Positions 1 to 64,000 of a stretch of DNA of 64,000 nt are shown piece by piece; within the stretch, counting starts at the first letter, position 1, and every line of letters starts with the position of its first letter. The translations under genes were made by a program, and so were the position numbers. The DNA is taken from assembly GCA_025642065.1 (NCBI GenBank), contig JAODUP010000410.1, forward strand, positions 1 to 64,000, read 5' to 3'. This stretch comes from Paralvinella palmiformis (taxonomy: Eukaryota; Annelida; Polychaeta; Terebellida; Alvinellidae). A model generated the notes under the pieces. That model worked only from the letters and a program-made list of their open reading frames with translations, ran no database searches and was not told the origin of the DNA.

Positions 1-99
1 TCCTTGGTACCTGGTCCACATACTTCCAATACACACACGACCAGACTTGCAAATACACAAACGGCGTTTCATTGAGCTGACTATTATTAGCTATGATTG

Positions 100-238
100 T
101 TCGGGGCCAATGGGAAGACAGCTTCGGCTACATTGGTCCCCCAATTTCTTATATGTAATATACTTGTAAAATTGCATTATGTATACGTTATTTGATATTG
201 AAATTGGAAATAAATACTACTACTACTACTACTAGTAC
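100..238 (+). repeat. Probable LINE 3' end with (CTA)n tail
   Basis: A GGGGCCAATG...CATTGGTCCCC stem-loop, then AT-rich DNA and an aaataaatactacta tail, resembles non-LTR retrotransposon 3' ends. No coding remnant is in view. Confidence 0.35.
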
Positions 239-299
239 TATATATATATATTATTCCCGTGGTACGTATGACAACGAATCCATATTGTCTATATAAATA

Positions 300-345
300 G
301 TTGTAGTGGTAGTCAGACGGGGGTCACAGGTTCGAACCCGTAAGA
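300..345 (+). repeat. tRNA-like B-box fragment (possible SINE)
   Basis: Contains ggttcgaacccg, a perfect Pol III B-box, 20-30 nt after a weak A-box-like tgtagtggtagtc. No cloverleaf can be folded, so it looks like a SINE head rather than a tRNA gene. Confidence 0.35.
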
Positions 346-490
346 GGTCGAAACTTTTCTAGGGATTAATTTATCTCGGCTCACTACATCGTGAGTGGCT
401 GACCACGTAAAATGGCGCTGCCGTCTGCACTGAATTATTTAAAATAAAGGGGGACGTTAAAAACCCCCTGAGGACGTAAAACACTCGGCA

Positions 491-660
491 GTGACCACCC
501 TCAGGGTATTTCGGCTCCATCTTTCCGTACTGCTGCCCTGTGAGTGGTGGGGGAGGAGTTTCCTCAACCACTCCAACATAGAGGCTGTGCCGAATAAGCG
601 ACAGCCTGGGATTCTCCCCGAACAACAAAACCAACCAGACCGGGGCATATTTGAAAATAA
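491..660 (+). repeat. 3' end of RNase H-type LINE family (double-hairpin module)
   Basis: 583-622 shares the module ggctgtgcc...gacagcctggg...ctccccgaac with 44727-44775 and with the 3' end of the LINE at 56033-59800. It lies in the left arm and has no counterpart at the matching right-arm position. Confidence 0.45.
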
Positions 661-2892
661 TATTGATATATAAAACCCCATAACAATACACAACCTTGGT
701 GAAGTGCAAATCTCAAAATGGAAGTAAAGTCCAAATTTTCAGCTGGTATTAATACTATTTATTTCTAGTAATACACATTATTTTAAAATACATGGAAACC
801 GAAGTAATATTTTCCTTTTTTTAAATTAAAATAAATATTCACTCGAAAACGTAACCTTATTTTAGTTGTATATAATGAAATAATCATTTAGTTACCTACA
901 CATATAAGTTTATTTACAAACCAAATGTGAAATAATTTGGAAAGAAATCAGAATCAGATCAACGCCGCACGGATCGCGCGAATAACGATTTTACCGAAGA
1001 TGAGGTAAGCTACTTCTTAAAACCCATTTGTCGATTTATCATAAAGCTGATGTGAATATAACAAACACTTTAATTGGTATATTCGCGCTGTATCCCAAGC
1101 TTTATTGAACTCAATAAATTTCAGATTCCTATTATTGGCGAGAAAACAGGAGGTGAGATGAATTATGTGTTACTTCGTTTCATTCAAGCACCGGGTTTTA
1201 ATGCTCTATTTTTTTTCCTGTGTCAAGACAAATGAAAGAAAGACTACATATAGTTTAGACATATTTGCAAATCTCTTTGTTAAGTGTTTAAACATATTTG
1301 AATTTATCTGCTTTCCAGGGAGAAAACTGTTTTGTTTGTGTACTTCTGTCTTTTATTTTAATATTTTATAAAAGTAGCCTCATCGCCAAAGTGTTGCCGT
1401 TCCTCCTACCCCCCCCCCCCACACACACATCCTAACCTGATCACATTCGCACTTACCGATATTATAATGATTCAAATACAGGTCCAACTCAATTATCCGA
1501 AATTTCTTGGCGATACGAAATGGCCCAATAATCAAGTTTTCAGATAATCGAATAATTCACCATATAGTCGGGTGTGGTGCAGTATTATCAACACATATAT
1601 TGTCAATAGACCATGGCCGACTAGTCTAGAAAAAATGTCGGATATTTACATTTCTGTCCTTAGCAAATTATGAATTGTGACATCAAATGGTTATTGCGTT
1701 GTATTTAATAAACAATTTTCATACTTCTAATTGAATAATTCTATTTACATATATTTACCTAATTATTACAGACGATGTAATTTATAAATAACCTCATATA
1801 TAATAATATTAATAATCTTAATTTAGACGTTACTAGATCATCCAATAACACAGACAGATGCTTTTTATTTGAACTGTATATTGACGAATATATAGACATG
1901 ACTCAAATTAAGAAATTTGCCGTTGACCAGTACGAAGTAAGTATCTTCATTTGGTAACAAATTCGGTATATCTCTTTATCTGTAGCCAATTATTGTTAGA
2001 AGAAATGATTGAATTGACCAAGTATTAATTTAATCTAATTGACTAATTTCAGGAATTGCTGTCGTTAATGAAGTTGTCTCCTGATACCACAAAACCCTCT
2101 ACTACGACTGATAAATCTATTGATTTCAGCTACATTGACGTATGTAAAGCTTTTATTTCGCTTCTTATAAACGTAGATGTATCATAATATCAGTAATAAA
2201 TAACATTATTAATTGTACTGATAGCGGTAGAAGTATACCACTACTGCCAATATTGCTACTACTATTACTATTATTAATTCTACTACTACTACTACTACTA
2301 CTACTGCTGCTGCTATTACTACTGTATTTCTACTACTGCAAGAACTACTCCTAACAATATAATATTAACAGCATCAAAACGTAGAGACTAATCTAATTTT
2401 TTAAGACTGTCACAACTAGAATACCTTATTCTAATAAATGTTTGGTTGTCTACTTCGTTGTAGGGTTATCAGGAGAAAAATACTTATGTTGCTTTAGAAG
2501 GTAAGAATACATGATCAATCGGCTCTGGATGTTTACCGCATTTCTTTAATCACTCACTCATTCACTCACTCATCTATTCACTCACTAACTCGCTCACCCA
2601 TAACCGTGTAATACGTATAATATATATATATATTTATGCGAACAACCAAATTTATTCGTTGTTTTTTCCCCCGATGATGATGATGATGAATCCCTCATAG
2701 CTTTTTTAACATGATAATAACATTGTACTTTAGGTGTACCAGCTCAAAATATGAATGATATCTGGAAGATGGTATGGCGTTTTGGGAGTAACAGAGTGAT
2801 AATGTTGACGGATCTTTTGGGAGAAAAGAAGGTAACACATGGGAAGTTATGTTTGTCTCCGTTATCACTTCATCCTCCCAACCTCCAACAGC

Positions 2893-2928
<36 letters not shown>

Positions 2929-3421
2929 CCCAAACTCTCTAGTATACTTGTACCAGTGTTAAGTACACACGGTATATTTAACACGATTTTAAAGATTATT
3001 GGCAACCAACTGATTAATAGGTCAGTACTTCAACCAGGATTGAAGTTCAATAAAATAAAGATGATATTGATTCAGAGTTTCCGAGCATAAACACGGCTCT
3101 TTAGTATTCTGGATCAATATTGTTGAATAGCAAAATTTCAGACAAACAGCTTTTTGAAAGAATGATAATCAATTTCGTTCATCATGCTTGTGTACTGGGT
3201 GACCCTACCCTTTCGTTTTGGCTTGAATGTATTGAGCGTCTGTTATTTCGACGTCTATTGAAAAGGTTTATTTTTTTCAGCTCCGCAATCAGTATTTATC
3301 ATACGAATGTTGTGATCCGGAACAAAATGACGAAATCGCTGCGGAATTAATATCCGTATCAGAATACGCTGACTACATCAAGAGGAAACTGTGCCTTAAA
3401 CAAAGAGTAAAGTTTTATACG

Positions 3422-3479
<58 letters not shown>

Positions 3480-3481
<2 letters not shown>

Positions 3482-4290
3482 ATGTGTGTGATTGTGTATG
3501 CGTGTGTTAGCAGTGTAGAATAAGGCACTGGTACGGTGAATATCGAATCGTGAATCAAAACTCTGGAAGATTCCTCAATTCCACTTTTCATGCTCGGATA
3601 TGTCTCACCAGTCCTTAAGTCGCCATGCAAGAAACCTTAAATCGCTTACAATCGTGGTTTCTAGGAGTAACACAACCACATCTATGGTAACTATGGTAAC
3701 TTTTACGTAATTGGCGAAACAACCTTAGTTATAGCTATTTTTCTATACAGTATAATTCTAATCCCATATAGAACTAAAGTGAATTCTATGTGCAACTAAA
3801 GTTCTTATATAAAACACACCAACCACGCGAACAATTTCCAATCTCACTGTCCGAGATGGGATATAGTGTTCCTATTCGTGAGTTAGGAATACTTTTAATC
3901 CTTTAAGAGCGTAATTTTCCTGCTGCAGTCATTTAAATGCTGGATTACTAGGCCAATCAAACCGCGTCCATCCTAAAACACAAATACTGAAATAGGTCAC
4001 GGAATATACAGCTCTAGATCAGGTTTTCTTAGATTGCGCGGACCTGGAAACATACAGTCTCCAGGCACAGGAAACAGCACTTCACAACGACAGCACGATA
4101 TGCCTTGTGATATTTTCTGGAGGGTCGAATACCTCATACAACACATAGAAATCCAATAAACGATATGGGTTTTTAAAAAGATATCCTTGTAATCCTGGTA
4201 AAATCATATATCCGGACGAGGAGTAAACATAAATTGTTATCTCTACAATAATAGTTCACTAGGCAACATCATCGATAAATCGGTTAATTC
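3480..4290 (+). repeat. Dispersed repeat A, left-arm copy
   Basis: Starts at a (TA)n/(TG)n run and includes ctagatcaggttttcttag and atgccttgtgatattttctg. Related copies at 27480-28840, 37790-38960, 53640-54250 and 59815-60330. It sits in an intron that is only about 160 bp in the right arm, so it is a left-specific insertion. No coding capacity; probably a non-autonomous element. Confidence 0.55.
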
Positions 4291-4622
4291 AAACAATGAC
4301 ATATTAATGTGATACTAATAACGATTGACCGTCTTTTTCTTTTACCGGATGGTAGCAGATGTATTTTACCATCGTGCAAATGGACACTGAGAATATAAAG
4401 GAATTAGGTTCATATGATAGGCTGTGTTTCACTAATGATAAATATCGCAGATAAATCAGCGATATTTATCGGAGCAAGCAATTATCATTGGGCGGGTTGA
4501 AAATATTATTGATTTGAACTGTGTACCATCAGTGACAACAACAACAACATATATATATATTGATAGCTAGCTAGATAGATAGATATAATCATAACATTAC
4601 TATTAGCGATTTCTATTTTCAG

Positions 4623-4771
4623 GGACAGTCTCGAATAGTCAACCAATTTATATTTACGTCTTGGAGAGATTTGGGAAGACCAGTTTACGGCTCATTTACT
4701 TTAATCGAATTTCTGAGGAGAGTCCATGCATTGGACAACATCAGTTCAGGGCCACTAATAGTATACAGCGA
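4623..4771 (+). pseudogene. D1 exon with WPD loop and Ser-for-Cys, left copy
   Basis: Encodes SRIVNQFIFTSWRDLGRP and GPLIVYS in frame between a cttttcag-type acceptor (tattttcag) and a gtaggt donor. Reading through the donor gives a TAG, but this is intron sequence. It is followed by a long (CA)n run at 4786-4870 and then inserted LINEs. Part of the decayed left gene. Confidence 0.75.
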
Positions 4772-4782
4772 GTAGGTTGGAA

Positions 4783-4785
<3 letters not shown>

Positions 4786-4868
<83 letters not shown>

Positions 4869-4870
4869 AC
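4786..4870 (+). repeat. (CA)n microsatellite
   Basis: About 40 CA units just after the D1 donor site. The right-arm counterpart is a short interrupted TG run near 43070-43170. Confidence 0.9.
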
Positions 4871-4885
4871 GCACATCCTTGATAT

Positions 4886-6197
4886 TTCACCTAAAGTCGT
4901 ATCCAAACGCTGGAATATTCACTTAAACTGTAATCAGTTGTCTAATGTATGTCAGTCTGCCTACAACCACTTTCACTTTACATAAACCGCTCTATTGAAA
5001 GTTAACAACGACATAACATTAAACATGGACTCAACATCGCACAACACCCACTTGAATCCACTCATTCGTAATAAATAGGTTTCAATCGATAAAAATAAGA
5101 AACTCTTTTTCAATCGCAGTTCCCAAGTTTTGAGATATTCCTCAAGGCTCTGTTCTTGGATCGCTGCTGTTTACTCTGTTTGCCAAGCCACTAAGCTCTC
5201 TTATTCACAGCTACAAATGTGACCATCATTTATATGCAGATCACACCCAATTACGCACATCTTTATCTACAGCAGACACTGATCTTTCCCTTAAACAATT
5301 TGGTGACTGTCTCGCTCGTATCACTGTTTGGATGACAAACAATAGACTTAGATTCAATGCAAATAAAACAGATTTCATTATTATAGGCACATGCAGACAA
5401 CGCAGCAAACGTACTCGTTTGTTTTTCTATGTCCATCCTGAATCATAGCATCACACCATCGTACACTGTACATAATCTTGTTTTAGAAAACACGTTTCTC
5501 TGATATGTCGCTGCTGCTTCTACCATATTTGTGACTTTCGCCGTATTCATCGCTAAGTTTCTTTTTCAGTCACCAAAAAACCATCGCTACAAGACTCATT
5601 GTTAGTAGGCTTGATTACCGCAGCTCTCCTTATAACATCGTATCTAAATATGTTGCAAAACCTCAGTGTATTCAGAACTACTAAGGTAGGGTTGTCACAT
5701 GGTGTACTCGGCTTTCTGACTTCATTGTTTCCATGATCAATCTCGCATCATTTTCAAACTCTGTGCCATAGCCTATCAGTACGCAATATCCAAGTTTGGA
5801 TTTTGTACCTATTTGAAAGAAGCAGATCAAACTCTTTCTTCCGGAGAACCTTCGTATCTATTTCCAATGCTTTATCCTGGACCAAGCCCATAGTAGTCCG
5901 TTCATCTGGTTTTCACTGGCTGTCTGTTCTCAGGGTTTAAACTCATGCTGGCACTAGTGCTTTTCCAGTTGTTGTCACTACTCTTTGGAACTCAATCTCT
6001 GAACATGTTTCTTTCCGTCACCATTTGGAAACTCATCTTTTCAGACCCGCTTATCCATCCTAACTTTCCACTGCATCCGATCATTTGTTGATGAATTTTG
6101 CATCGTACTTGGAATATAAGATAGCCAAACCCCTGTACTATGTGCGTCACTGAGCTTGGGGGATGGTGGGGTTATAGAAGTTTATTATTATTATTAT
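4886..6197 (+). mobile_element. L2/CR1-like LINE fragment (RT), left-arm insertion
   Basis: Non-LTR retrotransposon remnant, 5' truncated and broken by stops and frameshifts. Visible RT pieces: HLNCNQLSNVCQSAYNHFHF near 4917, then DIPQGSVLGSLLFTLFAKPL near 5140 and HHLYAD near 5230 (catalytic block with Asp pair partly lost), and the DYRRIRR-to-SRLDY thumb region near 5530-5620. Ends in a (TTA)n tail near 6180-6197. Same family as 29690-31620. Confidence 0.7.
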
Positions 6198-6299
6198 ATA
6201 CTAAAATATATATTCCCCCAACGCTTTAAATTGATAGGGAGTTTATTCTGATTAAATGATATTCCATTTATTTTTCATTATTCTCTGTATCGAAAATAT

Positions 6300-8670
6300 T
6301 GATTTAATAAGGCTTAGCATTCCAGACAAATTCAAATAACAATTTATTTATTCGCTCTAGCATGCCATGTGACGGAGAAGGGAGTGCATATGACAAATAT
6401 ATTAATTGAGATATTAGAAATGTATTAATGTATGTGACCTTTCCATATAGTGTCAAATATCTCCTACACCATATTTTCAATATTCCTAACTTTGATATAT
6501 TTTGTTTAATAAGGTCTTCTGTTCTATACATATTACCATATCAAAACTATTTATCGGGCCTTGTATCCATTAAAGGTTACATTCAGGTACCGCCCTGTTG
6601 TTATTATGTTTGATTCTTCCTAGAGACACGATTTAACTTTATAATAGTCAACTTTGAGTCCTGATAGTTTTGCAAATATCTTAAAAACTTCAATTATTTC
6701 GCTCAAAGCATTTTCCAAATAGTGAATGGAAAATAACGATGTCAGCAGCGTACTGACTGAGTCGAATTAACCTATTACCAATATTTATGCTATGTATTGA
6801 TAATTTCTGTCTCTATATACAAGCTAGCAATTCATCACAAATAATGAATATATATTTGGTGAGAGTGGGCATCCTTGTCTGGATCCCCGCGTGAGTCGAA
6901 CAATGATTGACGATCACCCGTTATTAGATACTTGTGTCGTGATATCTTTAGAAAATACATTAACCCATTTCATTAAAAAAGAACCAAAGTTAAATTTATT
7001 TAGAAAATACTCTAACAATTCCTATTATTGAAGGTTTTCTTCTTCAAAATCCACTGACAATAGGAGTCATGCTTCGTTATCCTGATCTGAGTGATCCGTG
7101 ATATTTACCATTCTAATTATATTTTCTTCGATGTAGCGGTTCATCAAAAAGCAGGTTCGGTCAGAATCTGTTAGCTTAGGATCCATTGAACAAATGCGTT
7201 TCGCTACGGCCGCCTTTATGGGTAGTTTCTATCCTAATCCCGTAATGTAATAGGAAGCCAGTTTTTTTTAAATTAACAATGTGTCTTTATCCTTTTTTTG
7301 TTTGGCATTGAAGTTATTAGACCTTCCCGTTGGGTGGTAAATAATTTATTATTTATATAATTGAAATTCGGAGTATTTGCTATGTAACAGTTGACGTATT
7401 TCGAAAATAATTAGTTAAACCGTGCCGTGAAACCATCGCTGGCAGGGCTCTTATTGTTACTACACGATTTAAGGACTTCCAAAATTTCATTTTCGCTTAA
7501 CATGCCATCAAATGATTGTTGTTAATTATTTCTCAATGTCAGTAAAATAATATCATCTAGTTCTGTAACATCTGGAGCAATATTATGAGTTGTGGTGTAT
7601 ATTATGGAATAAAAGGAATGCGATTCTTTTATTATATTGTTCCCTCCATAGTAACTGTTATAATTGATAGACAAAGACGCGTATTGGTTTTATTATTGAA
7701 ATTACGCTTCTCAAGGATCAAGAAAAATATAGACGATTTCTCACCGTTTTCTTGCCAATCACATTTTGACCGCATGACAGTTCCTTTTATTTGATCTTGT
7801 AATATTTCATCCATATCCTGTTTTATTAGCTTTATGTTTTCTTCTGTATTATTTGATGTATTTTGTTGCAACTGCTTTTCCAGTCTCATCATTCGTCTAT
7901 TACGTGCTAAAGTGTATTGTTTTTACTTCGATTTTTGCGAGTTGAACACGAAATAGTATCTGCCTTAATCGAAGTTTTATGGCTTCCCATCCTTCAATTA
8001 TTAGCGTCTCTTGTATTGGTCGTTTTACATTCAGGACATAATCATAGATTATATGGATGTTGTTTTCTCCAGAGATCTACTAAATCTGCCGCTTCTATGT
8101 ACGAAACAATTAAAAATTTCATATTTTGGTTAGAATGTACAGTAGCTGCGCCTTTTTTAATCTTTAATATCATTTAGAACACAAACATCTCCTTCTATCA
8201 TTCTATCCTCATTATCTGATGTTTCTATGACATCAGTAATTCCTCTCACAAAATCTGCGTGATAATTATTTATTGGGAGCATAAATATTAACGATAGTCA
8301 TTCATCGATCAGACGCAGTCAGATCTATCATAACGTGTCGGCCTAAATTATCTGAAATAGCATTATGACGTATGTGGCTGACTCTTGTCAACATGCACAC
8401 CCCTCTTGCATTTTGCTGCCCGTGACTAAAATATAAGTCACCTTGCCATTGGTCAGACCACTGTTTTTCATCATTAGGAGTGCTATGTGTCATTTGTAAT
8501 AGGATTACAGCTATCTTATGGCTTATAATTAGGCAGTTAACAAGTTTTAATCGTTTGTCCTGGGAACGGAGTCCCCGGACATGTAAGGATATGACACAGA
8601 GGCTAGTAGCCTTAGAATTCCAAGCAAATATTCCGTGCCAAGATATTAGACCCATAAGAAACGATTACTT
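6300..8670 (-). mobile_element. L1-Tx1-like LINE ORF2 (endonuclease and RT), inverted 5' part
   Basis: Read on minus: endonuclease start at 8655-8302 (VISLHVRGLRSQDKR, then DLYFSHGQQNARGV), the IKGTVMRSKCDWQENGEKS block at 7892-7632, RT RGSRQGCPLSPNIYSLFV near 6890, and the post-RT LTLYGKVTYINTFLISQ...FVWNAKP block at 6531-6304. The EN motif order and LTLYGK block are typical of the L1/Tx1 clade. Several stops; inactive. The C-terminal part lies downstream in the opposite orientation (10840-11470). Confidence 0.7.
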
Positions 8671-9594
8671 TAATTTTATTCACACATAGTTGTAAATATT
8701 TTGTTGTGCTTATATAAGTTGTGCTTATTATGTGGATCTGACTATGTTTTGAAGAGTTTTGTTCTCCTCTCTTAAAGATGCATATCTTTGGAGACCGTTT
8801 CTATCATGTTAGTGTGATGTGTTAGCCAAAAGCCAGTGCACCACTCACCCAATGTCGATAAATAATACCCTTGATTATAGTTTATGCATAATCATTCAGG
8901 TTACTATTTGAATATACATATTATTAGGTTATACACAAGGTGTTATACTAGTTACATACACATAATCATGGAGGAATATTAGCTACAAAACATATTCATG
9001 GGAATACTAGTTACCTATTCATGTGGGATTACTAATTCCATATACATAACCGTAAGGGATTACCAAGTAAATATACCTATTCATGGGAAATTCTAAATAT
9101 ATTTATATACTCCAGGAGAAGTTCTATTTACATGTATATATTAATCAGGGATTACTAATTGCATATAGATAACCATAATTTATAACTACTCACATATCAA
9201 TTGTTCTTACAATCAATTACAATCTCCTTACCACCACTTTCCAGTCCTTTGTTTCTGCACTACAGCATCATCACTATCCAGTATATCTTGGGCTCTGTTC
9301 GCCCCCATGCATATTACAACCATCAGATGCTTATAGTATTGCTCCATACAGTTATGACAGGTGTCCCCAACAACAGACATGTTAGGGTTGTGATTCGATA
9401 ACGGGGAGTTCACAATCCAGAAGAACAAAGTATCACCTTCTATGCACGTAGAGAGTTTAACGGATTTAACTGGTCTGCTATAGCATCAATGTTACTCACA
9501 GTATATGCGTTCCGTCGAATAATCAGCTTGTCATCAGTTAGTTATGTAACTCCTTTATATTCATTCAGTGATTTAGCTTTCTTGAAAATTGGGA

Positions 9595-10110
9595 CTAACC
9601 TTCTACGTCTGTTTCTGACCTCTGTTGGGTAATGTTGCGCAAAGAAGATTTTATGTTTATGGGTGACCCATAATGTGCTTTCCATACTCGACTACGCCCC
9701 TTTAGGCACTTAAAACTCCTCATGATTGTTCTGTTTGTACGACCTTTAGAGCCAACACGATGGATGTTGTGAACTGCCAGAACATTATCTAGTTTGAGGA
9801 TATTGCTCAGGTTCTCTGGTTTCACATTCAGCCTCTTCAATTCCACGACTTAACAAATCCATTCTCCTCCTTTACTCCTTATGGTGTAGCAATACTTCAT
9901 TTAATTTCCTATGATCTTCTCAGCATGTTCTACACGAGTTGAAGATGACTGTTGGTTTCTTCGAATTGGCTTATAATAATTGTGTTTGTTGCGCATTGAG
10001 AGATCACAGCCGAAACATTTCTGTACATTCCATTTTGTGAAATTCTAGTAATTGTTTCGACATGGACTAATAGCTTCTGTGCCCTATCTGGTGCTGTTTT
10101 GACTAGTTTT
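9595..10110 (-). mobile_element. L1-like ORF1 remnant
   Basis: Reads NILKLDNVLAVHNIHRVGSK and INIKSSLRNITQQR, matching the RRM/CTD region of L1 ORF1 (an HRVG block, then kR). It lies upstream of the ORF2 endonuclease on the same strand, as in an L1-type element. The region to 10840 probably includes more ORF1 and 5' UTR, with nothing firmly readable. Confidence 0.5.
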
Positions 10111-10839
10111 AGTTGCGCTAACTAATCCTATAATTCTTGATCTTCCTCCTGTTTAGATAATTTTGTGAACATTTCAAGTGTTGCTGACACCTCGGATCTG
10201 GCACATATTTAAATCACCCATTTCTTTGATATTTTATGCTTAATTCACTGACAGTGTCTTATTGTTTTCGATGCAGGCAGTGAACAAGTGAATGCACTTT
10301 GTGCCCTGTGTGTCTGACTGAGTGGATTGTCACGGTTGAACAATTTTTGTTCTCGGCCACTAGCCAGCATACACAATGGCTGAATAACCACACATTAAAA
10401 TTTCCGGATATGCGTGAATGTTGTCCAAATATTACATTCACGCTAGCCAGTTATATCTAAACAAAATATCACCATTAGCTTATACGGTTATTCACACTAT
10501 CTGTATTGCATATATTTTGCTTCTAAACTTCAACGAAAAGGCACTGTTTAGCAAATAATAATCTTCTCACAAAAACATGACTTCTCCTGTCAGATCACTG
10601 TAGTATGATTCACATGTAAGAATAAACAATAAGCTTATTTACATATCTTAACTCAATGATAAAAACATAGCTTGCGGTCATCAATTATTTGAAATATAAC
10701 AAGTTATATATTGAGTCTGAATGGCTTTCAGCTGAAATATTGTATACATAAACATTTCGTGACTTATTACAGTATACAGTGTCAACTATTCAATGCCGAT
10801 GTAAACTTGAGATAAAGAAAAAAACTATGCCGCAATATT

Positions 10840-11470
10840 CTCATATGTTTAGGTCAATCTGCATTAATTTGATGATAAATCCAACAGCAGCATAATACCT
10901 AATAGAGCTAGAAAATGGCAAAAATGGTTTCCAGGGAGTCTTCAACTGGGAGAATGGCAAAATAATTTCAATTGGATATATAGCTCTGAAATGTACAAAT
11001 ATCGGATAGTACAGGTTCAAATATTGCATTACATTACAGCAACAAGGAAAAAACACGTTTTAGTGGAACCTAGTAGAAAGTGATATTTGTACATTCTGTA
11101 ATAAACAAATTGAAACACTTCTACATTTATTGCTGGAATGTGAAGTTTTTGAATTGTTTTGAATTAACAATGGTTATATAAGAGGATAAATATACTGATT
11201 GATCCAAATGTATTTAATTATAGGATTCCAAGATGAAATTTGTATTATGTTCAGTGCAGGGTATTTACACGCCAAAAATATGTAGGCAGTTGTTCTTATG
11301 AAACAAAATTCAAGATCTAAAGGCTTTAAAAATGTATTACGGAGTTTGTATTAGTAGAAAAGTCTATTGCAACCACCGAATTTAGAAATATATGGACTAG
11401 TATTTTGCCCAGTTAATACATAATTTAATGTTAACATGTAATTTAGTAAGGAGGAGCAGAAACGTTTCTA
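10840..11470 (+). mobile_element. L1-Tx1-like LINE C-terminal part, sense orientation
   Basis: Two frames read NWIYSSEMYKYRIVQVQILH and CTFCNKQIETLLHLLLEC, matching the L1/Tx1 ORF2 C-terminus with its CX2C..E..HLL..C zinc-finger-like motif. It is the 3' piece missing from the minus-strand element at 6300-8670. Confidence 0.55.
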
Positions 11471-11934
11471 TAATGACCTAATTTTATTGAACACATTTAT
11501 GTTGTATGTGCGGTTTGTAATGTTTTATTATTTGTGTATTTAAATTAACTGTCTGATACCTTATTTGAAGTTTTACTCGCTTGATTTTGCCACCACGCTC
11601 GAACACAGAAATACCGGATATCAACTGCTTTATTACTATTTTCAACCACTCGACAACATACAGCAATGCCGTTACAACGAACGCTAAATGCAGCGTACAA
11701 TACATTACACGGTGACGGTTGTATGGCTTTCAATATGAATTTAAAACAATATTATTATTATAAATTGTAATCGTTTATCTTGTACTTAAACAGTCCTACA
11801 CGATTGATATGATTGCCAACGATAACATGCTACAACCAAAAATAAAAAAGCTATCATAATTATGTTTTATTTTATTTTATTATACTCTACCAGAAGCTTG
11901 CATGAGTTATTAATAATTGTTTTTATCATTAAAG

Positions 11935-12070
11935 CTCCGGTATTAATCGCACGACAACATTCATTGCCCTCGACATATTGCTGAAAGAAATAACTTCTGA
12001 ACGGATTATTGACGTATTTGGATGTGTACAAAAAATACAACAACAAAGGCCATACATGATGCACACTTTG
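11935..12070 (+). pseudogene. D1 exon completing the signature motif, left copy
   Basis: Encodes SGINRTTTFIALD and RIIDVFGCVQKIQQQ, nearly identical to the right-arm exon. Acceptor attaaag, donor gtatga. The antisense open frame over this exon is a shadow. The next exon (12259-12370) carries the 1-nt insertion that truncates the frame. Confidence 0.75.
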
Positions 12071-12392
12071 GTATGAATGTATTTATTATTGTTGCTCTTA
12101 TTATTATTATTATTAGTATTAATAATAGTAGTATTTTGTAATAATTAGCCCTATTATATTTACTACTTTAATATTGTGCACTATAAAAATTAGAACTGTG
12201 TGTGTGTTTGTATGCGCCCGTATGCTCGTGTATGTTACAATATTTTGATCTTTAACAGGGCCAGCATACATTTTTATACGAAGCTCTCCTAGATGAAATA
12301 TGTACTAAAGGCTATATATATAGACCACACCCCAGAAGTTATAGATCAACCATATAAAGGAGAGTTTATGGTATACTGAACTAATATTATCC

Positions 12393-12394
<2 letters not shown>

Positions 12395-12476
<82 letters not shown>

Positions 12477-12500
12477 CATATGTGTATATATACATATATA
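12395..12500 (+). repeat. (TA)n microsatellite
   Basis: Long TA run just downstream of the D1 terminal exon; the open frame of alternating Ile-Tyr over it is not a gene. Confidence 0.9.
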
Positions 12501-12639
12501 ATTGTTTTGCAGTTCCGAATGTTATAATAATAATAATAAAGCGACATTACTAGCAGGAGCCATTTAAACGCGTTGTACAAATAATATGTAATATAATAAT
12601 ACCCAGAATAACATATAAGAGATTTAAAAGATAATTATT

Positions 12640-14340
12640 ATTCATCTGTGAAAGCAACCTTGAACAGGTATGTTTTTAGAACGGATTATGGGCTGCAACA
12701 CTAAACGCACAATCACCATATAACTCGAGCCAAGACACAGGCATCTGCAATAGTATCTGGATGGATGGCCTCTAATGGGCACCAATTCACACAGGTATTA
12801 TGGCGCCATGTCATTAATAGATTTATAAGTTATTAATGAAATCTTGAAATGGATATGGGGTGATTTGATCATATTTTAGGTCATTTGTCACTATGCGAGC
12901 TGCAATATTGTGAATGAATTCGCTGAAGGAGATTAACGATATAATCATATATGCTATATAACAGGGAGTTACAATAGTCTATGCGAGATGAAACAAAGTA
13001 AAGGACTGCAGTTACTAGTGTTTCTTGTGTCAAGGATGCTTTAAACAGTGGATGTTCTTAAGATGGTAGTGGGCAGCTCGGTATACTGATGTGACATGTT
13101 CATAAATGTTAATACATTAGTCAAAAATCCCCCCTAGACTTTTTACGGCCCCATTAGAGCTAATCGATGATGTACCCATCTGTAATGCTGGTGTCTTTAG
13201 GGATTTAAGACAATATGGTGATGCCTAATGTATAATATTTGTTTTATTATCATTTAGTCTTAGAAGATTTTGAGTCATCCATAACCGAATATCAGTAATG
13301 TTCTACACTCTTCAAGAAAGAGGAGAAATTTAACCCATTGTCAGAATCCAGTGATATACACAGCTGTGTTTGTCATCAGTATAAACATGATATTTAACCT
13401 CATATCGCTGCACAATGGCCAGAAGAGGACGTGAAAACCAGAGGACCAAGAACTGAACCTTGTGAGACATCCGATAACGAAAACTGAACGTCAGATAAAA
13501 TACCATGAACAGACACTCTCTGTGAGCGTTGTTCCAGATAGGATCGAAACCATTCAAGTACTTGACCTGACAGATCAAACAGGTCTTTTAACCTAGAGAA
13601 AGGTACATTATGGTCAACCGTATCAAATGCAGCAGACAGGTCCAGAAGAACAAGTAATGCAGGCTTATCTTGATCAATTGACATCATAATATAATTTTTC
13701 ACCCTAACCAAGGCTGTTTCAGTGCTGTGACCACTTTTATTGGCAGACTGTAGTGATTCATTAAGGTTATTATTGATTAAATATTTGTTACGATGGAAAA
13801 CAACTGCCCTTTCTATAACTTTAGATAAAATTAAAGATTTGAAACAGGTCGGTAATTGTTTAGAATATTACAGTCCATACTGTGTTTTTCTTTTAATGGT
13901 TTTTCAAGGGCAGCTTTCATGGATCCTGGGAAGACACACATAGATAATGATTTATTAACTTTATTTGTAATTGGGCTTATCAGAACACCCAAACAATCTT
14001 TCACAAGCCATGTAGGCATAGGGTCAACTGCACAGAAAGCATTAGATGACATTTTCAGCAACTGTCTGATATCAGTCTCCGTAAAAGGATGAAATGTATC
14101 TATCATGGATATGCTGGAAGGGAATATCTTTAGACGGAAGAAGTTATTAAAACAATGGGCCATATTTGTATTTGAGTTGATAACATTTGGAACCACTATC
14201 TGACTTTATGTAATTCTTGATTCACAACACTGAAAACAGTCCTTTGATTTTCATTGGATGCTTTGATCTTTTTATTGTAATATTCTCATTTAGCAGAGGC
14301 AAGGGTATTTTATTCACGATGTTATCAAAGAGCATTATGA
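12640..14340 (-). mobile_element. L2/CR1-like LINE, 3' portion, left-arm insertion
   Basis: Minus-strand RT remnant: LLKMSSNAFCAVDPMPTWLV and ILNNYRPVSNL at 14196-13831, LVLLDLSAAFDTVDH and DVSQGSVLGPLVF at 13711-13400, YHVYTDD near 13380, ending near 12640 with a gaataataat tail. Multiple stops. The left junction of homology with the right arm is near 12600 and the right one near 14300. Confidence 0.75.
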
Positions 14341-14378
14341 ATATTTGATCCATTTCGACATGTTATGGTAACACAATT
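14293..14378 (+). other. Possible D1-D2 linker/KNRY exon (left arm)
   Basis: After ctcatttag a frame reads QRQGYFIHDVIKEHYEYLIH and FDML before a gtaaca donor. KEHYEYLIHFD resembles the phosphatase KNRYxNILPYD motif, and the phases would join the exons on both sides. The mirror stretch near 40430-40510 has a TAA, a 1-nt shift and GA instead of GT at the donor. It could instead be part of the adjoining LINE. Weak. Confidence 0.25.
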
Positions 14379-14929
14379 TTACTTACGAATGTGAAACGTA
14401 ATATTTATGTCATATTTACATTACTGTATCTGCTTTACATTGGAGTTGCTACTAATTTACAGCATGAATATATTCCTCAATATAATTTTGAACTGTCACA
14501 ATCAGATTAGTTGTCGTTTATTTATGTTTTAGCAAATTCCTTCATTTGTATCTTATGACAATCAACCTCACTAAGTAAACAAGTAGATGGCAGATTTATA
14601 AACATCCTCAACAAGATGGTACTGTTTTAAAACAGATCAAGGTTAAATATTAAAAACTGGAACATTTGGCAAACACTATATATCATAATTATTGTAATCT
14701 TATTAAACAATTGTTTGCCTGTATAATGACCGTTGGTATTGTAATATTGTAATACGTATAACAGATTAGTTTTATTTCACGAACCTGTCTTTTATAATTA
14801 TTATTATTATTCATAATAATATTATTAATATTATTATTTATATATTAAAATAAAATAAATATTTTTCAAGACATTTCGTCATCTGAAGGAAATGGAAATA
14901 GTTCCACAAAGAGCTGACGTAATTTACCT

Positions 14930-14934
<5 letters not shown>

Positions 14935-14969
<35 letters not shown>

Positions 14970-15038
14970 ATATATATATATATATATTATTTTGTCTATT
15001 ATTAGTTTGTTTTACGAATTAGTACCACAGAGTCGCCC

Positions 15039-15085
<47 letters not shown>
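14935..15085 (+). repeat. (TA)n arrays, homologous to right-arm array
   Basis: Two TA runs at 14932-14985 and 15043-15083, at the position matching the single longer run at 39729-39812 in the right arm. Confidence 0.85.
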
Positions 15086-15086
<1 letters not shown>

Positions 15087-15689
15087 ATATATATTGCCCC
15101 ACTCACGCACGTACGCACACACACATATATGCACGCACATCCACGCACACTGACAGATTTGTTGTATGAAATGATTTTCGATTTGTTTTAAATTTTAAAA
15201 TTATTTTCATATGTACATCGATCTTCATCAGATGGTTTCATCTCCGTTGATGTAAGCGAATTATTTATAAACATTTAATCAAATTAATCATCTTAAGTGA
15301 ATTTAGTTTCTAAATTTATCGATTTGTATTTTCTGAAATAAATTTCACAATTCAGCATAATAACAAAAGATGACTTTGTTTACGATATATTTTATCCTGT
15401 TGTTTTAGAGTTTTAGAATGCATGATTATTATTTGATAACGAAAATGTCAGATGAGATCGAAACCTTCTGGAAATGTGTGTATGAGTTAAATGTATCTTG
15501 ATACTCAATGAAAAATACCAGGTAAGAATGGGTTTTGTTTATAATTATGATTGAATGAAGATATTAAAATATCTCGTTTGTAGCAGAGATTAATTATCAT
15601 TTAGGACAAAATTCTTAATATGAAGACAATGTCTTTTTTTGTCATAAATACATTACGTTAGACAAGATTAGGAATAATTTATGTTTTTT

Positions 15690-15691
15690 AT

Positions 15692-15727
<36 letters not shown>
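15690..15727 (+). repeat. (TG)n microsatellite
   Basis: TG run within the D2 intron of the left copy; similar runs at 15808-15825 and 16466-16490 (CA). Confidence 0.85.
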
Positions 15728-16252
15728 TCTATGTGTTTTTGTGCGTGTATATCTGTCTGTATGTGAGTCTTAATTACTTAACGATGGCTGTATTCCACAA
15801 TTTACTTTGTGTGTGTGTGTGTGTCAAATACTTCAACCTGACAATCTCATCGTCGTTTCTCATTTAAAACTCTGTTCGTCTTTATTATCATAAACATTCC
15901 TCAGTGTTATATTTCTAGTTTATTAATCATATATCCATTCCATAATTTACTTTAAGGTATTAACTTCTTTTTTGTTTCTTTAATTTCTTAAAGGAACTTC
16001 ATTCATCATCGAACTCCTGGTCTGATGACGAGCAGAGACAGTTTAAATCAATAAAAGTTAGACGTAAACGTCGTTTACGTGATGTATCTGAGTTTATTGA
16101 ATGTAGTATATTTTTAGTTGAATCAACAAAAAAGGTTATCGTTATATTTTATTATAATTGAGCATGTGCTATTTATTTCATGTATCATCCAATTAATCCT
16201 GCAGCCGTTTGGAGGATCCGGAGTCTAATAAGATAATTTTCTCTTGTTTCAG

Positions 16253-16889
16253 ACAAAGGTACTAAAGAAGTCTTCATCAAAGCCAATTGGAGTCTTTGTT
16301 TACCATTTTTCGTTTCAATCAGTTGATTGGCAAGATTTTAGCACAAAAAGTCGTCTAGTGCTCTTGGCTAAACAGTTCCGTGATTTCCAGTTGGAACTTT
16401 GCCAAAAGCGAAAATTAAGACCTCACCAAATAATTGTTCAATGCAGGTGAGTGACTATGCATGACACACACACACACACACACACACACATGGAAGCACA
16501 CGCGCGGTCGTACGCACGTACATGCACACACATTGGTAAACAAACAGAGCACACGATCGGTGATCACATCTGGGCTACTCCTTATAGAAACAGCCCACAA
16601 ACAGAAATATCACTGGGAATGAAATTCTCATTTGTGTATGTCTGTCTTTCTGTGTTTGTGCATGTGGGAGTGCGTTTGTTTGTGTATGTTGGTCTCATTG
16701 GGCTCAGTATTATTTTGTTAACCTAATTTTACCACAATTACTTTACCCTGCAGAGATTGTCTGACTCAGTGCGCAAAATTCTGTGGAATCATTCACATGA
16801 TAGAGAATGTTACTGAAAACAATGAATTCAATGCTCTTTTAGCGGCTAGATGTGTTTCTCGAAGAATTAAGAAACTGTTTAAACATCGC
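16253..16889 (+). pseudogene. D2 C-terminal exons, left copy
   Basis: Exons 16253-16446 and 16754-16889 encode KRKLRPHQIIVQC joined to RDCLTQCAKFCGIIHM. The Cys is kept and the signature Arg is Gln. By eye about a fifth of bases differ from the right copy here, far more than in neighbouring introns. Followed by terminal exon 17122-17178, VDYYYFYEYGLIYIRNGF and TGA. Confidence 0.65.
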
Positions 16890-17028
16890 GTAAGTAACAA
16901 TTGTCATTATTATTAAAATTTTAAACCGAGATGATGTTAAAGTAAACAATTTCTGAGTTAATTTTTGGGAACAGGTTATCGTTTATCGTAGATAGTATAA
17001 AAATATGGAAATATTATTAGATTTTTCG

Positions 17029-17078
<50 letters not shown>

Positions 17079-17849
17079 GTGTTTCTGTGTATGTATTTAT
17101 ATGGCATTGTTTTAATTTTAGGTTGACTATTACTATTTTTATGAGTATGGACTTATATACATAAGAAACGGCTTTTGAAAGGAGTTTTAATATTAAAGGA
17201 TAATACTCACTCCATTTTCTGTTTTTTAAATTCTATTCTCGTACCTCTCAGACGTCATATTATTTTGTATCTTTGTTAATAACTTAATCTGAACAATTTT
17301 TCTGCTTATATTTTCCACATCCTTTTAGCAAATAAAAACAATATATGTTTCATCATTCTTTACATATTTTAATAATGTTTTGTTATCCTGTTGGAATTAT
17401 TCTGAAGTAATGCTACTTAGGTACTCTAAATTGCAGGATTTCCTATATTACGGCAAGTCCTTAATTACGGCCATAAGTCAGTAATTCTGCCGATAATCTT
17501 TATTCAGGTGTGTTCACCTTTAAATATAATAATATACTGAGATTTAAGTAATATATCAAGCTGATTATTATATTATTCAAAACAGATCAAATAACAATTA
17601 CACTAAAACATTACATATAATTAAATATGATAAACAAATCAAACTAGGTAACATCTAAAATAAATAATATATAACAAGTATATGAAAACGGCAGGAAAGA
17701 TTTATTAGAATATACAATGGCAATCTCTGAAGATTTAAATAGATTATATTTTCTAAATTAAATTATTTTTTAAACAATCCAATGATTCATTAATAAGAAA
17801 TTTCTACCGTTTAATATATATGTAATAATAGTCAACATATATAGTTTAC

Positions 17850-17924
17850 ACTTTACACAGTAAACAATCATAATAACAATATCACTAATAGAGAGAACAC
17901 TAACGAGAACAAGGCTGGTGATAT
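17850..17924 (-). pseudogene. Candidate transmembrane exon, inner left arm
   Basis: Mirror of 34772-34846: same 75-nt length, acceptor attag and donor gtaaac. It reads ITSLVLVSVLSISDIVIMIV, less hydrophobic because of a central Asp, consistent with decay. Confidence 0.35.
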
Positions 17925-17980
17925 CTAATGTCATCTGTTTGTCTTATACTCTAATGTTCTTATCTGTTGCTGTTATTGGC

Positions 17981-18102
17981 CTAATAAAGATCAATAATCC
18001 ACTGTATTGTTGTTTCTCTACCATAATCAATACGTATACATGAAGCTTCCAGTTTACCATCAACAGCCTTACTAGCATTATCAGTAAGAACAAGAATCTG
18101 AC
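17981..18102 (-). pseudogene. FTP (fucolectin-like) domain fragment, inner end of left arm
   Basis: Mirror of the fragment at 33115. From a ttacag acceptor it reads GQILVLTDNASKAVDGK, then TIQWIIDLY and a TAG at 17981-17983. About 37 nt present at the start of the right copy are deleted, and the end is altered. Clearly decayed. Confidence 0.5.
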
Positions 18103-18249
18103 CTGTAATATCAACATACAAAGTGTCTCATATGTGATCAATCAACAAGATCAATATAGATGACGGAGCTACTGGTATTGTAATTTGTATGTATTTATTA
18201 TTTTAGTTTAAATCGATTATGTTTTACTACGAACTTTAATAACTAGATA

Positions 18250-19385
18250 GAGCTAAGCGTTTTATGTATCTATACATTACTCTACTTGTCTGGCTCTGTA
18301 TAACATTCAGCGCTGTTATCGATACCATGGGAAGCACACTGATGTTTACTGCGAATAATAATAGTAATTCTTCTTTATTTCATTTTCATAAGAATATACT
18401 ATTACAAAATCCTAATACAAAATACTATTACACGAACAAAATATAAACAGAAAAGAACAATCGAGACGATATTAAATATACAACATCGTGTAATTGCAGT
18501 GCATTTGCAGTAACTATTCAGTGTAGAGTGTATCTAAGATCCAATGTAATTCTGAGGCATTAAATATGCATATATTTTGGGAATTAATGATAAATATGTA
18601 TTATGTGTAAAATATCACGTATCACACTGCCAGTGATAGCTAAACTGTAATCAATGTATGTAGGTACAAATATATGCCTTGGTCAACTATTAAGAGCTCG
18701 CAGGGACAGAAGTCTCTTGGCCAAATAGAACCCAGAACCCCAGGACTGTCTACCCCAGCACTCCCCCCTTAGCTATGACGAGCCAATCTAATACAGGTAA
18801 TAATCATCCATGTCATAAAACACGTCTCATAAGTAACTAATTACTGATACTGATTTAATTAATATATATAATATTGGTTTACTGATTATATGATATTAGA
18901 GAAAATAATGACAACAACAATGATAATAACAACAATACCCGTAATAATAACAATGACAACATTGTCAACAACAACAAAATAACTTATTTACATTTATCTA
19001 AAATATTACAATTTTAGTTATCAATATGCCAGCTCAGATATTATTTTACGTAAATTTGCATATTGTACGCTCCTTCTTCCTGAGTTGTCTTTTAAATTTG
19101 TAATGTTCGGACTATTTAAATTTAGAGTAGCACATAACAAGTGTTTCGTAATCTATTAAGACACGACATTTCGTCAAGGTTTGTTGTCGTATACAAATAG
19201 TATTGTTATGTGTATTAACACCAACACATGGCTGAGAAATAGTTACGCGTGACGGCGTAGGGATGATTCGCTACATATCTGTCATAGCTATTGCATTTGT
19301 CACATTAGATTGACCAATATTTGTGGCATTGTAATCTAGCCACTTCTTTGTATGCCCAGTTCCTTTGTAATCTGATAATTTTGTG
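18250..19385. other. Start of inter-arm spacer, no gene seen
   Basis: AT-rich unique-looking DNA with an imperfect ACA/ATA-rich stretch at 18900-18985. Short open frames here show no domain, no codon pattern and no mirror in the right arm. Confidence 0.5.
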
Positions 19386-19387
19386 TC

Positions 19388-20560
19388 ATGAATGTATGTT
19401 GGCGCTATGGGTGTTTATACCTAAATAAAGTATATCTATCACAGCAGGGTGACTCAAAGGGATTTTGGTGGTACACCAACAGCGAACTCAATACTTGCTT
19501 CAGGCTAAAACAAGAGAATGGTACGCAGATCAAGGATGTCACCAAGAAAGCACATCTACTAAATAACATTTTGCCAGAGTATTGTCCAGGCAAAACACAA
19601 ATAGTATGCCCATTCTGACCAGGAGACACCCTAGATAATCCCCGGTATACGTCGAAATTACACCAATTGTGGCAGAAATTAAAAACATTAAAGCTAGCAA
19701 AATCAGAAGGACCTAATGGACTACACCGAAGTGTACTCTTAGAGACGGCATCAACAATAAGTCGTTGAAAAACAACTTACTGAGACGTGTAAGAATGGTT
19801 ACATTACTCCAGTTGATGAACATGGTTTTGTGCCAGGCAGATCTTGAATGAACTAGCTCCAGAATGTGAATGTGTAAGGCATCGATGGAAACCTCTTGAA
19901 ATGGATACAGCATAATATGTTAGGAAACAGTCAGGCGGCTATTGTAAATGGAATTCTCTCAAAATGTTTTTTATAAATATCCTCCCATATATGGAAAACT
20001 ATATTTGCTGACGAGAGACATATTTTCAACAAAATGTTCACTCAAGAGAATCATCACTAGATCACAGCAGTCCCAAGCCGTACGGTTAAGTGTTCAAAAG
20101 TCTTACATTTAGGTAGTAACAATTATTAATCGGACTACCAAAAACCTCATAATTACATAGCTTAGGCATTGAATAATACAAAATGAACGTTGAGCCTTGT
20201 AAAAAACTTGACATGCCTAGATGAAATTATAGTATCTAGATTACATGGTGAATTACCTTGAATATGGTAATATCATCTGGACACCACGATATAAAGTCTC
20301 AATATGTCATACCTCTTACATACAAAGATGACAAGGCAATTTAAACCAAGTAGAGACATAATTGAGGTAAGTGTCTTCTTCCATCAATATGAACACACCG
20401 GATCCAGAGGCCACAGTGAGAAAACATGCGCACAAAGATCCAGACTTGATGTGAGAAGCTTTATCTTTAGTCAAAGAATTGTAACCGACTGGAACCCCCC
20501 CCCCCCCCAGAAGATATTGTCAGCAGCAACAATCTGAATTCATTCGAAATGCAGTAAGTC
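19388..20560 (+). mobile_element. CR1-like LINE remnant with internal deletions
   Basis: GDSKGFWWYTNSELNT...KQENGTQIKD at 19455-19560 is the EN-RT linker of CR1-type ORF2. It is followed by VEITPIVAEIKNIKASK near 19653, HGFVPGRS near 19827 (RT) and RSFIFSQRIVTDWN near 20450, the ORF2 C-terminus. Most of the RT is deleted. A C9-10 run at 20497 marks the end. Confidence 0.6.
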
Positions 20561-20967
20561 TCTTAGTTCCAAACTATCAGAAGAACCTTAAGTACATTTA
20601 ATTCTTGCCAATTCGTATCACTTGCTCTTCATCTGATAGTTACAATCCATATTCACTATATGATTAGACAATTCACGTCATTAAGCCTAAGGTTCAGAAG
20701 GTAGAATAAGGAAATTTGTTAACATGTTGTTTTAAATAGATATTGTGTTAGTATAGAGATAGACAAACGATTAATAGCCATCATCTGATGTTTTATTGCT
20801 TGACATTTTATTGTGACTGGACCATATGACTATATGACGATTACCTGCCTAAATACAAATTAATACTTTCGTACTTATATCGGGATTGATACATATATCA
20901 ACACGCACTATTTAACACCATGAAAACGTGATACAAAAAGATGATAATTGGTTTACGGCTAATTGTG

Positions 20968-21125
20968 TGCACAAGGAAGGCTAAATGGGCCGACTGACAT
21001 CGAAAAGCAATGAAGCAAAGTCAAAGATGAAACATCCTTCAGATATGCCCACGCCGAGATTCGAAAAGAGGTGGTAGTGAGCTGTGATCCAACACGCTAC
21101 TATTAGGCCACGCAGGCGCCATACA
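20968..21125 (-). repeat. tRNA-derived SINE
   Basis: On minus: an A-box-like tRNA head near 21120 (ggcctaatagtagcgtg), a decayed B-box near 21060, and a body with ggatgtttcatctttgac. Shares head and body with the SINE at 28226-28405. Confidence 0.6.
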
Positions 21126-21129
21126 TGAT

Positions 21130-22310
21130 ACAGAAAGAAGCAATCATTCAATCAGTATAGTATCAAATGGTTGAATTATTATACCGCCATTAAACATTTA
21201 CCAAGTTATATGTATAGTTAAAAATGTATAAAGCCCAACTGTGAACAGGACTACCCATGATCTAAGTAATGAGGAAGTAAGAGAAAGAACACTATATTTA
21301 TAATCGATAAAATGTAAGCATATAACATTATTCAATCCATATAAATATGTAAAATATAAAATAAGTGTGATGAATATAATGAGATGAAAATATATTTAAA
21401 TGATGCATTAACATATTCCATTCCCTCCTCATTCAAATAACGTATACATTGGATGAATAATACCACCCCCTAGAACCTGGAGACCACTCATCAATTATTA
21501 AAAAAATAGTTAATGAGAAATTTATGATCAACGAAACGTAAGGTGAAAGTGCAAGAACATCTTTTTTATTGTTTCAAGCTTATATGTTTTAGTATTTGAG
21601 CAAAAGTGTTGTATGATACAACAATAGTTGAATTCGCATTCCACAAAACTACACCAAGCAACATTTTGTTAGATTCACTAAAAACCCTATTTATTCCGAA
21701 AAGAACTCCTACTTGGTTACCGTATAATTATGTTGGCTCTGATAAAAATATTATCAACGTGATCATATTAACTAAAAAGCTATTTATTGAAATATGTCAG
21801 GATTAATTTCGATTGATTTACTTCAACCCAGGAACTAACATTGTTTACAATATGAAATAGTTATTCATTGACTGAATTATGATTATATCTGACACATAGA
21901 AGTGTGATATATATAAGTTGGGTGATATACAATCTTAAGGTCGAGATAAATACACCTTCATCTAGAGGTTGCTTAATATGTTCAATCATGTGTATAAGAA
22001 CAGTTTCACAAATATGTTTCATTCTAGATCCAGATATTAATAGGCTGAAAATGTAATTAAAATACGTACACATCTGATTAACCATTTCTCTTTCAAATAT
22101 CGAGGAGAAACCAGGCAATATAATCATGCGTCTATAGATAGATACCTCTATATAACTATCTTATTTTATAAAGGAACTGTAATTCTCTATTCTTCATGAA
22201 ATTTGTAATGAACATTTATTTTCAAAACTCCTTTAGCAGATAACATATGGTATAGCATTATATATCACAGCCAATTTACAGTAAACTAGATGATCACATA
22301 TCACAACCAG
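21130..22310. other. AT-rich spacer, no gene seen
   Basis: No domain or repeat recognised; short open frames at 21606-21806 and 21861-22127 look random. Confidence 0.4.
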
Positions 22311-22660
22311 CGGCCTGGTTACATTTAGGCTTATTTAAGTGTGACCTTATTACATACAACAATATTGTGGAAGTGAAGCTTAATCTTAGTATCAAATAGG
22401 TGGATGAATTTCTTCATATTGTTGACACTGTCATGATCTGAATTGTTAATTAAACACGACAATGCCATGTCATCGTCTTTTAGCGAATCATCAGAACCAA
22501 GATTCTGAGCAATATTAGTAAAGTAATCATTAAATATGGCAGCAAGAATATCTGGACGAGTTAAAAGATTGTTGTCCTTTAATAGAATACTATTCTCATT
22601 TTTATTATTACAGTCATGTAAAATGAGAGTCTTCATTGTCGTATTTATGCTAAAACATAT
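22310..22660 (-). mobile_element. L2/CR1-like LINE fragment (EN-RT linker)
   Basis: Minus-strand frame LLTRPDILAAIFNDYFTNIA then NLGSDDSLKD, the FNxYFxxIA block that precedes RT in L2/CR1 elements. Same family segment as 26020-26340. Confidence 0.6.
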
Positions 22661-22799
22661 TTCTGGAATTTATGGATGTCTGTGTTCACCATTCATATCT
22701 GAAATCCTATGTCCTTTTGTAATTTCTGTTTTAACAGGAACATGTTCATTTACAACTTGCATGATGAACTCATTCCATGCCTAATATGAATAATTTACA

Positions 22800-23755
22800 T
22801 CATGAAATATTTCGATAATATGAAAAAAGTTAATAACGAAATCAGTTTAACCAATTACATCTAGATGTAACTTGTTAATACTAAAATCATCACCCATGGC
22901 TGCATTTATATCGTAAATGATAGATCACATCACGATTTTTGCCCACACAGTCAGTAAGAAAACTTATGTTTACCTTTGGCTTTTAATACGTACTTATAAT
23001 TATATATATATATTGAGCTACTAAAATAACTATACATATATCCAAACTGTAAAAGTTCAAAGTCTAATTCTCTAGAAAATATTTAACCTATTTATTATAA
23101 AATAATTGTAGCAGGTTTTCTTTCTAACTGAAATGTGATTGCTTTGATAACAAAGTTATTCGTTTAGATCATATAAAAGTGGCCAGTAGATTTATTTATG
23201 CCACATTAATTGTATATAACTGTTAAATGTTGTAGTTTTACAGCCACTTTGTCAATATGATAAGCTACACTGAACATAACTCTAATAGATCTATAGCCAA
23301 CCACATTAGCGTTAGGCGGGGGGGGGGGGGTACCCCACCACTGAATATAAAACTACTTCACTATGTTTTATATTTATTTAAGAAGGTTGCATAAACCTAA
23401 CATCAAAATGAAGTATATCTGTGTTGTCTTGATATGTTATGTTTTGTGTGTTAATTATTTCATTTATTTATTGATTAATTTTTAAATATGTAATGCTTAT
23501 TTTGGTACAGGGTTATTACTTAATCTGTCTATAAATTACCAAGATATTAATTACTTTCCCTTAGCTTAATATAAATTTTCTTGCCATGCTTTATACAAAA
23601 TGTTTTTGTTATACAAAACAAATAAAATCAGATTTTTTATTTATTTGATTTATGATTTATTTAAATCAGTTTATTTTTCACAATCCATAATATCATTCAA
23701 AATGGTTAGAAATTGTTGTGTTATACAGTTATAAAATATTAAATAGTGATGATAT

Positions 23756-23806
<51 letters not shown>

Positions 23807-24180
23807 TCATTTAAAAGAAATCATGAGTAAAATCCATAATATTAAACAAATCGTGATTTCAATCACTTGATTTAAATTTTACAACCCCTGTTTTTAGTAT
23901 TGAATTGATAGATAGAGATTCATAAGAAATTATCAATATTCAATAACGTCTAAGCCATATTCATCATTTATTCATCATAATATAATATCATTTAAAAACT
24001 GATAATTTCAAGACCAAAAAGGAAGTAAATTTACAATTCCTGTGTTATGATATTCAAATCAATTTAGCTTGAATATTCGTTAATACGCTTATGCAAATGT
24101 ATATTATAATAAAACGGCTATGGCTGTTGGGAATTGCTCTTAAATATTTAATAGTTCAGTAGACTTAACCAAAATGTTTC
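22800..24180. other. AT-rich spacer with G-run and (TA)n
   Basis: Holds a G12-type run near 23317-23330 and a TA array at 23751-23801. No gene-like frame. Confidence 0.5.
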
Positions 24181-25480
24181 ATAGACAGTGACTGAAATCA
24201 ACAAACAACACAAACAGTGGATACATCTGTATGATGACTTTCTGGGGGTTAACAATAGCTATAGTAAACGAATACAGGAAGATGCCTTTGATGAACGATA
24301 TAATGATTGGCTTGATACTTGAATTAGTAACGTCCTTGACTTGAAGACCATTATTGAATTTTTTATCACCGGACAAGTATTTGCTGAGACTAGTCCATCT
24401 CAAGCCATATTAGATAACACATATAATATCAGTGACGGATCTCCTTCTATAAAATATTGCGAGAAATCAACTATTGCTATTGTTGATTAGAAAAAAGGCA
24501 TAACCTACCATAAAAGATCACATGTTAAGAAATTTCTGAACTAAGTGAGGCAGAATTACTGCTTCAGTTACAAGATGTGCAATCTAAATCTTTTTCAAGC
24601 AGTTTATGTATATTCTGATATAGGATCCAGCTCAGTTGTTATATTAGCCATAGCTAAATATTTGAACAGACCCAAAATTGAAATCCGTACAGTTAGTTGT
24701 AACACTATGCAGTATCGACACTTTGAGATACATTGAGACACGTGTTCGTCAACTATAAATCTAATCTGATGACGAAAATTTGGGCTATTTGGAACAACAC
24801 ACCACTGATGAATTGAAGAAGATTGTTCACGGGTTTTCGTATTTGATCTCCACGATGAACCTTAAGCTAAGGACAGATATGGAAATGCTGATAATGTTAT
24901 GAATTCTTTCATCAGCAACCTATTTAACTGGACAACTATCAACAAGGATTCCAAATAGGCTGTGAACGATGTTGAACGATGTTGAGAACGATGTTGATAG
25001 TCTCAAAATCCTAGAATACACTGAAAACGTCAGTGAAACTCTAATGAGTTTATCCGTCTCAAAACTCTACAATATAATGCAAAATGGCGATTTTTTTGTG
25101 AGTGTCAAGAAGAAGGGATATAATAACTCAGTGCTTATATAAGCATTTATTGACTCGAGCAGGAATGTCTCATTCTGAGCGGAGAATCTCATTTACAAAC
25201 TACGAACACATGGGAAACGGGTAAAGCTGTCCATTGATACGATGGCTGCTCCATTCGTGATGGGTACGTATGAAGATGGCAATATTGTGATACTGGAAGG
25301 TATGTTATTTTTACAAAAGGTTTTCTCATCGTAGAAAATTGCGGCTGGTCATTCCTTACCAGTTCAACTTCCATTTCGTGAACAACATCCATCAGTTCCA
25401 AACAACAGATGTCTCGTTCTCTAACGTCTAGGATCATTGAAAAAGAAGCTCATACAGAATACAAACATCCAGGAGAACTG
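24180..25480 (+). other. Unidentified decayed coding-like stretch
   Basis: Successive plus-strand frames look protein-like: DDFLGVNNSYSKRIQEDAF near 24232, LNLFQAVYVYSDIGSSSVVI near 24585, SIDTMAAPFVMGTYEDGN near 25218. They are broken by stops. No family recognised; a transposon ORF is the likeliest origin. Confidence 0.25.
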
Positions 25481-25559
25481 TAAGTTAACAGTCCTACTTA
25501 TATTGTTAAAAAAGTAACTTTTTTCCCTATATATTTATGTTGCGCAATAGTGTTAAATA

Positions 25560-26020
25560 TAATCAACATCTCAGAAACTTTGGAAACTAATTTAATAAAT
25601 ATATGTAAAGAAATTGGATCTTAGCAGTTGAATAAGTGATATTTTAGTGTAAATAAAAAGAGAGATAAATTAATAATTAGAGATGTAAACATGTTGTTTC
25701 CCCTTTCTCTGCTCTGGAACTGGCCACATAACTTATATGATTCAATATAGAAGCAATTACAAACAACACATATCGACTATTTGTTATATTTATCATAAAG
25801 ATATTTTTTCTTCAACAATGAAAAACTTAACTTCAAAAAGATCCATTTTATTACAAACGATGTATATCGCTTATGATGTTCATATAATATCACTTTGTCA
25901 CTTTTTTATGAAAGTAAAATTGAATCGGTATTTGCACAAGTAAAGACTGGTAACAGTAAAATTATAGTTAGTGAAATATATAGGGTCCCTAACACAAACG
26001 AACGATTATCACAGCCAATA
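25560..26020. other. AT-rich spacer, nothing recognised
   Basis: No conserved frame or repeat seen. Confidence 0.4.
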
Positions 26021-26340
26021 TTCAGTAAACGAGATGGCCACTTACCATAGTGCCCTTATTACATTTAACCTTATTTAAGTGTGACCTTATTGCATCAAGA
26101 TCAATATTGTGAAAGCGAAACTTATTGATACTATCGACTGATTGCAGGAAATCCCATATAATCTCGATACTGTCGTGATGTGAATGCCCAATCAAGCACA
26201 ATAATGCCTTGCCATCATCCGTTACTGATTCATCAGAACCATTATTTAGTAGCAAAGTAGTCATTGATGTAGCAACAACATCTGGTCGAATGAAAACTTT
26301 CTTGTCATTTAATAGAATAACATTATCATTCTGTTATTTG
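26020..26340 (-). mobile_element. L2/CR1-like LINE fragment, second copy
   Basis: Minus frame LLNNGSDESVTDDGKALLCL then SINKFRFHNIDLDAIRSHL. Aligns with 22310-22660 over its length, with the usual linker order. Dead. Confidence 0.55.
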
Positions 26341-26459
26341 AATGAAATGAGAAGCTTAGCTGAATCCCGAACTCTTTACCCTTCTCATGACTTCATACGC
26401 TGCCGATACTTTTATATTTTAAATAAATATTCATGTTCTGTCTCCCGAGATGGGTAACT

Positions 26460-27400
26460 AAATGTCGTTGACGTCGATGGTTTTCCATTTTTGGGTAGTC
26501 AGTAAGATCACTAGTTTTTGACATCTCAATTTTGAAATAAACCAACTATATTTATATCCGACTTAATATACGTCATCATAAAGTCATCCACACAATCAGT
26601 ACGTTAACTGGTTTTTACCTTTGACTGTTTGTAAATTGCTTAAGGAAACTTCTATAGCGAGTATTTCATTTCAATTATTAAGTTGTTCCAAATCAGGCCT
26701 TCTATGTTCAGGCATAAACGTTCTGATATAAATGTTCTTTGAACATTTCAAATTTATCTCTGATATTAATATCCTACTTTGCATTACTCTTGGTTGTTTT
26801 AGATATAATCTCTTTAACACATTCAAAACTAAATTGTCATTTACGAAATCTAAATATGTGATAGATGTGTCTCTATCGCTAAGATAGTTTCTTTTAAAAC
26901 GGAAGAGTCGTAAAATGCAGGGCCTACTGGGTATATGTCAATAACTATGATGGATATTTCAGGCCATGAGTACGGCTTGGCTAATTCACAAATGCGGTAT
27001 AATTATGTGCTTGAAATGGCTCACCGGTTATACTATTGATGGTCACGCTAAACCGTTCTTGACCTTCTTCCCAGGAAGTAAAAGTGGTGCTTCGCTTTCC
27101 CGTCGACTTGACCTTGTTGAGCGATTGACCTTATATCACAAGTAGCGTCTGGTGTCACCTTCGGCGATGGATATATTGTCTCTGCTGTCCTGAACTTTGT
27201 ATTCACGGTTTGTGCGAGTTATTTTGTTTTTAAGTTTGACGGATACCTTATTGCGAACGTTTGAGTAGAAGGTTTGCGATATGTCATTGTCACGTAGTAC
27301 GCCATCAGATGAACATAAATGCTCTTTATTTATCATCTTCTGTTTTGTCGGTCGTAATGGATCACGCCCACACTGTAGTTCGTCTTTCAGCTTGAACTAG
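26460..27400. other. Spacer without recognised gene
   Basis: Minus-strand frame at 27336-27136 shows no domain. Nothing else readable. Confidence 0.4.
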
Positions 27401-27479
27401 AGATTTAGTGTCATTTATTTGTTTGAAAGGAGGGGGAGACCCTCCTCCAGTACACGAAACATCTAATGTACACAGATGT

Positions 27480-28840
27480 GTGCGCCTGTGTTTTGGTTTT
27501 CTCTATGTGTGTGTATGTATTTTAGCTGTGAGGAATGAGGCTTATAGTTTAAATTCAATCTCACTAGTCTCTAAGTCGCCACGCAACAAAATTATAAAAC
27601 GCGAACAACCTTCAGTCGTGGTGTCTTAGAGTAACACACTCAAATCAGAACATGGGAGTAGTAAGAATGGTTACGTTAGTTGCCCACGCAATCTAAGGCT
27701 AATTATTTAAGCATCCCTATTTATAGCTATTTTTCAATTGCTTTATCTTTCTGCAAAGCTAATTCTATGCATGCCTTATACCCCAAAATGTCACCTTGTT
27801 CAAAGAATAGGTTGCACAATGGGGAAGTGTCATCAAGCGAATAATATTAAAACTGATAGCCTAATTGCTATTTGAAAATGACAATGTGCTAATGCAGAAC
27901 GTTAAGGGCTTCATAGCTTCAGTGGTGTAAAACTATATATTAATATTTTCAAACCACACCCAAGATACGCTATGCAAAATAAGGAGTTATAATAACATAC
28001 TTAAACATTATTTATGACAAACAGATTGAAGCTAGCCTTGTATGTCATAGCTCAGACTCGATGTAAATGCACCCAGAAAATATAATTATAGTCGCACATA
28101 CTACTTAGGTGAATTGTAAATACAACTAAAGTTGTTAAATAAAACGCAACAACCATCTGAGCTGTGCCCAAGGCCACTGCTCATGATGCGATACATTATT
28201 TTTATTCCAAAGATGATGATGATTTATATTTTACAGCCACCTTTGTGCACACGCTAGGCTAACTGGCCCGAGCGTCCCCAAAAGGTAATGAAGCAAACTC
28301 AAAGATGAAACATCCTTCAGTTATCCCCTGGATTCAGAGAGATTCGAACTCGGGTGGTAGTGATCTGTGGTTCAACGCGCTACCAGTTAGACCACAGAGG
28401 TAGCCGTTCTATTCTTAAGTAAGTACTTCGCTTATAATGCCTTAAGAGCGAAGTATGTCTGCTACAGTTATTTAAATGTTGGATATACAGACCAAACACC
28501 TAAACGTCTTCCCCCAAAGATAGTGGACGGAATATACAGCTCTACATCAACTTCTCAACCTCACCATATTATGTTTTGTGGTATTTGCTGGAGGGCCAAA
28601 TAACTTATAACCATACAAGTCCAATACATACTAAGACGTACTCGTGACTAACTCTTTATGATATCAAATATTATAATCAGAATGTACTATGATGAAAATG
28701 ATAAAAGAAAACACTAGCCTCAATCTCTGGCAAGCGCAATGTGTGTTTTAGAGTTGAGAAATAACGCACCGAGACAGAAAATGTGAACTCTAAATGATTC
28801 ACCAGAGACTGAATTCGGTGAAGCTTGTGTGTGTGTGTGT
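27480..28840 (+). repeat. Dispersed repeat A, spacer copy with nested SINE
   Basis: Matches the left-arm copy (ctcactagtctctaagtcgc; gtagtaagaatggttacg; gctctacatcaacttctcaa) and ends at a (TG)n run with ggcgcatatagcgttaataa, also at 60330. A SINE at 28226-28405 interrupts it. Confidence 0.55.
28226..28405 (-). repeat. tRNA-derived SINE
   Basis: On minus: A-box tggtctaactggtagcgcg, B-box gagttcgaatc, then a body containing ggatgtttcatctttgagtt. A typical tRNA-SINE head and body. It is inserted in repeat A, so it is younger than that copy. Confidence 0.7.
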
Positions 28841-28905
28841 GTGTGTATGTGTGGCGCATATAGCGTTAATAACTTTATAATAACTAACATCTTTATTAGA
28901 CACAT

Positions 28906-29690
28906 TACTCTTCAGGGAAAACAATATTTTTGTTAAATTGGCTGTTTTTGAAGCTACCGGTTTTCGCTTTCTTTTGTTGTCGCTATTTTTTGGCTTGAAC
29001 AATTCATTTTCTTAAGTGTCATAGCAGTTTCTAGTTAATATATAAACATAGTACGTACTCGTTCTTACTTCTACCAAAAGGTTTCCTGCTTTTTCCCTTG
29101 TGTTTACATTGTAATATTTAAGATTATTTACATATTGATCGCGCTGACAGTATATCCATAATTCAATATTGTTTCTTCAAGTAGTTGAGAACTACCAAAA
29201 CAATAGCTAGAGCTGTTCTAGCTGTTTGCTTTTCGAGTTGTTTCTGGTTGCTTTTCAAGTTGTTTTCACGATGTTTTTCTGGTGATTTGCCTAGTCTTTT
29301 TTGTTTCCATCAGTGTTCTAGTTGTTTTTACACTGAAACATGGTGTATTGTCCCTCTTACCATCACATTAGATTTACTTTCTCATATTTGTTCATTTACA
29401 TGACTTGTATCCACATTGCATGTAACTTGCCATTTTCCCTAACCCTACGCAAGTCTTTTATCACTACACACCACATACAGTGAACCTTTACCCTATGTGA
29501 TGTCAAACTCAACCTAAATAGAAACTATTTCTTAGCCTATTACATCTCTGATCCCACCTGGGAAACTGTTTCTAAGTTAAAGTCTAATAGTTCAAGCAAA
29601 CTGATAACTTTCCCATCTCCTCACAGTCTTATACATATAACTAAATCTCGTTATATTTTTCTTACTATTTTGTAAACTATTAGCAGGTGA
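28906..29690. other. Spacer and possible 5' region of the next LINE
   Basis: Low-complexity T/C-rich stretch at 29185-29400 with repeats of ttctagttgttt-like words; no gene. The part after about 29450 may belong to the LINE that follows. Confidence 0.35.
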
Positions 29691-31620
29691 CATTCATGTG
29701 AATTCAGGCCCTCCTGTCCCGAAAAATATCCGCTCGGCTACCAGGAAAGTTAGGTCCTTCCATCGTAAATCAGGCAGTATAACAGATTTTGTAATATCTA
29801 AGAAATTATATATTCTCGCCCTCACTCAGACTGGGCTTAGCCCTCATGACACAATATCTTGCATCTCTCATATCTGCCCCCTTGTCTTTTACCATCAACC
29901 AATTCACTCTGGATGTGGAGCTGGTGTCGGCATTCTCGTATCCAACGAATTTAAAGTAAAGTCTCATTTTGTTCCCATCTATTCTAATTTCGAGGCTATC
30001 TGCATCGAAATTTCTGACGTTTCCTTTACTGGGTTAATTTCTATGCCTCTATCGAAATGTACCTCTATCCTTCTTTATCGATTTCCAAGATTTACTAGAA
30101 AACATAGTTATTATCCTTGGTGGTTTCAAACTTCATTTGGATACACAGTCTGCTGCTACATCTAGATTTAATGATATCGTAGCATCTTTTGACATAAAAC
30201 TATACGTTTCCGTCTCCACACACATTCATGGTCACTAGCTTCATCTCATTATAACCCGCTCTACACCTAACCATATTCATACGCTAACTGCAACAGATGG
30301 TTCAGCGGATCATTTCACTGTAAAATTTCAAGTGTAAACTTTAAGCGAAATCTGTTAACTCTAAGTGTAATATTCTTTGACATTCTTGCATTTAATGATG
30401 ACATAGTTAAATCTGAACTTATCACTAACCCTAAAGCTAACTTATCACAATTATGTGTACACTTAAACCTTTACTTGACAAACACGCACCTGTCAGTTGA
30501 GAATCTGTAAAGGTTAAACCACCTGCACCTTGAATTTCCACTAGTATTACAAATGCATGCTTCTTTCCCAGGTTTTGCTTCCAGTTGTAATATTGATTTT
30601 CCTGCTGTACATCACACTTGCACAGTGTTTAAACCAGCCTCACTCACTGAAGTTGCTAAATTGATTTTATCATCCCTTAATAAGTCACGTGAACTTGATC
30701 TTATCCCTACAGTTCTGCTAAAATCGTCTCTTCAGACACTAATTGTTCTAATTACTAAGATAATATATTTATCACTAAGCTCTGGAATGTTCCCTTCTCA
30801 TTTTAAACATACCCAAATAATTCCTCTTCTTAAGAATCCATCGTTACCAGCCAATGACCTAAACATCTATAGACCTATTTCTAATCTAATCTATATTTCA
30901 TACCTAAAGTATCGAGTCATTTGAATGTTCACTTGAATTGTAATCACCTGTCTAATATTTTTCAGTCTATTTACAAACAATTTCACTCTATAGAAACCGC
31001 TCTACTGAAAGCTCACAACAACATGTCACTAATCATGGACAGAAAAAATGTCACAGCACTATCACTATTAGATTTATCTACACCTTTTGACACCATCGAT
31101 TATTCTGTTCCTCTACATCGCCTCTGTGATTGATATGGCACACTGGGCACATGACTTACTTGGATCCGCTCATTCTTAATAAATAGGTTTCAATCATTTA
31201 TTTGCAGTGTTCCCCAAAGCTCTGATATGTAACTGCTGCTTCTACCGTACTCTCGACCTTCGCCGTATTCGTCGCTATGTTTCTCTTTCAGTCGCCAAAA
31301 CGATTGCTACAGCACTTATTACTAGTAGGCTTGATTACTGGAACTCTCTCCTTTATAACGTTGCATCTAAAGATATTCTAAAACTTCTTTCTCTCCAGAA
31401 CTGCTTAGCTAGGGTTGTCAGACTGCGTCATCGGTTATTCTATTCTGTTCCACTCCTAAAATGTGTGGGAAAGATCATGTTCGAACTCTCTGCTAACCTT
31501 TCAGGTGCTTGTTATCACCGTCCAAGGCTACTCGGGCATAATCCGTGTTTGCATCAATCGTTGTCACGAGTTCTTATTCTTCTTCTTTATTTTGGCCATC
31601 TTATCTATCGATGAGGCACA
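29690..31620 (+). mobile_element. L2/CR1-like LINE with endonuclease and RT remnants
   Basis: Plus strand: endonuclease LYILALTQTGLSPHDTISC at 29810, RT N-part SLTEVAKLILSSLNKSREL...THTQIIPLLKNP and IYRPISNL at 30553-30924, LLDLSTPFDTIDYSVPL at 31067, then an internal deletion that removes the QGSVLGP and YADD blocks, then LRRIRRYVSLSVAKTIATAL and SRLDYWNSLLYNVASKDIL at 31250-31390. Same family as 4886-6197. Confidence 0.7.
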
Positions 31621-32500
31621 GAAGCTAGAGAAATGGAACTAGACCTCGTTAACACTCATCGGATGGAATATTGTCGTTCGGTAATTTTTCTTTATACAGT
31701 TATTTAGGTTAGTATAGTCACCGATATGAAATAGGATTTTGTTATCAACCCTTCCATCTCGCTCAGTGCACACCGTCGGGTGATGCAATGATGGTCACTT
31801 GCTCCTAAGTACACACACAACATAATGTTTTAAGCTTCACATAAATCGTCAAATGCTCGCTGGAAAGCAGCTATTAGCATAATATTCAAATATATTTAAA
31901 CCGTTAATAAAGAAATTTACAAAACATGTATGTAGTCTCTCTTTCACCTGTCTTGAGACACGAAAACAAAATATAGCATTAAAACATGATTATCAGGCTA
32001 AGTATAGTAGGTCAAAACTTAAATGTAGTAGTTTAAAGATCACGTAATCGCTGACGTGTCTTTTGTGAGGACGAATGTCAAATTCGTTATTTGATTTATG
32101 AATTTTTCCTTTATTTGATGACAATATGCCTTTTATTTGTGGATCTGCAAAATAAACGTTCAAATCGAGATACTCTTGTCCTAATACCAACTAGTTCATT
32201 TGTTGGCTTTTTGTTAGATAGGTCAGTAAGAGAATCTGACGTAACCAAACACCTAATTTCACGTAATTATATTGGGGAGTCTTATTAATCGTTGAATCAT
32301 CCATTAGTCCATATATTAGGATCGAATAAGGTTTATATTTGTTGTTTTTATTGTTGTTGTTATTATTGTTGTTGTTTGTTGACAATAATATTGAATTCCA
32401 TCGACCATCGAAAATAAGTTCTGGTAAGTTGTCATTTGTTCAATTCGATCTAATATCTGTATCACCTTTTTTTGTTTCTTTTATTTATATATCTTCTGTA
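31620..32500. other. Spacer, no gene
   Basis: AT-rich DNA; a TTG/TTA-rich run at 32340-32375. Nothing coding. Confidence 0.45.
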
Positions 32501-32504
32501 GTGA

Positions 32505-32640
32505 GTTCACTCACTCACTCACTCACTCACTCATCACTCACTCACTCACTCACTCACTCACTCAGTCAGTCACTCAGTCACTCAGTCACTCAGTCACTCA
32601 GTCACTCAGTCACTCACTCACTCACTCACTCACTCACTCT
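32505..32640 (+). repeat. (ACTC)n / (AGTCACTC)n array
   Basis: Tetranucleotide array whose middle is an 8-bp AGTC-variant higher-order unit. Frames of Ser-Leu-Thr-His over it are not a gene. Same base unit as 52627-52923. Confidence 0.9.
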
Positions 32641-32880
32641 TAATCTTAATGTCTTTCATATTTTCTTTAAATCGTCTTGGTAAAGTGCTAATTCCTTTGC
32701 ACAATAATTTTCTTTACATATTCGTTTTATTTTATTAAATTTATTCCCATACATAATATAGTGTTCAAAGGATTTACTTTATTTTTTGTATTCCAAAGCA
32801 CATTTTAGAAGACTTCAAGAAAGCTACTAAGCCATATATTCGTATCTATTTGGCACATAATTGGCAGTAACAATTAGTGT

Positions 32881-32960
32881 GCTCCCCAGGGAGTTGGTAA
32901 GAGCGCTCAATCTTTCAGGGCCACACCGGAAGAGTGCTGTATAGATGCATGAAACTCTTA
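32881..32960 (+). repeat. Unclassified short repeat-like segment
   Basis: gagttggtaagagcgctcaa resembles a tRNA head (A-box) but no B-box follows. It sits at the inner edge of the right arm. Confidence 0.25.
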
Positions 32961-33114
32961 CCCCTTAATTTGCTATTAAAGTTCGTAGAGCAACGGAATC
33001 ATTTTTAAACTAAAAAGTATAATTAAATAATAATTAAAATACCAGTAGCTCCCCCATCTATATTGATCTTGTTGATTAATCACATATGAGACACTTTGTA
33101 TGTTGTTATTACAG

Positions 33115-33369
33115 GTAATCTGTCTTATACAAAATCAGCCAAAATTTCATGGTCAGATTCTTGTTCTTACTGATAATCCTAGTAAGGCTGTTGATGGTAA
33201 ACTGGAAGCTTCATGTACAGGTATTGATTATGGTATAGACACAACAATACAGTGGATTATTGATCTTGGTTATCAATATAATTTTTTTAACATTATCGAT
33301 ACCGTACATATTTTTAATTGTAACTTTGTTGTTATAATACGGTACATAAGCATTTCCAATCATGACTGA
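33115..33369 (+). pseudogene. FTP (fucolectin-like) domain fragment, inner end of right arm
   Basis: After a ttattacag acceptor, one frame reads NLSYTKSAKISWSDSCS and the next reads TDNPSKAVDGKLEASCTG, then TIQWIIDLGYQYNFFNI. The AVDG...SC...W..DLG..Y pattern fits the fucolectin/tachylectin-4 (F-lectin) fold found in some invertebrate RPTP ectodomains. A 1-nt frameshift near 33165 separates the two halves, so it is probably a relic. It is on the strand opposite to the right-arm phosphatase gene. F5/8C is an alternative fold. Confidence 0.5.
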
Positions 33370-33398
33370 TTAATTTTAAAAGTCACCATTTTATTAAC

Positions 33399-33403
<5 letters not shown>

Positions 33404-33441
<38 letters not shown>
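33404..33441 (+). repeat. (TA)n microsatellite
   Basis: TA run after the FTP fragment in the right arm; no match in the left arm. Confidence 0.9.
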
Positions 33442-33443
<2 letters not shown>

Positions 33444-33894
33444 ACAAAATTAATATATTTATATGATAGCACGGTTGTTCATGAAATACATGTTATTGTT
33501 TTTATCAAAGTAATTAAGCCCATTCGCTCCTGCAGGTAAACAGTTATTGATATTTAGAATGTTAAAGATAATTATGACATTATAAGCTTAATTGAACCCT
33601 TTTTTATTATCATATCCAAATATAAACATTAGATAAGACACGAATATTACATTAAGGAATCTAGATTAAGTGGGATAATTCAGCTCAATATTATCATGTT
33701 TATTATTATTTATTGGATTAGTATATAGTTTTCTCGGACAATGTAGTTGCGATATTATATTGACACACTATCAATAAGACAATATGACACAGAATATGAT
33801 TAAGTGATTTCTAACATTTATTAATAAATCAGCTAATACAAATAACAAAGAAAACTAATATTAGTTTTGTTTTAATGTTATTGTTTTAACTAAA

Positions 33895-34350
33895 TGATAT
33901 TATTTCTCGACTGGACTATGGCAATGCATTACTATATAATATCCTCCTCTCTCTGACCAACCGCCTAGAGCGAATGTAGAACTGTGCTGTACGTCTGATA
34001 TCACGCACTCGCAAAAGGGAACATATAACACCAGTTTTGTTCCAGCTGCACTGCCTTAATGTACGCTTTCAGATCATTGTACAAGATCCTGTTTCTTACG
34101 TTCAAATACTGAATGGAACAGCACCAGTGTATCTAAACGATCTGATCGAAAAGTATACACCAGTGCAAATACTCCGATAGGAATCCTATTCACTTTTGAG
34201 GGTACCAAGAAGCCATACAGCAATGTACGGAGAGAGATCCTTCCGAGCATCAGCTCCAGGCTGTAGAACGAGTTGCCAAACCACATAAAACTCGCAGCAA
34301 GTAGAGACATATTTTGTAGGCTTCTTAAAACCCACTGATTTAAATTGGCG
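33895..34350 (+). mobile_element. L2-like LINE 3' end, right-arm insertion
   Basis: Plus frames: ISRLDYGNALLYNILLSL, CAVRLISRTRKREHITPVL, NGTAPVYLNDLIEKYTP, GERSFRASAP, FVGFLKTH, the C-terminal order of L2 ORF2. Interrupted by stops. Lies between the FTP fragment and the 34772 membrane exon and is absent from the left arm. Confidence 0.7.
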
Positions 34351-34771
34351 TATTTATAATATTAAACCAGTTTATTATGTGTGAAATGTATTTTATCTAC
34401 ATGAGCTCAGAATATATTTTAATTAACACACACAATCCCTTCCTCTCCAGCCTCACTGCCTAACTCCCTCAACCCCCAGGGTATGGTCACATGATGATCA
34501 TTATATACCCATTCCAACTATATGAGAGGACGGTATACTGCCCCATATTGCAATATGCATAACTTCATAACACATATTAAGATATGAGTATTCCAGAAGT
34601 TAGGCCAACAACAAGAGATAAGAATACTGGACTATGTGATATATGTTCTAAAACTAATATAATTTGTGTTTTATTGTTATCGTCCATATTAAGATATGAT
34701 TATTTCAGAAGTTAATACAAAAACAACTAAAGATAAGAATAGAGGACTATGAGACAAAAAGATGACATTAG

Positions 34772-34846
34772 ATATCACCATCCCTGTTGTCGTTAGTATT
34801 CTCTTTATTAGTGCTATTTTTAGTCTGACTGTTTACCGTGTAAAAT
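34772..34846 (+). CDS. Candidate transmembrane exon, inner right arm
   Basis: A 75-nt candidate exon between acceptor gacattag and donor gtaaac. It reads ITIPVVVSILFISAIFSLTV then YRVK, a hydrophobic span with a basic end, as in a type I receptor. It lies downstream of the FTP fragment on the same strand, separated by an L2 LINE 3' end. The mirror exon at 17924-17850 has the same length and splice sites. No phosphatase exon follows on this strand, so it is probably part of a broken receptor gene. Confidence 0.4.
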
Positions 34847-34880
34847 GTAAACAATATATGACGCCAATGTTGACTATTAT

Positions 34881-34885
<5 letters not shown>

Positions 34886-34953
<68 letters not shown>
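34886..34953 (+). repeat. (TA)n microsatellite
   Basis: About 34 TA units. The Ile-Tyr open frame running into it is an artefact. Confidence 0.9.
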
Positions 34954-34957
<4 letters not shown>

Positions 34958-35482
34958 CGGAGGGATTTCTTACTAATGAATTATGAGATTGTTTAAAACA
35001 TAATTTAATTTAGAAGATATAATCTATTTAACTCTTCTCAGATTGCCATCGTATATTTTAATAAATTATTCCAGCCGTGTTTATGTAATATTTGTATATT
35101 ATCTATTTTAGATGTTTCTTAGTTTTATTTGTTTATCATATTTAGTTATAATTAAAATTTTATTGAAATTGTTATTTGATCTTTTTTGAATAATTTAATA
35201 ATCAGCTGATATATTGCTTAAACACACATGAATGAAGACCATCGGCACAATTGCTGATTTATCGCCGTTATTAAGGACTTGCCGTAATATAGGAAGTCCT
35301 GCAATTTACAGTACCTAAGTAATTACTTCAGAATAATTCCTACAGGATAACAAAATATTATTATAATATGTAAAAAATATGAAACTAAATTTAAAAACCA
35401 CTGAATGTTAACCTAAATGACAGACTAAACAACGGTATTACGTTTCAATGTGATTTTAGAAATACATAAATTGTAAGCTTAA

Positions 35483-36118
35483 AGGGATAGTCCACCTTCA
35501 TTTCAAATTTTCAGGACTAAAACAGCTATCCTCACAAATATCACCAAAAAAATGTAAACATGTGTAAACGATCATCTACATATTAAATAATCCAGTTCAA
35601 AGTGTTGATTAATCGACCTTTAATAGCCTCTGGGCGCCGCCATTTTTGAAGCTAGACAGAGACCAGAAGACGTCACTTGTACGCAACAGTTTGACCGGAA
35701 GTCCGTAGAGCCCGTACAAAAGCAGGTACACAAGTGCGGGCAAATACTTATTCCAGAACAAAACGCAATTATCTTGTAAGAATGACGTCATGAGTGGCAT
35801 ACAGCCATATCAGTTCGAGCCAGAATCAACCTTATAAGAGGAAGATGAATACAAATGGCCGAGATATTAACACTCAAGAACCACTATTATCCGCGTCAGT
35901 CTAGAGAGTACTCATATGACGGCAGAGCATTTACTTTTCCCCTTCCCGCCTTCGATTCTGGCTTCCAGTGCCGCCGTAATGGAGGTCTTCTACTAATTCT
36001 GATTATTTCCCTATATTTACGATATCAAGTAAATTTCGTGATTATTATTGCGGAATGTTTGGTTAATGTTCTAAGCATTACGTATTTAAGGAATATTTTC
36101 TGAGGGTGAACTGTCCCT
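35483..36118. mobile_element. Non-autonomous TTAA-flanked DNA element
   Basis: Flanked by TTAA at 35479-35482 and 36119-36122. The ends are imperfect inverted repeats: agggatagtccaccttca against the complement of tgagggtgaactgtccct. TTAA target sites suggest a piggyBac-type mobiliser. No transposase inside. Absent from the left arm. Confidence 0.55.
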
Positions 36119-36237
36119 TTAATTATAAGTGAGTATTAAAGAAAATTGCAGAAAATGTTTCACGAGATGTATATTGTTTTTATTGGTTAAAAAGATGACG
36201 AAAGTACAAAATATAAAACAATGTTGAGATGTTTCCG

Positions 36238-36367
36238 TCAATATTGAAACTTCTGTCGAAGGCCGCTTCTTATGTATGTAAGTCCATAGTGAAAAAAATA
36301 GTAATAATCAACCTAAAAATTGAAATAAAAACAATTACACGCACGCACACACACGCACACACACGCA

Positions 36368-36413
<46 letters not shown>

Positions 36414-38927
36414 GTTTCAGATAAATGTTTTACAGGTGTCATTGTAAAGTGACATCGCGAAAAAGAAAATTAATTTGGAAAACGGTTTTAGTAATTTATC
36501 GTTGGTAGTCTTTAATGATTCTAACGATCTGTTAATTATGGTGTGTATTGTTCTTAGCCTGTGTTTGAAGCTACCGAATGAGATAAATCGTCGTGTTTCG
36601 AGGCTTTTAAAGATAGGCACCATAGCTGTTTAAACTAACTAAAATAATTGAATATACAATCTACGATAAACAACAACAAAACTATGTTACCACAATTACT
36701 TAAAGAGAGAATTTGTTTGTTTTAGAAACACCTAGGTGTTGATTGTCTACTGATAACGTTAATGGTAACTTACCCCATATTTAAAGAGTTTTTGTATTCT
36801 TCTCGAAACACATCTAGCCGCTAGAAGAGTATTGAATTCGTGATTTTCATCAATATTCTCTATCATGTGAATGATTCCACAGAATATCGCGCTCTTGGTC
36901 AATTCGCCTCTACAAGGGTAAAGGAATTGTAAGTAAACTTAGGTTTAATAATAAACACACATACACACGAACAAACACACTCGAACACACATACACAGAC
37001 GCAAACAGACAAATACAAATCAGACTTTCATTCCCAGTAATGTCTCTGTTTGTGAACTGTTTCTGTAAGGAGTTCCCTGGTGTGATCCATCTGTTTACAC
37101 GTGTGTGTGTGTGTGCGTGCGCGCGCACGTCTCTGTGTCTCTGTGCGGGCAGTCATATAGTCACCTGCATTGAATGATCAGTTGGTGAGGTCTTAATTCC
37201 CTCCTTTCGCAAAGTTCAAACTCGAAATTACGGAATATTGTAGCCAAGAGGACTAGATTGTATTTGATGTTATTACGTTGCCAGTTGATTGATTCAAATG
37301 AAAAATAGTAAACAAAGACTTCAATTGACTTTGATGAAGACTTCTTTTGAACCTTTGTTTGAAACAAGAGAAAACTGTCTGATGAGATTCCGGATCCACA
37401 AAACGGCTGCATGATTAATTTGATGATACACGAAATAAATAGCACATGCTCAATTATAATAAAATATAACGATAACCTTTTTTGTTGATTCAACTAAAAA
37501 TATACTACATTCAATAAACTCAGATACATCACGTAAACGACGTTTACGTCTAACTTTGATTGATTTAAACTGTCTCTGCTCGTCATCAGACCAGGAGTTC
37601 GATGATGAATGAAGTTCCTTTAAGAAATTAAAGAAACAAAAAAGAAGTTAATACCTTAAAGTAAATTATGGAATGGATATATGATTAATAAACTAGAAAT
37701 ATAACACTGAGGAATGTTTATGATAATAAAGACGAACTGAGTTTGAAATGAGAAACGACGATGAGATTGTCAGGTTGAAGTATTTGACACACACACATGC
37801 ACACACGCGCACACACACACGCATGCACACACACACACACACACATATATATACATACATATATATATAGGTTCGTGTTTTCTTTTTACCAACATTGTTT
37901 GATATAAAGGGTTAGTGACGAGTAGGTCATAGCATTTATTGGATTTGTATGTTTATGAGGTATTTGACCCTCCAGCAAATATCACAAGGCATATTATGCT
38001 GCGGTTGAGAAAGTTCCGTTTTCTATGCGTGGATACCATATTTCCCGGCCCCTGCATTCAAGAAAAGTTGATCTAGAGCTGTATAATCCATGTACTATTT
38101 GCATCTTTGGAGGCACGCCGTTTAAGTGTTCGGTTTGGTTATCCAGCATTTAAATGACTGTAACAGGCACAGTACGCTCTTAAAGCATTATAAGTACTCC
38201 TGACTCAGGAATAGAAACACTGCATCTCATCTCGAGCGGTGGCATTGGACACGACTCGCGCGGTTGGTGTGTTTTTATGACCACTTTAGTTGCATATAAA
38301 ATTCACCTTGGTTGTATGTGGGAATAGAATTATCTTTCTTAGGTCCAGTTATGTCCAGTTTGTACTATGAGATTCAAAATTAGCTCTAATCTGCTTGTCA
38401 TAAATAACATATAAGAACTACAATAGCAGACGTTAGGTCAGGTTTGAAAATGATAGCATAGTTCAAACAGTACGGAAGCTATGACGCGCTAATACGGTCT
38501 ACTTCAGAGCAGATGTCAGTCTTTTAATAGCAATTAAGATAAACAGTTTTAATAGTAGTCGCTTCATGACGCCTGCCCGTTGTAAAAACTGATCTTTGAA
38601 GACAGTGACAATTGGGTTATATGGTTTATATAGTATTGCTTTGAAGAAAGATACAGCAATTATAAAATAGCTATACATAGGGCTGCTTAGATAATTAATC
38701 TAAACATTCTCACTACTGCCGTGATCTGACTTGGGTGTTCTACTCCCAAACTCCACGGCTGTAGGTGATTCGCTTTTTGTTTTTGCTTGGGGGCTTAGGG
38801 ACTGGTGAGACATTACAATGTCTCAGCAAGAAAAGTCGCCCCTCTGGATTCAGTCCCCTGAAGAAACGTCCAGAGTTTGAATTCACGGTTCGAGATTCTC
38901 TGTGCCTGTGCCTTATTATACACAGCT

Positions 38928-39013
<86 letters not shown>

Positions 39014-39724
39014 ATATATATATATATATTATTCGTTTCAAGCTTAAAATGCCTAACCTTGACTAACATAAAGTATTTATAAAAAGCCATTCTCTTCATA
39101 ATGCGATGGATTTTTTCTAAATGATAATTAATCTCTGCTACAAACGAGACATTTTAGTATCTTCTTTCAATCATAATTATAAACAAAACCCATTCTTACC
39201 TGGTATTTTTCATTGAGTATCAAGATACATTTAACTCGTTCATCATACACACATTTCCAGAAGGTTTCGATCTCATCTGACATGGTCGTTATCAAATAAT
39301 AATCATGCATTCTAAAACTCTAAAACAACAGGATAAAATATATCGTAAACAAAGTCATCTTTTGTTATTATGCTGAAGTGTGAACTTTGTTTCGGAAAAT
39401 AGAAATCGATAAATTTAGAAACTAAATTCACTTAAGATGATTAATTTGATTAAATGTTTAGAAATAATCCTCTTACATCAACGGAGATGAAACCATCTGA
39501 TGAAGATCGATGTACAAACGATATGAAAATAATTGAAAACAAAATGGAATTGTTTTATTTCATACAACAAATCTGTCAGCGTTTGTGGGTGTGTGTGTAA
39601 GTGTGTGTTTATATGTTTTTGCCTATGTATGTATGTGTGTGGGGAGTGCGTGTGTGAGTGCGTGGGCGTGTTTGTGCGTGTGGCAATGAAGATAATGCGA
39701 ATAAGATAAATGGATAGGAAATAG

Positions 39725-39812
<88 letters not shown>

Positions 39813-41436
39813 AGGTAAAGTGACGTCTGCTCTTTGTGGAACTATTTCTATTTCCTTCAGATGACGAAATGTCTTTAAAAAAATATTTATTTAATTTTAA
39901 TAATAATAATAATAATATAATCTTCTGATACCGAAGACATCTTCGTGAAATAAAACTAATCCGTTATACGTATTACAATATTACAATACCAAAGGTCATA
40001 ATGCAGGCAAATAATTGTTTAATAAGTTTACAATAATTATGATATATATATATAGTGTTTGCCGAATGTTCGGCATTCCACGATATTCCGTTATTAATAT
40101 TTAGCCTTGATCTCTTTAAAACAGTACCATCTTGTTGATGATGTTTATAAATCTGCCATCTACATGTTTACTTAGTGAAACTGATTGTCATAAGTTGGAA
40201 ATGAAGTAATTTTGCTGAAACGTAAATAAACGTCAACTAATCTGAATTTGACAGTTCGGAACTGTGTTGAGGAATATAATCCTGCTCTAAAATGGTAACA
40301 ATTCTGATGTAAAACAGATCCATTAATGCAAAAATGACATATATATTAATTTTCTCATTCTTGTGCAAAATTTCGCACAACGCTCTACCCAAATAGTCAG
40401 TGTTTCCATAACATGTCGAAAATGGATCAAACATTCACATTAATTATTGATAACATCGTGAATAACATCGAAATATGCCTTATGATCGACGACCATTTGA
40501 ATATTTTAATTTCAGTATTTGATCGGATGGTCAGTAACGATGTTTTTCTGAATTCGTGCACGCCCCGTTTCCGGTATTAGTCTGTGTATGGCCTAAGTAC
40601 ATTTAACTCATTAAATAAGTAATATTCTCTATATAAACAAATAACTATTTCAACGTTTAGATCCTATGATAACGAGTTAACCTTCGAGTTTTATCTGACG
40701 ATGTTAACAGATGTCGTGGGGCAGAGAGTCACCTTCAAATGTCAACAAAAAATAGGACCGATTTATTAATACTATCTACCAAACATAGTCTTAACGATGA
40801 CAACATGACGCATGTTCACGATGGGACCACCCAATTTGACGTTCATCTGAATCAAGTGAAGATCGTTCACTATTAATCCAAGTCACAATACATCACTCAA
40901 AATGACTACCCACAAACCTGACATCTGTTTACTAAAATAAATCCATTCTACTCTTTGTATTGACAGTTTCTTAACAAATTGTGGACTCAGGACAACTGCT
41001 TATTCTTTGATAATTTGTTCCTTTTTGAACATGTGTATAAGTGTACGTGTGTGTGTATGTGTCCGCGCGTGTATTTGTGCGCGCGTGTGTACGTAAATAT
41101 TTCGAGGAACACGCGGGGTCGTGCGTTCCTGAAATGTTTCCTTTTCTTTTTGTTAAACCCCTGACGCCAATTAATTTTAAATTACTGAAATAATCACCAA
41201 GTTAGAGCATTTCAACCAATTAACAGTAACACCGCCAGATATTGTTCTATTAACATTTGGAATTGCTAAACAGTGATATATACACACACATACATACATA
41301 TACACACACACCCACATACATACATACATACATACATACATACATACATACATACATACATACATACATACATACATAAATACATACATACATGCATACA
41401 TACATGCACACATACATACATACATGCATACATGCA

Positions 41437-41501
<65 letters not shown>

Positions 41502-43438
41502 CACACACATATTGGATCATATTTAATTATGCTATACCATAAACTCTCCTTTATATGGTTGATCTACAACTCTGGGGTGTGGTCTATAAATATAGTCTTT
41601 AGTACAAATTTTATCGAGCAGAGCTTCGTATAAAAAGGTATGCTGGTTCTGTTGAAAGATAAAAAATACGGTAACATACACGGCACGGGTACAAAGACAC
41701 CGAGTTCTGATCTTTATAAGGCCCAGTAATAAATTAGTAATAATAATAGGAGTAAGAATAAAAATACTACTAATAACAATAATAACAATAGTGCATATAC
41801 ATTCTTTTAACAAGTATATCCATACCAAAGTGTGCATCATGTATGGCCCTTGTTGGTGTATTTTACGTACACATCCAAATACGTCAATAATCCGCTCAGA
41901 AGTTATTTCTTTCAGCAATATGTCGAGGGCAATAAATGTTGTCGTGCGATTAATACCGGAGCTTTAATGATAAAAACAATTATTAATAACTCATGCAAGC
42001 TTCTGGTAGAGTATAAGAAAGTAAAATAAAACATAATTATGATAGCTATTTTATTTTTGGTTGTAACATGTTATCGTTGGCAATCATATCAATTGTGTAG
42101 GACTGTTCAGGTAAAAGGTAAACAAGTGCAAGGTATCAAACAACTTTAGGCGAAATAGTAAGTATTATCTTTCGACAGAACGCCAATATATAGGACAAAG
42201 ATAGTGATGACACAGGATTGCACACACAGAGGTGTCATTCGTGATCAATGTGGCTTATTGGAGAACGTGGACGACTGGAGACCTTCGGAATGTTTATAAT
42301 CGGGCTGGATGAAGTACTGATTTGCCATTGAAGTTTCGTAATAAAAACAAAACGGTCACCTGTTTTATAATTGACGAATGAATCAATCGGTTTGCTATTA
42401 TAAAATAAAATTATATTCATCAACAAAGTGTAGACGTTGTATAAAATTCGCTTTCGTAATATGGTGCGTCGGCAGTCAACACTCGATTATTGGAATATTG
42501 GGCTATCGAAAAATTGGGCTATCGAAAAATTGGGCTATCGAAAAACTGAGCTATCGAAAACATTGAGCTGTCAGAATATTGGGCTTTCTGAAAACAGAAA
42601 ACTCCGTTCAGTTTATTCCCGCCAGTCACTTATCTACAGCTTAATTGTTCGTATTATAATATAATATAATATAATATAATATAATATAACATAACATAAC
42701 ATAACATAACATAAATAACATAACATAACATAACATAACATAACATAACATAACATAACATAACATAACATAATATAATATAATATAATATAATATAAAA
42801 TAAATCGTCAAAACAGGTAACAGTGGTTTAAGGATCTGACAATAGTATTATCCCTGACTCTAACTGGATTCAACCCAGCATACACTTCACCTCCTAAGGG
42901 AGCATTCAACGCATGCCGCCATAATAGCCGCACAACATTAATCAGACACATAGCCATCATGTCTTGTCGGGTTCTCATTTCTGGCTAAGAGAACCAGTCG
43001 TCAACATCACAGCATTGCAGCAGTACAACTAATTGTACCATTACGACTAGACTTTAAGCGAGCCCGTGCTTGCATATGTGTGTGTGTTTGCTTGTATGTG
43101 TGCTTGTATGTGTGTATATGTGTGCACGCGTGTGTGTGTGCATGGATGCATCCGTGCGTCTGTGTGTGTGATTCCAACCTACTCGCTGTATACTATTAGT
43201 GGCCCTGAGCTGATGTTGTCCAATGCATGGACTCTCCTCAGAAATTCGATTAAAGTAAATGAGCCGTAAACTGGTCTTCCCAAATCTCTCCAAGACGTAA
43301 ATATAAATTGGTTGACTATTAGAGACTGTCCCTGATAAATAGAAATAGGTACTAGTTCTGTTATGATTATCTCTCTCTATCTCTCTCTCTCTCTCAGGCA
43401 CGCACGCACGCATGCACGAACACACGCACGCACGCACG

Positions 43439-43479
<41 letters not shown>

Positions 43480-43980
43480 CGTGTCAAGCTTAACTCTTTC
43501 TTTAAGGCACAGTTTCCTCTTGATGTAGTCAGCGTATTCTGATACGGATATTATTTCCGCAGTGATTCCGTCATTTTGGTCCTGATCACAAGATTCGTAT
43601 GATAAATACTGATTGCGGAGCTGAAAAGAATTACCTTTTCAAGAGAAGTCGAAATGACAGACACTCAATATTTCTAATGAAAATAATGATCTTTCTTTAA
43701 GAAAGAAAATACAATAATCTGAGCACCAGTTTGCTAGTCGTCAACCTGAAACGTTTATTGTCTGAAATTGTGTCTTTGTATTATTGGAGTTTAAGAAGAT
43801 GAAGTGATAACGGAAAAAATACATAACTTCCCATCTGTTACCTTCTTTTCTCCCAAAAGATCCGTCAACATTATTACTCTGTTACTCCTAAAACGCAATG
43901 CCATCTTCCAGACATCATTCATATGTTTAGGTGGTACACCTAAAGTACAATGTTATTATCACATTTAGCCGTTATGAAGG

Positions 43981-44018
<38 letters not shown>

Positions 44019-47000
44019 GCGGGAAAAAAAGAAGAGATTTTCCTGGGTGTGAATAAGTATAATATTATGTGTATTTCTTTTTTATCTTTAAGTAATATTA
44101 GAATATTAGAGGGACACGGTAATGAGTGGGTGTGTCAGGTAGTGAGTGAACTGCAGTAAATTTGGAGAGCAGATGATCATATCTTCTTTCTTACCTTCTA
44201 AGGCAACAAAAACCTTTTTCTCGCGGTAACCCTACAGCGAAGTAGAAAACCAAGTTATCGAAATGCAAACGAATGTTATCAGGTTATAATACTCTGAGAT
44301 CGTTAAAATAACCTTTATTAGAGCAGGGTATTTTAGTAGTAACTCCGTCCTGGCCGGGCCCAAGCCTGGATGGAAAAGGACGAGGAATGAGTGTGTGGCC
44401 AGCACCCCATCGTCGTAACAAACCCTACTCGCTACGGGAAAGTCGACACGAGAATTTACGGGGAACACTTGCATGGAAGAGGAAGGGTCTCCATCACAGG
44501 ACATAGCACCCTTGTTTCGACCAGATACAGTACTGTGGGAACATGGAATGTGAGATCCATGCACCATATAGGAAAGACGGTGCGAGTAGCAGCGAAAATA
44601 ACCACCTACAAGCTTGCACTTCTAGGGATCAGTGAGATAAGATGGACCCAGACAGGACAAAGAAGAATGTGCCTTTGCCGCTCGTGTTCGACTGTTGTTT
44701 ACTGGTGATTTCTGATTCTTCAAAAAGAGGCTGTGCCAAACAAGCGACAGCCTGGGGATACTCCCCGAACTACAAGCAATCAACAAAGACGAATATCCAC
44801 GGGAGAGCTGTTGTTTTTCTCTGGATATTGGGAATATGATGCCCCCACATAGAAGGAGTAACATTCATTTTATCAACAGTGCCGCAGGGGGAATTTATAG
44901 GATCGGGAATGCATAGACAGCGAATCACAGAAACAGAAAATCAAGATGAACATCATTCAGTGCTAAGGACCACCGAATGATAGTGATGAAGAAACTAAAG
45001 ATGAATCCTACAGCAGGCTACAAAATAGCCTAGACAAGTGCAGAGAAGCTCTGACTATTCTCATGGGAGATTGGAAGCGATAATAAGGGATGCGAAGAAC
45101 TTATGGGGCAGCCATGGTGTAGGAGAGATGAACGAGAACGGACAGAGATTTGCGGACACATGTGCAATAAGTAACACTACCATTGGGGGTAGCAAGTTTA
45201 CACATAGAATGATACACAAGACCACATGGGTGTCACCTGATCATTTGACAGAGAACCAGATGTATCACATTTGCATAGGAAAGAGATTTAAAGGTCATCT
45301 GAAGCTGTGATAGTGAAGAGGGGTGCAGTGTAGGCATCTGACCAACACCTACTGATTTCTAGACTGAATCTGAAGTTGAAGAAAAAATGGATGATGACAG
45401 CAACAAACAGACGAAAGTGCAGCGTCGGCCTCTTGAAAGATCTACAGATAAGAGAGGAATACCCGATGAACATTGGTAATAAAGTTCAAGTGTTACTGGA
45501 GTATTATGAAGAAGAACCAGACCTGAACATCCTGTAACAGAACATCAAACAGATACTGACAGCATATTGCCAATAAGTCACTGGCCTGATGAAGCCGTAA
45601 GAGAAAGATTGGATTACAGCAAAAAGTTGACGCAGGATCGAGGTGCGAAAGGAGAAGAATCAGAAATCACCAGTAAACAACAGTCGAACACGAGCGGCAA
45701 AGGAACATGCACAGGAATAGCACACAGCGAGGCAAAGAAGAGTGTAACACTGGACAAATGAAAATACATCGACAGTCTGGGAGAAGTGATAGAACAGGCT
45801 GCAGGCAGCGGAAACACGAGACAGCTGTATGACACTACCATGATACTAGTAGGTAAGTATAGCAAGCCAAAATGACCAGTTAAAGACAAGCAAGGGAGGA
45901 ACATCAAGAAAACTGTGCAACAACTCAACAGATGGACTAAACAGATATACAACCAGGAGTAGTGGACCTACCAATCAAACGTGACAAGCCTACCAAGGAA
46001 GAAAACGGGAGGACCATAAAGCACACGAAAAACATTAAAACAGCTAGTTCGGAAGACGTCCCATCAGAAGCACTCTAGACATACATCATAGACACTTTTG
46101 TGGATCTATTGTACCACCTCTTTAAAATATTTTGGAAAAAGAATAGGTGCCATCAGAATCGAGAGAGCGATACCTGATACAACTCCCCAATAAAGGAGAC
46201 CTCAGCAACTGTTCCAACAACAGAGGAATCACACTTCTGTTAGTGCCCGGGAAAGTCTTCAACGGAATTATCTACTACAACATTTAGGGATACCAACTAA
46301 ACTGGTTATATTGATTAAGTACAGCTACTAAGAAATATAAGCTTCAGAGTAATCCAAGGATGACAACTAACCAAGCGTTTCAAAGTGAAGACTGGAGTTA
46401 GTCAAGGTTTCTTGTTGTCCCAATCCCTCTTCCTTCTGATCATCGACTGGATTATGAAGACATGCACAAAGCAGAGAAAACAATGGAATCCAGCGGAAAC
46501 TAAAGATGCAACTTGAAGACCTGGACTTTGCCAACGATCTGGCACTGTTGTCCCACAGCCATCAACAGATGCAGGATAAGATGACTGAACTGGCAGTCAT
46601 CTCTTCAAGAGTGGGCATAGATGTACACAAAGGCAAGACAAAAGTCCTAAAGGTAAATGCAGCCAGCTCAGAGTCTGTCAAACTGGAAGGGGATGAAATT
46701 GAACAGGTAGCGACCTTCACGAACATGGGTAGTATCATTGACAAGCATTGTGGTACGGAAGCAGTTGTCAAAGCGAGGATTGGCAAGGCGAGAGGAGCAT
46801 CTATGCACCTATTTAACTTTAACGTGGACTCCGTACTAATATATGGAGCAGAGACATGGAGGACAACTAACACCACCACTGATAAAGGCCACAAACCATC
46901 AGTAATAGTAACTTGTGGGACAGAACACACCAACGGAATGCTGGAGATGAGATCCACAAGGAAGAAGGACATGTAGATGTTGAAGAAACATGTGGAGAAG

Positions 47001-50000
47001 GGAATAATCAGACAGACACTAAGATGACAGGTTACAGCTGGAGGGAGCTCGAAATAAAATCCCATGATAGAAGACTCTGGAAAACTGTGGTCAACGGCCT
47101 ATGTTCCAGTAGAGACGATGGACATAAGAAGAAGAATTATAGTTATGACACTATATACAAATTAGATTAATCTCTACGCTATACCGTTGTTAATATTATA
47201 TTATTGCTACAATTATTACAATTATTACTTATAAGTAGTAATAGTTGTAGTAGTAGTAGTAGTAACAGTAATAGTAATAGTAATAGTAGTAGTAGTTGTT
47301 GTAGTAGTAACAGTAGTAGTAATAACAGTAATAGTAGTAGTAGTAGTAGTAGTAATAACAGTAATAATAGTAGTAATAGTAGTAGTAGTTGTAGTAGTAG
47401 TAACAGTAGTAGTAATAACAGTAATAATAGTAGTAATAGTAGTAGTAGTTGTTGTAGTAGTAACATGGGCAGTAGTGGTATAATTCTACCTCTATCAGTA
47501 CAATTAATAATGTTATTTATTACTGATATTATGATACATCTACGTTTATAAGAAGCGAAATAAAAGCTTTACATACGTCAATGTAGCTGAAATCAATAGA
47601 TTTATCAGTCGTAGTAGAGGGTTTTGTGGTATCAGGAGACAACTTCATTAACGACAGCAATTCCTGAAATTAGTCAATTAGATTAAATTAATACTTGGTC
47701 AATTCAATCATTTCTTCTAACAATAATTGGCTACAGATAAAGAGATATACCGAATTTGTTACTAAATGAAGATACTTACTTCGTACTGGTCAACGGCAAA
47801 TTTCTTAATTTGAGTCATGTCTATATATTCGTCAATATACGGTTCAAATAAAAAGCATCTGTCTTCGTTACTGGATGACTTAATAACGTCTAAATAAAGG
47901 TTGTTAATATTATTATATATGAGGTTATTTATAAATTATATTGTCTGTAATAATTAGGTAAATATATGTAAATAGAATTGTTCTATTAGAAGTATGAAAA
48001 TTGTTTATTAAATACAACGCAATAACCATTTGATCTCACAATTCATAATTTGCTAAGGACAGAAATGTAAATATCCGACATTTTTTCTAGACTAGGCTGC
48101 CATGGTCTATTGACAATATATGTGTTGATAATACTGCACCACACCCGACTATATGGTGAATTATTCGATTATCTGAAAACTTGATTATTGGGCCATTTCG
48201 TGTCGCGAATGTGACCAGGTGGAGAGGTGCGGTGGGGGGGGGGGTGGGGGCGAGGGCCAGCACTTTGGCGATGAGGCTACTTTTACCAAATATTAAAATA
48301 AAAGACAGAAGTACACAAACAAAAAGTGTTCTCCCTGGAAAGCAACTATTAGCAGATAAGTTCAAATATGTTTAAACACTTAACAAAGAGATTTGCAAAT
48401 ATGTCTAAACTATACGTAGTCTTTCTTTCATTTGTCTTGACACACGAAATAAAATACAGCATTAAAACCCGGTGCTTGAATAAAACGAAGTAACACATAA
48501 CGGCATAAAAATTAAACCAAATTACCCGTAAGGGAATATTTAAATAGAAAAATGAGTTGAAGTGTGTATTTTAAAGAAAATATGTTCATCTCACCTCCTG
48601 TTTTCACGCCAATAACAGGAATCTGAAATTCATTGAGTTCAATAAAGCTTGGGATACAGCGCGAATATTCCAATTAAAGTATTTGTTCTAATCACATCAG
48701 CTTTATGATAAACCGACAAAATGGGTTTTAAGTTACTTACCCCATCTTCGGTCGATTCATTATTCGTGGGTTCCGTGCCGCTTTGATCTGCTTCTGATTT
48801 CGCTCCAAATGATTTGGCATTTGGTTTGTAAATAAACTTATATGTGTAGGTACCTAAATAATGATATGGTTATATACGACTAAGATAACACTACACATCT
48901 ACACGTGCCTTGTTATATGTCTACTAAATGTGTTTTCTGTGAACATTGATATTAATAAATAACTAGAAAAATAATACTGTAGTTTCCACATATTTTCAAG
49001 TGATTTATATAACTAGATTTAAATAGTAATAATATTAGCTGAAACAGGTAATACCAGAAGCTTGGAAGAATAGGAAAAGACAAATTTTGAGGAATTACTT
49101 TCAATTTGGAGTTTGCACTTCACCAAGGTTGTGTATCGTTATGCGATTGTTTATATTAATATTCTTTTTAAAACCTGTCCCTCATCTATGACGAGTACTA
49201 ACGTTATTGACGTCGAGATAGGATGTCGTTGTTATACGTATCACGGAGATTTTAGTGTGATTAGCTGACTGGGATTTATTTTAACAAAACAATTTTACGG
49301 ACGAGAAAATAAAATAGATCTTAAAATATCCTCGTTCACTTCAGGATGTGGAAAGAAAAATGGAAATCAGCTAATAATTAAATGTCTTCTGCAAAATACC
49401 TATTTTTCAAGCGTATGATGTGCATAAATAAGGGAAAAAGTAGACAATCATGTGAAGAAAGACCCATGTTATGAGACTTGGTAATTAGATCGATGTGTCT
49501 AGAGATTGCTAGGATTATTGGCGGGTACCAGATTTGTTATTAGAAACATGAAATTGTCCCCAGTCATAATGTGACATGTTGTGCATGATGTCACTAAATA
49601 TTTAATAAGCGGACTAACCATTTATTTCAAGGTACAGATTTATGAGAAAGAAATAATGATGCTTAAAATATTTATCACCTCATGTAAATCTACATCAGTT
49701 AATCGAAAAGGATGGCCAGCCTAGGGTATTCATTAATGACCATATCTGCTGCTCAAATGGCTTCTGGTTAGCCTTAATATAGAGAAACTACGCTTTTCTT
49801 CCGCAGATGTGACAGGCAGAGTACATACTAATTCCAGTAAAATTATAATGTTCGGAAAGGTAAATCGGCACCGTCAGACTGCCTGAACCACACACTGAAC
49901 CGTCTGGATACCTCGCTATCTAATTACGTCGGAGGTGGCATGTCGTCATGCCATGATTCAAATTGTTTTTCGGGGGGAGGCATCCATAGTTTGACAATTA

Positions 50001-51184
50001 AAGATGGTATTGGTGTCAGCAAAGCACTCACTGGCCGGTAGTTGTGAGGAAAGGAAGAGTTCTGCAACTGTTGCAGTCAGATAACAATAAATAGAATGCC
50101 AGTTGATCTCTCGTAATAAAAAAAGAGTTGTGTCAGCAGGTACATTCGACCTATTACACTGAACCCATGGAATCCTTGGCATTTCCCTTTTCGGTACCAA
50201 TTTATTAAGCCTTGCTTCGTCGTACCATCTCTGGAATTCAAAACTAATCTGATGCCTCAAACATTAAATCTCTGATTTAATATTGTCAATCAGTGTGCAT
50301 CCCTCAAAGACGGTCAATATCTCTTCTTTATAGTTTAGCTGACAAATCTTTGAAATAATTCAAGCTATTCTTCACTACTGTGAAATCAACAATAACTCCA
50401 AAACTTTGCACACTACTTTTCAAACCATGAGCCGTAGTGTTGGTGTCGATATCCCAATTCTAACAACTTTCATTAACTTCTGGATAAACATGAGGATTAA
50501 CCATAGCATCAAGGCAATTGGCCACGTGAGTATTGGGCCAATATTGTTTAAATGCAAACCCCAGGAAAGATTTGCCTAATGGGAGAATTGCCAAAATAAA
50601 TTTCTTACTAAGTTACTATTTAATAGACATATCGCAATGATACTTCATTTTACACTAAGTAACTTAGTATAAAATGAAGTGTAAGAGTGATTTATCTGCC
50701 AAATAATAATGATATCAGACACACATTACACAATACTCAATGTGTAGTTATTTAAAAAATGACAATTCCCAATACTATTCCTAGTTATTATTTCGCCAAA
50801 TGGTATACTGCATTTAGAGATGGAGGATCTCTATTAGAGGTGGAGAGTCCTGCCCCTTGACCTCCCGTAGATCCCCCCCCCCAATTCAGTTTAGTCACGT
50901 AGTATCCACAATTTAACGTGACTATATGCAATAAATAGTGAACTTACCCATAACGTCGTCATGAAGGGTAATCTTCCGTTTTGGTAGCGGATGGTTTCTC
51001 CTGTCAGAAATAGGTAATACATACATCAGATGTTTATACTCAGATGTTTCTCTTCTACTACCACAAAACTTCATGTTAACCTACTTAATGATTTACCTTT
51101 CTTTGACTACTATCCATATTATAAACATCGTGAACATGATCGGAAATATAATTATTATGAAGCCTACCATAAAGAGGAACATAC
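36238..51184 (-). CDS. Receptor-type tyrosine pseudophosphatase, right copy (TM, D1, D2; 5' partial)
   Basis: Exons in order, read on the minus strand: 51184-51097 (transmembrane), 51000-50948, 48853-48741, 48622-48595, 47889-47780, 47663-47577, 44231-44195, 43939-43842, 43620-43495, 43331-43183, 41961-41826, 41648-41538, 39317-39200, 37617-37477, 37352-37165, 36909-36774, 36312-36238 (stop). Phases join, except that an exon seems to be missing between 41538 and 39317. Splice sites are GT/AG; the donor after 43495 reads GTTAAG. The protein is a single-pass membrane protein with two cytoplasmic phosphatase-like domains. D1 shows GVPPKHMNDVWKM, FTSWRDLGRP, GPLIVYS, SGINRTTTFIALD and RIIDVFGCVRKI. 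These match the RPTP core, but key residues are changed, so catalysis is unlikely. It probably acts, if expressed, as a binding or scaffold receptor. Ectodomain exons upstream of 51184 were not recognised. Assembled by eye from homology between the two arms. Confidence 0.72.
36370..36409 (+). repeat. (TA)n microsatellite
   Basis: TA run preceded by ACGC/ACAC units, near the right-arm terminal exon. Confidence 0.85.
36774..36909 (-). CDS. D2 signature exon, right copy
   Basis: Joined to the previous exon, the motif reads IIQCRGELTKSAIFCGIIHM, aligning with D2 VHCSAGAGRTGTFCAL. The Cys is kept and the signature Arg is Lys. The exon ends LAARCVSRRIQKLFKYG. The terminal exon 36312-36238 reads VDYYYFFHYGLTYIRSG and six more residues before TGA. 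Confidence 0.6.
37165..37617 (-). CDS. D2 exons (central part), right copy
   Basis: Two exons, 37617-37477 and 37352-37165. The first reads ELHSSSNSWSDDEQRQ, then the very basic KVRRKRRLRDVSEF and CSIFLVESTKK. The second ends RRELRPHQLIIQC, matching the D2 stretch before the signature Cys. The ancestral acceptor AG of the second exon is AA here (position 37359); an AG 6 nt downstream keeps the frame. Continues in exon 36909-36774. Confidence 0.6.
37790..38960 (-). repeat. Dispersed repeat A, right-arm copy
   Basis: In reverse orientation relative to the left copy: cagcaaatatcacaaggcat, ttgatctagagctgtataat and ctgtaacaggcacagtacgc. Bounded by (CA)n runs at 37784-37850 and 38933-39010. Sits in the D2 intron, at a different place from the left-arm copy. 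Confidence 0.55.
39730..39812 (+). repeat. (TA)n microsatellite
   Basis: About 41 TA units; orthologous site to 14932-15083. Confidence 0.9.
41285..41510 (+). repeat. (CATA)n then (CA)n compound microsatellite
   Basis: CATA-type units to about 41436, then CA to 41510. Open frames on both strands here are repeat artefacts. It lies just after the D1 terminal exon of the right copy, where the left copy has (TA)n. Confidence 0.9.
41826..41961 (-). CDS. D1 exon completing the signature motif, right copy
   Basis: A 136-nt exon that continues the signature as SGINRTTTFIALD, then DILLKEITSERIIDVFGCV, matching the RPTP consensus GVGRTGTFIALD...VDVFGCV. The Arg of CX5R is kept (CGC), but the two flexible Gly positions are Asn and Thr. 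The exon ends MMHTL; the next exon begins NQHTFLYEALLD, the usual QTEEQYIFIHDALL position, with the Q-loop Gln replaced by His. Left counterpart is 11935-12070. Confidence 0.8.
42495..42595 (+). repeat. 16-17 bp minisatellite
   Basis: Five to six units of a ttgggctatcgaaaaa-like motif that degrade to the right. In the enlarged D1 intron of the right arm; not seen elsewhere. Confidence 0.8.
42655..42798 (+). repeat. (ATAAT)n/(ATAAC)n pentanucleotide array
   Basis: ATAAT units flank a central block of ATAAC units, giving a symmetric arrangement. Confidence 0.9.
43183..43331 (-). CDS. D1 exon with WPD-loop and P-loop start, right copy
   Basis: This 149-nt exon encodes VNQFIFTSWRDLGRP and FLRRVHALDNISSGPLIVYS. 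It aligns with the conserved RPTP stretch running from the WPD loop to VHCSAG. The WPD proline is Arg, the general-acid Asp is kept, the His before the nucleophile is Tyr, and the nucleophilic Cys is Ser. The donor splits the next codon (ga|c), giving Asp. It continues in exon 41961-41826. Same bases at the site in the left copy (Ser codon AGC at 4767-4769). Confidence 0.8.
43370..43475 (+). repeat. (CT)n, (ACGC)n and (TA)n in a short intron
   Basis: Fills most of the 160-bp intron between the D1 exons 43620-43495 and 43331-43183. Confidence 0.85.
43982..44018 (+). repeat. (ATC)n microsatellite
   Basis: About 12 ATC units in the right-arm intron; the left arm has gatgatgatgatgatga near 2676, the mirror position. 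Confidence 0.85.
44335..47140 (+). mobile_element. RTE/CFDP2-like LINE, right-arm insertion
   Basis: Plus strand: endonuclease start GTWNVRSMHHIGKTVRVAAK and LALLGISEIRWTQTGQRR at 44536-44668; linker GSGNTRQLYDTTMILVGKYS near 45808; RT QLEDLDFANDLALLSHSHQQ at 46508 (the YADD position is FAND), VGIDVHKGKTKVLKVN, IYGAETWRTTNTTTD near 46840; end SWRELEIKSHDRRLWKTVV at 47037. This motif order is seen in RTE-type ORF2 often annotated as CFDP2-like. Stops break it, and part of the RT thumb is deleted. It carries a 114-bp nested insert at 44669-44782. Confidence 0.7.
44669..44782 (+). mobile_element. 114-bp chimeric nested insertion with target-site duplication
   Basis: Flanked by acaaagaagaat (44657-44668) and acaaagacgaat (44783-44794). 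Its left half (44672-44721) is a 50-bp exact inverted copy of 45654-45703 of the host LINE. Its right half (about 44727-44775) is the 3' module of the RNase H-type LINE. See findings. Confidence 0.65.
47225..47465 (+). repeat. (AGT)n/(AAT)n trinucleotide array
   Basis: About 240 bp of AGT-rich triplets. The mirror array in the left arm (2240-2330) is about 90 bp, so it expanded in the right arm or shrank in the left. Poly-Ser and poly-Leu frames are artefacts. Confidence 0.9.
48741..48853 (-). CDS. Juxtamembrane exon, right copy
   Basis: A 113-nt exon, same length as its left counterpart at 892-1004. It reads TYTYKFIYKPNAKSFG and then a polar, acidic stretch, SEADQSGTEPTNNESTEDG. It is open, whereas the left copy has a TAA in place of the Ser codon. 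It links the membrane exon to D1 through the 28-nt exon 48622-48595 (IPVIGVKTG). Confidence 0.6.
49690..50620 (-). mobile_element. hAT-type transposase remnant
   Basis: Minus strand: MPRIPWVQCNRSNVPAD at 50185-50130 resembles the iPR..Q.RsN.pAd block of ZMYM/hAT-like transposases. Further on, NIIILLELVCTLPVTSAEEK then RSFSILRLTRSHLSSRYG near 49850-49745 is the hAT C-terminal dimerisation motif (here CTLPVTS..E.RSFS). Stops throughout. Lies in the intron between right-gene exons 50948 and 48853. Confidence 0.65.
50642..50680. repeat. Near-perfect 39-bp palindrome
   Basis: acttcattttacactaagt, one base, then acttagtataaaatgaagt; the arms differ at one pair. It sits next to the hAT remnant and in the intron of the right gene. 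Confidence 0.8.
51097..51184 (-). CDS. Transmembrane exon of the right RPTP-like gene
   Basis: An 88-nt exon with a good acceptor (cgttttcag) and donor (gtaaat). In the phase that joins the next exon it reads MFLFMVGFIIIIFPIMF, then TMFIIWIVVKE. That is about 24 hydrophobic residues followed by a basic stretch, RRNHPLPKRKITL, supplied mostly by exon 51000-50948. This is the stop-transfer pattern of a type I receptor. It lies directly upstream of the juxtamembrane exon, as expected for an RPTP. No left-arm equivalent is visible because the window ends first. Confidence 0.65.
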
Positions 51185-51189
51185 CTGAA

Positions 51190-52030
51190 AACGAAGAGAA
51201 ATATTTGTTTTATTATGAAATGTCAAATGTTGTTTGTTTATCAGTGAAGAAGGTGCTCTGAGCACTTTGATACGCAATGCTCCCGTTATAAGGTGATGTA
51301 TTTAGACACGAATTGCTATCCTTGCTAGCATCCTGGCATCATCATATAGCTGTGTGTGTGTGCATGTTGTCGGCAGTTGTGTTAATTTTGGGGGTGGCTG
51401 TGTTTAGGTCACACAACTTGCCAATTGTGTTGAACAGCCTGATAATAAAGTTCACAAACTAGTTCATACATCTATTACATTTCCCACCTTGATGGATGTT
51501 TCCACAAAGTTTTATATTTGGCCAGTAATGACCTATTTATATGATATTGTTTACGTTTTGCGTGTCCATGCTTTACGAGGTGACCCATTTGTTTTTCATA
51601 GACTTCATAAAAAATAAATCCCTGTCATATTTACATTTGATTAAATACAAAACTATTGTTTTATAACAGAATCATCTTTTAAGTAAACTATGCTATATTT
51701 AGCATAGTACACGCCGATTGAAAAGTAATAAATACATTATTCGGATAGCCGTTGGTCAATATGTCAATTCAATAACCATATTTGTGAGTCTGACAAAAAC
51801 CTTACTAAACAAAGATAATTATGTTAATGAGATGGAAAGACTTATATTGAATATTATATATTTGATATTATATTATTATAGTTTCCTGGCCAATGATTTC
51901 ATATTGTATGTTAGCTGATGATTATAATCTATAGTTATGACATCTAGCGTACAGTGAGACAGCCATTACTTCCCAACTTAAACCGTCTCAGATGATAAAA
52001 GTAGACTCTCACCAATAAATAACACACCTA
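51190..52030. other. Upstream of the transmembrane exon, no ectodomain exon recognised
   Basis: The minus strand should hold ectodomain exons of the right gene. No FTP, EGF, MAM or FN3-like pattern was found here by eye. Confidence 0.35.
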
Positions 52031-52039
52031 TATATACGA

Positions 52040-52160
52040 AATTAAATCCTTCCGAGAATCAGCTCTCAGGTTATGAAATAAGTTTTTAATTATATTAAAC
52101 TTGCAGATTAAAATCCACCTATTTAAATTAGGCTATTTATAATAACTTTCAAACCAAAAC
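52040..52160 (+). mobile_element. L2-like LINE 3' tip
   Basis: ccttccgagaatcagctctc and ccacctatttaaattaggct match the terminal part of the element at 33895-34350. Confidence 0.45.
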
Positions 52161-52626
52161 ATATTTATGTAAAATTATGTTTATACAATGTAAACCGGAA
52201 TTTTTAAAAATTATGTTTTCAGTTTTAAAACACATTATACATGAACTATGGAATTGATTATTAAACATTTAATTTTTTTTAATCATATAATGTTAACTAT
52301 TGATTTCCCGTATGTCTTTAAAACCCTGTCTTGGATTAATTGACTTCAATTCAGTCTTCAATAATTGTAATCCGATCATTAAATTGTATAATTTAAATTA
52401 GTTTCAAGTTATTTTTGTCATCTGTAGCTATGTCTTGACAGTCACCTAGATGCTAAATCAGGTATTGTCTATTTATCGATTTTTTGCTGTTTTATATTAC
52501 TTCCGACAGCTGACCCTTTTAGCATGGGATACATTTTAAATATGGCATGAGAAAACAATTTGGTATTACATTTGGTAACAAAATGTGCACAGCCATACCC
52601 ATACGATTTTCTCTCGTGCTCATAAG

Positions 52627-52922
52627 AACTCACTCACTCACTCACTCACTCACTCACTCACTCACTCACTCACTCACTCACTCACTCACTCACTCACTCA
52701 CTCACTCACTCACTCACCACCACCACCACCACCACCACCACCACTCACCACCACCACCACCACCACTCACCACCACTCACCACCACCACCACCACCACCA
52801 CTCACTCACTCACTCACTCACTCACTCACTCACTCACTCACTCACTCACTCACTCACTCACTCACTCACTCACTCACTCACTCACTCACTCACTCACTCA
52901 CTCACTCACTCACTCACTCACT

Positions 52923-52998
<76 letters not shown>
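52627..52998 (+). repeat. Compound (ACTC)n-(CAC)n-(ACTC)n-(TA)n array
   Basis: ACTC units to 52717, CAC triplets with interspersed CTCAC to about 52800, ACTC again to 52923, then about 36 TA units to 52998. Two long open frames here are repeat artefacts. Confidence 0.95.
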
Positions 52999-53005
<7 letters not shown>

Positions 53006-53039
53006 GTACGAAATACATTAGGATATTCATATGCATAAT

Positions 53040-53640
53040 AAGTGTTTTAGCCATTTGGTAATCGGTATACCTACCTATCTAGCCATGTACCTTACCCAGT
53101 TTGATATTGAAGATCTAATTCTCCATTATCGATAATGGCAATGAGTTAGAAGTACATGGCTAACATGTACCATGGAGTACATTTTCAGTATGTACGCTGC
53201 CCTGGATTTTTATTAATCAAAGACATTCATCAAACTTACATATCACTGTTGGTATTTCCGGCACCATGTTGATCACATTAAGCAGAACTTATGCTCTCAG
53301 ATTCAGGGACGAAGTGCAAAACGGCGAATATCAAAATATTGCTTTTACATTTGTATAATCGTTGTTGTTACATAATATTAGCGGAACTACCAATATAGGT
53401 TAGGAGTTCACATAATAGAAGACAGTATGTACAGATCTATATAACCACATCAATGCAGTGTTCTGCGCTAATCATCTTATCGTGTTCAATTCATATCATT
53501 TTCAAATTTGCCATAAACCAGTTTTCGAAACGGTCAAATTTTAAATAATTAAAAGCGGACTCTGTCGTTATTTTTTTCCAACTGAATCCAACTTAACATT
53601 TGAGCCGATGACACAAAGTAGTATTTAGTTTATTACTTTA
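53040..53640. other. No recognised feature
   Basis: Non-repetitive AT-rich sequence without coding signs. Confidence 0.4.
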
Positions 53641-54250
53641 CAATTGATTTGCCCTCACACATAAACACACACACTCACACGCGCGCAAAATGCCCAATCT
53701 TGTCTAACATGTTATGTGGGAATATAATTATCTTTCCTACGTCCAGTTATGTCCAGTCTGTATTATGACATTCAAGGCTAAATGTAGTCTGTTTATGATT
53801 AATAAAATCCTATATTATAATTATAGTTTATATAGCAGACATTAGGTCTGATTTGAAATTTTTAATATATACAACGGCAATTCCGCCATAACGGTCTGCT
53901 AAAGCACCGATGTAAATTGTTATAATAGTGACGAGTAGGTCATAGTATTTATTGGATTTGTATGTTTATGAGGTATTTGACCCCTCCAGCAAATATCACA
54001 AGGCATATTGTGCTGTGGTTGAGATGTTCCGTTTTCTATGCGTGGAGACCGTATGCTTCCAGGTCCGCGTATTCTAAGAAAAGTTGATCTAGAGCTGTAT
54101 ATTCCATGTACTATTTGCGTCTTTGGAGGGACGTCGTTTAAGTGTTTGGCCTGGTTATCCAGCATTTAAATGATTGTAGAAGGCACAGTACGCTCTTAAA
54201 GCATGTACCCCTGATTCAGAGATAGAAACACTGCATCTCATCTCGAGTGG
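53640..54250 (-). repeat. Dispersed repeat A, interrupted copy
   Basis: Matches the right-arm copy closely (cagcaaatatcacaaggcat; ttgatctagagctgtatatt). It breaks at gtggtggca and seems to resume at cattggacacg near 56013, with a LINE between. Confidence 0.55.
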
Positions 54251-54254
54251 TGGC

Positions 54255-56012
54255 ACCGTGCTCGCGGGAGGATTCAAAGGAGCACCTGCACCTAGCAGGG
54301 ATATATTCGTATACTCATTCGAGGAATACACCCCGGGTGATGTGATCAAAGACTATAATGTCATATATGGTATCGAAGTAAGGTCAGTTGAACGTGTATC
54401 AGGTAAACATGCCACATTTAACAGTTTTAGAGTTGCAGTTAGTGTATCTGATTTATCTAAAGTACTAGATCCAGAATTCTGGCCCACTGGTGTATGTGTT
54501 AGACGGTTCTATGTGCCAAGGGAGTCTAGGTAGACTGCTAATCATGGTAGTAACACTTAATAACTGTGATGGAAAAAACGCACAAAACATTTTGTAATTG
54601 CATCATGGGATAATAGAAGTCATGGGGATAACCGTATTGATTATATGATAAAACTTCTGCGGAATGTTGATATATTGATCATACAAGAACATTGGTATCA
54701 TGAGAATGATCTCAATTCCTTAGTTCATTCCATGGATGATATACACATGCATGGAACATCTGGTATGGATCCCAATAACTTGTTGCATGGTCGACCATAC
54801 GACGGCTGTGCGATCCTGTAGAGTAAGCATCTGAAATATAAATTTACACCAGTTGATGTTGGTAGTAGCAGATGTTACGCTGTTATTACGCAATAATTAC
54901 CCGGACATATGTAACATTATCATTGGAGGTGATTTTAATACCGATTTGACTCGTATTAATTCCTTACATACTATCTCTCTCATGGATTATTTACCCCATG
55001 AGGGTCTTTTATTCTGTATACATATGAAAATAGTTTCACTTTGCGGTAAGTCAAAACTTGATATGTTTATTGTGTCTGAGAGTCTCGCTGGAAATGTTAG
55101 TGGTTATTTCGCGATACACGAAGGTGATCATTTGTCGGACCATAGTCCTATTGTCATGAATATTAAATTAAATGTGCACTATTCTCTGTCTGAAGAAAGG
55201 GTATTTGAGGAAAGTGTCATGGAAAAAAGCCGATGAGATTGATATTCTAGCGTATAAAGATGTCGTGTGCAAACTACTTAATAAGATTGACATACGGTTA
55301 TGTAGAGTACATTGTAAACATATGTTCTGTAAATAACACACGGATGATATTGATCATTATTATAGTGCTATAATAGTTTCACGTATAAAGGCTGCATCCA
55401 GATGTATTCCAACCACCAGTAAACCTAAAATAGCAGACTGGAATGATCATGTAAGGCATTTCAAGGATCAATACATTTTTGGCACCGTATTTGGCTTGAC
55501 AATGGATATCCGCATCATGGTTTAATTTCTGATATTAAGCGTAAAACACATGCTAAATATAAACAGGCTGTGAAATTATACGGAATATCGCCGTTAGAAC
55601 ACATTACAGACTTTTAAGGATCTCGAACTGATGTCTCGATTTATGTCATTTTACCAATCATTATAAAAAAGTTAAAATATTTGTACTCATCTTTATTATT
55701 AATAGGAGACTTTTGCTGTCCAAATTAAATGAAGATGAATATGGTGAATGTTTAGTGATGAATAAGCAATATTTGAGAAGTGTATATGAAAATAATGAGA
55801 AGTGCGTAGCTAATGGTGTTTTGCTAAAGGAATTGTGTTTGTTAAGGGATGGAATATTGACTACGGACCTAAGCTTTAGCGATATAGGTCACTTAACTGA
55901 TTTTATATGCGATGGGTGATTCTATCCCTGATCCGTTTCATTTTGTAGACATTGTTCATATTTCTACTACAAATTATTGTACTGCATACCATGTATAAGG
56001 TACGAAATAAAT
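54255..56012 (+). mobile_element. LINE with ORF1 and endonuclease, RT missing
   Basis: 54258-54533 encodes DVIKDYNVIYGIEVRSVERV...FNSFRVAVSVSDLSKVLDPE and FWPTGVCVRRFYVP, the ORF1 C-terminal block (fWP.GV.vrrf) of L2/CR1-type LINEs. 54590-55236 is an EEP endonuclease: DILIIQEHWYHENDL, NIIIGGDFNTDLTRI, HLSDHSPIVMNIKL. 55713-55919 is the EN-RT linker, LLKELCLLRDGILTTDLSFS. The sequence ends before any RT motif. Stops at several points. Confidence 0.65.
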
Positions 56013-56597
56013 TATATACATTGGACACGGCTCGCTTGCTTGCTTGCTTGTAGTTCGGGGAGTATCCCCAGGCTGTCGCTTGTTTGGCACAGCCTCTGTG
56101 GTGGAGTCCTTCTCCGTAGAGTTTCTGTATCTGAAAATGACTTTGTAAAGTTCCGGTCCCGGACGTACCGGTGCCGAACTTTTACAAAAGATTTAGGGTG
56201 TGTTGTTTGGCTTTTGCCAGATGTATGGGTCTTTTTAAATAAGGGTATTATTATGTGTGGCGTGGCTGTGACTTGTGTATTACAATGACTGCTTTTTCTG
56301 TGTCGGTTAGGTTGTGTTGTGCCGGAGTTAAAAGTTGTTTAAGAGGTTGTCGGCAGGCTGGGAAGGCGGGACAATTAATTAGATAGTGGACAGGGTCGAA
56401 TTTTTGGGTTACAATGTAAGCAGAGTGCTTTATTATTTGGGCCGAAAAAACTTTTTGGGGCCCCCAGCAGCGGAGGGGCGTATGTGTACGTCTGCTATTC
56501 TGTTATTTATGATGTGAATGCCGGGAACAATGGTTTTATTGTACCAGGTACTTAATTTGGCTGTGTCTTGATTTGGTGTTATTTGTTTGTGAAGATA

Positions 56598-57083
56598 TTA
56601 TGTTATCATGTGTTTGTAGGCACCTGGTGTCTGTTCTGTGTGTAGGATGTTGGTTAGGTTAGTGGCTTCGTTGGCCAGAGCGTCGGCTTGTTCATTACGC
56701 TCGATATTTGTGTGCTTGGGAACCCAATGTAGAGTGGTTAGACTGCCACTTTGGCTTAATGCAGAGGCGGAGTTAATAATTTTGTTGTGATTTCTGGATA
56801 TGTTCGTGTTTTTGTTTGTCCCAGGATTTTGATGGCTGCCATCGAGTCTGAGTGTATGATTGTGTCTGTGTGTCTGTCTTGTGACTCCCGCTATGCTAGG
56901 GAGGCGTGTATGGCGTGAAGTTCTTCTAGAGTGATTGGTGTGTTCGGGGAGTCTTCCACAGGGATTTCGGTGTGCTCCCTCCAAAAAAAGGGCCCAGGCA
57001 GATTTTCCATCCTGGCGAACACTGGCATCTGTGTAATGTTTATTGCTGCCTGGTCTCTGTTCAGGGAAGAGATCCTGCCCCAC
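56598..57083 (-). pseudogene. RNase H domain of the I/Nimb-like LINE
   Basis: A 161-codon open frame with YTDAS near its start and WVPKHTNIERNEQADALANE near its end, the first and last active-site blocks of type I RNase H. Part of the element at 56033-59800. Degrades the RNA strand of the RNA:cDNA hybrid in active relatives. Confidence 0.7.
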
Positions 57084-58113
57084 GCCTCAGTGAATGCCCC
57101 TTGTGGGTCTTGGTTTTTTATTTTCTGTTTACCATAATGATGGTAATGGGTAGTCGCGCATGGAGCAGTTTCCTTGGCATCCCGGGGGGTGGATTGCTGG
57201 AATTCTCATGTCCCTTTGAATAGCAGCTGCTTTCATGGCCCAGCTTTTATTAATGTGTACTCTGGGGTCTTTGTGTAACTTTCTTGTATTTTAAATGTGA
57301 TTTTACTGGGTCCGGTTTTGTCGTTGTTCTTAATATGATTTGGCTGTGTCTCTTTTAATGAGATGGGCAATAGGGGGGGTGCCGGTTCTCTGCTGATAAG
57401 GGCAGAGGGGGCAGTAGGGGGGGGTCCTAAGACATATTTAAGTGCAGTTCTTTGTGCTATTTCTATGTGTTTATTGCTGTTTTAGATGCAAGTAGGTAGA
57501 TTGGGGCCGCATAAAGAAGTATGGATTGAATTAGGGCTTTATAAAGATTAATAAGATTGTTTGTGTTTATTCCTACTTTAACATTAGAAATAATTTATAT
57601 TATGTTTAGTCGACAGTAGATTTTTTGTTTTGTTTGTAGTGCGTGTTTTTTTAAATTGAGGTGGTTGTCTATGATGACGCCTAAGTATTTGTATGTTTGA
57701 CTATTTCAATGTCTTGTTTGCCTATATGGAAGGTGTTGTGTTGTTTTGAATTGGTGTTGAAGGCAATTATTTTAGTTTTGGCGGTGGAGAAAAAAAGCCT
57801 AGGTCATTGGCTTTAGATGCTGTTGTGTCCAGGGCGGTTTGTAGTTTTTTGGGCCCGGGCCCTTTGGGGCCCTGTGAAATAATGGTTTTGTCGTCGGCGT
57901 AAGCCAGGATGTCGACACATGGGGGTAATGATGTGGAGATTAGTACTGTAATTAGGGCGTTAAATATTTTAGGTGAGAGGGCGGAGCCCTGTGGGGAGTT
58001 GTAAGGGGGGAGTCAGATTTACCCTTGAACTGTAACTTTAATTTCCCTATTGTCTAGGAAGTCTTCTACCCACGATATTATTCTTCCCTTGATGCCCAGG
58101 GAGATTAAAGCGT

Positions 58114-58809
58114 CTAAGTGACGATGTGGTTAGCCCTTTCAAAGGCCTTATCTAGATCCAGAAAGGCAGTGTAGACTGTGCCGGATCGGGCTTTTCTTCT
58201 TCTGTTGGTGATTAAGTTTACTAAATGTAGAATTGGGTCGACAGTTGATCTGCCTTTTATAAACCCGAAGAGATTTTTTGGTCTGGGGAGTTTAAATATT
58301 AGTCTGGTGAGAATTAGTCTCTCCATGATTTTTAGTATTGTAGGGAGGAGAGATATTGGTCTGTGGCCTTTGCCACCAGGTTTAGGGATAGGGAAGACTA
58401 TTGAGGTTTTCCAGAGTCTGGGAATTCGTCCTTCTCTCGAGGATTGGTTAAAGAGGTCTAGAAGTCTAACTTTGAAAGAAGGGGGAGATTTGGAGTAAAA
58501 GATGTATGTAAGTTTGTCTTCTCCAGGGGCGGAATTTTTTGGTGTTGATAAAACTGTTTCCAGTTCGTGTGGTGTGAAAGGAGTGTCTGTGTCTGCGTGT
58601 TCACTTTTTGCTAGATGTATTGAGTGCAGTCTGTCTCGTTGTTGTTTTTCTAGGGCTGATTTGACCTCTTCGGGTAAGGTTTGGTGGTCAGCTCTAGTGG
58701 CGAAGTGGTGTGCTAATTTGTTTGCTTCTTCTTTGGGGTTAATTACTTTAGGTTGGGAAGATTTACCCCGGATTTTTTTAATCTCGCGCCAAATTTGCGC
58801 CGAGCCCAT
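58114..58809 (-). pseudogene. Reverse transcriptase N-terminal part of the I/Nimb-like LINE
   Basis: A 231-codon open frame with APGEDKLTYIF, IPKPGGKGHRPISLLPTIL, LFGFIKGRSTVDP and FLDLDKAFERANH, RT blocks 0 to 3 including the first catalytic Asp. The frame breaks before the YADD block. Confidence 0.75.
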
Positions 58810-59814
58810 GTCCCCGAGTTGTTTGCACCAACTGTCAAATTGGTCTTCTTTAATTGTGTGAAGTCGTCGTCTCGTTTCTCGTTGAGCTGCTCTTAGTTCT
58901 GCTTTATTTTGAGATGTCGGGTGAGCTTTAAAAACTTTTGTCAGTTTACTGACTTCTTTGGTCCATCTCCTTGCTTCTGGTGTTAAGAAGGAGCGAGGAC
59001 GTCTTGGGCGATTTTGGAGGACTATGGGGATGGCTGCTGTTGCGGCTTCGTTTATATCGTCAGTTAATTTACGAAGTAGGTCATCTAGAGATAGATTATT
59101 GTCGGTGTCGTCGGCAGATAATTCGTGTAGTCTGTCTGCAAATTGTTTCCAGTTTGCTTTGTCGGTGTTCCATTTCGGTTGTCCTAGGCTTTCTGGTACG
59201 TTCGTGAAAGCGTCGGATAGTACTATAACTGTGGCTATGTGGTCTCAGATTAGAGCTTCTAATTGGCTCCAGTCTGCTATGGCCGCAACTTCAGGGGAAG
59301 CTATGGCAAGATCGAGGGTCGACCCATAGACAGTGGTGGGGACTTTGGGATCATTTAATAATATAGCGTCACAGTCACTTATTTGTTGCTGTAAATGTTG
59401 TCCTGGTCTGGTGTTTTTTGAGCCCCATCTTGTAGTATTGGCGTTGAGATCGCCTGTTATTAAGTAATGTTTATATGAATTTGTTGCTTGTTGTATATCA
59501 TATAGGTGGTTAGGGGAGACGTGTGTATTAATTAATTGGAAGGGACCGCTTTTAAAGCCGGTTATTTCAGTGGTGATTGATTGCCAATCACTGGAGGAGT
59601 TAATTATGGGGGACGTGTTGTGTGGTATGTTATTATGTATTGCAGTTATGAGGCCTCTGGATACAGTATCTGAATTCTTTGTGTGAGGACTGTGGTAGAT
59701 AGTGTATCCGGGAATTGTTATTGAACATTTAGTGTTTGTAAGAGTTTCTTGTAGTAATACTATGTCTGGTTGTTTGTCTTTGATGGCTGCAATTAGGCTA
59801 TTTTAAGGCCGAAC

Positions 59815-60330
59815 CCTTAAGTGGCGTCTCGCCAAAGACGGAAATAGTGCATGGAATATATTGCTCTAGATCAGCTTGTCTTAGAATGCGCGGATCTGGA
59901 AACATACAATCATCACGAACAGAAACAGAACTTCTCAACCGCAGCATAATATGCCTTCTGATATTTAATGCTGGTGGGTCAAATACCTCATAAACATACA
60001 AATCCAATACATACTATGACCTACTCGTTACTATTAGATAACTTACATCCGTGCCATTATGGTGGAATTGCCATGCTATAAATTAACATTTTCAAACAAC
60101 ACCTGATGTTTTTCTATACAAATTATTATTAAAGTTTTTAGCGTTATTTTTAGAAAAAAGATCAAAGAAATTGGGATACTCAATTTTTGGCAATGTGTGT
60201 TGGATCCTTGTGGAATAAGACACCGGGATAGATAAGTATAACTCTACGATTCACCAGGGACTGACATCAGGTGTGTGTGTGTGTATGTGCGTGTGTTTGT
60301 GTGTGTGTGTGCGTGTTTGTGTGTGTGCGA
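59815..60330 (+). repeat. Dispersed repeat A, right-flank copy
   Basis: gctctagatcagcttgtctt and caaatacctcataaacatac, then a (TG)n run at 60270-60330 and acgcatttagcgttagtaac, as at 28850. It abuts the 5' truncation point of the RNase H LINE. Confidence 0.55.
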
Positions 60331-60399
60331 ATGACGCATTTAGCGTTAGTAACTTTATGATAATTCTCATCTTGATTAGCCATTACTTTTCAGGCAAAA

Positions 60400-61255
60400 C
60401 TGAATAAAAATTATGTTATATTATCTACATACTAACCTATTGGCTTATATATAATAACTATCATATCAAATGGTGCCGTATGATGAGTTTATTGACCTTG
60501 AGGTAGCCTTGAGAAGTAGACATATCTACCTATCGCATAGGCAGGATAACTGATAGTATATGTTGCTGGAGGTATACTGTCATTGTTACTCTGAATACGT
60601 ACAACACCTGAATCATTTTCAGGATCTCTAGTACAAACTCTAATCAGGAAATAATTATGTTATTCATCTAGGCCACAGTTTGTAAATAATATATAACGTA
60701 ATTTATTTTTCAGCTCATTGAACAATGACATTTTAAATAATCAATCATCGCTATAAATGTGTTAAATATTATAGCTACGGACTTACAGTTTATATTTGAG
60801 AAGCGTATGAAAATGTTAACAATATTTTATGTTGATAACCAAAATCTGCACTCCATGTTGCTGTTGTAGCTCAACTAATAACAATATCAGTAGACTAGCA
60901 TCACCCATAATAGCAACAATAACATAATTTCTCATCAATCTACCTCATCAATCTAATTGATAAATATAGATTGCGCAGCGAATACTATTTAATTATAAAT
61001 AATTTATCCTTTTTTAGAACCGTGCAATTTGACTGAGATATTTATAAGAGATATTTTCTAAAAAAAGAATATGAAATCAATATTTAAATTTTAACACTGA
61101 AAGCTAGAAAATGCTTTACAAGTGTTCATAATGTTGACAGAGAATCCATAACGAATCAATTGCTATTTTTCAATGTAGGCTGCATTTGATATATTTTGTT
61201 GTTGTTGTGGTATTGTCTTATTTATGTTTTATAACATAATTTAGAAACAAACACA
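60400..61255. other. AT-rich, no recognised feature
   Basis: No domain, splice-bounded frame or known repeat could be read. Confidence 0.4.
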
Positions 61256-61261
61256 TCATAT

Positions 61262-61510
61262 CGCGGGCTCCGCGAGCTGCAATGACGTCACGTGGCGACT
61301 GGTTGGTTCACTCATCCATAAAAAATGAGTACCTGACGGGACGCGATGGCTATGCGTTTGAGTAACGCTATGCGCCTATAATGGCAGCATGCGTTTCATG
61401 CCTCATTGGGAGTTGAGATGTGTGCTGGGCGGAAAAAGGCCTGAGCCTAATATTGTAAAGCGCCTTAGAGCAGCTTCTAGCTATATAAATGCCACATATT
61501 ATTATTTATT
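61262..61510 (+). repeat. SINE/LINE 3'-end-like element with (TTA)n tail
   Basis: GC-richer block ending attgtaaagcgccttagagc, ctatataaatgcc and then ATTATTATT. This ending is typical of L2-type LINE tails and of SINEs that borrow them. No B-box found. Confidence 0.45.
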
Positions 61511-62536
61511 ATTAATACAAAATCATCATATCTTCATTGTATAAATAAGTCCAAAATAGTTAACTTTTAAAGTTTAATGAAAGTTGCCAAAATGACATAA
61601 TGTCTTCATTCGTAGAATTCATTTCTTAACACATTGCCTATTTGACACGCTGATCCTCTCCAATTATAGCCAATGATACTGGAATTATATACTACTAGAC
61701 GTGTTACCTCCAGATCATTACATTGCGTCACATTTTCACAGTGACACTTTAAGACACATCATCCTGAAATACCGAAAAGGCATCTACCTTTTTATAACAA
61801 TATTTACGATACGGATATGCTTGTTAGCACTACCATCTACGCGTAACCTTATTTAAAGGAGCTGTATAAAACTAATCAAAACCAACACTCACCTGTAGAA
61901 TGAAGTATTAAGCTGCGCATGACTCTGATCTGCACTAATCTCTTCGGGAGAATGATTTGGAATTATCGACTCATTTAACGAAGTAAACAGTTAATTAACG
62001 ACGACGACCTTGAAATACACGGAACACCAGATTATCAAACATATTTGTTTCAGTGACCATTACATCATGAGTATTTCTGCACGACGAAGTCGGGTTGATT
62101 GTTTATTATTTTGTTCGAGCAAAGTTTGTATTTTATTTATGCCAGAAATAAATACTATAGGCAACGCTTAACATTTACTCTATATCTGAGAACGTTCATG
62201 ATGACGTTATGATAGAATAAAGGTTTATCATTAGGGTGTGTCTAGTAAAATATCCCAATAAATCCCCCTTTTAGAGATTAATTTGTTTGTTCGACAAATG
62301 GAAATAAAATAAAATAATTGATAATGTTACCAGTCGTGAAGCACCATCTTACATTAGTTAGAGATGGTTTATCAGAGAGATAGTGGGATGCTTTAAGACA
62401 ATGCATTGTTATCATAGTCCAGTCGAGAAATTAAATGTTTTGTAATTACTAATAAGAACATTTTCATTATTCGATAATTTTCTCTTCTTATTCATTATAT
62501 GAGCGAGTGAGTCAGTAATTTAGTGAGTGGATGATG

Positions 62537-62578
<42 letters not shown>

Positions 62579-62840
62579 TATATTTAGCTAAATGTTTTAG
62601 AGTATAAATAACAGATATAATTATACAATTGAAATTTACAAAAAATATGATCGTTATTTGAAAGAGGTTTTCAGCAATTCAATCTGCCACAATAATTAAT
62701 ATGCCAACAAAGATAAAGGTTCTAGTTTGGATGGTTAATTTTATCTTCAAAGTAAATTAATGACTAATGTTATTATTCGTCCGTCTAAAGACTGTGTTTA
62801 TGATAACAGATTTAAAAAAATAATACTATTACATTTTAAT
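61511..62840. other. AT-rich, no gene recognised
   Basis: Contains a (TTA)n run at 62536-62578. Nothing coding. Confidence 0.45.
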
Positions 62841-62914
62841 TATTATATTATGGTTAACTTCCAGTGTGCTGTCAGTGACAAGTCAACGTCAGAAAGGACA
62901 TCAATGTGTGTTTT

Positions 62915-63050
62915 ATGTGTGCGTGCGTGCGTGCGTGCGTGCGTGCATTTGTCTGTGTGTGTGTTTGTGTGTGTGTGTGTGCATGTGTGTGTGTGTGTGT
63001 TTGCATGTGCGTGTGTGTGTGTGTGCGTGTGTGCGTGTGCGTGTGCGTAT
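62915..63050 (+). repeat. (GTGC)n/(GT)n array
   Basis: gcgtgcgt units followed by GT with GC variants. The 137-codon frame across it has Cys-Val repeats and is an artefact. Confidence 0.85.
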
Positions 63051-63639
63051 CTGCGAATCAGACGTATCAGATTTTTCGTTCATGAAATTGTTTCAAATCA
63101 TTTAGTCATAAAAGGAAAGAACCTGTTTACATTTGATGTTATTCTTATAGTTATGTTATTCTGTTGGATATGATTATAATATAGAAACTTCTTACAAGAG
63201 CATGACAACATTATTTGAATGTTTATTTAGCACATATATTTTAGCTACCTATAATCAATCTTCGAGATACTAGGGAAGAAACTGGGCTCTGCAAAAACAT
63301 TCTAGAGAAGATCCGGAAAGAATACAATCACCTGTTAATAGATCAGGTATAAGGGAGGACACTGTGATATCAAAACAGATAGGCAGTCGAGTATTGTCAT
63401 CTTATCTGTTGTAACCATCAGCAACACAAATTATGACCATCTGCTTGAATTGTTGTTGTTCTTTGAATATTTACATAACAACTAAACAATAGTGACGTTA
63501 TAGTAAATTTAATTATTAGAAGGCTAACACATTATCTTAGAACATGTTCAGTGTCTCCTTGTAGTAATGACATAACTAACTGGATGAGAGAGAATTAGTC
63601 AGTCAATCAATCAGACAGGTAGTCAGTTCTTTGTTTAAC

Positions 63640-63745
63640 CCACACTATGGTCACACCTATTATATATAGCCAACCAGTGACTTGCAATGAAAACATCCCA
63701 CAGACCTAAGCACTATTGAGATTCGAACCCTGAACACTATAAATT
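63640..63745 (-). repeat. Possible SINE head (B-box)
   Basis: On minus, gggttcgaatctc is a B-box; a body with atgttttcattgc follows. The A-box is not clear. Confidence 0.35.
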
Positions 63746-63884
63746 ATGAAGACAAGGAAATAATCTAATACTGCTTCACAATGTTTGTAATTTAGATATT
63801 GATCTAAATGTATGACCTAGAGATCTGAGCACAGTGCTGTAACAATGACGCCACCCCCACTTCATTATATGTCTAGGTCATGTG

Positions 63885-63887
<3 letters not shown>

Positions 63888-63940
<53 letters not shown>

Positions 63941-63985
63941 TGTGTGTGTGTGTGTGTTGGTTTGTGTGTGTGTGTGTGTGTGTGA
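63888..63985 (+). repeat. (TA)n then (TG)n microsatellite at window end
   Basis: TA run 63888-63936, then TG with a single TTGGT break. Confidence 0.9.
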
Positions 63986-64000
63986 GTGAATATGCGCGCT

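Follow-up and report, generated by a model that had tools for sequence, protein, structure and literature searches.

Receptor-type tyrosine phosphatase genes with Ser in place of the D1 nucleophile Cys in the vent annelid Paralvinella palmiformis

The window analysed here, a 64,000-nucleotide stretch of contig JAODUP010000410.1 from the vent annelid Paralvinella palmiformis, contains two inverted copies of a receptor-type protein tyrosine phosphatase (PTP) gene (copies 1 and 2), and a third copy with the same Cys to Ser change is found on contig C2509 (313-326.7 kb, plus strand), giving at least three in the genome. As read from the genome with putative joining of the exons, all three share a tandem layout in which D1 (E1-E8) is followed on the same strand by D2 (exons b-f; Table 1). 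The possibility that C2509 is the other haplotype of the window was ruled out, as the alignable parts outside the E6 stretch are 66-91% alike (E6 stretch up to 94%). The joined D1 of copy 2 matches PF00102 with an E-value of 6.9e-33 (114.7 bits) and its D2 with 2.1e-9 (37.8 bits; cut-off 20.9 in both cases). PF00102 is the sole Pfam family matching D1 at E up to 1, and the best PDB matches of D1 are receptor PTPs. The first D2 exon and the transmembrane exon were sought for copy 2 and neither was located.

Table 1. Exons and further pieces of the two phosphatase gene copies in the window
Feature	Position	Strand	Remarks
Copy 1 Ea, juxtamembrane (tentative, start approximate)	893..1004	+	homologous to 48852-48741 (-); donor gtaagc
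Copy 1 Eb, small exon	1125..1152	+	AG/GT sites; phase fits E1
Copy 1 E1, D1 start	1827..1936	+	
Copy 1 E2, direct run to SYID without KNRY pTyr loop	2053..2139	+	
Copy 1 E3	2464..2500	+	
Copy 1 E4	2734..2831	+	
Copy 1 E5	3281..3406	+	
Copy 1 E6, WRD and P-loop up to the intron (VYS + ga)	4623..4771	+	Ser codon AGC 4767-4769
Copy 1 E7, remainder of P-loop, SGINRTTTFIA	11935..12070	+	
Copy 1 E8, Q-loop GQHTF	12259..12370	+	112 nt, one more than the 111 of the other two copies; frameshift, early stop
Copy 1 D2b	15417..15521	+	7 nt shorter than in copies 2 and 3; frameshift
Copy 1 D2c	15994..16134	+	
Copy 1 D2d, IVQC at end	16253..16446	+	
Copy 1 D2e, D2 P-loop QC-R-DCLTQCAKF	16754..16889	+	Cys present; no Arg, no glycines
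Copy 1 D2f, final exon, contains stop	17122..17178	+	
Copy 2 probable extracellular piece	61618..61746	-	tblastn E about 1e-5 against ectodomain of P. palmiformis protein P0002
Copy 2 possible further ectodomain piece (IGRYVYFSRLPQGQ)	60492..60659	-	by eye, not a statistical match
Copy 2 Ea, juxtamembrane (tentative, start approximate)	48741..48852	-	
Copy 2 Eb	48595..48622	-	
Copy 2 E1	47780..47889	-	
Copy 2 E2, without pTyr loop	47577..47663	-	
Copy 2 E3	44195..44231	-	
Copy 2 E4	43842..43939	-	
Copy 2 E5	43495..43620	-	
Copy 2 E6, WRD and VYS	43183..43331	-	Ser codon AGC 43187-43185
Copy 2 E7, SGINRTTTFIA	41826..41961	-	last 31 residues also in metagenome protein P0121
Copy 2 E8, Q-loop NQHTF with Gln retained; open frame	41538..41648	-	
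Copy 2 D2b, open	39200..39311	-	
Copy 2 D2c, open	37477..37617	-	
Copy 2 D2d, open	37165..37358	-	acceptor AG of copies 1 and 3 is AA here; next AG 6 nt on, in frame
Copy 2 D2e, D2 P-loop QC-R-GELTKSAIF	36774..36909	-	Cys present; Lys for Arg
Copy 2 D2f, final exon, contains stop	36238..36312	-	

Splicing of E6 to E7 yields the P-loop VYS-D-SGINRT that an earlier note on this DNA had proposed. In both window copies the junction uses GT-AG sites and a phase-2 intron, with E6 ending in GTA TAC AGC GA/gtaggt and E7 beginning at aaag/C TCC GGT, and copy 3 reads VYS-ESGINRT. The motif is not a product of chance, because the joined protein matches PF00102 so strongly. The nucleophile is Ser, as had been claimed, encoded by AGC in both window copies, and the D1 signature of all three is YSX5R rather than HCX5R with Cys. 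Of the P-loop glycines described as altered, the second is Asn and the first (in SG) is kept. The Q-loop Gln, said to have become His, is in fact retained: HMMER aligns the Gln of ...HTLNQHTFLYEAL to the catalytic Gln of PTPRE (...QTDMQYTFIYQAL), the His occupies the next, usually Tyr, position, and copy 3 also keeps Gln in LSQYKFLYEAL. The P-loop Arg, the W-x-D Asp and the Q-loop Gln are all kept in D1 of the Ser copies. The pTyr-recognition loop (KNRY) is missing, as E2 goes from KPSTTTDKSIDFSYID to GY, and no KNRY-like motif was found in the E1-E4 spans of the three copies. Judged from sequence, it is well supported that D1 of the Ser copies is without classical catalysis, having no nucleophile, no pTyr loop and Asn for a P-loop Gly. 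On the same basis the Ser copies are pseudophosphatases, in the sense of a PTP family domain that has lost a catalytic residue. Their D2 is degenerate.

It is extremely unlikely that D1 is still catalytic through an unannotated Cys exon or some unusual chemistry. The E6-E7 intron of copy 1 is long (7.2 kb) and leaves room for a hidden exon, but a search of this intron in all three copies showed no alternative Cys exon of the kind the earlier note allowed for, the best match to an E6 or E7 profile having an E-value of 0.24. The change from H-C to Y-S is also identical in three places.

Because the animal is an annelid, molluscan receptor PTP families are not the nearest comparison. In a survey of genomic places fetched as a subset of the PF00102 matches, 49 reach the nucleophile residue, and of these three have Ser and 46 have Cys; one place ended before the W-x-D motif. 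The WRD reported for the window copies is present with its Asp kept, but its use as evidence of inactivity was ruled out, since 26 of the 46 Cys places carry WED, WKD, WTD, WTE, WVD or WCD; with the WPD Pro lost in Cys-bearing paralogues too, WRD is no mark of the Ser gene. Many invertebrate receptor PTPs that have the Cys lack the Pro of W-x-D, and its absence is not to be taken as a sign of enzymatic death. Two entries of the survey that were labelled WLT and WYT in fact have WPD, the pattern having caught an earlier W.

In the tree the three Ser copies group with support of 100/100 on a long stem (0.7) and fall within the W-x-D set; the fork of that set has 87/86 and is drawn open. The tree left out eight loci whose fetched piece had E6 without a usable E7, duplicates, truncated matches and loci that had been set aside (among them C1931, C2084 and C1956). 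There is moderate support, therefore, for a Ser clade nested among Paralvinella W-x-D receptor PTP paralogues. These paralogues (e.g., P0003, P0005 and P0006; contigs C1751, C2388 and C371) share W-x-D with the Ser copies and, at the inspected loci, likewise have E6 and E7 as separate exons that meet within the P-loop. They differ in keeping Cys, nearly always in HC-x5-R, and six of them (C809, C728, C1010, C1429, C211 and C2257) show, upstream of E6, the KNRY or KNRF motif that is missing from the Ser copies; in the other W-x-D paralogues no KNR loop was seen or the sequence fetched was too short upstream.

No other Ser form was found among proteins: one match, in Mya arenaria (E 1.7e-19), has Cys, and a fungal match has an E-value of 2.4e-3. 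As such searches reach relatives sharing 5-residue words within length limits, other Ser forms may exist. The P-loop pattern scan covered the best 120 of 154 proteins and gave no reading for 46 of the 171 domain matches, among them many D2 domains or CHC-type ends for which the pattern made no provision. Its lone Ser, in P0069, proved to be a misplaced match and was rejected. A JGI metagenome protein (P0121) spans the E7-intron-E8 stretch of copy 2 in the same open frame and does not extend to the nucleophile.

The earlier note also held that the protein was inactive before the duplication. This is probably right, as copy 3 shares the change and E7 shares SGINRTTT, but Ser alone is insufficient evidence for it. 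In pairs with copy 3, E6 shows 0 to 1 silent differences per about 35 silent sites, against a dS of 0.25-0.28 in the rest of D1; the pair of copies 1 and 2 shows this contrast less clearly (0.03 in E6 versus 0.09). Since E6 is nearly identical even at silent sites it has probably been homogenised, and Ser itself could therefore have spread among the copies through gene conversion. E7 is not homogenised and shares SGINRTTT, and thus provides stronger evidence for inactivity before the split than Ser does. The third copy with the same change supports a presumed origin before the copies split. More generally, lesions common to gene copies may come by gene conversion and not by descent.

Whether the Ser copies have been maintained was assessed from substitutions, indels and reading frames. 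With copy 1 ended at its frameshift and gapped codons skipped, dN/dS is 1.00 (interval 0.70-1.58) between copies 2 and 3, 1.09 (0.69-1.84) between copies 1 and 3, and 0.67 (0.37-1.41) between copies 1 and 2; there is no clear constraint at the protein level. Exons and alignable introns of copies 2 and 3 are equally different (0.181 versus 0.168). Copies 1 (E8 and D2b) and 3 carry two frameshifts each; those of copy 1 are not in the earlier note. Among the lesions of these two copies that affect a single nucleotide, one falls in a homopolymer. Taken with the near identity of E6 at silent sites, the unlocated first D2 and transmembrane exons, and the fact that no annotated protein of the Ser-copy loci was found within length ranges of about 276-878 aa and 114-362 aa, the dN/dS of about 1 in the copy 3 pairs and these frameshifts agree with the possibility that all three copies are unprocessed pseudogenes. 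The Ser, the Asn and the lost pTyr loop would then be ordinary decay, with E6 conserved through gene conversion alone. We regard this as a serious possibility, though not as the expected answer, since several features speak against it. Per base of complex sequence, indels are 4 to 10 times rarer in exons than in introns: 0.0040 (6 gaps) versus 0.0184 (51) between copies 2 and 3, and 0.0018 (3) versus 0.0180 (63) between copies 2 and 1. The contrast is about threefold when no complexity filter is applied and 12-base exon margins are used (0.0067 versus 0.0202; 0.0061 versus 0.0192), and the lower exon counts could also stem from gene conversion in exons. Read in register, D1 has no in-frame stop in copy 2 throughout, in copy 1 up to the E8 frameshift, or in copy 3 with a placeholder at the E5-E6 junction. 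Every D1 exon and the five recognised D2 exons of copy 2 are open. In neutral simulations of copy 2 D1 at K = 0.14 a mean of 4.2 stops arose and 1.6% of runs had none. At the divergence of copies 1 and 2, zero stops occurred in 37% (K = 0.03) and 19% (K = 0.05) of runs, and the stop test is without force for that pair because the smaller divergence makes such an outcome common. In each of the three copies the eight D1 exons can all be given GT-AG borders, an intactness that is partly by construction as the borders were chosen to fit GT-AG, and D2 of copy 2 has one lost acceptor AG.

The reading that we hold to be rather probable is a non-catalytic receptor PTP clade in which copy 2 is open where recognised and copies 1 and 3 are decaying. 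The Ser family would have arisen where W-x-D receptor phosphatases expanded locally, the other members of this expansion keeping Cys. Its D1 has lost the nucleophile together with the second Gly of the P-loop and the pTyr loop, and its D2 is likewise expected to be non-catalytic. The reading frame may have stayed under protection for a while once the copies had separated, whereas copies 1 and 3 would now be in decay. We infer, for the Ser copies, loss of activity and selection on the frame, as well as expression and any binding role of a protein that, if made, would act without catalysis, either through binding or as an inactive partner of active paralogues.

A more specific role, that of a natural substrate trap in which the Cys to Ser D1 still holds phosphotyrosine and keeps active paralogues away from it, is very unlikely. 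This replacement is the one classically used in trapping mutants. The Arg and first Gly retained in the P-loop would suit such a role, as would the retained W-x-D Asp and Q-loop Gln. The P-loop stretch also ranks with the best conserved parts when the copies are compared, although one half of it belongs to the homogenised exon. In PTPRU, D1 is non-catalytic and has been reported to bind and protect substrates (PMC7320164). Against trapping, the pocket-forming pTyr-recognition loop is absent from all three copies, Asn replaces the second Gly of the P-loop, and the Ser is directly followed by an acidic residue (Asp or Glu). It is also improbable that the doubly dead receptors are kept as working non-catalytic receptors whose Ser exon is actively homogenised between copies on different contigs. 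If they were, the lack of a D1 active-site thiol would make them insensitive to the sulphide and oxidants of the habitat, and they could hold or shield partners of the Cys-bearing paralogues.

To our knowledge, only a few receptor PTPs have an inactive D1, and they have been studied mainly in vertebrates. Among the literature listed in searches, no title or abstract dealt with this Paralvinella gene, and the term 'tyrosine phosphatase' is absent from the main text of the Alvinella pompejana genome paper (PMC12403961). A non-catalytic Ser clade within a Cys-bearing expansion would allow a before-and-after comparison of the loss of catalysis in one genome. Inactive PTP-type enzymes are already known, and the Ser copies of the vent worm are a new, unsurprising case. 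In vertebrate PTPRU the membrane-proximal D1 is inactive, with an altered pTyr loop and P-loop (PMC7320164), and the predicted inactivity of D1 in the Ser copies resembles it; however, PTPRU keeps Cys and has WPE, whereas the Ser copies have Ser and their pTyr loop is wholly missing. In MK-STYX (STYXL1) the signature H-C is replaced by Phe-Ser (PMC8269279), an aromatic-Ser pair like the Tyr-Ser of the Ser copies. This is a resemblance and not membership, as MK-STYX is of the MAP-kinase-phosphatase type and not a receptor, and D1 of the Ser copies has no dual-specificity domain match. Another lophotrochozoan case is provided by oyster PTPs that have also lost the P-loop Cys (P0107 of Ostrea edulis and P0115 of Saccostrea echinata), but these have Gly at the nucleophile, keep WPD and GIGRT, and fall on a separate branch of the tree. 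Finally, D2 of vertebrate PTPRK has a PTP fold without catalysis and recruits Afadin (PMC9640194); such a vertebrate D2 sits beside an active D1, whereas in the Ser copies D1 is expected to be dead too.

Eight D1 exons (E1-E8) were placed per copy, with GT-AG borders and phases that agree except at the frameshifted E8 of copy 1. This first of two tandem PTP domains matches PF00102 at 6.9e-33 and, among solved structures, receptor PTPs, the best being PTPRE (1.2e-62 over both PTPRE domains). Classical PTP catalysis depends on Cys. In copies 1 and 2, E6 closes with VYS followed by GA and E7 opens with C-TCC-GGT, so that the spliced P-loop reads VYSDSGINRT, and the Ser at the nucleophile position proposed in the earlier note is borne out for both. 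Relative to VHCSAGVGRT, Y stands for H, S for C, D for S, S for A, I for V, and N for the second G. The Gly of RTG is Thr. Both the Arg and the first P-loop Gly are kept, so the description of the P-loop glycines as altered holds for the second but not for the first. The supposed His of the Q-loop does not stand, as alignment to PTPRE places Gln on Gln and copy 3, a relative on contig C2509, reads SQYKF. The pTyr loop is absent: E2 goes from KPSTTTDKSIDF straight into SYIDGY, and no KNRY-like motif was found across the E1-E4 spans of all three copies. KNRY or KNRF of D1 type lies upstream of E6 in six genes (C809, C728, C1010, C1429, C211, and C2257) among 29 scanned pieces from the W-x-D set, the paralogues of this genome in which Pro of WPD is replaced; most other pieces extend just 1.5 kb upstream, thus a missing hit in them says little. 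D2 is recognisable but degenerate (2.1e-9 for copy 2), with the P-loops QC-R-GELTKSAIF (copy 2), QC-R-DCLTQCAKF (copy 1), and QC-R-DGLTKCAIF (copy 3), in which Cys is retained and Arg is replaced by Lys or Gln. With the D2 Arg replaced, both PTP domains are expected from their sequences to be inactive.

Paralvinella palmiformis is an alvinellid annelid that PMC12403961 includes, in one passage, in a list of invertebrates from deep-sea vents, and the molluscan setting first assumed is wrong. In its genome (594 Mb, 2597 contigs; window C1943:1-64000), E6 has 31 matches, three of them at 98-100% identity, namely the two window copies and copy 3 (matched at C2509:319739-319885). A separate E7 search also gives 31 matches and exceeds 55% identity only in the same three loci. 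The copy 3 locus (C2509, approximately 313.1 to 326.6 kb) has the same gene layout and the P-loop VYS-E-SGINRT. An allele of the window was considered and rejected, since alignable parts outside E6 are only 66-91% identical; copy 3 is thus a paralogue. The nucleophile is reached in 49 of 51 distinct places in the fetched loci, with 46 Cys and 3 Ser. In the best 120 of 154 homologous proteins, Cys occupies the position in 122 of the domain matches recognised by the motif pattern, which left 46 unrecognised and misplaced one further match. Two oyster proteins among these best 120, P0107 (Ostrea edulis) and P0115 (Saccostrea echinata), carry Gly. Thus, as far as seen in these sequences, the Ser form appears private to one small clade. 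The three Ser copies group at 100/100, with a long stem (0.7), and nest in the W-x-D set, whose fork (87/86) is drawn open; the oyster Gly proteins occupy a separate branch.

The change from WPD to WRD is real in that Pro is lost, but it is a weak indicator of activity, as Cys-bearing paralogues also lack Pro. At the 46 Cys places the motif reads WED (12), WKD (5), WTD (4), WTE (3), WVD (1), and WCD (1), and Cys-bearing mollusc PTPs with WSD or WLD occur among the best 120 of 154 homologues, for example in Lottia, Tegillarca, Saccostrea, Ostrea, and Crassostrea. With so many Cys-bearing PTPs devoid of this Pro, its loss probably predates the Ser clade and says little on activity. A receptor PTP expansion with WED, WKD, WTD, or WTE and retained Cys is seen on C1010, C1429, C809, C1751, C2388, C371, C229, C2418, and other contigs.

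The copies differ at only 0-1 silent sites in E6. In the rest of D1, dS reaches 0.25 and 0.28 when copy 3 is one of the pair, and 0.09 between copies 1 and 2. Identity is about 100% across E6, 79-95% in the preceding 40 bases, and 55-80% directly after. Silent sites are kept alike by gene conversion and not by purifying selection on the protein; near-identical silent sites between diverged flanks therefore make gene conversion over approximately 190 bp at E6 likely. A common Ser in this probably homogenised exon is therefore, by itself, no proof of common descent. However, E7 is not homogenised (dS 0.28-0.30 vs. copy 3) and S-G-I-N-R-T-T-T is nevertheless common to the copies. Because of this, and of the pTyr loop absent in all, the normal active site was probably lost before all three copies arose. 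The earlier note's view that inactivation preceded the duplication is accordingly retained as probable on these two grounds, but not on the Ser alone.

The window holds an inverted duplication whose arms lie 14.5 kb apart, bear one phosphatase copy each, and are 73-94% identical in alignable parts (table below). Each arm also carries, on the strand opposite to its phosphatase copy, ORFs resembling by eye part of a galactose-binding (F5/8-C-like) domain plus a transmembrane segment, labelled on that basis a separate receptor fragment or remnant; an 82-aa piece of these ORFs found no match in Pfam. The E6-E7 intron measures 7.2 kb in copy 1 vs. 1.2 kb in copy 2, and a LINE-like ORF inside the former may partially explain the excess.

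Coordinates of features in the window and on contig C2509
Feature	Position	Strand	Remark
Duplication arm with copy 1	650-18359		
Duplication arm with copy 2	32857-49172		
Peak arm-to-arm identity	1507-2349 / 47369-48209		94%
E6, copy 1	4623-4771	+	likely converted
E6, copy 2	43331-43183	-	likely converted
E6, copy 3	C2509:319739-319887		likely converted
Galactose-binding-like ORF	18141-17770	-	by eye
Galactose-binding-like ORF	33076-34956	+	by eye
LINE-like reverse-transcriptase/endonuclease ORF	58114-59802	-	by eye
LINE-like reverse-transcriptase/endonuclease ORF	13400-14205	-	by eye
LINE-like reverse-transcriptase/endonuclease ORF	29641-31614	+	by eye
LINE-like reverse-transcriptase/endonuclease ORF	5134-5448	+	by eye
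Ectodomain-like piece, upstream of copy 2	61746-61618	-	statistical match to ectodomain of P. palmiformis protein P0002
Ectodomain-like piece, upstream of copy 2	about 60870-60793	-	resembles P0002 ectodomain, no statistical match
Ectodomain-like piece, upstream of copy 2	60659-60492	-	resembles P0002 ectodomain, no statistical match

Copy 1 has frame lesions in E8 (112 nt vs. 111) and in the D2 exon D2b (105 vs. 112). In copy 3, E5 lacks 1 nt at the donor, within an A run, and starts 12 nt later, and D2c is 142 nt vs. 141. Copy 2 has neither a frameshift nor an in-frame stop in D1 and D2b-D2f; its D2d acceptor is AA where copies 1 and 3 use AG, with the next AG 6 nt further and in frame. The end of its E7, the intron, and E8 are covered by a JGI metagenome protein, P0121 (contig of 1207 bases, apparently animal DNA within a metagenome), which differs by one amino acid in the E8 part (VVD/VID) and supports this sequence from another data source. 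A plain pseudogene history, in which all three copies simply decayed, is possible though not favoured. The dN/dS values are 0.67 (0.37-1.41) for copies 1-2, 1.09 (0.69-1.84) for copies 1-3, and 1.00 (0.70-1.58) for copies 2-3, and 0.39-0.48 for E7 alone with wide intervals. Mismatch is lower in exons than introns for copies 2-1 (0.091 vs. 0.135) but not for copies 2-3 (0.181 vs. 0.168). Read in register, D1 contains no in-frame stop; neutral simulation of copy 2 D1 at K = 0.14 gives a mean of 4.2 stops and none in 1.6% of runs, rising to 37% of runs at K = 0.03. Indels, by contrast, are scarce in exons. With low-complexity sequence excluded, copies 2-3 show 6 gaps in 1482 exon bases vs. 51 in 2769 intron bases, and copies 2-1 show 3 in 1623 vs. 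63 in 3491. Without this filter, and with exons widened by 12-base margins, the values are 12/1803 vs. 62/3074 and 12/1980 vs. 88/4585, respectively. We read this pattern as suggesting that, after the copies split, the frame was under selection for some of the time and that at least two copies then decayed.

Inactive PTP domains are well described. Should the receptor be produced, its likeliest role would be binding without chemistry, either as a scaffold or by partnering, while inactive itself, with paralogues that bear Cys. Passages in PMC9640194 and PMC7320164 report such a non-catalytic role for PTPRK D2 and PTPRU, respectively. The lack of a pTyr loop and the acidic residue directly after Ser weaken the reading of the Ser D1 as a substrate trap. 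PTPRU likewise has a receptor D1 without activity, as predicted here, but that D1 retains Cys according to a passage in PMC7320164, while MK-STYX is given in part of PMC8269279 as having Phe-Ser for His-Cys, where the Paralvinella copies have Tyr-Ser. The Paralvinella Ser clade is thus a new place for inactive PTP domains, in a kind of protein that is already known.
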